A stretch of DNA of 64,000 bases from Antedon mediterranea (lineage: Eukaryota > Echinodermata > Crinoidea > Comatulida > Antedonidae): positions 19,990,001-20,054,000 of the forward strand of contig NC_092671.1 in NCBI RefSeq assembly GCF_964355755.1. Direction: 5' to 3'. Below the pieces are notes generated by a model that did not search any database, was not told the origin of the DNA, and saw nothing but the letters and a program-made list of their open reading frames with translations. The translations under genes and the position numbers were made by a program. Shown here piece after piece: positions 1 through 64,000 of the stretch (position 1 is its first letter; every line of letters begins with the position of its first letter).

Positions 1-1446
1 GCATCCGATACATTAATCTTCATCTTGTAAAGTAAAAGCTTAAAGGGAGTTCTGGCCTATCTACTCGATTAACACGTTGGGTATTCCATTTTGTAAAAAT
101 TTGCTATTTTATGTAGAAATTGTATAGATCCATTTAAAATAGAAATTCACTTTCTTAAAATATAGTTAAAACAATAAAACAAGGAAAAGGTAATCCAATC
201 AATTGCCAAAATGTAGGGCCATGTTGAAAATAAAAAAAAACTGTAAAACACAATTTACAGAATTATCGTTGAACGTTTGAATTAAACACGTGAATGCTAT
301 TTACAACAAAAGACTGATCATTATGGAGGTACCTCCATGATTAGATTCACTCTTAGGGGTCGCGATTCTACAGCTTATTATTTCGGTCGGACGGTTGGTC
401 GGTCGGTAAACACTAACTCAAATTTGAGCACGCGACTGCTTTTTATTGATATAGCCAAATTGCATAGACATCGTTATATGTGCACCTAGTAGAACATTTA
501 CCTAACCACGATATATTTTGTTGGCGCCATGTACAATTTTATCTTCTAGAATGTTAAACTACCATGTATTATTATAAATAGGATATGCAGTGATCTGAGC
601 GTTTATAGCGATGACTCAATCGATGACGTGTGTATAAAATTAATGTAATCGAATTGTCTTGGTAAAACTGGGGAAACAGTGTTACACAGCTGTGTTCGAA
701 TATGCATACCCGCACACAAAAGCTAATATAAATTCATATCAGCTTATGAAGAGCCTACCCTCCGGGGCTACTTTATTTAAAATGTGTAATCTCAAGACAG
801 CAACCTTAAAAATTACAATCTTAATTTCATATCACAAAATCGATTACTGACTTAATTTTACTGCAGATGATATTGGCATTTAAAATCGGAAATTGCTATC
901 TATTGGGAAATAAAAATACATTTCAGATAAATTCCAACCAAAAATTCAGTTTTTTCAGTATTTCGGTTCATATGTGGTGTGTAGCCTACTCGATTTCTCT
1001 TCAGTTTTGTAAATGTACTGCAAGCACATTAATTATCTGTTAAAATATATACAGTATTAAGTATATTACTTGATTCACTCGACCGATCAGTTAGCTCTCA
1101 GTAATTGTGATTTGTTTGTTTGAATTAAGATTCGAATAATTTTTTTGTATGTATTTTAAAAACTACCGTTCGACACTATCTTATATAAATATATTTATTT
1201 TGCATAGCTTGAAGGACCATTAATACGATTCATGTTTATAGTTTGGTATCTTTTTGACCGAACGAATAATAATATATAATACTAATAATAATACTATTTC
1301 ACTGACGAAGGGCTAGTGTTGCCCGAAAGCTCTGCTAATTTTACTGGCTGTTTTACTTTATCATTTTTATTTTTTATTTTTTAAACATTGTCATTTTTCA
1401 GTAATTTGCCTCTGGATTTATTATATCGGTATATGTATAAGAAATC

Positions 1447-1530
1447 GTTGAGGGCGGTAAATATCCAATGTTTATACACACGGGAATTCATGATGTAGGG
1501 AGAGTGAGTGAGTTGCATACTAAATTACTC
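1447..1530. repeat. Dispersed repeat copy 1 (partner at 5828-5905)
   Basis: The run GTTGAGGGCGG followed by a TTTATACAC stretch and GAATCATG-like sequence is found again in the same orientation at 5828-5905. The copies are diverged and no coding content is seen, so this is an unclassified interspersed repeat. Confidence 0.5.
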
Positions 1531-2023
1531 ACTTATAACATGCAACCTTCCTCAAAGTGCAATCATAGGTCCACTTGTATTTTCTATTGTAAGTGATCTC
1601 CAGTTCTAGAATACTTAAATTTATTCTTTATGCCGATGATACAAACATTTTTGATTCTCATGCTAATCTTAACACTTTATTTAACAGCATAAACAACGAC
1701 CTTTGCAATTCATCTCAAACTGGTTAAAATGCAACTAATTCTTAACATATTAAAAACCAAACATATATTTCCAAATATAAAGTCAAACATATGCCTATAT
1801 ACTGTAAAGCCCAAAATGTTGGCGCACCCTTTATTTTCCATTGATTAAACAAAGATCGCGAAAATAAAGGGCGCCCGAAAATCGCGAAATTCCAAACGAT
1901 GTTGTTTACAATCAGGCCTAGTCTAGCCTAAATATGGAAAAAATGAAAATAAATTAGTTACTATAAACTTCTAATTGTGTATTCTTTGAAACATTTACAA
2001 ACCCCGATTACGTCTCACTTTAA

Positions 2024-2090
2024 ACCAAATTCATGTTTATTTTTTGGGTATTTATCACCAAATTCATGTTTATTTTTTGGGTATTTATCA
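2024..2090. repeat. 33-bp tandem duplication
   Basis: A 33-bp unit beginning ACCAAATTCATG occurs twice head to tail (2024-2056 and 2057-2089) with no visible difference, indicating a recent local duplication. Confidence 0.85.
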
Positions 2091-2411
2091 AGTTTTTAAA
2101 GGTGTTTATAAATCCGTATTTTATTGATATTGACAATGTTGATATAATATATATAATAAATTACTAAAAAAACGTAATTTTATATTCAATTTATTACTTG
2201 TTTATTTCGTGCATTCGCCAAGCGGCCAACAGAGGGCGTAACTTGTTTACATCGTTCGCGTGACTAAAAATGATCATTTTCGACAATGTTTTCAAAATGT
2301 TTGCTTTTAGTCCGGTGGCAGGAGGGGGGAATCACCACCCGAAAGGGGACAAATTGCCATCCAACTTTTCTAGACTAGAATTTTCCGTAGATTACGAATA
2401 TGGAAGGTAAT

Positions 2412-3400
2412 CGATCAGGATAGGAAGCGTTTTCGAGATATAAGGGGTCAAAGTTCAAAATTGACCAATTACAACAATGTATTATGTATATGTATTATAA
2501 CAAATTTATTGAAGCACAATTTGGTCTTTTATTACATTTTTATGATTATAAGTGTCTATTCAATCACCTTATAAAAAAAAAATCCTTTGTGATTAAGGGT
2601 CAAATGTCAATATTGACCAATCATAGAACGTACCTATAAAACCAAATAAAAACTAATATTTAATAAAAATTGGATGTCTTCTCATCCTGTTAATCAATCA
2701 TACGCAATGTAAAAGAGCAAATACATCATTTCATCAGTTGACATAAGGTCAATTTCATCAGTTGACATAAGGTCAAAGGTCAACATTTTAATACGCGTAT
2801 TAGTTAACAAATAAATGCAACGTTGTCCAAACAATGATATTGATGGTTTTACAAGTAATCAAATTATTTGATTAGTAAAGTTATGTTATTTCATTATAAT
2901 ACTGTATTTAATCAAATCAGACTTCGATCAGGATAAGAAGCGAATAGGAAGAGATAAGGGGTCAAAGTTCAAAATTGACCAATTATAATAATGTATTATA
3001 TACATGTATTATAACCAATTTATTAAAGTTCAATTTGTTCTTTTAATACATTTGTATGGTTATAGGTATTGTATGGTGTTATTCAGTCGCCTTATAAAAC
3101 AAATACAATTAAAGGTCAAATGTCAATATTGACCAATCACACAATTTGCATTTAAAACCAAATAAAAACTAACATTTAAGACAAAATGTTATGTTTTATC
3201 ATTCTGTTAAAACATCTATCAATCATACAAAATCAAAAGAGCACATTTATCATTACACAAGTTGACATTGGTCAAAGGTCAACATGTGAATAAATGATAT
3301 ACTAAATAATGCAAAGTTATTCAAACTATGAGATCGATGTTCATAAATGTAATCACGTTATTTGATCAGTGAAGTTATGGTATTTTTATATTTTTTCTAG
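2412..3400. repeat. ~513-bp tandem repeat, two copies
   Basis: A block starting CGATCAGGATA at 2412 is repeated from 2925 (CGATCAGGATAAGAAGCG), followed in both by a GGGGTCAAAGTTCAAAATTG run, a paired GACCAATCA segment and a GTTGACAT-AGGTCAA segment. The first part of the unit is also the inner part of the terminal repeat, so terminal sequence has been amplified inward. Confidence 0.7.
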
Positions 3401-3734
3401 TGCGCATTATTTTAAATGTATTAATATAATACTGTAAAATAAATAATAAAATTAATATTATGACGATTAAAATGTTATGATGTTAAAATGTTGCGCTGAC
3501 CTTCAATGATTTGCCACTATACAGTTGCATTTATTAGGGCTACAATATTCGTTTTTGGAAAATAAACTACTATTCATCAGAACCAGAGAATACCAATTCG
3601 TACAGGATAGGGCATAGGCAGATCCAGGTGGCCAAACTCAATCCACAACTCACTACACAGACAGACCACAATTTTTATATAGTTTGGCCCATACAGGAAA
3701 GAGTTTCCTGTATACAAAGGATTCTAAAATAACC

Positions 3735-4440
3735 TATATGGATTTGCCCGAATGAACCCTCTAAGGACCCTGTTGGGATCTACATAAGGCCCTGTATTAG
3801 AAATTAGTATGGGGTAAATAGTTTATAGATGAACTATTGAATAAAACTAAATGTGCATCCTCAATCTTTAAATAACATTTATGGATTTGCCCAAATGAAC
3901 CCAAGGGCCGGTCGTTCTCTATGGATGGACATTAAGCCCCATAATGGAAATATAAGGGGTGACACTGTGAGTTCATATAGACAGGCGCGGCCCATGAATT
4001 AAGCTGCCTGTGCACTCTCGATCCTTAAGAAAAATGTATGGATTTGCCCAAATTAACCCAAAGGCCGGTCATCCATGGACATTAGGCCTCATAATGGAAA
4101 TATAAGGGGTGACAATGTGGGTTTATATAGACAGGCACATGGAATAAAGCTGCCTGTGCACTCTCGATCCTTAAGGAACCGATTTGGATTTTGCCTAAAA
4201 TGAAACAACAGCAGGTCATCTATTTAGACCCTTCTGTGGTTCTCTACTACTGTATGTTCAGTTCTACATTTGGCTCCTGTATCGGATCAATGCATTTGGC
4301 TACATAAGTTACTGTGTTAGAAATATATCGGGTAACTAAAACTGTAGGTTCCAATATTAGGCCATGGGAAAAGCCTGTCTGTGCACCCTCAATCCTTTTA
4401 AAAGGAACCCATATGGATTTGCCAAAATGAACCAAGGGTA
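3735..4440. repeat. ~150-bp tandem repeat, about five degenerate copies
   Basis: The phrase GGATTTGCCCAAATGAACC starts near 3740, 3883, 4040, 4186 and 4415. Between copies run AAGGGGTGACA, a TATAGACAGGC segment and CTGCCTGTGCACTCTCGATCC. Spacing is 143-157 bp, with one gap of about 229 bp. Noncoding. Confidence 0.7.
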
Positions 4441-4639
4441 ACTTCTGAATTCTCTATGAGCCGTACATTCCGTTTATTGGAGATACATGGGTACCTGATT
4501 GAAATTGCTCAAAAGAAAGACATTGTATTATTCCCCTTCCACACCTCTTTGAATTAAATCCGCCCTGATAGGCTCTTATGCACAAGATTTCAAGGCAATA
4601 ATCACACTTGCATTTTTCAAACAGTATAATCTATTAGAT

Positions 4640-5160
4640 TGAATAAAAATATCTATTATAAACAATTTGCCGTTAGAAATCTCTATGCCATGTCGTTATT
4701 TAGATGAGAAAAACAGGTCAAAGGTTAAAATTACAGAAAAATAGGTGTTTCAGTCACTTTTTGAAAAAAATGTTGCATTATGGCAAGTATAAACATATAT
4801 ATTGTGAACAATTTGACACCAAAATTGGCTTCTTACGACAAATATTTATTAATTTATGTTTTTATCACCTTATTCAATTATGTCAAAGGTTAATAACCAC
4901 ACTTCCGGTCATTTTCAAGCAATATCATCTGTTATACTGAATATAAATGTATATCTTGGGAACAATTTGCTACTATTTTTTATTCTCTCCGACCTGCCGT
5001 TACTTAGATATAGCAAAAAGAGGTCAACGGTCAAAATTGCTAACAATGAGGTTTCCGGTCGATTTTTCAAAAAAAGTTCTGTTAGAGCTAATATAAACAT
5101 ATACATTGTGAACAATTTGACACCAAAATTATCTCACTACGTCTAGAATTTCCAGAGATA
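4640..5160. repeat. ~153-bp tandem repeat, three to four degenerate copies
   Basis: The motif TATAAACATATA-TTGTGAACAATTTG occurs near 4787, 4941 and 5093, with a weaker copy near 4650. GGTCAAAGGTTAAAATT and TTCCGGTC segments recur in the same order. The phrase resembles the repeat unit of the palindromic element at 56011-59279. Confidence 0.6.
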
Positions 5161-5455
5161 TAGCATGTTTTTATATTGGTCAATTTTGAACTTTGACCCC
5201 TTATATCTCGAAAACGCTTCCTATCCTGATCGATTACCTTCCATATTCGTAATCTACGGAAAATTCTGGTCTAGAAAAGTTGGATGGCAATTTGTCCCCT
5301 TTCGGGTGGTGATATCCCCCCTCCTGCCACCGGACTATTTATTTCATCTTTATTCCTAGTAGTACTACCCCATCGTCTCTCTGAAAATAAAGTTTGGGGA
5401 AAAAGCTTATTTTTATGCTTATAAAATGCATATCAAAGCCGATAAATTTAAGTGT

Positions 5456-5546
5456 GCCGAATCGTTTCAGGGCTGAATAGTCCCGGGCCGAATCGTCCCA
5501 GGGCCGAATCGTCCCGGGCCGAATCGTGTCAGGGCCGAATCGTCCA
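5456..5546. repeat. 16-bp GC-rich tandem array
   Basis: About six copies of a unit close to CCGAATCGTCCCRGGG lie head to tail in an AT-rich setting. Unit length matches the 16-bp arrays that form the ends of the nested element at 44376-46536, but the sequence differs and no inverted partner was found in the window. Confidence 0.8.
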
Positions 5547-5768
5547 GTTACCTATTAATACAATCATCACTTTGATCGCTAGAAACATAGGCATCAACTA
5601 AATGTAATATATTCCCCCAACTATCCAACAAATCTTATATTTCATATATTAATTAGAAGTTCGAAAAAATAATTTCATTCATAATAATTTAAACCTCTTC
5701 GTCACTCCGTTTAATATGTTGGACCTAATCACACGATTGAAAAACCAAACTTAACAATTACATATGTA

Positions 5769-8667
5769 TAATAGAGAGAAATGGCGAACCGACGTCTAAA
5801 ATCCGAGTGGGTATAAAATCATAACAAACCGTTGAGGGCGGCACATTTCCTATGTTTATACACGTGAATCATGGCGTCGTCTAACACATTGTTGCAACCA
5901 AATGCAATACAGTAGTACAAGTGTGGCATTATATAACTGAAAATAAACCAATAAAACAATGAAATATGTATAAAAGTCATCCATCATTCACAATCATATT
6001 CCTAAAAATATCTCATATCTGTAGGTCTACATTAGAATAGGCCTATAGTATTATAGTAGAATGGTGTTATCAAGTATTCATTACTGGCGGTAGCCCCCCT
6101 GCAGGTAGCATCACTAGCCACATAACAGAATGGCAGTTGTCAAGCTGAAACTAATGCTAGGCCTAGCTAGGAGAGGCCTAGCAGCACCCTAGCTAAAGTA
6201 GTAGTAGTAGTAGTACAGTAGGCCTATGCAATAACGAATTTCCAATAGTATTATTATAATAACCTATAATCCGTGCTAGGCTCGAGTACTCGAGGTACTA
6301 CAGCATACAGGCCAACTATCTAGGGCCTAGAGCTGGGTACAGTATATAACAAAAACGCGTCTTAATTCAATCCAAATTAAAATAAAATATGTTAACAGTG
6401 GGAAAGCCAGTCGACAAATGGTGTCAAATTTCGACTCGGAGAGGGCGCCCTACCTTTCTAATTTAGTTCAAAATTGCTAAATTTTAGGGTGTTTGAAAAA
6501 CACAATATTTGTAAATTTAGCTGATTATCGGAAAAATATTGTTAGTGAAATAAATTCATAAATGGTTTTAATATATTGTCATGTAAAATTAAATGTATTT
6601 GAACAAAACGATAATCTGTAATTTAACGGCAAAATCAACCAATGTCTTTTTTCCGAAATTGTACCCTAGAAAATCGTTAAAATAAAATATTTAGAAAAAT
6701 TGAACAGTCCTGAATTTAAAATCCCTGTTAGAAAAATTAATAATCTACAGAATACGATATTAAGATACAAAATTCGGTTGTTGGGATGCAGCTTCGACTA
6801 TTCAAACTAAAGGTATCTCTATTTGTTCCATCGAAAACTAGCGAAACCGCCATTTTGTAAACACGTCGTCGTCGTGTTTATGAATTTATTTATAGCGAAC
6901 GATATACGCGATGTTTATAATTGTCCGCGTATAAGAATTCATATAAATAAATACATTCCAATACAACGTATATTATTAATTGTTTATTTATTACAATATA
7001 CATTTTAGTTGAGGAATATTTATCATAACTATTATAATAGCTTTTATACGAGTCCAAGCCTAGCCCTATTTAGCGAGCGATTGTTCCAGGGGCGGAAAGT
7101 CACTTAGTGACGTTGTGATCGGGCGCGTCGGGCCTAGATAATATTAATAATATGACCTGAAATAAGCGGCTAACTAGAACTGTTACTTGCTTACAATTGT
7201 TTTGTTATCGATAACAAATTATTTATTCATTTTTTTTGGTAAAAACATGTACAAACTAGTACAGTACTGTATAATATAAATAATAGTAATACAGTACCGG
7301 TAATAGTATTAATAAAATATAATATAGGCCTAACATACAATAAATATTCAATTTTTAAGGTCTACCACATGACAATAACATAATTTACAAAGTATAGTGG
7401 TAGTAGGTTTGCATTCAACATAAAACATTTGTATTGTAATTCATCTAAATCCTCTGCAACATACATATTATTTGTAATTCAACATTTTGTTTTAAATTAT
7501 TAAATTATAGTTTGGGTATGACAATGTCGGTAGGTACCGGTGTCATCTTTTTATCCACTCTCAATTTGAAGTCACAAAGACGAAGAACTCTGCATCATCA
7601 ACGATTCCTGAAAATGTCAGAAAAAATAATAAATATTATTTTAAAAAAATGTTAATGTCTGGTTGTATATATAATTATAATATTATATGATGGCCTAAAA
7701 AGTAAAATGGGGGCTGTATTTTATTATTTAAATTACAGTATTTACTATTATTATTTATATAATCTAGGCCTACTAGTTGTAGCCTAGCTAGGCATCTATT
7801 GAGCCTAATAAATCAAATAATAAATGAAAAATAAAATAATAATATTAATACTGATTGAAAAAAGTATTTTTTGGGGGGATCAGATCACCAAGCTTGGCCG
7901 GCCAGGACCAATGATACTCGTAATCAGGACAACTTAACGACTATCGGATCAGCATTAACACAGTACAACACACGTCTCGCTATCGCCTATACTGACCCAC
8001 TGTGTCTCGCGTTGCCGCTTACAGTAGAAAATGTACCTACCTTTCGAGGCATGAGAATACACCAACAAATTTTGAACAGGATAGAAATATATCACACTCG
8101 ATTAAACTAATATTATTCTTGATAAAACAATTGATTATAATTTTTGTAATTTGTTGGGATGCACCTCCGACTATTCCTAAAATGGACAACAAAACCGTAG
8201 TCAAATCGTACCACATTTATCAATGTCGCAGAATGTATGGTATTAGCTTCGGTTTCTTTGAAGGAAACCGATTGGTTATCCAATTATACTTATTAGGAAA
8301 TGCTTTTACCATAATAGGTAATGTTGGGCGGTTCTTAAATATTCATGAGAGCTTAAAATAAAACAGCACTTATTTGCTGGGCGACGAAAAATTGTGGTTT
8401 CAGTTTTCAACGATAGGTGGCGCTTCAAAATCGTCAATGCGGAAGTAAGTCGATTTTACACGATTTAACGGTCAAAACGCGAAGTGGCTTTCCCACTGTT
8501 AAGATTTGCCCATATAACATTAAAATTGTTAAGGGTGCTGCAAAAAAAAAAGATACTGCTATTATGTGTGTTTTAAACGTTCTTTTCTACCTACCTTTTT
8601 AACTCAACCCATCGGAATTTCCCATACAAAATGGGCGAAATGGTTTCGCCATTTCTCTCTATTATTA
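5769..8667. mobile_element. Possible degraded foldback element
   Basis: AATAGAGAGAAATGGCGAA near 5771-5788 has an exact inverted match ending near 8665. A second inverted pair, TTAACAGTGGGAAAGCC at 6392-6408 and its complement at 8486-8502, nests inside. A direct repeat (TGTTGGGATGCA) starts near 6779 and 8153. No coding region was recognised. Ends and superfamily are uncertain, and the arms appear broken by insertions. Confidence 0.35.
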
Positions 8668-9090
8668 GTGGTTTTGACTACCATAAAGTGTATATTGTTT
8701 TACTTGTTTTAGCAGCAGAAAAAATGTTTACTTCATTTCCAATTTGCTGATACTTTATATACAAATCACACTTTTGACCATATCCAAGTACATCTTATTC
8801 GTCGATATAGATTATGTTTGTGGTAAAAACAAACCAACAACTAAAAGTATGATTAACAAGAGTTCATAAAAACCAACAGGTTAATCTCTAATAACAAAAG
8901 TAATGTTATAGTGATAAATACTATTATAGATGTCTAAAGACAAAAGGTTAGGTGATGTATCTTACGCCTCGAGTGTTAAAGTTAAATCACACACTAAAAA
9001 GCAACAAAAAGTTAGAAAATTGAGTTTAAAATAACCATACGTTGTTCATCCTCAGAACTGAGAATGCAGAAAATCCAGTAAACTGGGAAT

Positions 9091-9172
9091 GTAGGAAATT
9101 TGATCGAGACGACTGCACGGAGACTAAAATGAGCACATGTATCCGTGCAGTCGTCTCGATCAAATTTCCTAC
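9091..9172. repeat. Perfect 31-bp hairpin with 20-nt loop
   Basis: The arm 9091-9121 (GTAGGAAATTTGATCGAGAC...) is exactly complementary to 9142-9172, around the loop 9122-9141. It lies 56 bp upstream of the BEL/Pao gag start. It could be a leftover of an inverted transposon end or a structured leader; no function can be assigned from sequence. Confidence 0.9.
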
Positions 9173-9227
9173 AATTCAATTTACTATTTGTAGGTACTGT
9201 GTCGAAAAGTATAGGAAGTAGTGAAAG

Positions 9228-9987
9228 ATGGCTGAGGAAAAGAAGGCGAGTAAACGAAGAAGAAGAAATACCAAAGGTAACTTGACCAGGACCTTGAAGG
9301 GTATAAGAAATATATTAGTCGAAGAAAATTATGACGAAAAGGAAGTCACTGATAAGCTAAAAGAAAGCAGATGAGATATTTTCCGCAATCGAAGAAGCCC
9401 ATGCCGTACTTGTGTCTTTGATAGAGGATGAGCACGAGTTTTCTGAAGAAGAGAAATGGATGGGTCAATGTCAAGAAGAGTTCATGTCGGAGATGCTAGC
9501 AGTTAAATGTAGAATTAAGGAGATCAAAGGTAAAATAGAAATTAATGAAGACGTTAAGATAACTAATGATGCAGTTGTAGATAATACGGATAATGTGAGT
9601 AACGTAGATACACGTAATGAAGGTAACATGAATGTAGTAACTAATGCAAGTAACACATTTATAAATGATAGACAAATCGAAGGAATATTTAAAGCTATGT
9701 CTATTCCCAAATCAGTGACACGTTATTTTGATGGGAACCCCTTACAGTACCATTCATTTATGACGACCTTTAAAGAACTAGTTTCAGGAATAACCGATGA
9801 TGGTGTCAAATTAAATACTCTTTTACATTTCTGTAAAGGCAATGCATTAGAAGCCATTCAATGTTGTGTTATGAAAGAGACAACAGAGGGATATTGTATG
9901 GCATTGAAACCCCTTAAAGAAAGATATGGTAATACCGGTATAATTGTTCAAGCCTGGGTTGACAAGATCCTAAAAAACCAAAGGTAG
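9228..9987 (+). pseudogene. BEL/Pao gag, N-terminal part
   Basis: The frame opens at an ATG at 9228 with a lysine/arginine-rich stretch, breaks by a frameshift near 9363, and continues as a 191-codon open frame to 9987. The later part has the gag pattern of the BEL/Pao group: a P-x-x-x-x-R-Y-F-D-G-N segment, Y-H-S-F-M-T-T-F, and L-L-H-F-C-K-G-N-A near residues 105-150 of the open frame. Gag would package element RNA in a particle. A frameshift and a stop at 9985 show that it is broken. Confidence 0.8.
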
Positions 9988-10314
9988 ATGTTAATGACCT
10001 TAGAGTATTTTCCGATGATCTTGAGAATTGCTATGAAGCGCTAAGTGCCTTGGGATTTGTTGAAGATTTAAGTAACCAGAGAAGTTTAAAGTTAATTATT
10101 GAAAGACTTCCGAAGTTCATACAAATATGGGTGGGCTCGAGAGAATTACAAAATTAATTCAAAAGAGGATGAAGCTAGTGCCAAACTGAAAGATGTTGTA
10201 GCATTCATAAAAGCAGCTACAAGTGAAGTAAATTATCCTGTATTCGGGAGTTGCCAGTGGTAGTACTTCGGCAAAGCGGATACGGATATATCAGTTTAGC
10301 GCTGAATCAAAACG

Positions 10315-10687
10315 AGAAAATGTGAAATGTTGGATCTGTAAATCCGATGACCATTGGCTAGACCAATGTGAGGAATTTAAAGGAAAAATCCAGACGATCG
10401 GATAATGTTAGCCAAACAAAATTATGTGTGTTTTAGCTGTTTAAAGGTAGCCGGAAGAAACCATAGAATGGCAAACTGCACAAGAAAAAGGCAGTGTCCA
10501 GAAATAGTTTATGGCAAACAATGTGAGCAGAATCACCATAAACTACTGTACGATGCAAAATTGAAAGCGAAAGACAATTTAGTATGTGTGGCTACTGGCT
10601 CAGCAAAAGAAGCAATGCTTCCAGTTTTACAAGCAGAGGTGTTAGAAGAAACGAGAAATTGCAAATGTCTTATTAGGAATGGGAATT
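10315..10687 (+). pseudogene. BEL/Pao gag zinc-knuckle region
   Basis: Two cysteine/histidine clusters are visible in adjoining frames. The first, near 10325-10375, has C-W-I-C-K-S then H-W-L-D-Q-C. The second, in the frame opening at 10405, has C-F-S-C-L-K, H-R-M-A-N-C, then C-x-x-x-x-H-H-K-L-L. In BEL/Pao elements this segment binds nucleic acid between gag and protease. The two clusters are separated by a frameshift, and the aspartic protease that should follow is not recognisable. Confidence 0.7.
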
Positions 10688-10719
10688 GACATTGCGTCAT
10701 GTCAATTTAACAGAACCCA

Positions 10720-11230
10720 AGAAAGTGCAAACGAACATATAGAACACAGATTGATAGAGGATTCATGTTCAAAGGTTGGAAACCAGTGGATGGTGCCTAA
10801 CCCCTGGATGAAGGACCCTGGTAATCTTAAAGATAACCGAGTACAAGCTGAGAAAATGTTGAAAGGATTAGAAAGAAAACTCAGCAAAAGTGAAAATTAT
10901 GCAAGTGCGTATAAGCAACAAATGAAAGAGATGGTTCAATTGGGCTTCTCAAGAAAATTATCTGACATTGAAGTAAAAAACTACAGAGTTCATTATATCC
11001 CATACCATGCGGTCTTACGTCCAGAAAATCGAAGCACCCCTGTGAGGATTGTCTTTAATTCCTCAAATGTATATAATAGATAGTCAATAATTGATTATTG
11101 GATAAAGGGCCCAGACTTATTGAACAGTTTGCAGGGAGTGATGTTGCGGTTCCGAGAAAACAAAGTTGCCGTTGTTAGTGATATCTCTAAAAAATGTATC
11201 ATCGCGTGCTAATCCCAGAAATCGACAAAC
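10720..11230 (+). pseudogene. BEL/Pao reverse transcriptase, N-terminal half
   Basis: The open frame to 11083 contains Y-K-Q-Q-M-K-E-M, G-F-S-R-K-L and Y-H-A-V-L-R-P-E, followed by T-P-V-R-I-V-F-N-S-S. These are the fingers-region blocks of BEL/Pao reverse transcriptase. Weak continuation (W-I-K-G-P-D-L-L-N-S-L) runs on to about 11230 across at least two lesions. The domain is then interrupted by an insertion and resumes near 11789. Confidence 0.8.
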
Positions 11231-11232
11231 AT

Positions 11233-11788
11233 GTGCTTTCTGTGTTTATAAAAGTAAAGTTAAACATAGACTAGGACTTTAAAAAAAATGTCCATGGTTA
11301 ATGTTCACTGCGGAGTTAGAAGGTATAATAAATTGTGAGTTTTTAATAAATAAAGAAAAGGCCAAAAAAATGTGGTCAGATATGTGTATGGACCGTAACA
11401 ATTTAGCAAGGTATAAAATTAACGTTTATAAAATTGATATTTAGGTAAAGTAAAATATAACTTCTTTTTTTTTATTGCCTGAAAGAGATAAAAAGAGTTA
11501 TAAAATATTGAATTCTGTGTAAATTATACGTACATTGTTAAGGATTGAAAAACGTGTAACGAGTGTATAACATAGAGGAAAATATTTTTTTTTTTCTTTC
11601 CTTATACTATTATATATAAAATGCAATGGTAGGAGTGAGATATCAGATGTACTGAAAGTTATTTAATGTCAATTATATTGCATTGTATCATTACATTACT
11701 CATGTGCAATGCATTGTAAACGAACATTTTATTGATGAAGAAATAAAAGTGGGTCGATCCTACATAAGACAAAAAAACCCATTTGCAT
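11233..11788. mobile_element. ~556-bp insertion inside the BEL/Pao reverse transcriptase
   Basis: Reverse transcriptase coding stops at about 11232 and resumes at about 11789, with the trinucleotide CAT at both junctions (11230-11232 and 11786-11788) as a possible 3-bp target duplication. The insert is AT-rich with poly-A and poly-T runs and no recognisable open frame. Its family is unknown; a Harbinger-type element would also leave 3-bp duplications, but terminal repeats were not seen. Confidence 0.55.
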
Positions 11789-12049
11789 AGATATTTATGG
11801 AGAGACATGGAGGTTAAGAGAAATCCTGACGTTTATGTTAAGACAGTATTGACATTCGGAGATAAGCCGGCGCCAGCTATGGCCCAAACAGCTTTGAAGT
11901 TAACAGCGAAACAAAATGAAGACAGATATCCAAGAGCAGCAATGGTATTAAAGAATGATGTTTACATGGATGATATATGTACCTCAAAACCAGAGTTTCT
12001 TAAGTTGAATATTAATGACTGGCCCAATGAGAAAATCAGAAGAAGATGA
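11783..12049 (+). pseudogene. BEL/Pao reverse transcriptase, catalytic half
   Basis: The frame reads Y-L-W-R-D-M-E-V, then V-L-T-F-G-D-K-P-A-P-A-M-A, and ends with the catalytic box Y-M-D-D-I-C. This is the palm of a BEL/Pao reverse transcriptase. Shortly after the YMDD box the frame loses similarity at about 12010, and the RNase H domain appears deleted, because integrase-linked sequence starts within about 170 bp. Confidence 0.85.
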
Positions 12050-12159
12050 TGAAGCAAAACTATGCATGAACATCCAAATCGCTGATGCTTCTAATGTTAA
12101 GCTAGATGGATTAGAAACATGGGAGATCCTGCTCGAAGAGTACAGAAAGCATCTTTATG

Positions 12160-13010
12160 GACTTGAGTCTGAAGCATTAAATGTTGAGAAATTAAGAGAG
12201 CTTGAATTGATCTTACTAAGAAGGGTTCAACAAGAATGTTTTGGAGACGAATTGAAAGCATTACAGAGAGGAAAAGAAGTATAATAAAACAGTAACTTGA
12301 TCTTACTAGATCCCAAGTATGATGTAGGTACCAAGCTTATCAGAGTAGGTGGGAAACTAAGAAAGAGTAGTGGTAACTTGGAACTTGATGTTCCCCAGTT
12401 CTGCTAGAACCCAACCATAACATTACAAAACTGTTCCGAAGATGGCAGATGTCCCAGAAGCAAGATTAAGAATTGGAAAAACCTCTTTTTTCTCTACAGG
12501 AATAGACTGCTTTGGACCAATGCTAATAAAAATTAAACGATCACAAGAAAAAAGATGGGGAGTGATTTTTAAATGCCTAACAAGGCGATTAGAAATAGTT
12601 AGTGGAATGGACACTTTTTTGTTAGCGTTGAGAAGATTCATTGTAAGACGTGGAACTCCAAAAGAAATCCTTGCGGATTGCGGAACTAATTTCAAAGGTG
12701 CCGAGAGAGAGCTGAATGAAGCGTTTAATAATATGGGAGTTGAACTGCGAGAACGGCTTGCTAAACAACCGATTGAATTTAAATTCAATCCACCAGGTGC
12801 TCCTTAAAATACTGTCTCAAAGATAGAGTAATTAGTGAGGTATTACTTGCGACTATAATAGTAGAAGTTGAAGGGCTTTTGAATGCCAGACCTTTGGGAT
12901 ACGCATCCAGTGATGTTGCAGATCCAGATCCGATAACACCAAACTTGCTATTAATGACACGACGGGATTCTGCACTTCCAGGTGTTGCTGTAAAGCACAT
13001 TGTTAGTATT
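12160..13010 (+). pseudogene. BEL/Pao integrase region
   Basis: Three pieces follow in order. First, 12180-12400 carries the segment before the integrase zinc region (R-R-V-Q-Q-E-C-F, then L-I-R-V-G-G-K-L-R). Next, the 121-codon frame from 12442 has M-A-D-V-P-E-A-R-L, T-G-I-D-C-F-G-P-M, A-L-R-R-F-I-V-R-R-G-T-P and D-C-G-T-N-F-K-G-A, the core DDE fold. Finally, 12800-13000 has V-E-G-L-L-N-A-R-P-L and a P-N-L-L-L-M-T-R segment. Integrase would insert the element cDNA. Frameshifts near 12290, 12420 and 12805 inactivate it. Confidence 0.85.
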
Positions 13011-13024
13011 AGCATATGCGCTTT

Positions 13025-14493
13025 AGCCTTTCTAGCTAGGCTTAAGATTTTAACACTACAGTAGGTGTGTTTATAAAATCTCCATGAATATAATATTTAA
13101 TATGTTATTAAAAACCAAATTTTACTCTTTCAACAATGTGAATCAATGTAGGCATAGGCTTACTTTTTGTTCAATCTGAATCAAATGACAGGAATCTATT
13201 TAGATGTTATATAAAACAAATAATGAATGTTTTATATTCGTGCAATAGTACAAATAATGGCATTTCGTGAACGATGAAAGGTTTATATTTCAACTCGGCT
13301 TTGCCCGATTGTGAGTTCTCTTTAATTTTGTCAGATGTTTTACTAATACTAGGCCTATAGTATGTAATGAAACCAGCGAGCCGAACTCAGTGTATTCCGG
13401 AAATTTCGGTATTTTCAAGGCCTAGATATATCAATCTTAAAAGTAATGGAAATCGGGGGTCCACACAATCATAAACCACAAAAAAAATGAATGCATGTTG
13501 TAAAAATAACAAGGCAATATACAGTATTGCTTAGATATTTTCAATTTTTATTCCTCATAAAATAACGTAAATTATTTATAAATATATTAAAAATTATAAT
13601 ACAAACACTATTTTACATTATACATACTGTACATATTTTGAAGTATTAGGCCTATGCTGTACAAAACGTTATTAATAAAATATAAAGAAATATAACAGTC
13701 TCAATGGTTATCTTGTCTACGTCGATCCACGTTATGATCTGAGCGCATATTCTAGTTGTTGTAGTGGGTTTTTTTTTTCAAACTCTACCATTACTAATAT
13801 TAAATCAAGGTGACAAAACATATATCAGTTATTCTACATTTCACTATCAGCTTTAAATGAATTATTGTTATTCCTGTACGATGTATATATTTGTAGACTT
13901 ACAGTTAAGAAATTGAACGGAATAATTTTATAAACCATGATATTTCAAACGCGAATAGGCCTAATAATAATAAATAAACCACATAACATAAAACTCCTGT
14001 ATGTTTTCTAAAATACTATTTTATTTTTTTTAGTAGTTAGCGCCTATACGATTGCAATTAGATAGATTACTAACTATTATAGAATTGTTCACATAGCATG
14101 TCATGGGTTATTTCAGGCATAAATACGTTATCTTTATAATTAATATTTATTAAGTCATCATTAACTTTGAAAATTACCATAATTATACAGCATTTTGTAA
14201 CCTCTCTTGAGTGTGAGGTATATTGCCTCCCTACTTTCATTCGATAAGTACGGTATAATTTAATCATGCGAGCTTTTACGTCGCGTCAATTTGAAGGGTG
14301 AACTCTAGTTCTTCAAAATGTCATTGTTCAATATTCATAAGCAGTATAAAATAAGAAATGTGTTGTTTGATACACTACTAAGATAACACATGCAATATAT
14401 TTACGGATTATCGGTAAGCGTGTCATGTCGGAAGGGAGGATTACTGCCATGTTTTTCAAGATTACAGGATTCATCTTGTGTGCAGAAAACCTG
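13025..14493. other. Spacer and probable 3' untranslated region of gene A
   Basis: No coding exon or clear element is visible. On the minus strand an AATAAA hexamer lies at 14146-14151, about 340 bp past the gene A stop codon, and is a reasonable polyadenylation signal. The remainder is AT-rich. Confidence 0.45.
14146..14151 (-). other. Candidate polyadenylation signal for gene A
   Basis: AATAAA reads on the minus strand downstream of the stop at 14494. AT-rich sequence makes chance hexamers common. Confidence 0.3.
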
Positions 14494-14563
14494 CTATACT
14501 GGTGATGTTTCTTCCGACCTAGGTTCATCTTGCCTCTCAACAGTCACATACCTTTTATTCCTC
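14494..14563 (-). CDS. Gene A terminal exon: cytoplasmic tail
   Basis: After the acceptor CTTATCCACAG the exon reads R-N-K-R-Y-V-T-V-E-R-Q-D-E, then P-R-S-E-E-T-S-P-V and a TAG at 14494. Basic residues just inside the membrane fit a stop-transfer signal. The last residues S-P-V fit a class I PDZ-binding terminus (S/T-x-hydrophobic), a feature some Notch ligands carry. The tail is far shorter than that of vertebrate Jagged proteins. Confidence 0.75.
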
Positions 14564-17500
14564 CTGTGGATAAGAAACAAAAAGTAGACATAATAAAAAG
14601 ATGTGAAACTGGGGATGGTACACAATTAAAATCACGTATACATTTTAAATATATAGTCCCCATGAAAATAAATATATATAATATGCCATTTTAATGTCGC
14701 ATAACGATGATTTATAGATATTCATTTAAACCAAAAATTGGATCACACCAACATTGTGGTGGTGCCACGTAAAGGGCTATCTCACCCCGCGAGTATTTTC
14801 TGTTGGGGAATATAATCATGTAACATATCTAATCTAAATTAAATTAAATGTATGTCTTACTGTACAACGCGTAAGTAACGGGCCAGGACCTCGTGCGATG
14901 TGTTTTGAAAATAGCTAGGTGGGCTTTTGTAAGTGATTTTTGAATCAAATTTTTCTTGAATAAACAAAATATAATAGATCCTTAAATCAAGCTCTTTCAC
15001 TGTGTATAACCGATTAAAGTGGTCTCAAAATACGTCAAACCACCCCCCCCCCCCCCCCCCACCACCCCCTCCCCTTTTCTAAAAGGTCCGGCCCACGGCT
15101 ATACGATAATATTATTTTGAACTTTATTATGTCACAGCATTAAAAAATAATTCCCAGTTGTACGTCTTAGAAAGCGATCTCAGTGGTTTTCCTTTTCGGT
15201 TCACACCATCCAAGTTCAAATGAAAGAATGAATGAATGTCACATATTTTTTTTTAAACAACGGTTTTAATTTGTAAAATGTGCCATAACAAAATATCGAT
15301 TAAAACGGCCTCATTTCGGGAATATCGCTGATACAAAGTGCTGTAGTAAACGAACGTGTCGCATAATAAATATCTCACCTCCACCGTACGAGAATCAGGA
15401 GTATTATTACTGCCTGGAACACAATAATCCCTAAAATCATTCCTTCCAAAAGATTTTTGTCGGAAGATACCTGCAAAATATAAATCAACGTGTACAGTCT
15501 ATGAATGATCCATATTAACATATATTAAAATGTACGTATCAATGCATCGTGTTAATTATAACATGAACTCTGAGAGTCAAAAGAGAGAAAGTTACTTAAT
15601 TTAACAGTTAATAAATAAAATGTATTGTATGTGGAAAAGCTACAATTTTTAATCACCTATAGTAATAAAAATGTTGGAAACATAAAATATTAACATTACA
15701 TTCGTAAAATTACGCCGTACTAATTCATACGAAGAACAGCCTTACCTCCGTATTCGTATTAGCGCTCCCGTTCTCGTCGTCTTCGGCTATTGTATTTGGA
15801 CTCATAAGTTTGGCTCGTTCACCTTCAGGTATTGAGTTTATTATTTTATCGGCATCACTTTCCGCTATCATTGTGTTGTTTATGTAGATCACAAATACCA
15901 CTTGAGTAAGATCGTCACTAGGAATACGAGATCAATATTAGTTATAAGTGATAAACTTTGTCACGACGAATTTTTGCATGATGTTAACGTGGAATATTGT
16001 TTATTTTTAGTCGCGTGGACGCGACTCTATAGTTCACTATGTCAGTCGGTCGGTCTGTCGGTCCGGTATGACTATGCGTTTTAGCACGCAACTTATGGCT
16101 GTTGGCCTTGTTTATTTATATATTCGTTAAAACCTGAAATAGGCCTACCATGAAAAAATAACTTATTTCACCATGGCCCTATTATAATTTATATTGACGT
16201 TAGAATATATGGCCCATTAACTGATAATATTTAATAATGCATAAATTGATGATGTCTGTATGTTAAAGTGTAATTCCCAGAGAGGCTTAACATAATTAAT
16301 ATTCACACTTCACATTACAGTAGTGTCTCGTGAGAGGTAATTACATTGAGTGTTTATTATACTCTCAATATGAAAGTAACCAAGTGTACTATTATTATAA
16401 TTTTGTCGTGGAAACAAATGAATGGCATACGGTACTATCTAAAAACGATATTGTGCTTGTTAATTCCGATGTTTTGTATTTAAATACTTAATCCATTTTA
16501 TTTGTGTACAATATGTTTATGGTATCAATACCATTGAAGGGTTTTAAAGAAAATGCATACTCACTGTTGATTCTGGTTTGCTGGGACAAATGTCTGAACG
16601 AATACATCTTCTGTTCCTGGAATGTGTTCTTTGATCAAGTTTGAAAACTTCGTTTCTAATTCTGTCAGATCTAACTTATTTGTATCTTTAACCGAGATCT
16701 CAATTCCACTTTCCATAGAATCTGAAGAACAAGAAAAAAAAATGATTTACATATGTTTACACGTACATGACATGGTCACGCAAGCCAAAACAGTATAAAA
16801 CTACATTCACTTAATTTCACGGAAAGAAATACGGCGCTATTCAGTATTATTCGTGATTTTCCATTATTTTAACAAAACAGCGTAACACGAAAAAGGCGTG
16901 AATTTAGCTTTATTTAGTGAAATCACCGAACTCACCTAGTTCACATCGTTCTCCTACAAACGGATCTTGACATATGCACGTAAACGTACCAACGTCATCG
17001 ACGCACGTCCCACCGTTCAAACATGGAGAACTTGAGCATTTCCTAATGTTATATTCGCAATACTGTCCTTCAAAGCCTTCATGACAAACGCACTTGTGAC
17101 TGTTGATTTCATCTATGCATATACCAGCGTTCATACAGGGTGAACTATCACACTCATCAACGTCGATTTCACATAGTTCTCCTTCAAATCCAGCGATGCA
17201 CTCACAATTAAATTGATCAATACTATGGGTACACATACCGTTATTCAAACAGGGGTTACTCGTACACTCATCAGCGTCGTGTTCGCAAAGCTTACCATAT
17301 CTTCCTGAAGGACATTGACATTTAAACAAAGGTTGCAGGTTAATGCAATTTCCTCCATTTTGACATGGAGACGTGTCACATTCATCAATATCTTGATCAC
17401 AGTCATCACCTATAATAATATACAATATACGGTAACAATCATACCTTTCAAAACAATATACCGGGGTAAAATTGTAGCAAATTACATAAATAAAAGTTGT

Positions 17501-20500
17501 AAAAAATATACCAATAACTTTTATAAGAACGCATTTCATGAACATGTGTTGTTATTGTTTGAAATACTATCTTTTTATAAGACAATAATTTTCCCATTTC
17601 TTGTGTCCCGATTTTAAACGTTTAAACGATACAGCAATTATAGCCTAATAGTAACCTGTACCATGGAGTAATATTCCATGCCTAGACTAATAGGCTAATA
17701 ATATAGTTTCCATGACTTATATTTTTTTTTCATTTTGTTCTTAATTTCTTGAAAATTCCAACCCGAATTCTTATTTATTGATAAAGTGGAGCTTACCAAT
17801 CCCGTTTTCCAACAACAACAACAGAGAACAGCGCGTTAAAAACCTCTTCCATGTACAATATATTATATATAATTTGTTATGATTACAATGTCTGAGCATA
17901 GTATTTACCCACTGAACTTTTACTGCTGGGTTAACAGACTAAAAATACGGTTGATTTAAAAGTAGGTTTTCAACTTAATTAGGTAGGCTTCCAGCACAGA
18001 TTAACTATACTCAGAACAGATTTTAAAAACGACCAACATTCCAACATAATCTGAAAGTGGGCTTACTGAAGATTTACTAATCGGCTTAAAGTCTCGATTG
18101 AATTAGCTTTAAGTTAATTCATGAGAGGTTGCAGGATTTCAACTTCAGCGTATTTTAAAAGGCATGATACAAAAGAAGGCATGAATGAGAGTTATGTAAT
18201 GAAAGAGCCTACACAATAAACCACAGAGAGACACACAGATAAGCCTAAAGCTCACTTGACTTATAGAAAGTCAGATTCAATACATGTCATTATGGATGCA
18301 TATTATTCTTAAGTAATTTTCCTTCAGGTTTTTTTTTTCGAGGTAAGCATCTAAATTAATTTACTAAACGAGTGCGTTTCACAACAATGATAAATTTGTG
18401 TAGAGTGAGATTAATCTTCGTGTGACGAGACGATTTTTTTGGTTGATTTAGGAAAACCCAAGAATGACGATTAGTTTAAACAATACTTATGTTAAATTTT
18501 AAGTTCAATCACTTTTATGGATATTTTCACGGTTGAAAATAACGTAGCTCTCATGTAACTGTACCGTACTGTTTTAATAGCAGTAAAACATGAAATCAAA
18601 CGATATTCGTACTTTATTAATACTTAGTAGGAACAAATATCTCCTTGAATAGAAAACCCTAATTAAGGAAAAGAGAATACTGTTTTACTATACAAATAAT
18701 AAAATGTTTGAATGAATGGGGATCGGAATATGTTCATTGAAAGGCTCATTCAACGAGACGGAGCCGAGTTGAATTGAACAGTCAGACTTTTGACGAATTA
18801 CATATTATCTCTTACTCAAAGAACAATTGACTCATTATTGTTTTATAATAGGCATGTTGGCCTGAAGTAAACTTGTATTCAATTAATCCGCCATTTACAG
18901 TACACCTTAAAAAATGTTGATTGTCAAAGGCTTACAACTGCCGTGCATTATCAAATATTCACGTCGTACACACATCTGAATCTATACATAAATTTACGTA
19001 AGTCGTAAGAACAAAATTCGGTAAATCTGGCGTTACTGTCTAATGGAGGATGTCAATGCTGAAAAATACCCGCACACAATAATACAGGGATGCATTTACC
19101 TCCTTCTACAAAAACTTTTTTAATAGCTTATAAACCGGTCAAACAGCTCGAATAACATGCATACAGCATCATAATGTTCAAATTTCATAACAAAATACTA
19201 TTTTAATAGATTTAATATACGTTTATATGTACGCCTATTGAAACGCAAATTTCTTACTGTGAGTGTGGGTACTGGTATTATATATAAACACATTATTATT
19301 ACTGACAATTGCTTCTCAACGTTTGTATTGATTAATAATAATAATTATTAATATTAATAATTTAATAATTTTACAATTCCCTGGTGTAATTAACTCACGC
19401 TGTGATACAGTAAATACATTAAATGAATGTGCAACGGAATTTGAGAAACCAATGGTTCTATTGTAATAAGTTAACCCGATATTGATGAACAATGTGCATG
19501 CATTAGTACTTGATCCGATACTAAAAATACGAAACATAAAAGAAGTCACAGGTAGAAATTAGCTTTAAAAAGTCTATGTAAATACGGACTGATTTAAGCC
19601 GATACATTTTACGGTTTTATACTTCGCAATAAGCTACATCATTGTGGTATACATCATTGTAGTAAGGAGCTACATCTTTGTAGAAGGATCTGCATCATCG
19701 TGTGGCATGAGCTACATGATTGTAGGTATGAGCTAGGTCTATACCATTTTAAAAGGATCTACACCGTCCATTGTATTTAAAAAAAATTTAAACGTGCAGG
19801 ATAACATAATTTAGAAAATAAATAAGATGTTTAGTTTATAATAATACGATCCTGTTCACAGAACAGTACAATTGGTCGTTATCGAATTTCTGAATTTTCA
19901 TATAAAAGATGTATAAACATTGACTAACCTGAGTATCCCGGAAAACATTCACATGTATATGTGTTTAATGCAGATGTACAATTTCCATATTTACAGTTTC
20001 CTAGTTTACATGGATCCAGACGAACTTCACATCGGTCTCCTGTAAACATTAAAGAGTGTACCATAAAGGATGTGCCAACGGAAATTCAATCACGTGAACA
20101 TATGGCAAAATCGTTATTTCATTCAAAATTTCAGCTTCAATCATTGATCATTCTAGCATGAAGACTATGAAAGGCTTTTGAAAAAGATCAACAAAAATTA
20201 ATCATACAATTCTTGTATCAAAAGAAGTATTTGAAGGCCCACCTTTTATCTAAAACAATTTTCCTAGGCTTTATAATTCTACAATTGGTCATTGTCGAGA
20301 TTAAGGCTATTTATGGTAGCGGTCAAGTTTTGCCAGAGGGTTTTTCTACAAGTTCAAGAGGCCACACATAGGCTTTGTCTCAAATTGACAAGAATACTTC
20401 AATTGGTAATGTTTTATTGGTGTTTTTTAAAATAAATAAATTAAAAATCAAAATGGCCATGTCATGGACCCCAAATCATTATTATTATAAATATTATTAT

Positions 20501-23500
20501 TAATATTAAATTACTGAATTTTACCTGTAAAACCACTTGCACAATGACATTTGACACGTTTCCCAGTCTCGATACATTTTCCTTTATTGAAGCAAGTATT
20601 TGAGTGACATTCTGTATCTCTCTGTGAACATCCAGGTCCAGTAAAACCAACTTCGCAATATAACCTAACTTTTATTGTAGTTCTGTAAAATTTAACAAAA
20701 ATCACAATCTGTCATCAGAAATAAATTCTTGCAGCATCATTTGTAGAGACACAAATCAAGGGAACATGTTTTGTAAACATGAATCACTACTACAAGCGAC
20801 CAAGACATTTTACAAGAAAATTGCGTTTTAATATACGAGTCTCGCCACTAATCAAAATAGCATCTAGAAAAGTACGTATTGTATGATTAACCCTCAACCC
20901 TACATAAAGTTATAAAGCGATTCTAGTACGATGTCTGGTCTATAAACAGGGGAATGTTTCATATCAGCGGCGGTAACGTCAAACGCCGGTAAATAAAGCA
21001 ATCTATAACACAAGAATGCCACTGAGAAATGTTATGAGACAATATACGAACAATTTTCATGACATTATCTCATTTTTACAGGAAAAATGTTCTGACCCAA
21101 TTTTCAATACAGCAAACTAGCTGGGGAGTTTGGCCCAGCTCATAAAAATACATCGCGAGAGAAAACCAGAGAGAACTCGATGGAATAAACATTGTACAGA
21201 CAAAACACAATGAAATTATTAAATTTTATGATAATTGTCCAGTATAACAAGTGTTGCAATGACGGGGAATGTTTATAAAGGGCTACTGAGATGAAATGAA
21301 TAAAGTTAGGAGTTAAGCCTATCCTTGTCAAGGCCAGTGCATATTTAGGTCGTGTTTATACAACACCCTAAATTTGAACACGGCTTTAATTTTTAGCGTG
21401 TTGTTCGGACCGAGGTCAACCCACCTTAACGTTTGCTGTTATACTAGAAATCACGATACCGTGTTATACCGGAAGTTTCATCAACACGCAGTGACTGCGT
21501 GTTGATGAAACTTCCGGTGAGTGCATGCTAGGATAAAAGGTCAAATCGTTGATCGCGCTTGAATTGGCTGAGTTGTCAACAATCATCGTCGCCTCCTCGC
21601 TGTCCGATGTATTCGCGCGGTTTTTACCATTTTCATTATATTGTATTCGTTCACGTTTGCATTGTTGTTTATTTTGTTCTCGGTTCATTTAAATTAATAA
21701 CAGTTATTTTAAGGGTTTCATTGTTTCATCTATACACTATGGAAGAAGATGCCATTTTTGCGATGTTATTTTTTTTTATTCTGTTTGGAGTGGGAAACGA
21801 TAGAGGCCTACTACCACTACGAGTTGGCCCCACTAGGCTAGGCGTAAGACGTGGTAGGAGGATGATTGCTGGCAGCGAAGCAGCAATAAATGGGCCCAAT
21901 CTTGTTAGCAATGATTGATATTACGACCTGTTTTAACGAGAGGTCAAAATATACCCTGAGGACACTTCCAACACGGTAACGGCGACCGGGAATCCACCAA
22001 ATTTTAGGATTCAGCCAAGTAGCCTTTTTTGCAATTAAAATCTCATTACACGGAATCTCTTTGTTGTTATACAACACACTTTTCGTAGGCGTGTAGAATA
22101 TGCGTGTAATAGCGTGTTGTATAAACGCGCCCTTAGAATCATCGGTAGAGGTATCATAATATACCGAACAGGAAATGCCAAGAAGCTCATGGATATTAAT
22201 GACCTCCATAGAAATTTCCTAACCACTGAAAAAAGGTTTTACCCGGAAACAAGACAAATTATCAAATTATCTTTTTTTTAATCAGGTTATATTTATTGCA
22301 AAATTTTTCTTTGAGAAGTTATTTTCCCTTAATCAACATTAGTTGACAAGGTGATACAATGTTAGAAATGTCATTATTGGCTCCAACCTTTAAGTGTTAT
22401 TAATTTTATGAGACCTTGACTTATTAACGAAGTTTAAGGTCATTATACATATTAAACATCAGGTACAATCGTTATAAATCAACGCACACCAATAATATGT
22501 ACATTTTGTAAGTGCCATGCGAATTGCGTTGATCCATGAGCATATTAATGTATAACCCTTAGGAGATGACAACAGTTGAGGTGATTGAAGCTGTAAGAAA
22601 ATACTACCTGCTAATTCGGGTATAAATGCCTTTCTTTCTTTTAGTTTCTACATGAGTTGTTCTTTTATGTGATTTGGCGCATACTTAGCTGTACGGCTTT
22701 AAGAATAAAATAAGATCGCATAGTCGAGAGGCTCGAATTCGGGGCAAATATTTGAACAACGCAAAGGAAGTGAAAACGAGTTGAGATAGCAAGCAGTCTG
22801 CGTGAGACGAAAATGTACATACATCGTCAATTAATTTGCATTTACCTGGTTTTTCCGTTACTGTTTTGCAACACACGTACTTGTGGCTCCTCTGAATCAC
22901 TTCCAAACGTTTGAATATCACTTATGTTGGTACTGTTACGATATAAAAGATCGTCTTCTCTCTTGTCCCAATCATGAACTTCTATTGTGATTATCTTATC
23001 GGAATCTTTACTCTGTGAAAAAACAATGACGCTTTTTTTATTCTGTAAGTACACTCGAGGTAATAATATTCAGAATTACAATTAATACAGTTTTTCTGAT
23101 ACAAAAAAAAATCAAAACCCGGGTTAGCGAATCTGTAATATAAAGCTTTTGCAACCATATACCAACAATGTTTTAATAATTTTAAACAAATATGTATATA
23201 TCTGGAAAAATGTGTAAACATAGTACGCTGAAATACAACTAGTTATTACCCGGTTAACAACATTCCATGTCACCAAAAACCAATACAATTTATATCTTTA
23301 AACACTATAGTATTACTTAAATTCATGATGTTGGGTGAAACACAAGGGTGTTATTACGGTATCAACGGATGCAGTGCCTATATTGTTTCTTTTTCCTATA
23401 AAAATAACTCGGAGGTACTTTTTAATGGCTGATGCAGTGTTTTGATAAGGTTTGGAAATAGTATAGGTTATACTTACCGGCCATTCTGGGACATGTATTT

Positions 23501-25397
23501 CAAATGGATTTGGTATTGACGGCAATGACGAGTTGTGATTTGGCAGTTCAGACGGAAAGGCGAAGTTATCATTATTGCGATACACAATATCAGTTTTAAC
23601 ACAATTGTCTGCAATATCACTGAAAAAATATAAAATTTCGTATATTATATATTTATCATTATAGAAGAACATTAAAGTAAAAAAGTATGCGGAAGTATGA
23701 TTTCATGATTTAATACATAGAATCTTGTAGATGAACATTACATGTTCACAATTCAAATTGAGCACACATACGGATAAAGGCTGTAAGGCTGGCGTATCGT
23801 ACGCATTTGTGTAAATGATATAGACATGGGTGTTGCTAATATTACCACCACATCCTTGACGTTGTGTCAATGTTTCTCGAGCTCACCTCCTTAGTACACA
23901 TAGTTTAAAGTAGTTGTCACACATGCCGTTATCACATCTGATACCACTATGATCCAGTCGGCCATCGCTTGTAAAAGACACCAATTCGATTTCCGCTATC
24001 AGTGAACAACGGCCAATAATCTAGTACGATCAAATATTAATGAAATAAGTAAGTAATAAGTAATGATTAAATAATTAGAGCAATCTTTAAAAAATATAAA
24101 ATAATGATAACAAATTTTGAACATAATACACTATTAGGCCTACATGGTTATAATTAATTTGCTATTGACTACAAGGAATTGCATAATTAATATTTTTAGT
24201 AGAGCAATGACCATCATAAACAAGGAATTTTACATTCTCAGAATATTAAGGCTGGTAGGCCTACACACAATTCAGAAGTAAATTACATACTTAAATAAAA
24301 ATTGAAGAACTGAATCATTCATACACTAGTAATGTCATTCATATAAAAGTATTACACACTGTTGTAAATTTTGAATTCCGACCAAATGTTGAACAAATGA
24401 CCTTGAACTGCCCTTTTTAGACTTGTACCAACCATAAGTACGAAACACTGATATACTTTAATAATGGACCATGATTTTTAATTCGTTTTATCGGTGCTTA
24501 CTTGCAATAGAAAAAAAAAATCATTATGTCTGCGATATTATGAACAATACGTTTTTAGATTTGTATCTTTCTCTAGATAAACATTTTGACAATGTTTCTT
24601 TTGTCAGGAAAGTAAGAAACTAATAACCTATATGAATATGCTTAATAATTATTGACCAATAGGTTTGGCTTGTTCTTCGTAACTTTTACATTAATTCTAT
24701 TGTATTACTGTTATTTCTTTAGTTTACAGTGTTTGTACACAGGAAGCTAATAGATTACATTACGGCGGAAATAATAATAATAATAATAAGTGTAAAGGAA
24801 GCTTAGATTTTACTAGGATGGGTAAAAGAATACTCTTCCCTTGAAAAACAAATTTGACTCGATTAATTGTTTGTCAAATGGATGTTTCTATAAATACACT
24901 AGGCCTACTTAATATAATACCAGTATGTAAGTTGGAGTGTGGAACAGACTGACACTGGAATAATGCAATGGAGTTGATTACATCCTGAATTGAATGTTTC
25001 ATTGTAGCGTACTTGTTACGTGTACGATGAGTGAGTACCGTACTTTTTCTGGTTACGGAAAATCCTTCTTTTTAAAATCCTATTAACCTTGTAAAATTTT
25101 AATTCAATTGTTATCTTATTTTGTAAATGATATATATGAAAACTGTATATTTATAAAATGATTTAAATATTGTTTGCATCCGACCACGCTCATTCTAACT
25201 AAAACGGTAATAAAATACGGATAGTGTGTGTACATAAAATACTGTTGATATAACAGTATAAGAAGTATACAACAGATACTAAACATGTATTGGTTAAAAA
25301 TTATAACTTACATCAAGTTTAAAAAGTCTGATGCAATTTGTAGAAATAATACGAAAACGGATAAATGCAGTTTTAAGCTGAAACCGGAAGAAACCAT
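14494..25397 (-). CDS. Gene A: Notch-ligand-like (Jagged/Serrate-type) membrane protein lacking a full DSL domain
   Basis: I rebuilt eleven exons from splice signals and phases: 25312-25397, 23887-24020, 23478-23619, 22846-23012, 20525-20682, 19929-20039, 16936-17409, 16565-16721, 15746-15917, 15379-15470 and 14494-14563. They give about 585 residues. All joins after the first keep one frame. Order: signal peptide, MNNL-type domain, short C-x8-C remnant in the DSL position, six EGF repeats, juxtamembrane domain, transmembrane helix, 25-residue tail. In Delta/Jagged proteins the MNNL and DSL domains bind Notch on neighbouring cells; here the DSL core is missing, so canonical activation is doubtful and a co-ligand, decoy or unrelated adhesion role is possible. 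The Jagged cysteine-rich region between EGFs and juxtamembrane domain is also absent. Join between the first two exons is unresolved. Confidence 0.75.
15043..15060. repeat. Poly-C tract of 18
   Basis: Eighteen consecutive C within a larger C-rich run (15040-15074), in intron sequence of gene A. Confidence 0.9.
15379..15470 (-). CDS. Gene A exon: transmembrane helix
   Basis: The exon lies between acceptor TTTTGCAG and donor GTGAGA. It encodes M-I-L-G-I-I-V-F-Q-A-V-I-I-L-L-I-L-V, then R-W-R. A hydrophobic run of about 18-20 residues followed by arginines indicates a single-pass type I helix. Phase is 0 in and 2 out, the same as the transmembrane exon of gene B (61013-61110). Confidence 0.85.
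15746..15917 (-). CDS. Gene A exon: juxtamembrane domain, second half
   Basis: Encodes D-D-L-T-Q-V-V-F-V-I-Y-I-N-N-T, then A-D-K-I-I-N-S-I-P-E-G-E and an acidic linker to the membrane. The pattern (a strand ending in N-N-T or N-N-S, then a helix with K-I-I/K-N-M) matches the gene B exon 62260-62416 and the region before the membrane in Jagged/Serrate. Splice ends: acceptor ATTCCTAG, donor GTAAGG. Confidence 0.75.
16565..16721 (-). CDS. Gene A exon: juxtamembrane domain, first half
   Basis: Encodes S-G-I-E-I-S-V-K-D-T-N, then L-D-L-T-E-L-E-T-K-F-S-N-L-I and V-F-V-Q-T-F-V-P: a strand-helix-strand pattern like SEA-type folds and the Jagged juxtamembrane region. It follows the last EGF directly. 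Acceptor TTCTTCAG, donor GTGAGT. Phases (1 in, 2 out) equal those of gene B exon 62647-62806. Confidence 0.75.
16936..17409 (-). CDS. Gene A exon: EGF repeats 3-6
   Basis: One 474-bp exon holds four complete six-cysteine EGF modules of about 38 residues. The first three open with the calcium-binding signature D-I-D-E-C, D-A-D-E-C or D-V-D-E-C; the fourth has N-I-R-K-C and so lacks the full signature. G-F-E-G-E-L-C and G-F-E-G-Q-Y-C turns are typical. Acceptor TTATAG and donor GTGAGT, phase 1 at both ends, as is usual for EGF exons. Confidence 0.9.
19222..19330. repeat. Dispersed repeat (partner at 32868-32975)
   Basis: A segment with AAATTTCTTACTGTGAGTGT, a TATAAACACAT run and TTTGTATTAATTATT-like ending recurs in the same orientation at 32868-32975. 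The copies are diverged and noncoding. This copy lies in an intron of gene A. Confidence 0.65.
19623..19775. repeat. Degenerate ~26-bp tandem repeat
   Basis: Variants of GAGCTACATCATTGTAG recur about every 25-30 bp (AGCTACATCATTGTGG, ATACATCATTGTAG, AGCTACATCTTTGTAG, ATCTGCATCATCGTG, AGCTACATGATTGTAGG). It lies in an intron of gene A. Confidence 0.6.
19929..20039 (-). CDS. Gene A exon: EGF repeat 2
   Basis: Encodes D-R-C-E-V at the end of EGF1, then L-D-P-C-K-L-G-N-C-K-Y, T-Y-T-C-E-C-F-P-G-Y-S. Cysteine order fits one short EGF module finished by the next exon (G-D-D-C-D). Acceptor TTTACAG, donor GTTAGT, phase 1 at both ends. Confidence 0.8.
20525..20682 (-). CDS. Gene A exon: shortened DSL position and EGF repeat 1
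   Basis: After the acceptor AATTTTACAG the exon reads T-T-I-K-V-R-L-Y-C, then E-V-G-F-T-G-P-G-C, then a six-cysteine EGF (T-E-C-H-S-N-T-C-F-N-K-G-K-C). In Jagged, I-R-V is followed by a DSL domain with six cysteines. Here only one C-x8-C pair remains, resembling the last DSL segment. Phases (2 in, 1 out) fit both neighbours, so no exon need be missing, although a skipped in-phase exon between 20683 and 22845 cannot be excluded. Confidence 0.7.
21348..22132. mobile_element. PIF/Harbinger-like non-autonomous element
   Basis: Inverted ends GGTCGTGTTTATACAACACC at the left and the complement of GGGCGCGTTTATACAACACG at the right are flanked by TTA at 21345-21347 and 22133-22135. TTA or TAA duplications and GG-starting ends are typical of PIF/Harbinger elements. 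The 785-bp interior has no credible transposase and contains a 51-bp palindrome. It sits in an intron of gene A. Confidence 0.65.
21468..21518. repeat. Perfect 51-bp palindrome (25-bp arms, 1-nt centre)
   Basis: The arm 21468-21492 (ACCGGAAGTTTCATCAACAC...) pairs exactly with 21494-21518. Such a tight palindrome can extrude as a cruciform and is usually unstable, so it is either very recent or kept by the element that carries it. Confidence 0.95.
22846..23012 (-). CDS. Gene A exon: MNNL-type domain, third part
   Basis: Encodes S-K-D-S-D-K-I-I-T-I-E-V-H-D-W-D, an acidic/polar loop (K-R-E-D-D-L-L-Y-R-N-S), and a region ending N-G-K-T-R. The I-x-I-E-V-x-D-W-D strand corresponds to the L-L-V-E-A-W-D strand of Jagged MNNL domains. 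Acceptor TTTCACAG, donor GTAAAT; phase 0 in, 2 out. Confidence 0.75.
23478..23619 (-). CDS. Gene A exon: MNNL-type domain, second part
   Basis: Encodes D-I-A-D-N-C-V-K-T-D-I-V-Y-R, then I-P-N-P-F-E-I-H-V-P-E-W-P at its end. In Jagged the matching exon also ends in a hydrophobic strand closing with W-P just before the next exon. Acceptor TTTTTCAG, donor GTAAGT; phase 2 in, 0 out. Confidence 0.75.
23887..24020 (-). CDS. Gene A exon: MNNL-type domain, first part
   Basis: Reads A-E-I-E-L-V-S-F, then G-R-L-D-H-S-G and C-D-N-G-M-C-D-N-Y-F-K-L-C-V. This matches the start of Delta/Jagged ligands: an E-L-x-I-x-x-F strand, G-x-L, then C-x4-C-D-x-Y-F-K-x-C. The acceptor CGTACTAG places the exon in phase 0; an alternative acceptor at TGATAG would shorten it. 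Donor GTGAGC. Confidence 0.75.
25312..25397 (-). CDS. Gene A candidate first exon: signal peptide
   Basis: An ATG at 25397 opens M-V-S-S-G-F-S-L-K-L-H-L, then S-V-F-V-L-F-L-Q-I-A-S-D, with a GTAAGT donor after 28 codons plus two bases. Basic start, hydrophobic core and small residues give a good secretion signal in the right place. The exon ends in phase 2, whereas the next recognised exon starts in phase 0, so either an undetected exon lies between or this exon belongs elsewhere. Confidence 0.4.
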
Positions 25398-28107
25398 ATC
25401 GGAACAAAACTATGCAATTTCCTTTCATCACTTCAATTAAAATAATACTGTATGTACCATTTACGTACTGGCACTAAGACTGCAGACTGGGTCAAATCAT
25501 GGAGGTATAAAAATAGAAGGAGAGAGCTCGAATGTATGTAATCTGCTTAATCCAATTAACAGGATGTGCGATATGATATTTTCAAAGCCGAAGCCCTGTA
25601 CCTCCATGGTCAAATAATATACCACACTGTGCTATTAAATATTATCATTATTTGTATACATATCGTTTTTCATATAAAGTTAGAAAAATAATAATGTTAT
25701 TAGGTCGCCTGCAACCTACCATCCATTGACATTGAACCTAATGACAGTAGGACTACCATGCATTCGGTAATAGGTCTACTCTATTATGGAGGAATTCCTC
25801 TCCGTATAGTTTCTTTCGCTATGGTATACAAAGCTTGTCAGTGACAGCGAAAAGGAATAACTACCATTGAAGGCTTGTATGACACATTGTAGAAATCGGT
25901 ACAGTAATTACAATTGTCACTTATAGTGTCTCACTAAACGACCCAACTATGAGTTTTTGAGTGAAAGTTCCCACAAATTATACATTCAAATTTTAATTTT
26001 TTTATTTTTATTTTATTCAGTTGTCAACCAACAGCGATGAAACCGCCACTAACAGGTTGAATCCTTCCTTGCGTTAGTGCGCTCCCTCCCCTTTACATTA
26101 ATTAACCGAAATGCATATCATAAATGTGAATACTGTAAATAACCCATCAGTCAATACGTCAGACTTGTACCTACTCCTGTCAATAACAAAATATAACGTG
26201 TAAAGGGCAACAAATCAAGTGTCATGGGATTTACATCGTGTACACGTTATTCGGGTTAAAAACAAGCTCTGTGATTGGAAAAATTCCTATATAGACCTAT
26301 TATTGTTTCTCTTTACTCCTTGTTATTAATTATACTTATGACAATGCAATTTATATTAAAAGACATAATAATTTGAATGTAACTAAAAACAGTGGATGCC
26401 GCAATCACATTTTTCTCTACTTTACATGTATAATCTAAGGTTGGTAGGCCTACAAAATCTTACAAAATTACGTTCATTGAAAACACTCAATTCATCTTGC
26501 AGGAATTAAAATATTTGCTTTTGTATGAAATAATTGTCAATTCAAAGTGGTACTGTAACACGATTGTCACAGAGGAATTGATTTATACAGTATAAGTCAT
26601 TATATTATTGAGCTTTCAGTGTAGGCATACATGTGCATATAGTGTGTCAGTGACACAAGCAAGATAATACGAGACGGTTCATTAATGACAGAATGAATTG
26701 CATAGGAGTATTTATTTAAGTGGTAGGTGGGGTTCCTCAAGATTGTGCTTTATTACGAAATTGTATCATAAAGATGGAATATACGTTAAGCATAATGCGA
26801 AATATTATGGAGAATGGTGCAATCGACCAGTCAATGACGAGCCTCTCAGAGGCAGACCTATAATTATAAATCATATGTTGCTCTACAGAAGTATGTATAT
26901 AATATGTAGACTCTAGTGCCTAGCCTCTCCTAGTGAACATTCATATAATAATGAAGATAACAACGAAGCACGTTGTATACATTGATACAACCTAAGGTAC
27001 TTACCACGCTTAACGAGTTTATTATACAAGCAACGAGGTAAATTTTGAAAATCATTATAATCCCAAGAGAAATATTGTTACGCTAGAAAAATGAGTATTG
27101 CAGTGCTGTACAGTGATGATGGGCGTTCGGTTCGGTAGTGTCTTCGCTGTATCTGCCAATATAGTATACTATACTGAGACTCATATAGAGCGCTCTCTAT
27201 ACTACAGACGCAATTACATTGGATGGAGCGTCCATGTGATTGGAGAAGCATGATACAATACGTCCTTTGATAAGATAAGTACCTGTATTTTCCTCCCAAT
27301 GAATGGGATTACTACATTAATATAGGGCGTATTACACACAATAGGTGACACTTTAGTTTCGTTGGCACGTGACCATGGATACAAATGTAAATGAAAAATT
27401 GTAGTAGTGTAGGCCTAGCTACATACCCCTTGTTATGTTTCTTTTTCGTTATCTTACTTTCATAGGTTTCTTTTGATTTATCCTTTTGATCGTATAGACT
27501 TACTGTATAGAAGCATAGAAAGACACCAATAATATATAAAATCGACTGTGTGTGGCCTACAGAAAAGTCATGGCAATATGTAAATAATCGGTTAAACAGA
27601 GAAAATACAAAAATAGCCTTGAGAGCGATGGAACAAAATAATTGCGAATGTGTGAAAGGGCAATTTTTTAAACGAATGATTAGACACCTTTATGTTAGGT
27701 CCATTTTGAAAATGTAGAAGAAGCACGAGAGTGTGCTAATGCACTCGATGATGATGTTGATTATGATGTTGATGATTGATCGCACACATTGTGTAACTGA
27801 TGAAAGTTCAATGATTTTATGGAGATAACCTGTCACTAGCACTATAATATAATACTATCATCAAAATAGTCCCTTTTCGTTGCATCATTTATTAGGTATT
27901 AAATTAAATACGGTGGAGAAAATAGTACATTACGGTACATTAGTCTAATATTTTGTCCTATATTTTATATAATGTACATAAAGGCAGGCTTAACCCAAGA
28001 CAAATTGACAAATTGTAAGTACGGATGATGTGCCCTCTGCGCTTCAAATTCAAAATGTATTAAGGTATGGTTAAGCAACAACATTTACCCAAAAAAAAGA
28101 ACAAAGA
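25398..28107. other. Intergenic, upstream of gene A
   Basis: No exon was recognised. A 123-bp inverted-repeat element is at 25492-25614. CAACCAACAGCGATGAAACC near 26029 recurs inverted near 33135-33155. Otherwise AT-rich with no structure I can name. Confidence 0.5.
25492..25614. mobile_element. Small MITE-like inverted repeat
   Basis: TCAAATCATGGAGGTA at 25492-25507 is matched inverted by TACCTCCATGGTCAAA at 25599-25614. The same end sequence appears back to back as the palindrome at 323-338, suggesting a dispersed family. Confidence 0.5.
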
Positions 28108-31100
28108 TATAAAGTAGAGAGGCCAAATACACAAAAGTCCTTTATAAAAAGTTTGGGGGGCATTTCTTGTTAATAGCAGGCAACCATGTTGAATTTATCC
28201 TTTGTGGGGTGACAAAAACGATAGGAGTGGATGCCATCTTCAGTTTTGGGTTTTAAGGTCAGTTTATGTGGTCAAGAGGTCAAACAAGGTCAAAATATAG
28301 GATTTTTTTTTATTCACGGAAAATCATCTACATCATCAGATCTATCCAAAGAAGTATATTTGAAGATCAACTGATGCTTCATATTATAGTAATTATGAGA
28401 TAAACATTGTATTTTACACATAAAAACATAGGAAATTAAATACAAAAGTGTCATTTTCTCAAAATGTTGTTTTCACATATTTCTGTAAAGTACATACAGT
28501 TTTTTAATAGGCTTTTTCCAGTCTGTTGTAAATTTTTCTTTTTTATGTTGTCCACCAGTCATCGTTTTGATTTTTGTCGGAAAAAGTAGGTCATGTGTTA
28601 TATGTATGAAACGCCATATGTGCCAAAAGATTTGTCTTTTACTATAATATTATTAATATTACCTATAGTAATGTAATAATATTTAGAAATTTGTTTTTAG
28701 AAAAATTATTATTACCTATAATAATGTAATAATATTTAGAAATTTGATAGAGACCCCCTATATGACCTAATGTCGAGATGTTTTTGTTGGGTCAGAGACT
28801 CCCTATAATGTAATTATTTAAACATTTGTTTGTTGTTTCAAGAAAGCTCGAAAGAGAAACCTGGGTATCGAGTCTTTGTTTTCAAAAACCCTAACTATTG
28901 GACTTTATCAATGTTGGAAGGAGTGGAAAATGGGTTCTTCTTCATGAGGCCTTCGCATCTATGCTATCTTGGCTGACGGTGATAACAGATATAAAACTCC
29001 TTAAGTAATTAAGAGGTCCTTTATAAACATGGATAAAGACGGTTTTAACGTTATTTACCAACATTACGTTACGTACTGTGTCCAGGTATGGAATCCATTT
29101 CTCCAAAAAGACATAAACGCACTTGAAAGAGAACAACGTCATGCGACAAATCAAATTCCAGCTATCCATTCTTATTCATAACAAGATCGTTTAAAGTTTC
29201 TTGGCCTAACAACCCTGTATGACAGACGAATTCGTGGTGACTTGATTGAAAATTTTTAAAAGGTTTCGTGGGTGTAGCCAATGAAGACTTCCTTCAAATG
29301 AGATGCAATCGAAGCAGAAATACACGAGGACATCAGCTTAGATTTTTCAAACCTAAATTTCACAAAGGACTGATAGGAGATCCACTTTTTCACAATGAGT
29401 AATTATATATTTGAATAGTTTGCCAACCGAAGTCGTCATTTCTGAAACCACCAACACATTTAAAAACCGATTGGATTCGTTGTAGAAATGAGGTTAAAAG
29501 GGTAAACAAGTTTACCTATCTAAACTAATCAGAACCAAATATTCTAAACACTGAGTGGACATGATTGATCGATTCAAAATAGAATCATGGGTATAACAAG
29601 AAACGCTGTAATTCATTGAAGGTTCTGCATGACATGGTCAGTCTGATCACGAATCACACATAATACACAATATTCTTTCAAACTGACAGATGATAAGGAA
29701 GATCTTATATTTAAAGTAACAACTTATTGAAAAAAAACAGAACTTAAAACTTCATGAGCCACTGAGAAAGCATCGCTCTAAACCTTTGCGGATTTCTATA
29801 AGGCAACTGTTTCGATAAAGTATATAAAAACCAAAAAACTTACTGAAAATCTGCTGATCAACCATTGGAGTATGATCATAGCCCAATTTTAATATCTTTA
29901 ACCAAATATGACTTCACATATCTTGATGGATGGTGGCGTTGAAAATACCCACAGATGTTCCTTCCAGAAGAAAACTTAAAAACATGATGGTTATGCACTA
30001 TAGGATTCAGTAAACATGGCTGTAAAACATTTGGTGACAATGCAAGTATTTATGCAAGTTACCTAGATATTTGTCATTTTGTTGTATTTGATCATTACAT
30101 TGGAAAGGGGTGGAAGCAGTGACACGATTGAAAGGATAGTCCCAATGTACTAATCTGTACTTCCGTATGTGTTTTGGGCCACACTCATCGGTTTTGAGGA
30201 GAACAAATATCACAAAGTTTTCAGACATTCTTCTTCGTCAATAACAAAGAGCTTGCAATTATACATGAAAGTTGATGTATAATGATATGCACTTGTAACT
30301 CCAATACCAACCGTACAAAAGTATGGGAGATGTCTGGTATAGTGAACAATAAAGTGGTTGAAAACCTATCAAGAATAATCTAACCAGCTTCCATGCCATT
30401 ACAGGTTGCAGCACGTCATTATTTGCTGGTTATGGAAGAGGTCCTACTGGAAATCATTTGTAACGCATCCACTCCTTGTAAATGGAATTGATTAAGATTA
30501 AGACTTTGCACGTACAGTGTACAGTAAAGTTTAATATTGCCAAATATATGGTACTCTTGAGCAGATAACTGTATAATAACAGACTACTCTTTGGAAGGTC
30601 TTGAAATGCTACCTCCATCTAGACTCAGTGACCATATACCATTAACACTAGTGATATATATTTCCCTTAAATATTAAGTATTTCACTTGACTCAATAAAT
30701 ATTTAAGTACTGTATTTCCACTTAGGGAAACACTTAGAATTTAAAAAACTCACCTATGGTGAATACAGACATCATAGAACCTAAACATACGAGCCAACTA
30801 TCACGCAGAATCGGGTCGTTTGGAAGCCCATAACCCAGTTGTCAGTTTGGAACTTGTTACATGTGTATGTGAACTAAAGAGCCAGAAGAAGTTGTTACCG
30901 AAAGCATGCATGTGTGGTTGTGATTCAATCGTTTGCCGTTACCCAGATGGCCAGTAGGCATTATATATCAGTGCTGGAAGAAATACCCACCTCAGAGCGT
31001 TTACCTCCTTCCTACCCCAGGAAAAACTTGAATATTGGCATGGGCCCATGCCGCCCATTACTCCCAACCCACAAACCGTTTTTAAATGAAATTTAAGACA

Positions 31101-31650
31101 TTCCAGTAGGTCTCCGATTTTGGTTATTTTGATACTCTAGGACTCCTCCTCTCCATCCCTTGAACACCTTCCAGGAGTGACTTAAAAAGTTTAAAATCTT
31201 CCCAGTACAATTCTGGTCTTTTTGACACCACACTATAATCATCAGCCCAGGCTATCATGAAAATTATATTTATTTCAATTATTAATACCGATAATTAACA
31301 GGTCTGTGCTCTATTTGATCTTATGACCTTGAAAATGACCTTTAAACTTGTAATTTGAAAAATTGATGAACTTGTCCATCTACAGCAATATGTCAATAAT
31401 GATCCGATAATGATTACATTTCTTTTAATTAGCTTATACGTTGTTGAAAACAGCGTAAACCTCTATTTTACCATATTTGACCTTATAACCTTGAAAATGA
31501 CCTTTGACCTGAAATTGGAGAGCGGCGTCCACCCCTATCTTTTTTGTCATCCCATAAGGGATATATTCCACATGGTTGCCTGCTATTAACAGAAAATTCC
31601 CCCCATGATGAAAAAGCTCACATTGGCCGCTCTACTCATTTGCACCCATA
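28108..31650. mobile_element. Element bounded by diverged ~130-bp inverted repeats
   Basis: The left arm (about 28108-28240) contains GGGGGGCATTTC, GTTAATAGCAGGCAACCATG and GATAGGAGTGGATGCC. The right arm (about 31520-31650) is its inverted, mutated counterpart with CATGGTTGCCTGCTATTAAC and CCCCCC. Both arms continue inward into AGGTCA-rich sequence. The interior contains a LINE fragment and no gene. It is either an old foldback transposon or two inverted copies of one repeat. Confidence 0.55.
29020..29487 (+). pseudogene. CR1/L2-type LINE fragment (3' end of reverse transcriptase ORF)
   Basis: Broken frames on the plus strand give V-Q-V-W-N-P-F-L-Q-K-D-I, L-E-R-E-Q-R-H-A-T, L-K-F-L-G-L-T-T-L-Y-D-R-R-I-R-G-D-L-I, and finally N-S-L-P-T-E-V-V and T-F-K-N-R-L-D. 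This is the standard C-terminal end of CR1/L2-like LINE polyproteins. Several stops and shifts are present; only the 3' piece exists, as with most 5'-truncated LINE copies. Confidence 0.85.
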
Positions 31651-32520
31651 ATAAATATAAACTTATCATTTTGTGACATATTTTTAAAGTTTAGATTCAA
31701 AACAAACACCGAATAACTATAAACAGCAAAATCTCAAAACATATAACGTAAATAACAAATTAAATGAACTTGACTGTATTTTTTTTAATAGTTTCCACTA
31801 TCTGGAGTACTGCATTGCTTTATGCGGCACTGCTTTATGATGGTTTTTACCCTACAGTCAGTAGTCAGAACTATAAACTTAACCTAATATAAACCCTCTA
31901 AATAATCTTTCTTAACTATTAACTTACAATTTAAAGTTGATACGTACTGTTGGTACTGATTTTTACGGTGGCTGATTTCCTCCAAAAGAACACAATTATT
32001 TTATAATAATACGGCGTTATTATTATATAATCCCGGTTCACACGTACATGCGCAGTACATCAACAAACCCAGAGCCATAAAGAGTTGCGACTTTGAATGG
32101 ATTGATTCAATTTGTTTAAAGGTTTTTGTTAAAATAATAATAACATTATTTTGACAACAAAAAATAGCTTTAATCCATTTAATTTACCAGCTCTAGCTGT
32201 GCGCTCCATGCACGCTCTACGCGTGCGCGTTTAATTTGTACAGCGATTCTCTAAAGTAATGCATTGCTTTTACATTTTGTTGTTTAAAATCATCTTCGCA
32301 GTAACTTTATGATTGCGTTATCTTAACAAAAACTTGTAAACAAATTGATTGTTTTGATATTAAAAATTAGATATTTAAAACCTTGTGAATGTTATACATT
32401 TTTTAAGCAAATAACAACTCGACTCCATACACTACATAGGCATAGTTGGACACAAAGATGGCCAGTAATGTACCACGTGACTTTCTAAAATATGTGAATG
32501 CGCCAAGAGGTTTGTTGATG

Positions 32521-32630
32521 TATAACGCCCTAAATTTGTAATAGGGCGTTATAACGCCCTAATTACGGCGTTATAACGCCCTAATACGTCGTTAAAACGC
32601 CCTAATACAGCGTTATAATGCCCTAATAGG
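32521..32630. repeat. 22-bp tandem array of a palindromic word
   Basis: ATAACGCCCTAATACGGCGTT-like units repeat about every 22 bp five times. The word AGGGCGTTATAACGCCCT at 32543-32560 is a perfect 18-bp palindrome, so each unit is self-complementary. Confidence 0.8.
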
Positions 32631-32867
32631 CCTACTATTAATTGTTTTCTTTGGCGGAAATCAGTCACCGTAGATTTTAACCACTTGATGTAACCCTGTT
32701 TACTAATTAAGTTGAGTAAGATAATTAGTTATTGACTAAATTATTAAAAAGAATTCATGTTCAACGACTTTCCCCAAATAGGGGTGTTTTCCAATCGTGG
32801 TATACACTGTATAGTTATAAGTAGTGTATTTTGACAATACTGTAAATACATATTAACAATTTTTGGT

Positions 32868-32975
32868 CGCCATTTGAAGCGCAAATTTCTTACTGTGAGT
32901 GTGGGTACTGTTAGATATAAACACATATACAAATAAACTTTATTACTGACAGTTGCTTTTCAACGTTTGTATTAA
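32868..32975. repeat. Dispersed repeat (partner at 19222-19330)
   Basis: Same-orientation copy of the segment in gene A's intron, with CGCAAATTTCTTACTGTGAG and a TTTCAACGTTTGTATTAATT ending. Confidence 0.65.
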
Positions 32976-34021
32976 TTATTAATTACAAAAAGGTATAAAA
33001 GTCGTAGTGGTGTATCGTTACATACTTTACTATTTAAATCGACTATGACAGTGACAGTTTTAATGTTTATATTATTGTTAATATGAATATATTATTATAG
33101 TTTATTATGTTTAGATTTAACCTGTTAGTGGTGGTTTCATCGCTGTTGGTTGTGAACTGAATAAAATAAGTTTAAAAAATTAATTAATTAATTAATAACA
33201 CATTATTAACTCGCAAATGTCTTATTAGTGGTTTATTATTTATAAAACATGAAAACAAATATTTCAATACTATAGTGGATAAATATATTTAAAAATTGTT
33301 CCTCTTTGCACCCATCCTCTTCCCTCAACCCTAATGTTATACATACAAAAACACAAATTGGGTTTGTCTTATTTTGTATTGCCAGGGTGCTAAATTTATT
33401 TGATTACATACGAATCACCCTGTCTATTTATTCGTTCCTATGAACGTATTATTGTCCTGCGCCATACGTGCATTTGAAATCACCAGTAACATAACCCTAA
33501 TTATCAACTGATCTGAATCTATCTCTCTAATTATTATTAACTGAACCTAGCCGGCCCTCTAATAATAAATCTGTCTAAATTATTAACTGAATCTAACCCT
33601 CTAAATAATCTCTCCCAGTACTTTGTTGCCTTCTAGTTTTGGCATTGCCACAAAGCAAATAAAGTGGGTAAAAGCATCAATACAGTACTACCTTTTACTT
33701 CGCCGTAATAAAAATAAATAAGGTATTAACATTAATTTTTTAGATTAAAATGATGTGTTTGCAATAGCTACTTTTGGACTTGTCTAGCTTTGGTTTTGGT
33801 TTTTAGATTTTGCAATTTTACACAAAAAAATATTTCAACGGGTTTAATATGATTTAATGGCTAAATAACCTTCACGGCACAGGTAGGCTGTTGGGTTTAA
33901 CCGCTTTCTTAATAAATAAATGATTTGTAATGAATTACTATCCGGCCATTTTGGTGCGCACAACCAGAATATTTTATAAGCCATTATAACAATTGTTTTC
34001 TGTAAAGTTTTGACATTTTCA

Positions 34022-34574
34022 TTAAAGATGTATTGTTCCTTTGACTAATTCCCAAAAAAAATTTTTTTTTTTATTTCGAAAAAAAGTGGGTCATTTTGAA
34101 GTATCATAATAGTTATTAAATTTCACCAAAAATTAGTCAAAAAAAAAATTATTTTAACCGAAATACAGATGTTTTTTTGTTCAAAAAATAACTTTGACTT
34201 CCAGTCAAAGTTTTCAATCAAAACATATCCCATAATGCAATGCGCTTGTTTGGCTACTCTGTATGCATAATCATAAACTTCCTCGCGATCTGTGTGAAAA
34301 CACCTTCTCAACCGTGATGAGTTATAAACAATCCTAATTAGCATCATGCATAATGCATACTCATGGTTTGAAATCTTTGTTTACTTTCGCTTGCGACGAT
34401 TTCTCAGACGAAATGTAATCTAATTAATTGACCTGTTAATTACGTAAACTGTTGTTTTTGGCTCGAATTTTCGACTTAAAGTGAATAACTTTAATATTAC
34501 TTTGATATGGCCAATTTAAATTTAGAATATTTTTTTTTTCATTTTTTGTGTTTCAAGGGACAATACATCTTTAA
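34022..34574. mobile_element. TTAA-flanked MITE related to the 9.9 kb element
   Basis: TTAA (34022-34025) is followed by AGATGTATTGTTCCTTTGAC, and the right end is AAGGGACAATACATCT followed by TTAA (34571-34574). The first ~220 bp match, inverted, the right end of the element at 37426-47318 (around 47095-47314), and the last ~300 bp match its left end inverted (37430-37740). It is therefore an internally deleted derivative of the same family. No coding capacity. Confidence 0.85.
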
Positions 34575-34800
34575 ATGGTTGGTGGAAAACCATGAACTAA
34601 TCTCCAATCCATTGACTCAAATGTAAAACACGTTTTAACACTTGATAAATGTAATGTTTATTGTACTTATTTCTAATCAGTAGGTTAATTTGTATAGTGC
34701 CATCGCGCGGGTCCTTTTTTGGACAGAAATGATAACGTGATAACTAATTGTTTGTTTAGAGGACATAATAATAAACCAAAGTTGTTATGTTGAATTTGAG

Positions 34801-35028
34801 CTACGATATCGGAACCGGTAATGCTTTGTTATAGATGTTTTTAGCTTTAGTTATGATACATTTAAAATTCGTGTCTCCTTCTTGCTCAGGCAGATTGGCA
34901 TTATGGCGAGGTCGTTTAGACTCGCCGCCTTGAGCATGGAGGGTTGGAGTGGCATGGATCGGAGCAGGTTGTCCTGGGTGTTCTGTGGCGCCCACCTTTG
35001 TGCCCTCACTCAGTTTGTTTGTTTGCAT
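34801..35028 (-). CDS. Uncharacterised 75-codon open frame
   Basis: Not recognised. The frame is proline- and glutamine-rich near its start (G-A-T-E-H-P-G-Q-P-A-P) and basic in the middle (S-K-R-P-R-H-N-A-N). Its base composition (34870-35025) is clearly more GC-rich than its surroundings. It could be the first exon of a lost gene or the start of a retroelement gag-like ORF. No Kozak-like context, splice partner or domain was found. Confidence 0.25.
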   Translation of the reverse strand: MQTNKLSEGTKVGATEHPGQPAPIHATPTLHAQGGESKRPRHNANLPEQEGDTNFKCIITKAKNIYNKALPVPIS

Positions 35029-35240
35029 TGTTTATTTAAATTGTTATTTACTGATTATATCATTACGTTTACTGATTGTACAATGATTGTAGAAGTTATG
35101 ACGTGAACTTTAAGATTACTTCATAGTTATTTAATTTATTTAAGACATGCAGATTTGCATCATGTATCACACAGTTCGCTTCACGTCACATGGTGTGTTG
35201 TGCACATCTGAGCGGTCGTTCCGCTTGACGAAGCATAGAT

Positions 35241-35288
35241 TACGTCATGTATGGTTGAGATACGTCATGTATGGTTGAGATACGTCAT
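35241..35288. repeat. 20-bp tandem repeat
   Basis: TACGTCATGTATGGTTGAGA occurs twice exactly, followed by a partial third copy. Confidence 0.9.
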
Positions 35289-35717
35289 TGTTCTCTTCCT
35301 AAGATTAATGTTGTATTTACCTCAGTTTGAGGTTGCTTTGCTGATTGCTATACTTGTTTGTTTTCAGTAATTTACGGCTAGAGGCTAGAGACTAGAGGTT
35401 AGAGATATATGAAGAAATAAAGGCTGTAATACAGCATAAATGAGCCAGTAAATTTGTCGTCAGCGTTTCATTCTTAAGTACGTGTACTTACATTTATGAT
35501 ACCGGTAATGACCCTGGTTGTCATTGCAGCTAAATCTTTACAATTACTTGACCCATCGAGTATGAATTGCCACAATGACACAGCTTATTATGTATACCAA
35601 GAATTATAAGGAGAGAACAAAGATGCAGATGGTTATAACATTTTTTGGAATAAGTATATGATTAATTAGGTGCTGTTTGATACGTGAATAACTATAATTT
35701 TACAACATCGGGAAACA

Positions 35718-35806
35718 CACGGCCAGTCTGTGGATCTTTTTTGGTCAGCCTGTAGTCCGAGGGCGCTAGACATTTGGCCAGCCTGTGGTACCGAGGGCGC
35801 TAGCAT
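35718..35806. repeat. ~90-bp direct repeat, copy 1
   Basis: Copy 1 of a unit with CACACGGCCAGTCTGTGG and two GAGGGCGCTAG subunits. Copy 2 is at 37029-37117; the hAT element between them was inserted at the start of copy 2. Confidence 0.8.
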
Positions 35807-35817
35807 GAAACACACGG

Positions 35818-37028
35818 CAGAGCCATATATATAAAGAGTTACGACATTGGATTTAAGTCACGTGATATGCAGATCAATTTGTGTCAAACTTGTCTCCGTT
35901 AATGCATGTAAAGTATAGGAGCAAGAAATTACTTTAAACTTTTTCTTATATTAAAAAAAATGTAATTTTCCACATTTTACGGTGGAATATCGACGTGCAC
36001 AGCGTACAGAACCACTTGCGCCAAAGAATATTGCGCGCGCGTACGCTAGTACATTATAACGTTCGATTTATTGATTTTGGAACAAAACATCCCATAACTA
36101 CGTCCCATTAATAACAATTATGTAATATCAAAGAATATAAATAGGTAAAGAATCAACAGTACGCGCTGTTATACATAGAAGGATAGGAAACGCGGACGCT
36201 TATTCATGGACGCGTAAGAATCCAGCAGCCGAACGACGGCGGGCTCTAGATATGGTTCCCGTCTAATCCCACGTTTGGATGGATCGTGATGATCTGATGT
36301 TCTCGCGTCTGTGCTCAACTAATTTTGATATTATTAATATTTTAGATAATCATTTTGATAAATAATCATCGTTTGCATTTTTATAGATATTTACAATAAA
36401 AGTTTTAACTTACCCACGCCTGAAGGTGGCGCACTTCTTCTAGCGAAAAAGAAGTGCGCCACCTTCAGGCGTAGACAAATAGTAACCCGGATGTGGTTTA
36501 CACCGCCAACGGAACTGTTGTATCTTCTCCTTTTATTATCTTTGGTAATATTTTCAATTCATAATGCATGCTTTGATGACTAAATAAAATAATAAAGTGT
36601 CGTGGATATATTTGTTAATATATTGAATAGGTATGAACAATATTAAAATAATAAAGGCAAATTATTACAAATGAAATGATGAACGAGTCTCTGAAAGTTT
36701 GTGTCAAAAACACACAGAGAACCATATACTGTATAAAAAGAGGGGTGAATTTGTGTGTTTTTTGTATTGGTTCATGCTTTGATGTATCCTGACTTGCATG
36801 TAGGCCCTAGCATTTATTCTTTTGTTATTATAGACACAATATATATATGTTACCAAATTAATACCATTAATAACATTATTTACTAAAATAAAAACGGAAT
36901 CTAAGCGTTATTTCATTGACAACAAAATCTAAAAATAATGCATGGAACTACAGGAAAACGCTATACAAAAGAGACACAAAAATGGCTTCTAATTTTCAAT
37001 GTCGTAACTCTTTATATATATGGCTCTG
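35818..37028. mobile_element. Non-autonomous hAT element
   Basis: Ends are CAGAGCCATATATATAAAG and its exact complement; the terminal inverted repeat is 32 bp. The 8-bp target duplication ACACACGG lies at 35810-35817 and 37029-37036. A CAG start, short inverted repeats and an 8-bp duplication are the hallmarks of hAT. The 1,211-bp interior has no transposase and carries a 24-bp hairpin almost at its centre. Confidence 0.9.
36416..36472. repeat. Perfect 24-bp hairpin in the centre of the hAT element
   Basis: The arm 36416-36439 (ACGCCTGAAGGTGGCGCACT...) pairs exactly with 36449-36472 around a 9-nt loop. Confidence 0.95.
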
Positions 37029-37117
37029 ACACACGGCCAGTCAGTGGTTCTTCTTTTGGTCAGCCTGTGGTCCGAGGGCGCTAAACATATCGGCCAGCCC
37101 GTGGTCCCGAGGGCGCT
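37029..37117. repeat. ~90-bp direct repeat, copy 2
   Basis: Second copy of the unit at 35718-35806, with about 10% mismatches and the same two GAGGGCGCTAG subunits. Confidence 0.8.
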
Positions 37118-37133
37118 AGAGATAACTTTTCCA

Positions 37134-37425
37134 AAGTGAAAGCTTACGTTAGAACATTATAATATGTTAATTCGACGTTTATTACAATTGTTTGCCTATA
37201 TTCTTAATAATTGATTGTTCATTCTTCTAGAGTAAAAGCTAACGTAGAACATTTTATGTCAATTCGACGTTTATTACAATGGTTTGCATATATTCTTATA
37301 ATTGATTATTCATTGTTCTAGTGTAAAAGCTAACTTTAGAGCATATGTCAATTCAACAATTATTACAATGATTTGCATATATTCTTAAGTAATTGATTGT
37401 TCATTCTTCTGGGGTAAATGCTAAC
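37134..37425. repeat. ~91-97-bp tandem repeat, three copies plus a stub
   Basis: Units start near 37134, 37231 and 37322, sharing GTAAAAGCTAAC, TCAATTCGACGTTTATTACA and TTGATTGTTCATTCTTCTAG. A fourth begins at about 37413 (GGTAAATGCTAAC) and is cut off by the TTAA-flanked element. Confidence 0.85.
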
Positions 37426-38662
37426 TTAAAGTTGTATTGTCCCTTTGAACACAAAAAATGAAGGTCAAAATATTCTAAATTTAAATTGGCCATATCAAAG
37501 TAATATTAAAGTTATTCACTTTAAGTTAAAAATTCGAGCCAAAAACAACAAGTTTACGTAATTAACAGGTAAATTAGTTTGATTAAATTTCGTCTGGAAA
37601 ATCATTCCGAGCGAAAGTAAACAAAGATTTCAAACCACGGGTATGAATTATGCATGATATGCTAATTAAGATTGTTTACAACTTGTCACGGTTGAGGAGA
37701 TGTTTTTACACATATCGCGCGAGAGAGGAAGTTTTATGATTATGCATATAATATAGCCAAACTGTACGTAACGCGCGCCGCCGGCGCGGCCGGCAGTGTA
37801 TGCCTAGGCCTAGTTGCGGAACGAATTTTGTTTTAATGTATTCAAGAAACCCATAGATTTGTCGGTAAATATATTACTCTTTTTTACTTAGTTTCTCTCA
37901 AATAAAATGTATACTTGTGGCCTAGTTCAGATTCTCTAGGCTACTACTACTACTAAGCCTAGCTCTAAGCTGTAACTTGCACAGTACCTACCTAGGATAG
38001 TAGGCCTAGCCTTCTACTCTAGCCTAGGCTACTCTAGGTAGGTAGGTAGGTCTACCTTTCAGGTTCACGTTGTCTTTTTATTAATATTAGGCCTATGCTT
38101 TAAACTCATTTTTAAGTATTCGTTGGCTACCCGTATTAATTTTTGCCAGGTCCGATCGGTTCATCATTACTAATTATCGAGTATAGGCTAGTAAAATGTG
38201 CCCAAGTTAGCCCACTGTACTGGCAACTGATTCGTGATTTTGACGAGAGATGCCAGTTCTATTTTTAAAGACTAGCCTATTACTAGTAGTAGTAGCCTAA
38301 CTATTGAATTGTACTGTATATAAAAAGAAATACACTAATCATATCCTTGGGATTTTTTAATTAGAAATATGTTACTAATAATTAATACTATAATTTCCAT
38401 ATACAATATATATAAAAATCTATAGGATCTGTGGTTATTTACTATTTTTGTGACAATACTTTTAGAAATATTCGCAACTAATTAGCTTCACTGTTAATGT
38501 TACTTGTCAATGGACCAGTAATACATAAAGGTAAAAAGATATTGTGAAACCTGGTTCAACATTTGAAATTCTGGTGGCAAATGGCAAAGATTCCTCACGA
38601 TAAATATTTCATATTTCCATATTTAGCAGTAAACAATTTATAACAATTTTATTTTACTTTAG

Positions 38663-39393
38663 GTTAAAATTAATGCATTGACAGAGGTAGAGGCTAAAGA
38701 CCTACTAACTAAAGGAAGCAGCAGAGAAAAAGTACCAGAGGGAGGTCATCATCCTGTACCACCAGCAACTACACCAAGTTGGTGTGTTTGCAACAACTGC
38801 TGGCAAATTCAAACTGAAAATGAAAGAGTGGGCTGTGGCTATACACACGAAAACACAACAAATTTCAGGTAATTGCACGTGTGAAACATTACAGTATATT
38901 AATTTAACATACTTATTGATAAAATGCATTACAATGATAAAGTGTCGATATAGTGTATCTAAAAAAACACAAAAAGAATTGTCTTTTTGTCAAACTAATT
39001 TTAAAAGTTCTGCTTTATTTTTAATAAGTACTGTTGTTAAAATACAGACCTGTTACCAGCTTATATTATTTTGAAAAATAGTGCATAACATAAACTAAAC
39101 AAAAAATACTAAATAAACATTTTTTTTTCATTTTAGGACTTTTAGTTGCTCATTCTAAATGAAGCAATGTTGCAATTGGCACGAGCCTATCATCAAGATA
39201 TATTAGCAGCGCCTATGGACAACAAATGGAATAGGGGTCATAAACATACAGCCTACCGGCAGTATGTTTTGTGACCACATGGTCGTCTCGGTATTGGCAT
39301 CAGAATATAATACCCAGTTGTGTATGGGCAGTACGGGACAAATACCCCGATGCATTTGGCCAGTATGTTGGTTTTCAACCAGGACGAATTTAA
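38663..39393 (+). pseudogene. P2X7-receptor zinc-domain-like protein, damaged
   Basis: Two exons are visible: 38663-38868 (acceptor TTACTTTAG, donor GTAATT) and 39137-39393. The first has P-S-W-C-V-C-N-N-C-W-Q-I-Q-T-E, a cysteine pattern like the cytoplasmic ballast domain of P2X7 receptors, where zinc is bound. The second has L-N-E-A-M-L-Q-L-A-R-A-Y-H-Q-D, Y-R-Q-Y-V-L, H-G-R-L-G-I-G and P-S-C-V-W-A-V-R-D-K-Y-P, then G-Q-Y-V-G-F. Lesions: a frame disruption at the exon 2 start, an in-frame TGA where tryptophan is expected (39267-39275), and a frameshift near 39310. No channel domain is present. Role in the transposon is unknown. Confidence 0.6.
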
Positions 39394-39411
39394 AGATGTA
39401 TTGTCCCTTTG
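39390..39411. repeat. Internal copy of the transposon end sequence
   Basis: TTTAAAGATGTATTGTCCC followed by TTTG-TACAATTCCC matches the right-terminal type of the surrounding element (compare 47290-47318, inverted). It lies deep inside the element and supplies the TAA stop of the P2X7-like frame. Confidence 0.7.
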
Positions 39412-39569
39412 TACAATTCCCACAAATAGATTTCCAAATTTAATTGCTCATTTTAGTACCATAACAGAAAAAAATAAATCATTTTTAACTGAATACATTA
39501 AAAACTTAACAGGAATTGCCCAGTACTGTTTGCACGAATAGAAAGGTAACTGATACATCATAGTTTTGT

Positions 39570-39789
39570 TTAAAATCTTGACAATTTCTCTTCAACTAGT
39601 TGATGAGTTGGTGGTGCTGGTACTGAAGCAATGTTTCTGCTGAGCCTTCTTGGGTCATCTTCTCCTAAGCCTGTTACTGTTTACATGCTAGTTTCATCAA
39701 GTAGTCTTCTGTATACAACCATTTCCACCAATTTCTGGATGTAGCTGTAATCCTTTTCTTCTTTAACAGGCACCACTGTCCACCTCTTA
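39570..39789 (-). pseudogene. Transposase exon 13 with premature stop
   Basis: Encodes K-R-W-T-V-V-P-V-K-E, Y-I-Q-K-L-V-E-M-V-V-Y-R-R-L-L-D, a TAA, then E-D-D-P-R-R-L-S and V-P-A-P-P-T-H-Q-L-V, ending at a TAA at 39570. The conserved tail after the first stop shows that the stop is new. Confidence 0.75.
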
Positions 39790-40072
39790 CTTTTTTTTGT
39801 TAAATAAGCGTTGATATCTACACAACAGAAAATAATTGTTTATAATTTTTGACAGCAATTTGGAATATTTTGCTTAGATTGCAATTCGGGAAAACCGATT
39901 TTAAAATTAATTGTCAAATTTCTTTTGCCCATATACCTGTAGCTAGTTCCGTTGTACATGGCATAAAGATACAATTGATTTAAGAATAGACTTGTCGGTT
40001 TCATATGTAGTACGGTATTTAGTAATTAATATAGCCAATTAATATTCAACTGTAAAAAACTATGGAATGTAC

Positions 40073-40237
40073 CTTGTGGTCCCATCTTTATTTTTCTTGA
40101 TCTCTCGTTGATGGTTTGCTGTGTAATCCAATGCTGCCAGAAGATTCCTTACTTTGTACATTGGTGGACTGTAATGGAATCTTTTGGCCGCATACATCAA
40201 AATACATTGGTGGAAATTTTCCAGTTCAGCAGTTCCA
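40073..40237 (-). CDS. Transposase exon 12
   Basis: Encodes G-T-A-E-L-E-N-F-H-Q-C-I-L-M-Y-A-A-K-R, then L-L-A-A-L-D-Y. The glutamate within E-L-E-N-F-H is a candidate third catalytic acid (inference). Acceptor TATTTTTAG, donor GTACAT. Confidence 0.75.
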
Positions 40238-40484
40238 CTAAAAATACACAATATGTATATATAAATAGCTAAGTCAATACTGTTGTCAAATGCAATAAAA
40301 TATGCAAGTTTTAAAGTAATACTAATAAATGTGTTTATTATGTGTATATTGTTCTGTTGAAATGTATATTTATTGTTTAGAGCACCTGTTTTTTTTTTTT
40401 TTAGCTTTAATCAATACTACAGAATATGCACAGAAATGCTTGTACAGTCTAAACCATTCCTCTATTTTTAATCAATTTGCTCAC

Positions 40485-40699
40485 CGAAAATTAAGCCAAT
40501 ATGGGATTTTCTTTAGGAATCTGTTGTTTAGGACGATCTTTCGTAGTGCATCGTGCGCTGGATGACCCTTTGTCATCCATCCCTTTTGTCTCTCGCTCTC
40601 AAGAGGTCCATGACTACAGGAGGCTGTACCAACATCACTATATGATAAAGCCCACTGGTGTTCATCCACCACATGGTGAAGAATTCCACACCATATTCC
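40485..40699 (-). CDS. Transposase exon 11
   Basis: Encodes I-W-C-G-I-L-H-H-V-V-D-E-H-Q-W-A, C-S-H-G-P-L, K-G-H-P-A-H-D-A-L-R-K-I-V-L and I-P-Y-W-L-N-F-R. The C-x-H-G pair and the P-A-H-D-A-L block are typical of the family. Acceptor AATGATAG, donor GTGAGC. Confidence 0.75.
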
Positions 40700-40991
40700 C
40701 TATCATTGAACAAGAAAATCAGTAAAATACATATCTCAAATACAGATTTCTTTTTTTAAATATGGAAAAAATGGATACAATATCAGATACACACAGAGAT
40801 AATATGACAATGTCAGTATCTGAAGATAGCTGTGAGCCTTTAAAATTGATGAACATAGTAGAACCAGAATAAAGAAATTAATTCCACAATTAAGAAGATC
40901 TTGTGCTAAAGTTTATGTTCAAGAACAATATAACTTGTCTTTGAGAGTGTATATACAGTATGTGCACCATTAAATTAAAACATGTACATAC

Positions 40992-41096
40992 AAGAAATTC
41001 ATCATATGTCTTTGAAGTCTCGCAGGTATGCCAGAAATGGTTTACAATATCTTTGCTCCAACTTAATAAGACTTTGCAGTCTTTCTTCTGACCAGC
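40992..41096 (-). CDS. Transposase exon 10
   Basis: Encodes K-K-D-C-K-V-L-L-S-W-S-K, then I-V-N-H-F-W-H-T-C, continuing the core after the D-I-W-H motif. Acceptor TTTAACAG, donor GTATGT; phase 0 at both ends. Confidence 0.7.
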
Positions 41097-41239
41097 CTGT
41101 TAAATTGTATAAAAAATACCAATGAAACAAAAGATTAGTATTAATTTGTATAATAAATATCCTATTTTACATATTATGAAATTAGGGTATAACTATAATA
41201 AAATAATTTACATTGTCTGCAAATTACCAAAAAACTTAC

Positions 41240-41316
41240 TGCAACCAATGCTTTTGCTAGATTCTTGGCAGCATGCCAAATATCGTGTGAGTGTTTGATG
41301 TCTGGATATTCGTTTT
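41240..41316 (-). CDS. Transposase exon 9 (second catalytic motif)
   Basis: Encodes N-E-Y-P-D-I-K-H-S-H-D-I-W-H-A-A-K-N-L-A. D-I-W-H is the likely second catalytic aspartate with its conserved histidine. Acceptor CACTCTAG, donor GTAAGT. Confidence 0.8.
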
Positions 41317-41441
41317 CTAGAGTGATGAAGAAAAACAAATATAAAAATAAACCATATTTTACAGAATAAAAACATGTTAATCAAAAATTTATTTTAGATT
41401 TTGGTGATCATCTAGAATTACGATGTAAAAATAAAACATAC

Positions 41442-41661
41442 TCATCAATGCGCCAATCTGTAAGTGTGCATCGGTTACACATTCAACGACATTCACATTT
41501 TGTTGTTTGAGAAATGAAACACTCTTCTGAAATCCTACTTTTGCCCTCTGTCTCCCGCTTATCAATTGTCATAATTGACAAAATACTTTTGTCAGCATTG
41601 TCCATCATAGTATATGTGCAAAATTGGGCAGAGTGTCCTGGACTGTCCATCCTTCCATCTC
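41442..41661 (-). pseudogene. Transposase exon 8 (first catalytic motif) with frameshift
   Basis: Begins D-G-R-M-D-S-P-G-H-S-A-Q-F-C-T-Y-T, the likely first catalytic aspartate region. It later has V-G-F-Q-K-S-V-S-F-L-K and C-V-T-D-A-H-L-Q-I in another frame. Exon length (220) does not fit the flanking phases by one base, which confirms the shift. Confidence 0.75.
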
Positions 41662-41915
41662 CTATGAAAAAAAAATATTTACAGTAATAACGTTCTTGTA
41701 TTGTATATAAGTAGATTTGTACCTGACTACCACTAACAACAGTTTTTAATAGAATTTCTCTTCACTATAACTCGTCAAAAACAATATTAGCGTTTTTCAG
41801 TAATTTAGTTCCATCCTGCATTTTCATTTGCACAATGAAGCCTTGACCTATGAACTTTAGTTTAGTCACATTTATTTTTTTTCCATACACCTCCATTTTA
41901 TATTATAATACCTAC

Positions 41916-42198
41916 CAAGCAGTACAACATCTTTTCCTTCATGTGCTGTCAAGATTTCTTTCTGGGTATCTTCCCATAATTCAGTAACTGCAGGCACAAG
42001 ATATTTTCTCTGAATTCTATAGTAGGTGTTGACATTCAGAATATGAAGTTTTAAAAACTTGGCCAGAAGAGCAATCTTTGCATAGTTGTTTCCAGAAGCT
42101 AAAAGTGCCGTAGACATTAACAAATCCCCTCCATGCAATTTGTTCTTTAGAATTGGTTGAGAACACCATTTGTTGTTCAGGTGGCCATTTGTACAAAT
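41916..42198 (-). CDS. Transposase exon 7
   Basis: Encodes I-C-T-N-G-H-L-N-N-K-W-C-S-Q-P, then G-G-D-L-L-M-S-T-A-L-L-A-S-G-N-N-Y and L-H-I-L-N-V-N-T-Y-Y-R-I. The C-x-N-G-H block pairs with cysteines in exon 6 as a likely zinc site. Acceptor CTACTTAG, donor GTAGGT. Confidence 0.8.
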
Positions 42199-42411
42199 CT
42201 AAGTAGATCACAATAATATATTTATTAAATAAACCATTAAACCAATTTCATAAAATAAGTCATTTGACAAGCTGAAACACATTACATAGCAACCATCATT
42301 GTTTGATGGTACCATAGACTTGTTCATAAATTGGTTTCAGGAATTAATTAGAATTATGAATTATTAAATTAAGATAAAATGTTTACAAAAATTGAAAGTA
42401 AGACTTTTTAC

Positions 42412-42727
42412 CCATTTGAAATACACAGCAGAACCAACAAACTTTGAATGCAGATCAACAGGACTACTACAGGATTTTCTAGTACAAGATTTGTTGATTT
42501 TGATTTCTGCCAAGGTTTTCAAACAGTTTAAGTACACTATGCAGGTTTCATCTTTTATAAGAAAGTCAGACTCTTCCATAATATCAATGTGTTTAACATA
42601 AGGGCTTTCAACTTCCACCCCTTCAATGTCCTCCTCAATCTGACTGGATGGATCATCATTTTCTGCCTCAATTTCAAATTCCTCTTCAACGAATGAGGTT
42701 TCTCTGAGGTTAAGTGCATTGTTGGGA
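42412..42727 (-). CDS. Transposase exon 6 (acidic linker and first cysteine pair)
   Basis: An acidic stretch (F-V-E-E-E-F-E-I-E-A-E-N-D-D) precedes D-E-T-C-I-V-Y-L-N-C-L-K-T-L and S-C-T-R-K-S-C-S-S-P. The C-x4-C pair and following W position correspond to a small zinc-binding module upstream of the catalytic core. Acceptor TTTTCAG, donor GTAAAA. Confidence 0.75.
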
Positions 42728-42832
42728 CTGAAAAATGTATGTATGACTTAATTTCAAACATTAATTTTTTTTTAAATGATGCTTTACTGCATCACAATGA
42801 AGTTTAGGTTAAAGGAATAGATGATGACTTAC

Positions 42833-42937
42833 CAAAGGCTTATGTCAAATGATGGTTCATATAAATCATAATCTTCATCTTCATCACAAGTGCTCTCTGA
42901 CTCAGATTCACTTGACAAGTTAATGTCAATGGTCATA
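42833..42937 (-). CDS. Transposase exon 5
   Basis: Encodes L-S-S-E-S-E-S-E-S-T, then D-E-D-E-D-Y-D-L-Y-E-P-S-F-D, a serine/acidic linker. Acceptor CTTTCAG, donor GTAAGT; exons 3 (43323-43406) and 4 (43092-43145) upstream are similar short linker exons. Confidence 0.65.
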
Positions 42938-43631
42938 CTGAAAGAATAATAGTAATACTTGTGCAATGATGTCAACCTCTTAATTGTGTGATTAGAAACA
43001 CTAGCAATCGAGGGGGAAAGGATTTTAAACTATGTAATTAAAATTAATACATTGTAACATATAAAATGAAAAGTATACAGAATTCATTTACTTTAATATT
43101 TCAGCAGAGCATCTGGGTCTGTCCTCTTCTTTAATGTTGCTTATACTAAAAAAATAACAGTTTTAATGCCATTTTATTTCTCAATAACAGTAATCAGATT
43201 GGCATAGTGTATAAAGAGTGCAGGGTATTATCAAGCCACAGACAAGGATTTTGCTGTGTTCATTCCATTGGAATTAAGTGAAACAGAAAAGTTAAAGCGC
43301 TGCAATTTTAGTTTAAACTTACCTTCCATCTTCAGAAGCACTTGGAAAAGCGGTTACAGTACTTGAGTTACTGCTAAATCTATCAATTCCAGATATTGAA
43401 GAAATTCTAAAGAACAATTTATGATCAATGACAATTTCTATATTTTATAGTTATATTTGTAGAGTTCCTATTGAGAAGTCAGTTAGTAGTGAGTGTTGAA
43501 GCCATGTAATCGTGAGTGTAGAAAGCAACCGTTCACTATGTGAATCCCATGTGATCTAATTTAAGTACGGTATTAATATTATTAGTAATATATTTCATAA
43601 CAAAATTTGTATTATATCTAAATTTTCATAC

Positions 43632-43760
43632 CTTGTATCTGAACCACCAGATAGTGTAGTTCTTAAATAAGCACCTTCTATAGGCGTCGATGTTGTAGGA
43701 AGGTGAGTAGAAACTGTTGTCCTGGTCGGCCCAGAAGCTGTGCTATGTCTTTCTGCATGA
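43632..43760 (-). CDS. Transposase exon 2
   Basis: A serine/threonine-rich linker (A-S-G-P-T-R-T-T-V-S-T-H) between acceptor ACGTTTTAG and donor GTATGA. The phase fits exon 1 across the long intron that contains the nested element. Confidence 0.6.
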
Positions 43761-44341
43761 CTAAACGTAAAACAATAAAGCACAGTGTGAAGAGGTATAG
43801 AATAAGGGAAAACAATTTTACAATTTAAATTTAAAAAAAAATTAATATACCAAATCATCAAATTAATACTGTACTAAAATTGACACTGGCTAGCCCTAGT
43901 AATGTAACAACAGAGGAGGTACCAAAGTTAATTCCCACTCTAGCTAGGAAAATAATTATTTTACCAGCCCTGTTTGTGAAGGCCCTCACTACCAAACAGA
44001 TGGTATTGTAATCAATTATCTACTTAAAATTCCAAGTCAAATGGTTAGGAGGTAAACCTTTTCGTCATGGGTGGCCAATTTTTTTATTAAAAAAAATGGT
44101 AGGACCTGTGCTGTGTGTATGTTCAGCTAGGTAACCGGATCTATGATTTTAATTAGGCATAGGCCTAGCGGCTAGCTATTCTATGCTAGATTATATATAA
44201 CACTAACACTAAATAAAAGTATACTTTCTGTCTCAAAATACCTGCTGTACTACGAAAGGTGTGTTGTATTACTCTATCTAGCTAGGCCTATCAATCCGCC
44301 TGTTTTCGAACGATTCATCTAATTGCAAAGGTAGGCAGGCC

Positions 44342-44375
<34 letters not shown>
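44342..44375. repeat. (TAG)n microsatellite
   Basis: About eleven TAG units directly left of the nested element. Confidence 0.9.
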
Positions 44376-44377
<2 letters not shown>

Positions 44378-46536
44378 GATCCAGTCAAGTCGCCCCATCG
44401 CAAAGTCGCCCCATACAAAGTCGCCCAATACAAAGTCGCCCCATCGCAAAGTCGCCCCAAAACAAAGTCGCCCCGGCACAGTCGCCCCATTACAAAGTCG
44501 CCCCATCGCAAAGTCGCCCCAACGCAAAGTCGCCCCAACGCAAAGTCGCCCCAACGCAAAGTCGCCCCAACGCAAAGTCGCCCCATCACAAAGTCGCCCA
44601 CGGTTTTATTTCGGAAGTGCCGCCGCTAGTAGTACGCTGTTTTAATCATATAGCGGTTGCGTTTGATATCGATTGCGTTGTTACTTTGGTCGCGCTAAAT
44701 GTCGTATACATTATAATGTTTATCCTATTATAGGCCTATACATAATTTGTGTTTTAATTTTTATTTTACAGGTTTTAATGGAGTGATGTGCTTTTTAAAA
44801 ATCATTAAAAAATAGTCCCTTGTTTGAAAGTTCTAAAAAGATTTCGAAAAGATTATCCCTGATTTATAGTTTCGAAAATGTTAATTTAATATGATTTTAA
44901 AATTACCAGAGCCACAATTACGAATCTTTCTTCAACCTACGCGTGGATACCAGCTCATTTTTTAGGATAATATAATAAGTGTATAAATAGTAGGCCTTCG
45001 TATATTTACAGTAGTTAAAACAATAACAGCGTTGTAAGACAATAAATGTTTTATAGGCTACTTATTGATCATTTTGCATTTATTGACAAGTTATGTGCCT
45101 ATAGTTATTTAATTTTAATTATGACTTTTCAAAATAAAGAAATAAAAAAAAGGGGATTTCTTCGCCGATATGATCGTTTTACACATGCAGGTATATTAGT
45201 AAAATTAAAACGCTACATTTTGACCATGGAAAAACCATCGTACAGTATGATTATCGTGTGCGTGTTTTTTAAAAAGGGGAATCCCCGACGGGCAGCAGAA
45301 AGACGTAGCAGCTGTGAGAAGGAAACAGATACCAGAAGGAGCAGCTCCGATTGGTTTCAGAGAATGTTTCAGATTGCGAGTCGCTTTTTATTCAACAGCA
45401 GAATGATCATTTTACTGAAGAAATTCTTTTCAACCCTTTTGGTTATAGAACATTCTAATTATCATGCCTAATAAATATCCTCATATCGGGTGTTTATTTA
45501 ATTTTAATAAACAAGACAGTGAAGAGGCACGGAATAATACGTACACGGACGTACGACGAATACACATGCACGTCATCATTTACGACATATAGTGGCGATA
45601 TGATGCAATTTTATAATGGATATAATGATGGGATTGCATTTCCATGCTTATAATCAATGTTCATTATTGTAATACTATGTATATAATAGTAAACTGAATG
45701 TTTATAAATAAATTGTTTTACCTAATTTGTTGCATATAAAAAATAAAAGACACAGACGTAGCCTACGTTTCCTATAAAATATTTCACATTTAAATATATG
45801 TACTGTTAAATGACATTATGCTGAATAATAGGCTTACTATAATCTTAAACTATGTTTACAAATTGTCATTTTTAAGGCACACATCTTTCTCTCATCATAG
45901 ACCTCAGTGTAAAATAAAAACAAAAATCAATTATTAATATAGGTCTAATAATAATAAATATTCATCGACCAAAGTAAAAATAATCTAGATCGTATAACAT
46001 CATTTTATCGCGACCAAAATTAAACGCCACCGATTTCGAACGCGACTGATATCATCGTAAAACTCCGACGGGGTTTCCCCATCTTCAGATGGTGCGTTGT
46101 AGTGCGACAACGGCGGAGTAATTACGGGGTTTCCCTCTGGTGAGAGCTAGCACGTTAGTGCGACCGCGGAGTGATTAGTTGGGGGCTTCCTCTCTGATGA
46201 TTGGGGAGCGTGCCGATCGTGTGACCTGAGACTACATGGTGGGGCTTCCCCTTTGCCTACACGTTCCGTGTTATTTTGTGTATCATTGCGACATTTTACG
46301 CACTTTTAAACCATTTTTTAACGTTTTGGGGCGACTTTGCGATGGGGCGACTTTGTGTTGGGGCGACTTTGCGATGGGGCGACTTTGCGTTGGGGCGACT
46401 TTGCGATGGGGCGACTTTGCAATGGGGCGACTGTGTCAGGGCGACTTTGTTTTGGGGCGACTTTGCGATGGGGCGACTGTGTATGGGGCGACTTTGTATG
46501 GGGCGACTTTGCGATGGGGCGACTTGACTAGCATCC
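44376..46536. mobile_element. Nested transposon with minisatellite terminal inverted repeats
   Basis: The left arm (44383-44600) and right arm (46326-46529) are inverted copies starting AGTCAAGTCGCCCCATCGC. Each is built from about 13 head-to-tail 16-bp units close to GGGGCGACTTTGCGAT. Variant units occur in nearly the same order in both arms. Flanks GGATCC and GCATCC are similar, but a clean target duplication is not resolved. The 1.7 kb interior has no recognised coding region; it includes a 57-bp tandem repeat near the right arm. It lies in intron 1 of the transposase gene. Long repeats suggest a Mutator-type element, but this is inference. Confidence 0.75.
46068..46265. repeat. ~57-bp GC-rich tandem repeat, about 3.5 copies
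   Basis: GGGGTTTCCC or GGGGCTTCC, a GTGCGAC or GTGTGAC core and a GGAGTGATTA-like end repeat at about 55-60 bp spacing next to the right minisatellite arm. Confidence 0.65.
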
Positions 46537-46782
46537 GAATTAGTATAGGCTATATAGTAGTTAGTATAGATAGGCTAGGCCTAGCCTGGAGGTCTAACCT
46601 AACCTATTTATTATTATTAGTATTATACTAAATTCAAAATAATTAGGCTATCTATAACTCTGTGGAACTATAGTACCAATAATAATAATTATCATTACTT
46701 ACTAGTATTGCCTATTTTACTAAATAAAAGGCCCTAACTAATCCCTAGAGCCGATGGACACTGTACTAAAGAGAGAAGTTAC

Positions 46783-46970
46783 CTGTCAAGCAAAAAATTT
46801 GCAACATCAGAATTACTTGCTAAATTATTTGCTTCTTTTACTACGGACCATCTCTGAAATGTATCGAAGTTTAGCAAAATTCTGCGAGCATTTGACGCTA
46901 CATTACGTGTAAGTTTGCGCCTTTTCTTTTCCGATGATCTCAATCCAGAATAAGGGCCTCGTTTACCCAT
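46783..46970 (-). CDS. Transposase exon 1
   Basis: ATG at 46970 opens M-G-K-R-G-P-Y-S-G-L, then a basic block K-K-R-R-K-L-T-R, and F-Q-R-W-S-V-V-K-E-A, N-S-D-V-A-N-F-L-L-D. The end resembles short DNA-binding N-termini of related transposases. Donor GTAACT; about 345 bp from the element's right end, as expected for a first exon. Confidence 0.7.
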
Positions 46971-47318
46971 CCTTTACCACGGGTTCGTCTCTCTCGCGAT
47001 GAACGATGATAATCAACTCACACGTGTGTTCTCTTGCGGTACGTACAGAAATAAACAAGCCAAAAAAGGAGTCGTATGCATAATTCATTAGCAAGCGCGT
47101 TGCATTATGGGATATGTTTTGATCGAAAACTTTGACTGGAAGTCACAGTTATTTTTTTAACAAAAAACCGTTTGTAATTCAGTTGAATGATTTTTTTTTC
47201 GACTAATTTTTATTGAAAGTTAAATTACTATTATGATACTTCAAATTGACCCATTTTTTTCGAAATCTGTTATTTTTTATTTTTTTTGGAATTAGTCAAA
47301 GGGACAATACATCTTTAA

Positions 47319-47993
47319 ACTACAAAGAAGGAAAATAAAGTTTAAAATGAAGTAATAAATTGTGTTTGACACAAATGTTTCTTCCTTGGTACGTATACTG
47401 TCGACTCGGAAGAATTTATTTTGTGTCAAATAGCTCTCACAAAAACACAGAAATGAATATAGTGTAAAATGTCATTTTATTCAATAATGACGCAAAATAG
47501 GGAAGCGCCCAATTCTAAATTACAGCTAAACATGAGAGTATTGTGCTTCCCTACAAAATGCGAATCACTCTCTACCTTAACATAATAGTACAATATAATA
47601 GTAATAATAATGTTAATATAAATTAGTAAATTAATTGATCACATAGATAGATATAACTTAACGGGAAACTAAAATTAGTTAATTAGTTAACATCCATCAT
47701 ATAAAGTTAGATAGAATGATATAATGATAAAATGCTTGATAGTGGTTGCCAAAAAAGGCCAGAACCCATTGTAAATGGGAGCACCCAAACACAAGCCAAG
47801 GAGCAGAGGAAAGAAAACGTCTACTTAAATATGGAATGCAATCCATAGCATACCATAGTCAATCTAAACAAAATTAATATATAGGCCTACCTATAATGTA
47901 ACCTGAGCCACCCGCTCAATGGTTTATTATCTTTTGAGTCAAACGCCCTGTATTACGGCCAAACGCCATAATATATTTTGTACTTTTTAAATA
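47319..47993. other. Flank between the TTAA element and the DIRS/Ngaro element
   Basis: No gene. It probably includes 3' sequence of the DIRS/Ngaro element, whose end I could not define. Confidence 0.4.
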
Positions 47994-48779
47994 TTAAACG
48001 AATGCATACGTACGTACGTAGCTTTTAAAGGCATCAGAGGACCAACGACCCATTTTTTGAGTTATATGTTCTGACAGCCAAAGACCCGCGGCATGTATAG
48101 CTGCCCCTATTCTGAAACTGTGACCTTTATATTAAATAAATGAAATTGCTGTCTTAAGACATGTTGATATGAATTGTGGAGTTACCGGTTTATCATCTAT
48201 GTGTTGGAACAGAGGGCCGTTGGTATGGCTGAACATGCCTAAGTACGTACGGAGATGGTGCACCGGGCAAAAACCCTGATCGTTTTGGGAAGTAATATGG
48301 ATAGTAATAGGTGGTTTTCCCGTCGAAGTTTTGGAATGGCGCAAAGTTAAATTCATCCCCTTGGGAGAAAAATTAACGTCTTCGCGCTGTAGTACCTTAG
48401 CTTCCATGCCTGTTCGGGCGGCTAACTCGCCAACTCGCATGAAACCCTGGAACGCGGTCAAGAAAAAGGCTGACAAAAGATTTCTAATTTTTAAAGACAG
48501 AACTGTTGAGTCTAGGGCTCTGATTAATTTTCTGAGAATGTCAATTGTAATCGGCAAGCGCGTGTTCCTAGATTGTGAAGAAGCATGTATACCACGAAGT
48601 GTTTTCCTGACAAGAAAAGAATCTGATGGGTCTGAGAAACTGTGAATTTTGTGGATAAAACAGATAGCCGAAACATGTAAATTTATCGTGCTTGGTGCAT
48701 ACCCTTTTTCAAATAAGAATGCGATGAAATTACAAAGGTGGGTAGGGAGAAGCGGTAGATTATTTTTACCTATGACCAC
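47994..48779 (-). pseudogene. DIRS/Ngaro tyrosine recombinase
   Basis: The first 215 codons include S-A-I-C-F-I-H-K, L-V-R-K-T-L-R-G-I, R-V-G-E-L-A-A-R-T (first catalytic arginine), R-H-S-K-T and C-P-V-H-H-L. After a frameshift near 48130 the other frame gives G-H-S-F-R-I-G-A-A (H-x-x-R box), then M-G-R-W-S-S-D-A-F-K-S-Y-V-R with the nucleophile tyrosine, stopping at 47994. It would integrate circular element DNA without target duplication. Except for the shift the active-site set looks complete. Confidence 0.85.
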
Positions 48780-48965
48780 CTATTGAGCAATTCCCAACTT
48801 CGAGCGTACGCTTTACGAGATGAAGTTGACAAGGACGATTTGATTAATTTACGAGCTGTCTGTGACAGGTCGTCCGCACGTGTAGCCAAAATATATCGTA
48901 CGGTCCTCCAATGTTAAAGGTCCTATAAATGGAAAAGAGGTGAAAAACATCTGTAAAACGCTAAA

Positions 48966-49436
48966 CTAAATATAAATAAACGTGGAGGGTACAATAGTTG
49001 GACATTTTTCTAAATGTTTTAAAGTCATCAAGGCCTTATCGATTTTTAAACGTGATAGCCAATCTGCCATGACATTTTTTACCCCTTGAATATGTTGCGC
49101 TCTGAAATTAATGTTATAGTTGAGACAGCAGAGAATTAATCGCCTGAGTAAACGGAGGAGAATACTATCTTTAGCTGTTTTCTTATTTATTATGTACACC
49201 ACTGCTATATTATCGGACTGAAATAAAATGTATTTATTTGATAGAAGGTGTCACAATTCAAGTGCTAAAACGATTGGGAACATTTCTTTCGTGGCGATCG
49301 AGTGATGTTGCAAATGAATTGGCCAACGAAACGCGAACCATTTTGAATCAAGGACTCCTGCGCATCCAATTGAGCCCGCTGCATCAGTAAATAATTGAAG
49401 GGTTGACGAAGATAACCAAATTTCTTCTAGTATCAT
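48966..49436 (-). pseudogene. DIRS/Ngaro RNase H
   Basis: Frames on both sides of a short break give L-F-T-D-A-A-G-S-I-G-C-A-G-V, A-T-K-E-M-F-P-I-V-L-A-L-E, Q-S-D-N-I-A-V-V-Y-I-I-N and N-V-M-A-D-W-L-S-R. D, E, D and D positions of the fold are all visible. RNase H removes the RNA strand during copying. Confidence 0.8.
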
Positions 49437-49469
49437 AGATTTCCCATTAAAGTTGTTCGCAAATTCTAA

Positions 49470-50260
49470 TCAAGTGTTTAAATCCTCTTTGGTCCCTGTA
49501 GTTAAAGTCCGAAAATCCGTAGCCAGTGGTCTTCTTGAATTTGAATGTTTCATAGTGTTACCCGCTGTTAGGTTTATTAATCGGCGTAAAAATGGACGGC
49601 CGGGAACGACCACGCAACAAGCAAAATTTAGGAGACCTAACAGAGATTGTAATTCTTTTAAGGTCACTTTCTTTCTCGAAAGAAAATAAGACAGTTTTTC
49701 CCGAATTGTTATGACCTTTTCCATAGGAAGTTTACATTCCATTGCTAAAGTATCTACTTCTATGCCGTATATGGTCAAGCATGTCCGTGGTGTAACCGTT
49801 TTGCTGTATTTGATCGGGACCTCCACTTGAGAACATAAAAACATAAAGTTGGTCAGAGAATTTAAACATGTGTCGGAATTGGCTTCCCCAATAAACCAAA
49901 TCATCTAACAAATGGGATATACCCTTGGTATGGAACTTATTTCGCATTATCCATGTTAATCCGTCAGTAAACAAACTGAAACGATTGCATGAACTGGATG
50001 CTCCCATCGGTAAACATTTGTCATAATACAATTTTTCTTCCCACGAGAACCCTAAAAGCCAGTAATCTTTAGGTGTGATCGGAATAATGCGAAAGGCCTC
50101 TTCGATATCCGTTTTAGCCATAAGACTGCCTACCCCAAACGATATTACTTGTTTGATAATTGTGTCGATGTTGTCATACTGTACTAATTTTTCATCGGTA
50201 GCTATTGTGTCGTTGACGGAATCCCCTTTTGGATAAGTCGTGAATGATTCGGAATTTACC
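49470..50260 (-). pseudogene. DIRS/Ngaro reverse transcriptase, main part
   Basis: The segment right after the insertion reads I-G-K-F-R-I-I-H-D-L-S. After a frameshift it continues with A-K-T-D-I-E-E-A-F-R-I-I-P, L-P-M-G-A-S-S-S-C, and L-L-D-D at the catalytic site. After another shift come L-S-R-K-K-V-T-L-K-E-L-Q-S-L-L-G-L-L-N-F-A and P-G-R-P-F-L-R-R-L. At least two frameshifts inactivate it. Confidence 0.85.
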
Positions 50261-53200
50261 AATAGGGTTGGTGAAATCTGTCCATAATAGGTTACTTTTC
50301 TGTCCATAATAGGGGACTTTCTGTCCATAATAGGGACTAGAGGGCGCTGTTGTTTGTCCATAATAGGTGACTTTCATAATTGGCTGTCCAAAATAGGCGA
50401 CTTTTTGTCCACAATAGGCGAGTTTATTGGAGTAGTGCGCCATCCATTGTTTTGTCCATAATAGGTGATTTTGTTGGCGTACTCGACGTACATACGTAGT
50501 TTATTTCGCGAGTAGAAGTAATACAGTAGTATTATTAGTTAATACTAATTTGCTTTCTCTTCAGACTTCGAGGCTACCTAGGCCTAGCTAGTAGGAGGCC
50601 TAGGCCTAATTAGTATAATTATTTAAGTCTCTCTAGCCTCTAGGCCTAGCCTAGGCTAATCCTGTTTTAGTTAGGCTAGGCTAGTACTACTAGGCCTACT
50701 AGCTTAGCTGGAGTCCATTTGTTATTGTCTACTAATGAAAAGTGAGCTTTTTTTTCTAGGCCTACCTTACAGCAGGGGAGGAATACAAATGACATGGGCT
50801 CATATTAGGTAGATAGGTTTCCTACTACAAACAACTAGGCCTATCCTCATTATCTGTTTTTTTATTATTTCATTTTTTTAATATGACTATTTTACAGACT
50901 AGGGCCTAGGCCTACTCGTAACTATACTGTCTAACTGCAGGTCAGGTCTGGCGGACTAGTCACTATACAGTCTTTTACTAATACCACTGCCACCACCGCC
51001 CACTACTATACTTTGAAGACTGAAATCAGCTACTACTAGCCTAGTCTACTACTAGACCTATTGGTAGTTTGTCTTCAAATCACAGACATCTAGATTGCTA
51101 GATTGACCTATTTAAATTTTTGTTTTTTTTAATTATTTTTTGAATGAATGAGTCTTATCCAGACAGTTCGGACAGTTAGTAGGTTGGCAGTATAGTAGAG
51201 CCAGAGCTATTGTTACTGTATGTTATTAATTATGTCACCTATTTAAATCTCAATTTTTCCATATTTTTTGCATGTATTAAAGATTGTGTAGTGTATCTTC
51301 TGATCAATGTTATAGTACAGTAGCATGCACATTAACTAGGGTAAGTAACAGATAGGCCCAACCTACAATTGAAGAATAATACTTTACATACAACCCACTA
51401 GGCCTACATCTTTTAGGACATTTTTCAATATGACCAAGATACTGTAAAATCCCAAGAAGCAGCCTATTTAGAAAAAGTATTTGTATGCAAAAGTAATCTT
51501 CGGAAAAGAAGGATACAATTTAGTCAAACATTTTCAGAGAGACAAACTGAATTTTATCAGTACCGTAGTAGAAAAACTGACAATACATGAAAATTAATTT
51601 TTAACATTCTGATTTGAAATATTCTATTCATTTGAATTGCTAAGAAATTAAAAGTAGATATTTTTTTTTCATTCATTATAAACATTACAATCACAGTACA
51701 AAGAATAGATAAATCCACTAACAAATTCATGCAGAAAATATTTCAAAATTTAATTGAATGTTATATTATTAAAGCATTCATAATTCAATAAAGGATTTGT
51801 CTTTAAAACATTTAATATCAGTTTTCATATAGTGAGTATGGTAATAATTGACTCTAACAACTGGTATAAACTTAAATTTAGTAAAACAATCCTACATATC
51901 TTTTTTTAAATGCAATAAAATATTTAAACATAACTGTTTCCCACCATACTGTTTCCCACCATACAACATGAAAATTTGTCTCAGCATTACTAAGATTGAA
52001 GTTACTTGCATTATAAAATACTTAAACATTATTATAGTATTTAAATGCTTCCTTTTTTTTTATTATAGGCATACGGATGTTTGATATTCTGCTCATATAC
52101 AGTATGCTGCTGAAATGAAAAAGTACATCACTTCAACATATTATTTTTTATCATAATCATCGATCAATAATTATAGTAATAAACATAATAATTATGGTGC
52201 ATTTTATTTATCCTTGCTATTTTTTAAATTGTAGTTTAACCATGTTTTTACACTTTTAAAATTAATATAATTCAGTATTTTTTAAATGTGATTTAGATTT
52301 TGAATAAACTGTTCTGAATACAGAACAAAGGTGTTGCTTGTACACTGCGTGTATGTAAACTTGCTTTATTGTCGTATTTCTTATTATTAAACATTAAAAT
52401 TGATTCATTTAATTAAACAATATAATAAATGGATGAGATGTGCTGCTGTTGATACACTTTAGACTGGGATGGTTTGTCATTGAGCTATGTGGATCCAGAA
52501 GGGGAGGACCTAAAATGACGAAATGAAGTGCTGAACTGTGATGTCTTTTTCAATATTAAATTGATTTTTATTATTACTGTTAACAAAACAAAATAAGTCC
52601 AAAGAAAAAAAAATACAACAATTACATTGAAACACCAATGCATTTATAAAAATAACAGTTTACATTTTCATTATCTTAAAAAAATAAAACTTTATCAATA
52701 TTATTATTAGAGTATTATGGGGTATTTTTTATTTTTGTAAAAGAACGTGTGGATTTGGTGATTTATTTAAACTTGCAATAGTATGGTAAGTTGCGTAATG
52801 TCTGTCCGTACTATCAAACCTAAAATGAAGTTCAAATTAAATTATTTGTTGCTGAATAAATTTCACATTTCAATATTATTAGTGGACAATAACAAATGGA
52901 CTAGGCCTAGGCTAGTAGTACTAGTAGGCCTATAGAGGTAGCCTAACTAACAGGACTAGCCTAGCTAGGCCTAGCCTAGGCTAGAAAGACTTAAATATTT
53001 ATATACTAATTAGGCCTCCTAGGTAGCCTCGAAGTCTGAACAGAAAGCAAATTAGTATTACTTCTACTCGCGAAATAAACTACGTATGTACGAGTACGCC
53101 AAAAAAATCACCTATTATGGACAACACAATGGATTGCGCACTACTCCAATAAACTCGCCTATTGTGGACAAAAAGTCACCTATTTTGGACAGCCAATTAT

Positions 53201-53316
53201 GAAAGTCACCTATTATGGACAAACAACAGCGCCCTCTAGTCCCTATTATGGACAGAAAGTAACCTATTATGGACAGAAAAGTTACCTATTATGGACAGAT
53301 TTCACCAACCCCGCTC
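50261..53316. mobile_element. 3.06 kb Mutator-like element inserted in the DIRS reverse transcriptase
   Basis: The 9-bp target GAATTTACC is present at 50252-50260 and 53317-53325. Read in the host frame, it duplicates the G-K-F codons of the reverse transcriptase. Terminal inverted repeats of about 400-440 bp (50266-50703 and 52900-53312) share GGTTGGTGAAATCTGTCC at the tips, then about ten degenerate units of CTGTCCATAATAGGTGACTTT type, then TAGGCCTA-rich sequence. The 2.2 kb middle has no recognised transposase. Nine-base duplications and long terminal repeats point to a non-autonomous Mutator-like element. Confidence 0.85.
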
Positions 53317-53325
53317 GAATTTACC

Positions 53326-53517
53326 TGGTTCAGATTTCGGATTAACCCCTAACGGAGAGATTCTAAAGTTTTTAAAAGGTGGAGATGAGAACGGACCTGC
53401 GATCCTCCCTAAGAGTACTCCCTTTTCTATAAACCCATTTACAGCCTTTACGTATGTAAAGCAGCTCCTATGGGTTTTGGCTTTCATCGGCTTATAAGGT
53501 GGAGTTATAGACCCCAA
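53326..53517 (-). pseudogene. DIRS/Ngaro reverse transcriptase, start
   Basis: Reads F-I-E-K-G-V-L-L-G-R-I-A-G-P-F, then P-P-F-K-N-F-R-I-S-P-L-G-V and K-S-E-P-G-K-F, where the insertion begins. G-P-F-S-S-P-P-F and S-P-L-G are typical of DIRS-order enzymes. Confidence 0.85.
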
Positions 53518-53544
53518 AGTAAAACCAGGGAAGAGTTAAATTAA

Positions 53545-54434
53545 TTAATTTAACTCTTCCCTGGTAAAACCCTGCTTAAAACCCGCTAAAATGGATGTAA
53601 ACATATCTTGTGGGGAACCTGTTAAGTATGACTCTAGATTAGTGCGTTTAATTGGGGTTGGTAGACATAAAGGATGGTGACTGCCTAGTTTTGTTAATTT
53701 TTTGACAACGGGATTTTGGGTGGTTCCCCTTACAGAGTTCGCATGCATGTTTGAGACTTGAGAGTGCATGGTTTCTTCCTGCAATCTTTTCCGTCGTTCC
53801 AGTTCCAACATGTGCCTCGTTGTCGGGCATTCCGCTACTGGACCTGACGTATATAAATCTAAAATGTTGGCGATATATTTGAGCATTGACTTACTTGCCT
53901 CCTTATTCTTCTCAATAAAATCGCTATATAAATGTGCATAGCTTTTAACCAATCCAGGAAATCCAGTGGTTGTTGTGGGGTTGACTCATCGTGAAGATGT
54001 ATGTTACCACCATTACCCACTGACATGCCTGTTACCGTGGGTTGTTCCTTGTAACTGGGAAGAAGCGAACGTAGTTCAATGAACGTATCGTTCCATATTT
54101 TTCACCGTATGGCGGCACTGACCCCTGCCCCGAGGGGTATAGATTCTGACAAGGTAATGTCGGGTTGAGCCAAAAGCTCCTCACCTGGAAGTTGGTGCGT
54201 TGGGTCGTTTACCGGAGAAACCTCATCGAGAATTGTATCTGTTTGGCTGTCCGACGGCTCGGTTTGTTTCTCTGCTTGTTGTAGAGCGTGTAGTTCCCGT
54301 GCCAGGTTTCCGTAGTCTATCGCCTCCGAGACTGATTGTTTCTTCTTTTGAGCGTTTTTTCCTGTTTTGGATTTGTTTGATGGCGTTTTGGCATACTGGT
54401 TTTGGATGGCTACTGGACTTCTATAGTCCGACAT
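53545..54434 (-). pseudogene. DIRS/Ngaro gag-like ORF
   Basis: ATG at 54434 opens M-S-D-Y-R-S-P-V-A-I-Q, a basic linker (K-T-G-K-N-A-Q-K-K-K-Q) and an acidic region, stopping at 54102. Another frame continues with W-N-D-T-F-I-E-L-R-S-L-L-P, and a third (from 53952) with Y-S-D-F-I-E-K-N-K-E-A-S-K and C-x2-C-like and leucine-rich segments to 53545. The N-terminal ORF of DIRS elements is a gag-like RNA-binding protein; at least two shifts break it. Confidence 0.7.
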
Positions 54435-54559
54435 AAAAAGAAAGACATTTTATATTAAATCAAATGGTTTAAATAAACTCCATTTGACATGTCACCATAA
54501 ACATACTACCGAAACTTTATGAAAAAGTTTGCTACACAAAGGCCGACACCGTGGTATAC

Positions 54560-55085
54560 CAACGAGGAACCAATGGTCATTCATTTTATTATGTTTTGAT
54601 GTATGAGAAATAAAAAATATAGGTAAATGATCAGTAATGAATAAGTTAGCTGAATATATACAATTTAAAAAATCTGATGTTAGTGTATGGTAACTGAATT
54701 TAAGCAAATCAATATTAAAATCTCTACAAGCATAAACACTTTATTTTCCTGTGTTGACTGCTTCAAATAATAGTGATATTTTTTCATTAAAAGTTGTTAT
54801 GGATTTTTCTGGTGGTCGGTATATTACTGAAAAAATATAATTTTTTGGTTTTAATTCTATTTCAATGCAGATATTTTCAGCTTCATTATTAATTAAAGAA
54901 CTCAAATCATCTCTCATTCTTAAATTAATGTCTTCCATAATATAAATACAGATGCTACCACCTTTCTTATCTACTCTATCACAATTAATTAATTTATAAC
55001 CAGGAATGTTATATAAAATATGTACAGTATTTGAACGAAACCAGGTCTCAGTGAAACATAATATATTAAATTTATGATTAGAGTT
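54560..55085 (-). pseudogene. LINE endonuclease fragment
   Basis: On the minus strand: F-T-E-T-W-F, P-G-Y-K-L-I-N-C-D-R, G-G-S-I-C-I-Y-I, E-I-E-L-K-P-K-N-Y-I-F and V-I-Y-R-P-P-E-K. A broken part follows with D-F-N-I-D-L-L-K and I-T-D-H-L-P-I-F. These are the blocks of the AP-type endonuclease of CR1/L2-like LINEs, including the D-H box near the end. Stops separate the parts, and the reverse transcriptase does not follow. Confidence 0.85.
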
Positions 55086-55662
55086 TCAAGATATTCAGTT
55101 ATTTTATGTATTTTTTTTTACCAGGCTACGTGAATTAAATATAAAATAATAAATAAAACTAACATTTTAATCAATATTTTCAATGGAACTATTAAAGTTA
55201 TCGCTGAGATGATATCTACATGTAGAAGGAATGGATATATTTACGTCAAAAGGTTTAATACTTAATGAATTTAAATGGTCAAACTCAACAAATTGGTTTA
55301 CGTGAAATTGAACTCATCATCATTGAGTATATGATTAAACGGAAATAGAGAAATATTACATGGCGTACAGTACCATTCTGGATCTATGGAAGAACATTAG
55401 GCATGTGCGTACCCGTTACATAATGCACATCTGTTTGGATATGAATATCGCCACTCATTAAGGCGTCTCTCATACAATACAAATCATATTAATAAGCAAT
55501 TGTTATTCAAAAGAAAATATAATGTTTGTTTTGTTTCAAGGGACATAACATATTCATAAAGGTATAGTGCCATGTACAACAATTAATATAGGCCTATATG
55601 AGAGGACACTTTAGTGTTTTTAGTGTAACGAGGCACTTTAATGTTCTCACATTATACCAATA

Positions 55663-55990
55663 TTATAATAAATTCCACTGGCTTCCAATTAAACAACGAA
55701 TTATATTCAAACTAATGTTAATTAGATATTAAATCACTTCATGGCAAATCTCCACCATATATTTTTACCATAATTATACGTAGATTTTCAATCTGTAAAA
55801 GATCTCTTTGGTCGACCAGTACATAATATGTACTTTCTGTTCCACTTAGTCTCCTGACGACCTATGATGATGATCGAGCTTTTGTAGGCGCAGCTCCTAA
55901 ACAGTGGAACGATCTTCCTAAGCCACTTCATAATGCACCTTCTATTGCATTTTTTTCAAACTTCTTTTAAAAACCTATCTTAGGCCTATA
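55663..55990 (+). pseudogene. LINE reverse transcriptase 3' fragment
   Basis: Plus-strand frames give F-H-W-L-P-I-K-Q-R-I-I-F-K-L, S-L-H-G-K-S-P-P-Y-I-F, and A-F-V-G-A-A-P-K-Q-W-N-D-L-P, the common C-terminal blocks of L2/CR1/Rex LINEs. Stops and shifts are present. The orientation is opposite to the endonuclease fragment at 54560-55085, so it comes from another copy. Confidence 0.85.
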
Positions 55991-56010
55991 TATTCTTTAT
56001 AATTTCAATT

Positions 56011-59000
56011 AGGCTAGTCAATCTAGCAAAAAAAACAGGCCAAAGGGAAACAAATTGCAAACAGAGATTTTTCTTTTTTAAATGGTCATATATGATGAGG
56101 AGATCAAAATTTGAGCATCACACATCTGTCACTCATCCCGATGATATGCAAATTAGCTTAAATATGCAAATTAGGGTGAAATTACAGGGTTACCATATCT
56201 CAAAAACTACTAGTCCGAGAGAGTTGATTTTTTCACTGATCTATTCAAAATGTATATATTTATATTTACTCTTATGAAACATTTTACGAAAAAATGACCG
56301 GAAGTACAACATTTGACCTTCGACCCCATTTCTCAATGTTTGCATATACAATGTGACTAAAATGTCTGTAGAGACTTTATTTTGCCCTCAAATGACCCAG
56401 ACATAGGTTCCTAATAGCCAGCATAGGATCACTTTGTAATTCCCAAAATCACATATTTGTCACACACCTCGAAAGTATGCAAATTAGTAGTACAATTTAA
56501 ATAAAATATGCAAATAAGGGGAAAAAATTACAGTTGTCCTGTATCTCGAAAACCACTAATGCTAGAGAGCTGATTTTTTACAGCCGTATTCAGATTATAC
56601 ATATTTCTATTTGCTCCAATGAAATATTTTACAAAAAATTGACCGGAAGTATGACATTTGACCCTCGACCCCATTTCTCAATATTGCATATATAAATGAA
56701 ACTAAAATGTCTGTAGAGACTTTGTTTTGCCCTCAAATGACTCCGATACAGGTTTCTAATAGCCAACATAGGACTGTTTAGTAGATCTCAAAATCACACC
56801 TGTATCACTCACCTCCAAAGTATGCAAATTATTAGTACAAGTTACATGAAATATGCAAATTAGAGGGTGAAATTAAAGGTTCCTATATATCGAAAACCAC
56901 TAAGACTAGAGAGTTGATTTTTTCAATAACTTGTTCAGAATGTACATATTTATATTTACTCTAATGAAACATTTTACGAAAAAATGACCGGAAATACAAC
57001 AATTGACCCCAGTTATCAATGTTTGCATACATAATGCGACTAAAATGTCTGTAGAGACTTTGTTTTGGACTCAAATAACTCGGATACATGTTTCCTATAG
57101 TCAGCATAGGACCGCTTTGTAATTCCCAAAATCACGCCTTCGTTTTGGCATGGTTGGAATTCTCTTTTTTCGTATTAGTTTATGTACAGCGCTTAGAGGT
57201 TTCACAACATTAGGCGCTATATAAATCCAGGATATTATTATTATTATTTCTCAATATTTGCATATAATGGAACTAAAATGTATGTACAGACTTTGTTTTG
57301 GCCTCAAATGACTCGGATACAGGTTTTATATAGCCAGTATAAGTCAAGCACCTCAAAAGTATGCAAATTAGTAGTACAAGCTATATGAAATATGCAAATT
57401 ACAGTGAATTGCCTTATGTATCTCGAAAACGCTAATGACCGAGAGAGAGAGAGATATGACAACTTTCTTGTACTACTGATTTACATACTTTCAAGCGAAG
57501 TAACCGAGGTGTGATTTTGAGAATTACTAAACAGTTCTATGCTGGCTATAGAAAACCTGTATCTGGGTCATTATTGAAAAAAAAAATTATCGAAAGTATG
57601 ACATTTGACCATCGAACCTATTTCTCAATATTTGCATATAATGCAACTAAAATGTATGTACAGACTTTGTTTTGGCCTCAAATGACTTGGATACAGGTTT
57701 TATATAGCCAGTATAGGATCGTTTAGTAATTCCAAAAGTCAAGCAACTCGAAAGTATGCAAATTATTAGTACAAGTTATATGAAATATGCAAATTACAGC
57801 CTTATGTATCTCGAAAAACGCTAATGACCGATAGAGATATGGCAACTTTCACCTCTTGTACTACTAAGTTGCATATTTTCTAGGGAAGTAACAAAGGTGT
57901 GATTTTGAGAATTACTAACAGTTCTATGCTGGCTATAGAAAACCTGTATCTGAGTCATTTGAGGCCAAAACAGTCTGTACAGATATTTTAGTTGAATTAT
58001 ATGAAAATATTGTGAAATAGGGTCAAGGGTCAAATGTCATAATTCAATCAAGACAATTTTTGCGTAAAATGTTTCATTACAGCGAATATAAATATGTACA
58101 TTCTGAATCAACTCTGAATTCAAATCAACTCTCTAGCATTAATGGTTTTCGAGATATGGGAAGACTGTAATTTAATTTGCATACTTTCAAGGTATGTGAC
58201 AAAGATGTGATTTTGGGAATTACAAAGAGGTCCTATGCTGACCATAGGAAAACTGTATCCGAGTCATTTGAGTCCAAAAAAATTATCAAGGGTCAATTGT
58301 TGTATTTCCGGTCATTTTTTCGTAAAATATTTCATTAGAGCAAATATAAATATGTACATTCTGAACAAGTTTTTGAAAAAATCAACTCTCTACCTTAGCG
58401 GTTTTCGATACATATAGGAACCTGTAATTTCACCCCTAATTTGCATATTTCATGTAACTTGTACTAATAATTTGCATACTTTGAAGGTGAGTGATACAGA
58501 TGTGATTTTGAGATTTACTAAACATTCCTATGTTGGCTATTAGAAACCTGTATCCGAGTCATTTGAGGGCAAAACAAAGTCTCTACAGACATTTTAGATT
58601 TCATTATATATGCAATATTGAGAAATGGGGTCGAGGGTCAAATGTCGTAGTTCCGGGGATTTGTTTGTAAAATGTCTCATTACAGCAAATATAAATATAT
58701 ACATTTTAAATATTTTTTGTGACAAAATCAACACTCTAGCATTAGCGGTTCTCAAGATATGGCAACGCTGTAATCTCACTCCCTAATTTGCATATTTAAT
58801 ATTACTTGTACTACTAATTTGCATACTTTCGAGGTGCGTGACGAAGTTGTGATTTTAGGAATTATAATACAGTTCTATGGTGGGTATTGAAAAACAATAT
58901 CCAAGTCATTGGGTCAAAAATAAAGTCTCTACAGACATTTTAATCACATATTTATGTAAATGTTGAGAAATGGGGTCAAGAGTCAAAATTTGGTACTTCC

Positions 59001-59279
59001 GGACATTTTTATGTAAAATGTCTCATAAGAGCAAATATAAATATATATATTCTGAACCAGACTGTGCAAAAATGAACTGTCTACGATTAGTAGTTTTTAA
59101 GATATGGTAACACTGTAATTTCACCCTAATTTGCATATTTAAGCTAATTTGCATACCTTCGGGATGAGTGTCAGAGGTGTGATGCTCAAAAAATAATCAC
59201 CTTATCATATGTAACTATTTAGAAAAAAAAAATCTCTGTTTGCAATTTGTTTCACTCAAAATGCTAGATTGACTAGCCT
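56011..59279. mobile_element. 3.3 kb palindromic element built of ~345-bp repeats
   Basis: The ends GGCTAGTCAATCTAGC and GCTAGATTGACTAGCC are exact inverted repeats, and the similarity continues inward through both arms to a centre near 57.45 kb. Each arm holds about three to four tandem units of about 345 bp: starts at GACCGGAAGTACAACATTTG near 56296, 56641 and 56986, and inverted counterparts near 58030, 58300, 58640 and 58985. Conserved words include ATGTCTGTAGAGACTTT, TATGCAAATTAGTAGTACAA and ATCTCGAAAACCACTAA. No coding. A SINE/LINE tail interrupts the left arm at about 57130-57250. Confidence 0.75.
57130..57250 (+). mobile_element. L2/SINE-type tail insertion
   Basis: TACAGCGCTTAGAGG, then TTAGGCGCTATATAAATCC followed by an (ATT)n tail. 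This is the common 3' end of L2-related SINEs and LINEs in marine animals. It breaks the 345-bp repeat. Confidence 0.7.
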
Positions 59280-60745
59280 AAATCTGTTTTTCTCACTTCT
59301 TTAATTTAATTTTAAGCGGTTTGGAAAAATCAACATTTATTAACCCCTATTAATAGGACAATTTTTTTGGGGGTCCAGAAGGTCCTTTGTTGGAATTCTA
59401 CTTTGAAACAAATAAACAATAATACAATTGATGGATTTATTATCTATTTTATTGACAATATGTTTCGCTTTTCAGTTTACAATGACATAAACTATTTTTA
59501 TATACCGTAAAAGATTGAACAAGCTTTCAAAGTGCTTATAAAGGCTTATTCTATCAGGTACGGTATTCCAATTACTGTATGTATTTACATTGCACATTAC
59601 CCATTATCAAAACGTATTTCATACGCATTCATTTTCAAAGAACTTTCCCAATGTTCCATTGGACCACAATATTGTTTTCAAAACATAAACTAACTTGACA
59701 TACACAACATACGGTCTTACGACACAGTTTCTCATACGATCGACATTACAAAACAATAAAAAATAAAAAACTAACTACCAGTATACACCTTACTTACACA
59801 TAGGCTTAATAATGACATTTGAAATATATCTAATAATTTGTACAAACAGTGATAATACGTATTTCATGAACAACTTTACCAATCATTTGACCCATTAGTA
59901 ACACAGATTTTAGATATGTCCCCTGGAAAATAATTGTTCACTATGAACACAAAAATAGATGAAAAACATTTTTACCTGAAAACCTTAATTGGAAGGGAAA
60001 ATAGTTTTTAGAAGGAAAATTAATTTTGCATTTTTTATAAGTGAAGTCATTGCCTCTATGACATATATTCCTTGATTTATTTTGATTTGATATTAGGTTT
60101 ATTAGATATTACTTAATTTACATTCTCTAATAAAGGAGTGAAGATTAAATCTTAATGTTAATATATTATTATACTATTATCTCTGCTTATGCCAGGGCAA
60201 ATATTTACTTAAATCACATACATATAATTACAAACAAAAAAAAACAATTATAATAGGTACAACAATACACCAAATGAAATTCTAATAACAGTATAGGCCT
60301 ACGCTCTTGCAATAATAGCTATCAATTTAGTGATATTAGTGGAAATTAATTTATTTATTAGCGCTTAAGATGAGGAAATATGTGAGAATTAGTCGTTCTT
60401 GTGGAATGTTCTGCTTGATATACGGACATACTACATTAGACCACTTGGGATCGAGCCTTTGACACTCTCTCGACATGGCATATGCACGTGTAATGGAGAA
60501 GTTCGAGAAGCCACGCTCTGATCAGAGTTGCTTTGACGACGACGACGACGACGATGCAATAGCGTACAACAGTCCCTTTTTTAGAAACTAGTATACAAAA
60601 TAGCATCGTACTCTTCAAATAAAAACGCAAATACTGAAGCAATTCGTTACTCAGTATTAACATCCTAATGAAAATGAGTAACAAAGTCCATGGAAATAGA
60701 CTACCGCTTTAACTATATTCCTAAGAAACTTAGGCCTATAAGTGT
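59280..60745. other. Spacer and probable 3' untranslated region of gene B
   Basis: No gene. Overlapping AATAAA hexamers read on the minus strand at 60350-60359, about 390 bp after the gene B stop, as candidate polyadenylation signals. A (GAC)n run lies near 60536-60555. Confidence 0.45.
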
Positions 60746-60845
60746 TTAACAATCAGATGATGTTATCGTGGATTGGTTAGAATTGTACGAAGGACATGTA
60801 AGTTCCATCGGTTCTGGGAACATAAGACGGTGCTTTCTTCGCCTT
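60746..60845 (-). CDS. Gene B terminal exon: cytoplasmic tail
   Basis: After acceptor ATTTTTAG the exon reads R-R-R-K-H-R-L-M-F-P-E-P, then C-P-S-Y-N-S-N-Q-S-T-I-T and S-S-D-C, stop at 60746. The basic cluster marks the cytoplasmic side. Unlike gene A it lacks a PDZ-type terminus. Confidence 0.75.
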
Positions 60846-63800
60846 CTAAAAATAATTGAAACAAAAATGCATCAGGCCTATTTACGTAGATTGCGTAAAC
60901 CTATTGACATTATGATAGTAATTATATTATACAGTAGGCCTATACTAAACAATTATTGTTTTCTTGATTAATTTTTGTCTGCTCATTTTCACCAAAATGA
61001 ACGTTATCTTACCTTGACCAAACAAATACAATAACAATTATCATAGCAACTAGAGTAACTATGATGCCAGCAAAAATAAAAAACAGTTGTTTGTATGTTT
61101 CTGTCCAATCCTGAAGAAAAAAACCGGAACATTTTGATTAGGTAGGAGTTGCTGTAGATTGGGATTTAAATGCATATTTATTTATTTATCACAAGTGACA
61201 CGTAATAAAAAAAAAAATGAACAAACATTATTAATGAAACATACTGTATATAGAATATAAATTATTTAAATTTTTGTAAAAAAACTCATTAACCATTTTT
61301 TAGTTGAGCGATATAAAAAAATGTTTCGTTTTAGGCCTACTATATTCCATTTTTCGGTCTGTTAAGCTGCTTATAATTCCAAGTACATTGTGGGTGATTA
61401 ATAATGATATAGTTATTTTGCTGATGTGTATGCAATTTAATGTCCAATTTCCTACGTTTTTTAGATCTAATTTAAGGTCACAAACTACATTTAATGTAGA
61501 AATCTATATGGTCCTATATTGCGATAACTTTTTTCGTCGTTAAACGGTTAAAGATGTGAATAATAATTTAAGAGGTCCGGTAGCATTTGTTTTTCCTATT
61601 AGGTTAAGGCAGAAACTATAGAGTACATATATCATGAATATTTATGATGTATCCTGAGCTCATCACCGCATACTAGTTCATTGTCAACAACTTTTGTTTC
61701 AAAAAATAACACATAATAGTTATCCACTTTGACCTAAAATTTGATCTAAAAAAAATTATTTACCTGAAAAACTGTAATGTAAAGCAAAACATTGTCAAAT
61801 TGGCTTCCAGTGAGTTTAACCATTTATTATTTTATTTTACAAGTAAAAACATTATTTTGTTTAATTTTAAATTTTATTAAAACTACAAAATAACCTATTC
61901 AAAATCTGATTTAAATAATCTTCATTTTTCATATTTTTGGGGGACAATACATCTTTAAATAGTGCATCGTTTCTAATTTACCATAAACCGTACATATAGC
62001 ATTTAATACAAGGAATGGCCTGGTTTAATGTTTTTAAAGTAATATATATACATTGTTTAAACAAAAAGTTGTAGAGAATGGGTCTTTAATGTTAGATTAG
62101 CCAAGCCAATATCATCAATTCATTGTACATGTACGATGACAATATGTACGATGACAATATATATATTGTATTCATATTGAATTTTAAATTAGTTGTACTT
62201 ATATTGCTTTAACTTCCTTCCTTCCTTTAACAATTCGTTATACATTTAGGCATACTTACTTGATATTTAGTGCCTGAATCTGTGTATAGTTTATAGGGAT
62301 ACATTTGTCTTTCAGCTTCTCCCATCGGTAGTTCATCAACCATATTTTTAATCTTACTATCAGGCACAAAACTATTATTTACGAACACCACAAACGCTAC
62401 ACTTGTAATGACGTTTCTAGAACGAAACACAGTACAGATAAATACAGATGAATTGTATATTTATTTTACTATATAATTATAACTATGTATTCCTACATCC
62501 CATCCATGTCGTCCACAAACTTAATAACACATTATAAGTTGTTTAAAGCAACAACAAATGTTGTAAATCCTACTCTTATGTTATCACGGTATTTTAACAA
62601 ATAAACTTTAAAACATGCTATATATTACAACATTCAAAATGCTTACGATTGGTCATTTAAACTTGTTGAGATAACTATGCATTCCACCTTTGTAGCGCCA
62701 TCTATATTGTTATTTTCACTAAGTAACGTCGCGAATTTTTCCTCCAGTTCGTTTGTGTTAATGGCAGATCCTTCTATGTCTATTTTATATCCATTTTTCT
62801 GCGAATCTTAAATAAAGAACAGAAAATACGTATGTTTATAAAGTACGCTACCCTTTATGCCATATACGATGGTCATACAATATGGTCAAATCAAAAACTA
62901 TTATAAATATTACTTATAAGGTATATGCATTCACATTGTACGAACTATTATAAATATTAAATATTCTAGTGATAGCGTTTATTGCGTCGCATTGTTGTAA
63001 CCTGTGGCACTTTGTAATTACTCTTGTCGCACAAACAACATAATTGGTTAAAATGAGAAAAATGTTTACCAATTTGGCAGTTTCCCCCTGTGAATATACC
63101 AGTGCATTCGCATTGGTATTGATTCACCAAATCAGCACACTTTCCTCCATTTAAACACGGATGACTAATACATTCATTCACGTTTATTTCACAAAATGTT
63201 CCATTGAACCCATTGACGCAAATACAGTAGTAACCGTTTAAAATATCGATACAGATACCATGATAGCAGGGGTTACTATCACATTCATTGATCTCGACAT
63301 CACATGTTAATCTATGGTAGCCGGACGCACATTCACACGTAAAGTAGTTTATATGGTCATGACAAGTTGCATTGTTCACACAAGGATTACTAAAACATTC
63401 ATCGATATCTATTTCACAGACGTCACCTGAATATCCCGAAGGGCACAAACACAAAAATCCATTTACACGATCATGACAAACACCGTCATTTTGACATGGG
63501 TTACTTAAACACTCGTTAATATTGTGTTCACATCTTGTGCCATTGTAGCCTGGTTGGCACAGGCAATTGAACGCTCCGTGACCATTTACGCACGTGGCAT
63601 TATTCTGACATGGATTACTAAGGCACTCATTGAGGTCAATTTCACAGTCTGTACCGTTAAATCCCTGTGAACAGTCACAATAATAATACGCTATCTGATC
63701 GTTGCACGTTCCTCCATGAATACATGGTGAACTAGAACATTCGTCTATTTCTACTTCACATAAGTCACCACGAAAACCAGTTCCTCCACAATAGCATTCG

Positions 63801-64000
63801 AAATGGTTGATCAAGTTCCGACACTGCCCATGGATACATGGTGAAGAGGTACATTCATCAATGTCATATTCACAATCACGTCCATAATAACCTGTGGTAC
63901 AGTTACAAATATATGAACCAATAAGGTCAGTACACTGGCTTCCGTGCTGACAGGGGTTACTATCACATTCATCTATCTCGATCTCACACAGTGTTCCTTG
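60746..64000 (-). CDS. Gene B: EGF-repeat membrane protein, paralogue of gene A (5' end outside window)
   Basis: Five exons in the window: 63070 to beyond 64000, 62647-62806, 62260-62416, 61013-61110 and 60746-60845. All phases agree. The protein has at least eight full EGF repeats, the two-exon juxtamembrane domain seen in gene A, a transmembrane helix and a 33-residue tail. Juxtamembrane exons have the same phases and fold pattern as in gene A, but low residue identity, so the duplication is old. Because the 5' end lies outside, it is not known whether MNNL or DSL domains are present. The protein is probably a cell-surface Notch-ligand-like or adhesion molecule; a fibropellin- or Notch-like identity from EGFs alone would not explain the juxtamembrane exons. 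Confidence 0.8.
61013..61110 (-). CDS. Gene B exon: transmembrane helix
   Basis: Encodes W-T-E-T-Y-K-Q, then L-F-F-I-F-A-G-I-I-V-T-L-V-A-M-I-I and V-I-V-F-V-W-S. A hydrophobic run of more than 20 residues is followed by basic residues in the next exon. Acceptor TTCTTCAG, donor GTAAGA; phase 0 in, 2 out. Confidence 0.85.
61552..61954. mobile_element. Possible TTAA-flanked MITE in a gene B intron
   Basis: The right end GGGGACAATACATCT followed by TTAA (61955-61958) and the TTCATTTTT run before it match the ends of the family at 34022 and 37426. The left end TTAA (61548-61551) then AGATGTGAATAAT matches only in its first bases. Old or divergent member. Confidence 0.4.
62260..62416 (-). CDS. Gene B exon: juxtamembrane domain, second half
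   Basis: Encodes N-V-I-T-S-V-A-F-V-V-F-V-N-N-S-F, then K-I-K-N-M-V-D-E-L-P-M-G-E-A-E. It aligns block for block with gene A exon 15746-15917. Acceptor GTTCTAG, donor GTAAGT. Confidence 0.8.
62647..62806 (-). CDS. Gene B exon: juxtamembrane domain, first half
   Basis: Encodes N-G-Y-K-I-D-I-E-G-S, then N-T-N-E-L-E-E-K-F-A-T-L-L and K-V-E-C-I-V-I-S-T. The strand-helix-strand pattern matches gene A exon 16565-16721, with one extra residue and a cysteine in the second strand. Donor GTAAGC. Confidence 0.8.
63070..64000 (-). CDS. Gene B exon: eight or more EGF repeats
   Basis: One long exon runs off the right edge. It contains eight complete EGF modules and the end of a ninth. Most begin with calcium-binding signatures (I-D-E-C or I-N-E-C after an acidic residue, or V-N-E-C) and several have N-x-T/S sites between cysteines 2 and 3 (N-N-A-T-C). 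One module (C-G-G-T-G-F-R-G-D-L-C) has an insertion before the last loop. The donor GTAAAC follows Q-I; the exon then joins the juxtamembrane exons in phase 1. Confidence 0.9.

Follow-up and report, generated by a model that had tools for sequence, protein, structure and literature searches.

Organization of gene A and the surrounding cluster

The analyzed window, a 64,000-nt stretch of Antedon mediterranea DNA, contains a gene (gene A) whose located part lies on the minus strand at 23995–14494 and comprises 10 exons encoding 549 residues. In the protein, an MNNL/C2-like head encoded by three exons is followed by a DSL remnant with two cysteines, by six EGF repeats and a juxtamembrane module, and finally by a single transmembrane segment (TM) and a short tail. 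Gene A belongs to a same-strand cluster together with three relatives, designated B, C, and Z, all of which retain DSL domains. The features are listed below.

23887–23995, minus strand: exon 1 of the located part, first third of the MNNL/C2-like head (EIELVSF...CDNGMCDNYFKLCVLR); acceptor GATAG, donor GTGAGC; aligns with paralogues B and Z
23478–23619, minus strand: exon 2, middle third of MNNL, with EWP at its end; FxFP...NP...W conserved with B and Z
22846–23012, minus strand: exon 3, last third of MNNL, with the calcium-loop-like motif HDWDKREDD; from the splice model and MNNL alignment
20683–22845, minus strand: intron 3, 2,163 nt; no missing DSL exon found by DSL-profile scan and cassette enumeration
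20525–20682, minus strand: exon 4, truncated DSL (one C-x8-C pair) and EGF1; homologue of a 269-nt exon of paralogue B
19929–20039, minus strand: exon 5, EGF2
16936–17409, minus strand: exon 6, EGF3 to EGF6
16565–16721, minus strand: exon 7, first half of the juxtamembrane module, aligned with B and C
15746–15917, minus strand: exon 8, second half of the juxtamembrane module
15379–15470, minus strand: exon 9, transmembrane segment (GMILGIIVFQAVIILLILV)
14494–14563, minus strand: exon 10, short cytoplasmic tail with the TSPV end and stop codon; 3' boundary placed at the stop
60746–64000, minus strand: 3' part of paralogue B (EGF array, juxtamembrane module, TM, tail); cluster coordinates minus 20000

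All nine introns joining the 10 located exons have GT-AG borders and consistent phases. The reading frame contains no stops over 549 codons, and the TM and tail are intact. The located protein has 42 cysteines, namely, 4 in the MNNL domain, 2 in the DSL remnant, and 36 (36/36) in the six complete EGF repeats. The three-exon MNNL pattern described in an earlier sequence-only reading was confirmed, as were the joins at 22846/20682 and the stretch IKVRLYC-EVGFTGPGC-SQRDTEC, which leads directly into EGF1. The start exon which that reading placed at 25397 was rejected, since the ATG exon leaves its donor (25311) in phase 2, whereas the open frame before EIELVSF has only two AG acceptors, accepting phase 0 or 1, so that no in-frame join exists. 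A scan for a signal-peptide exon of gene A (to ~61 kb) gave two weak candidates in its strict form and four in its relaxed form, none of them convincing; the relaxed scan gave three weak candidates upstream of B and one upstream of Z. The supported extent of gene A is 14494–23995 plus a first exon that these scans did not locate.

The 114-kb cluster contains no N. Like gene A, its relatives lie on the same strand and have the same exon phases in the MNNL/DSL part: the manually built models of A, B, and Z show 2-0-2-1, and that of C, for which the first MNNL exon was not located, shows 0-2-1. The MNNL and complete DSL exons of B lie beyond the window. The whole DSL domain and EGF1 form a single exon in B and C; in Z, the DSL part after Cys5 alone sits in the next exon. 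B and C (C partly by eye) also resemble A in the juxtamembrane module, TM, and short tail, while Z was compared at the N-terminus only. Unlike A, the three relatives have retained DSL domains, with eroded contact loops: of the Jagged1 residues F199, R201, R203, D205, and F207, none (0/5) is retained in B or in C, and only F199 in Z. In the phylogenetic tree, A, B, and Z grouped together at 83/93, which is under the threshold mark of the tool; the branches are long, and a long-branch artefact may account for the joining of A with B. The branch of gene A is the second-longest of the nine rows.

The shortened DSL exon

In the DSL region of gene A, one C-x8-C pair is left and four of the six DSL cysteines are absent. 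The Pfam DSL model (PF01414) did not report gene A and had no match anywhere inside the window. The exon encoding DSL and EGF1 has a length of 158 nt in A versus 269 nt in B, a difference of 111 nt (37 codons); 30 of these extra codons, as counted on the protein, lie between Cys1 and Cys5. Exon 4 of gene A has the intron phases of the DSL and EGF1 exon of B and C on both sides, its first nine residues (TTIKVRLYC) are identical at 6 of 9 positions to the DSL start of B (TTIDVAVYC), and the C-x6-C spacing into EGF1 is kept.

The one-gap alignment scored 104.5 for a junction of Cys1 with the Cys5-Cys6 loop, as against 94.9 with Cys1-Cys2 kept, whereas the remnant fell under Cys1-Cys2 when A was aligned with B and Z by MAFFT. 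By the one-gap score, a fusion of Cys1 to the Cys5-Cys6 loop is favoured over Cys1-Cys2 by a modest margin, and four cysteines are gone on either alignment. On the favoured alignment, all five of the above Jagged1 residues fall within the stretch lost from gene A; on the alternative one, position 199 would stay, as R.

A skipped exon in intron 3 encoding the missing cysteines was also searched for. The intron contains 56 open cassettes of 24–210 nt in phase 2/2, of which seven encode at least two cysteines and none at least four; in 30 shuffles of the intron, the cassettes with at least four cysteines averaged 0.73, with a maximum of 14. In the DSL-profile scan of 3,530 six-frame pieces of the window, the best piece was the one holding exon 4 itself (11.1 bits), and the runner-up (10.2 bits) was on the opposite strand. 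The idea of a missing DSL exon was rejected on these two analyses of the six frames and of the phase-2/2 cassettes.

The architecture, homology, and shortened DSL exon of gene A are shown by the sequence, and no spare exon was found. The analysis supports the earlier view that gene A is related to the Notch ligands and has almost no DSL domain. That single-gene view was right about the near loss of DSL, whereas a cluster in which the other DSL domains also erode was invisible to it. Judging from the sequences compared, gene A looks like the end of a series of DSL erosion in the cluster.

The MNNL/C2-like head

The Pfam MNNL model (PF07657) did not report gene A, so the Pfam hit by which the MNNL assignment was to be checked did not appear. 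Homology was instead recovered with a profile of the MNNL domains of four Pfam-positive paralogues, A and B being left out: the head of gene A scored 40.6 bits, and the best of 1,000 shuffles scored 7.1. On the evidence of this profile, the head is an MNNL homologue. All six Pfam MNNL matches in the genome (6/6) lie within 13 kb of a DSL match located on the same strand of the same contig. Structures of a Delta (E 5.9e-36) and a Jagged1 (E 7.6e-33) were matched by a profile that combined six genome members, among them gene A.

The head contains a D-x-D...DD pattern (HDWDKREDD) resembling the third calcium loop of a C2 domain. This sits opposite WDSSND of Jagged1 (D140/D144 region), the exact pairing being ambiguous and the assignment a motif reading. 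Binding of membranes by the head is predicted from this calcium-loop-like motif and seems plausible. Compared with Delta of the same genome, the head of gene A has a shorter strand 2-3 region; in the ligand head, this region is described as site 1 for Notch EGF12 (PMC5538765).

EGF repeats, juxtamembrane module and tail

EGF1 and EGF2 of gene A match the ordinary six-cysteine pattern and not the Delta/Jagged type (DOS; absent from some ligands), and the Delta/Jagged EGF model PF21700 gave 11.1 bits, below the cut-off of 27. The cytoplasmic tail is not long (~25 residues, one lysine). Canonical Notch ligands have a long cytoplasmic tail used for ubiquitin-driven endocytosis.

Comparison of the B copy of the juxtamembrane module with Pfam gave no family above the cut-off, and the profile of the A, B, and C copies gave nothing convincing against the PDB (best E 0.12, an acyltransferase). 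A genome search with the module of A returned only A itself and a weak match to B (E 0.07); the copy in C, missed by this search, was spotted by reading.

Comparison with known systems

Gene A shares with Delta and Jagged (Serrate) the MNNL/C2 head, the MNNL-to-EGF order, the EGF repeats, and the single TM; it differs from them in the absence of four of the six DSL cysteines and of the Notch-contact residues, in its ordinary EGF1-2, and in its tail of ~25 residues. DLK1 and DOS-type non-canonical ligands have membrane-anchored EGF repeats and are not known to have a DSL domain or an MNNL head. EGF repeats on a membrane anchor are common to these ligands and gene A, whereas gene A retains the MNNL head and falls below the Delta/Jagged EGF model cut-off. 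Within the DSL family, DLL3 is a precedent for the absence of trans activation of Notch, although it is drawn with a DSL domain (PMC4391858), whereas that of gene A is mostly deleted. Bivalve genes with DSL only and choanoflagellate proteins that have either MNNL or DSL but not both, as reported in PMC8166818 and PMC6040629, indicate that the two domains are separable or can be rearranged; those cases concern presence/absence or DSL arrays, whereas in gene A, which belongs to a cluster, the shortening can be traced within one exon. Among the matches listed for literature on MNNL/DSL Notch ligands, DSL-lacking proteins, and echinoderm/sea urchin ligands, the titles and opening lines included no gene cluster encoding an MNNL protein whose DSL is deleted.

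Possible origin and role of gene A

We consider it rather likely that gene A is a divergent member of a Notch-ligand-like cluster with an in-frame DSL deletion, which would be unable to bind or activate Notch in the usual manner and may have a role in contact with membranes or at the cell surface. A single in-frame deletion of some 30–34 codons inside the DSL-plus-EGF1 exon would have taken four of the six DSL cysteines together with the Notch-contact face and fused the start of the DSL domain onto its last disulphide loop. The encoded product is still intact, disulphide-balanced, and membrane-anchored, and would presumably be unable to bind Notch EGF11 or to activate Notch normally. Its C2-like head and EGF stalk may then act in membrane or cell-surface contact, that is, in adhesion or recognition, a role that other eroded cluster members may share.

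Because most of the Notch-gripping DSL domain is lost, gene A is probably not a normal Notch ligand or Notch activator and probably represents a C2/EGF surface protein. The earlier suggestion that it binds membranes or Notch without activating the receptor is retained here as regards non-activation, as a deduction, and membrane binding is plausible. The accompanying decoy or co-ligand reading is weakened, since the Jagged1 DSL residues reported to be important for cis and trans interactions are gone, the head has a shorter site-1 region than Delta of the same genome, and EGF1-2 are ordinary. We regard it as unlikely that gene A inhibits Notch signalling in cis or acts as a decoy, still engaging Notch or competing with Delta/Jagged via MNNL and EGF in a manner comparable to DLL3 or DLK1. 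Membrane anchoring and the retained MNNL head and six EGFs are compatible with such a role, DLL3 is reported as a DSL protein without trans activation and with cis-inhibition in vitro (PMC4391858), and the DLK1 literature includes phrases such as 'lacks the DSL'. However, the Jagged1 DSL residues lost here are reported to be important in cis as well as in trans (PMC3415683), and both the shorter site-1 region, as compared with Delta of the same genome, and the EGF model score (11.1 versus 27 bits) argue against it.

Decay of a non-functional duplicate, with the DSL loss as an early step of pseudogenisation, is improbable: the second-longest branch and the lack of a convincing signal-peptide exon in the strict and relaxed scans would fit it, but 549 codons without a stop, 9/9 GT-AG introns in phase, 36/36 EGF cysteines, and the intact TM and tail do not, and the shortening is in frame and leaves the cysteine number even. 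Still less probable is the replacement of the DSL exon by an EGF exon through exon shuffling. A PDB search with the remnant and EGF1 does return pairs of Notch EGFs (best E 1.5e-10), and C-x-x-G-F-x-G-x-x-C resembles the closing loop of an EGF; however, TTIKVRLYC matches the DSL start (6/9 with TTIDVAVYC of B), the C-x-C expected of an EGF is absent before the loop, and the phases on either side are the same as for the DSL exon in B and C. Least probable of all is a DSL domain that is really present and hidden by a skipped exon, alternative splicing, or an assembly or haplotype deletion. The sequence represents one assembly only, but intron 3 holds no DSL-like cassette, B and C have the whole domain in the matching exon (Z splitting off only the post-Cys5 part), the 114-kb cluster contains 0 N, and an in-frame error deleting two whole disulphides is unlikely.

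Beyond the deletion in gene A itself, we tentatively suggest that the cluster could be a lineage-specific family whose Notch-ligand scaffold has been freed from Notch: DSL would erode stepwise (B, C, Z) and be nearly gone in A, and the C2 head, together with a variable EGF stalk, would form a new system of contact or recognition at the cell surface. Notch ligands are defined by their DSL domain, and gene A, standing beside relatives with an eroding DSL, is a natural experiment on a C2 head and EGF stalk minus Notch binding. In 2017, the C2 head was described as having a membrane role that tunes Notch signalling (PMC5538765); gene A would allow this role to be examined separately from Notch, and the cluster informs how duplicated signalling ligands change into something else.

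Structure of Gene A

Gene A, a Notch-ligand-like gene on the minus strand, was read in the 13.4–26 kb region of the window with exact placement of splice sites. Ten exons run from 23995 to the stop codon at 14494; nine of nine introns are GT-AG and in phase, and 549 residues are encoded without a stop. The exon joins proposed in the sequence-only reading are correct. Its start exon at 25397 is rejected on phase: the donor leaves two bases, and the two AG acceptors that lie in the open frame ahead of EIELVSF would require zero or one. Strict and relaxed scans for another first exon gave no good replacement. The models of gene A and its same-strand paralogues B, C and Z were made by hand from one assembly. 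The gene A domains are arranged as follows:

Exons 1–3, minus strand: MNNL (C2-like head)
Exon 4 (158 nt), minus strand: DSL remnant and EGF1
Exon 5, minus strand: EGF2
Exon 6, minus strand: EGF3–6
C-terminal part, minus strand: two-exon juxtamembrane module, then a transmembrane exon, then a short tail

The 42 cysteines are distributed among the MNNL (4), the remnant (2) and six complete EGFs (36). EGF1–2 are of the ordinary type by appearance, and the tail comprises approximately 25 residues.

The juxtamembrane module (15746–16721, minus strand; ~110 residues) is common to A, B and C, and no convincing Pfam or PDB relative of it was found. The gene A tail (14494–14563, minus strand) terminates in TSPV; by eye, the gene C tail terminates in ITSV, and we take both to resemble PDZ-binding ends. 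Intron 3 contains an inverted repeat with perfectly matching 25-nt arms separated by 1 nt (21468–21518), perhaps a small transposon remnant.

The Cluster and the Shortened DSL Exon

The DSL domain of gene Z lies on one side of gene A (C2:19974050; C2 is contig NC_092671.1, of which the window covers 19990001–20054000), and those of B (C2:20058389) and C (C2:20074163) on the other; the 114-kb cluster sequence contains no N. In the located parts, intron phases from exon 1 to exon 5 are identical in A, B and Z (2-0-2-1). Gene C, whose model lacks the first MNNL exon and ends inside the juxtamembrane module, matches over its located part (0-2-1).

In B and C, a single exon holds the complete DSL together with EGF1; the hand-placed donor of the Z exon precedes the last DSL cysteine. 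The matching exon is 158 nt in A versus 269 nt in B, making that of A 37 codons shorter; by count, 30 of these codons fall between Cys1 and Cys5 of the domain, the rest lying just before it and in EGF1. The nearly absent DSL of the sequence-only reading is supported.

One-gap alignment of exon 4 with eight DSL exons scored best (104.5) when TTIKVRLYCE was joined to the closing G-[FYW]-x-G-x-x-C loop, skipping 34 profile columns; an alternative retaining Cys1–Cys2 scored 94.9. The Cys1-to-closing-loop breakpoint is preferred on these alignments, a preference short of proof because the MAFFT alignment limited to B and Z favoured the Cys1–Cys2 placement. Under either alignment four cysteines, that is, two disulphides, are lost and parity is maintained. 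Jagged1 DSL disulphides pair consecutive cysteines, according to PMC3415683, and the lone pair of gene A could therefore still close.

A skipped DSL exon is not expected, since B and C hold the DSL inside the matching exon. In intron 3 (20683–22845; 2,163 nt), among 56 right-phase open cassettes of 24–210 nt, seven had at least two cysteines and none at least four. When the window, divided into 3,530 six-frame pieces, was scanned with a profile of the genome's ten DSL domains, the top piece contained exon 4 (11.1 bits), followed by one on the opposite strand (25861–25923; 10.2 bits).

Gene C also contains a run of near-identical EGF repeats (C2 ~20071800–20073300) that looks like a recent tandem expansion within one exon. 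Elsewhere in the window, reading-frame pieces in several frames at 9361–13064 (plus strand) look, by reading, like a BEL/Pao-type retroelement. Between genes A and B, tyrosine-recombinase/reverse-transcriptase-like pieces (48132–50373, minus strand) and LINE-type endonuclease-like pieces (53545–55085, minus strand) were noted by eye.

Identity of the Head

The Pfam MNNL and DSL models, the check suggested in the sequence-only reading, reported no match on the gene A protein at E up to 1; genome-wide, they gave six MNNL and ten DSL matches at E 0.001. A profile was built from four MNNL domains above the Pfam cut-off (gene Z, two genes on contig C7 and a Delta gene on contig C10, the last row probably one exon short), with A and B left out. 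The gene A head scored 40.6 bits against it, whereas 1,000 shuffled versions of this head reached at most 7.1. With B added, the scores were 56.7 versus 10.1 bits. The alignment with relatives retains CDN-F--C, F-FP, NP, a tryptophan late in exon 2, and D-x-D. By these profile scores and motifs, the head is a strongly diverged MNNL. A genome search with it found no second high-identity copy, the next matches having at most 32% identity; such whole-genome searches scored the best candidates only, and further DSL-less relatives may have escaped.

Erosion of Notch-Contact Residues

The Notch-binding face of the Jagged1 DSL consists of F199, R201, R203, D205 and F207 (PMC3415683). Under the favoured alignment, all five positions fall within the stretch lost from gene A. 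None of these residues occurs in B or C, and F199 alone in Z; the Cys3–Cys4 loop, 11 residues long in Jagged1, has a length of 10 in Z, 9 in C and 7 in B. Of the ten DSL domains matched genome-wide, one (the C10 Delta) has F207 and four have R203. The Jagged-like gene on C10 (named by eye from sequence, as was the Delta) also departs, with H at 203 and a loop of 10, and erosion therefore extends beyond the cluster. A second Notch contact is a loop of the C2 head (PMC5538765); the genome's Delta has a longer loop here than gene A. Short tails are also present in B and, by eye, in C. Because of the lost contact residues, the shorter C2 loop, the ordinary EGF1–2 and the short tails, gene A is best regarded as the extreme case of an erosion affecting the whole cluster.

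Five more DSL genes lie outside the cluster and C10 (C7:316794–318549, C7:545595–547884, C2:6772852–6777793, C2:9597165 and C2:38309215). None has F207, and where their sequence was read the DSL seems to be followed immediately by an ordinary EGF. An expanded set of Notch-ligand-like genes is apparently present in the genome.

Possible Function

The predicted product carries its C2-like head on an EGF stalk anchored in the membrane, with most of the Notch-binding domain gone. Normal activation of Notch by such a protein is improbable, and the head and stalk may act at the membrane or in cell-surface contact. The D140A/D144A substitution abolishes Notch-stimulated liposome binding of Jagged1, as described in PMC5538765. 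In the calcium-loop region, Jagged1 has W-D140-SSN-D144 (chain offset 31) and gene A HDWDKREDD, in which aspartates are present with ambiguous pairing. By analogy with DLL3 (PMC4391858), gene A might possibly be a cis inhibitor or Notch decoy; however, it lacks the residues reported as used for such binding, and Jagged1 DSL-face mutants alter both trans and cis interactions (PMC3415683).

Relation to Known Notch Ligands

MNNL or DSL occurring separately in choanoflagellates (PMC6040629) and DSL-only genes in bivalves (PMC8166818) have been described. Literature searches on MNNL/DSL Notch ligands, echinoderm and DSL-lacking forms included, gave no description of the gene A form in titles and opening lines. 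A tree of the Notch-ligand-like genes, with long branches and open forks, adds little. Among canonical Notch-ligand features, gene A has the MNNL and lacks the six-cysteine DSL, the contact residues, the Delta/Jagged EGF type and the long tail. These features set it apart from the canonical Notch ligands, from which it is derived.
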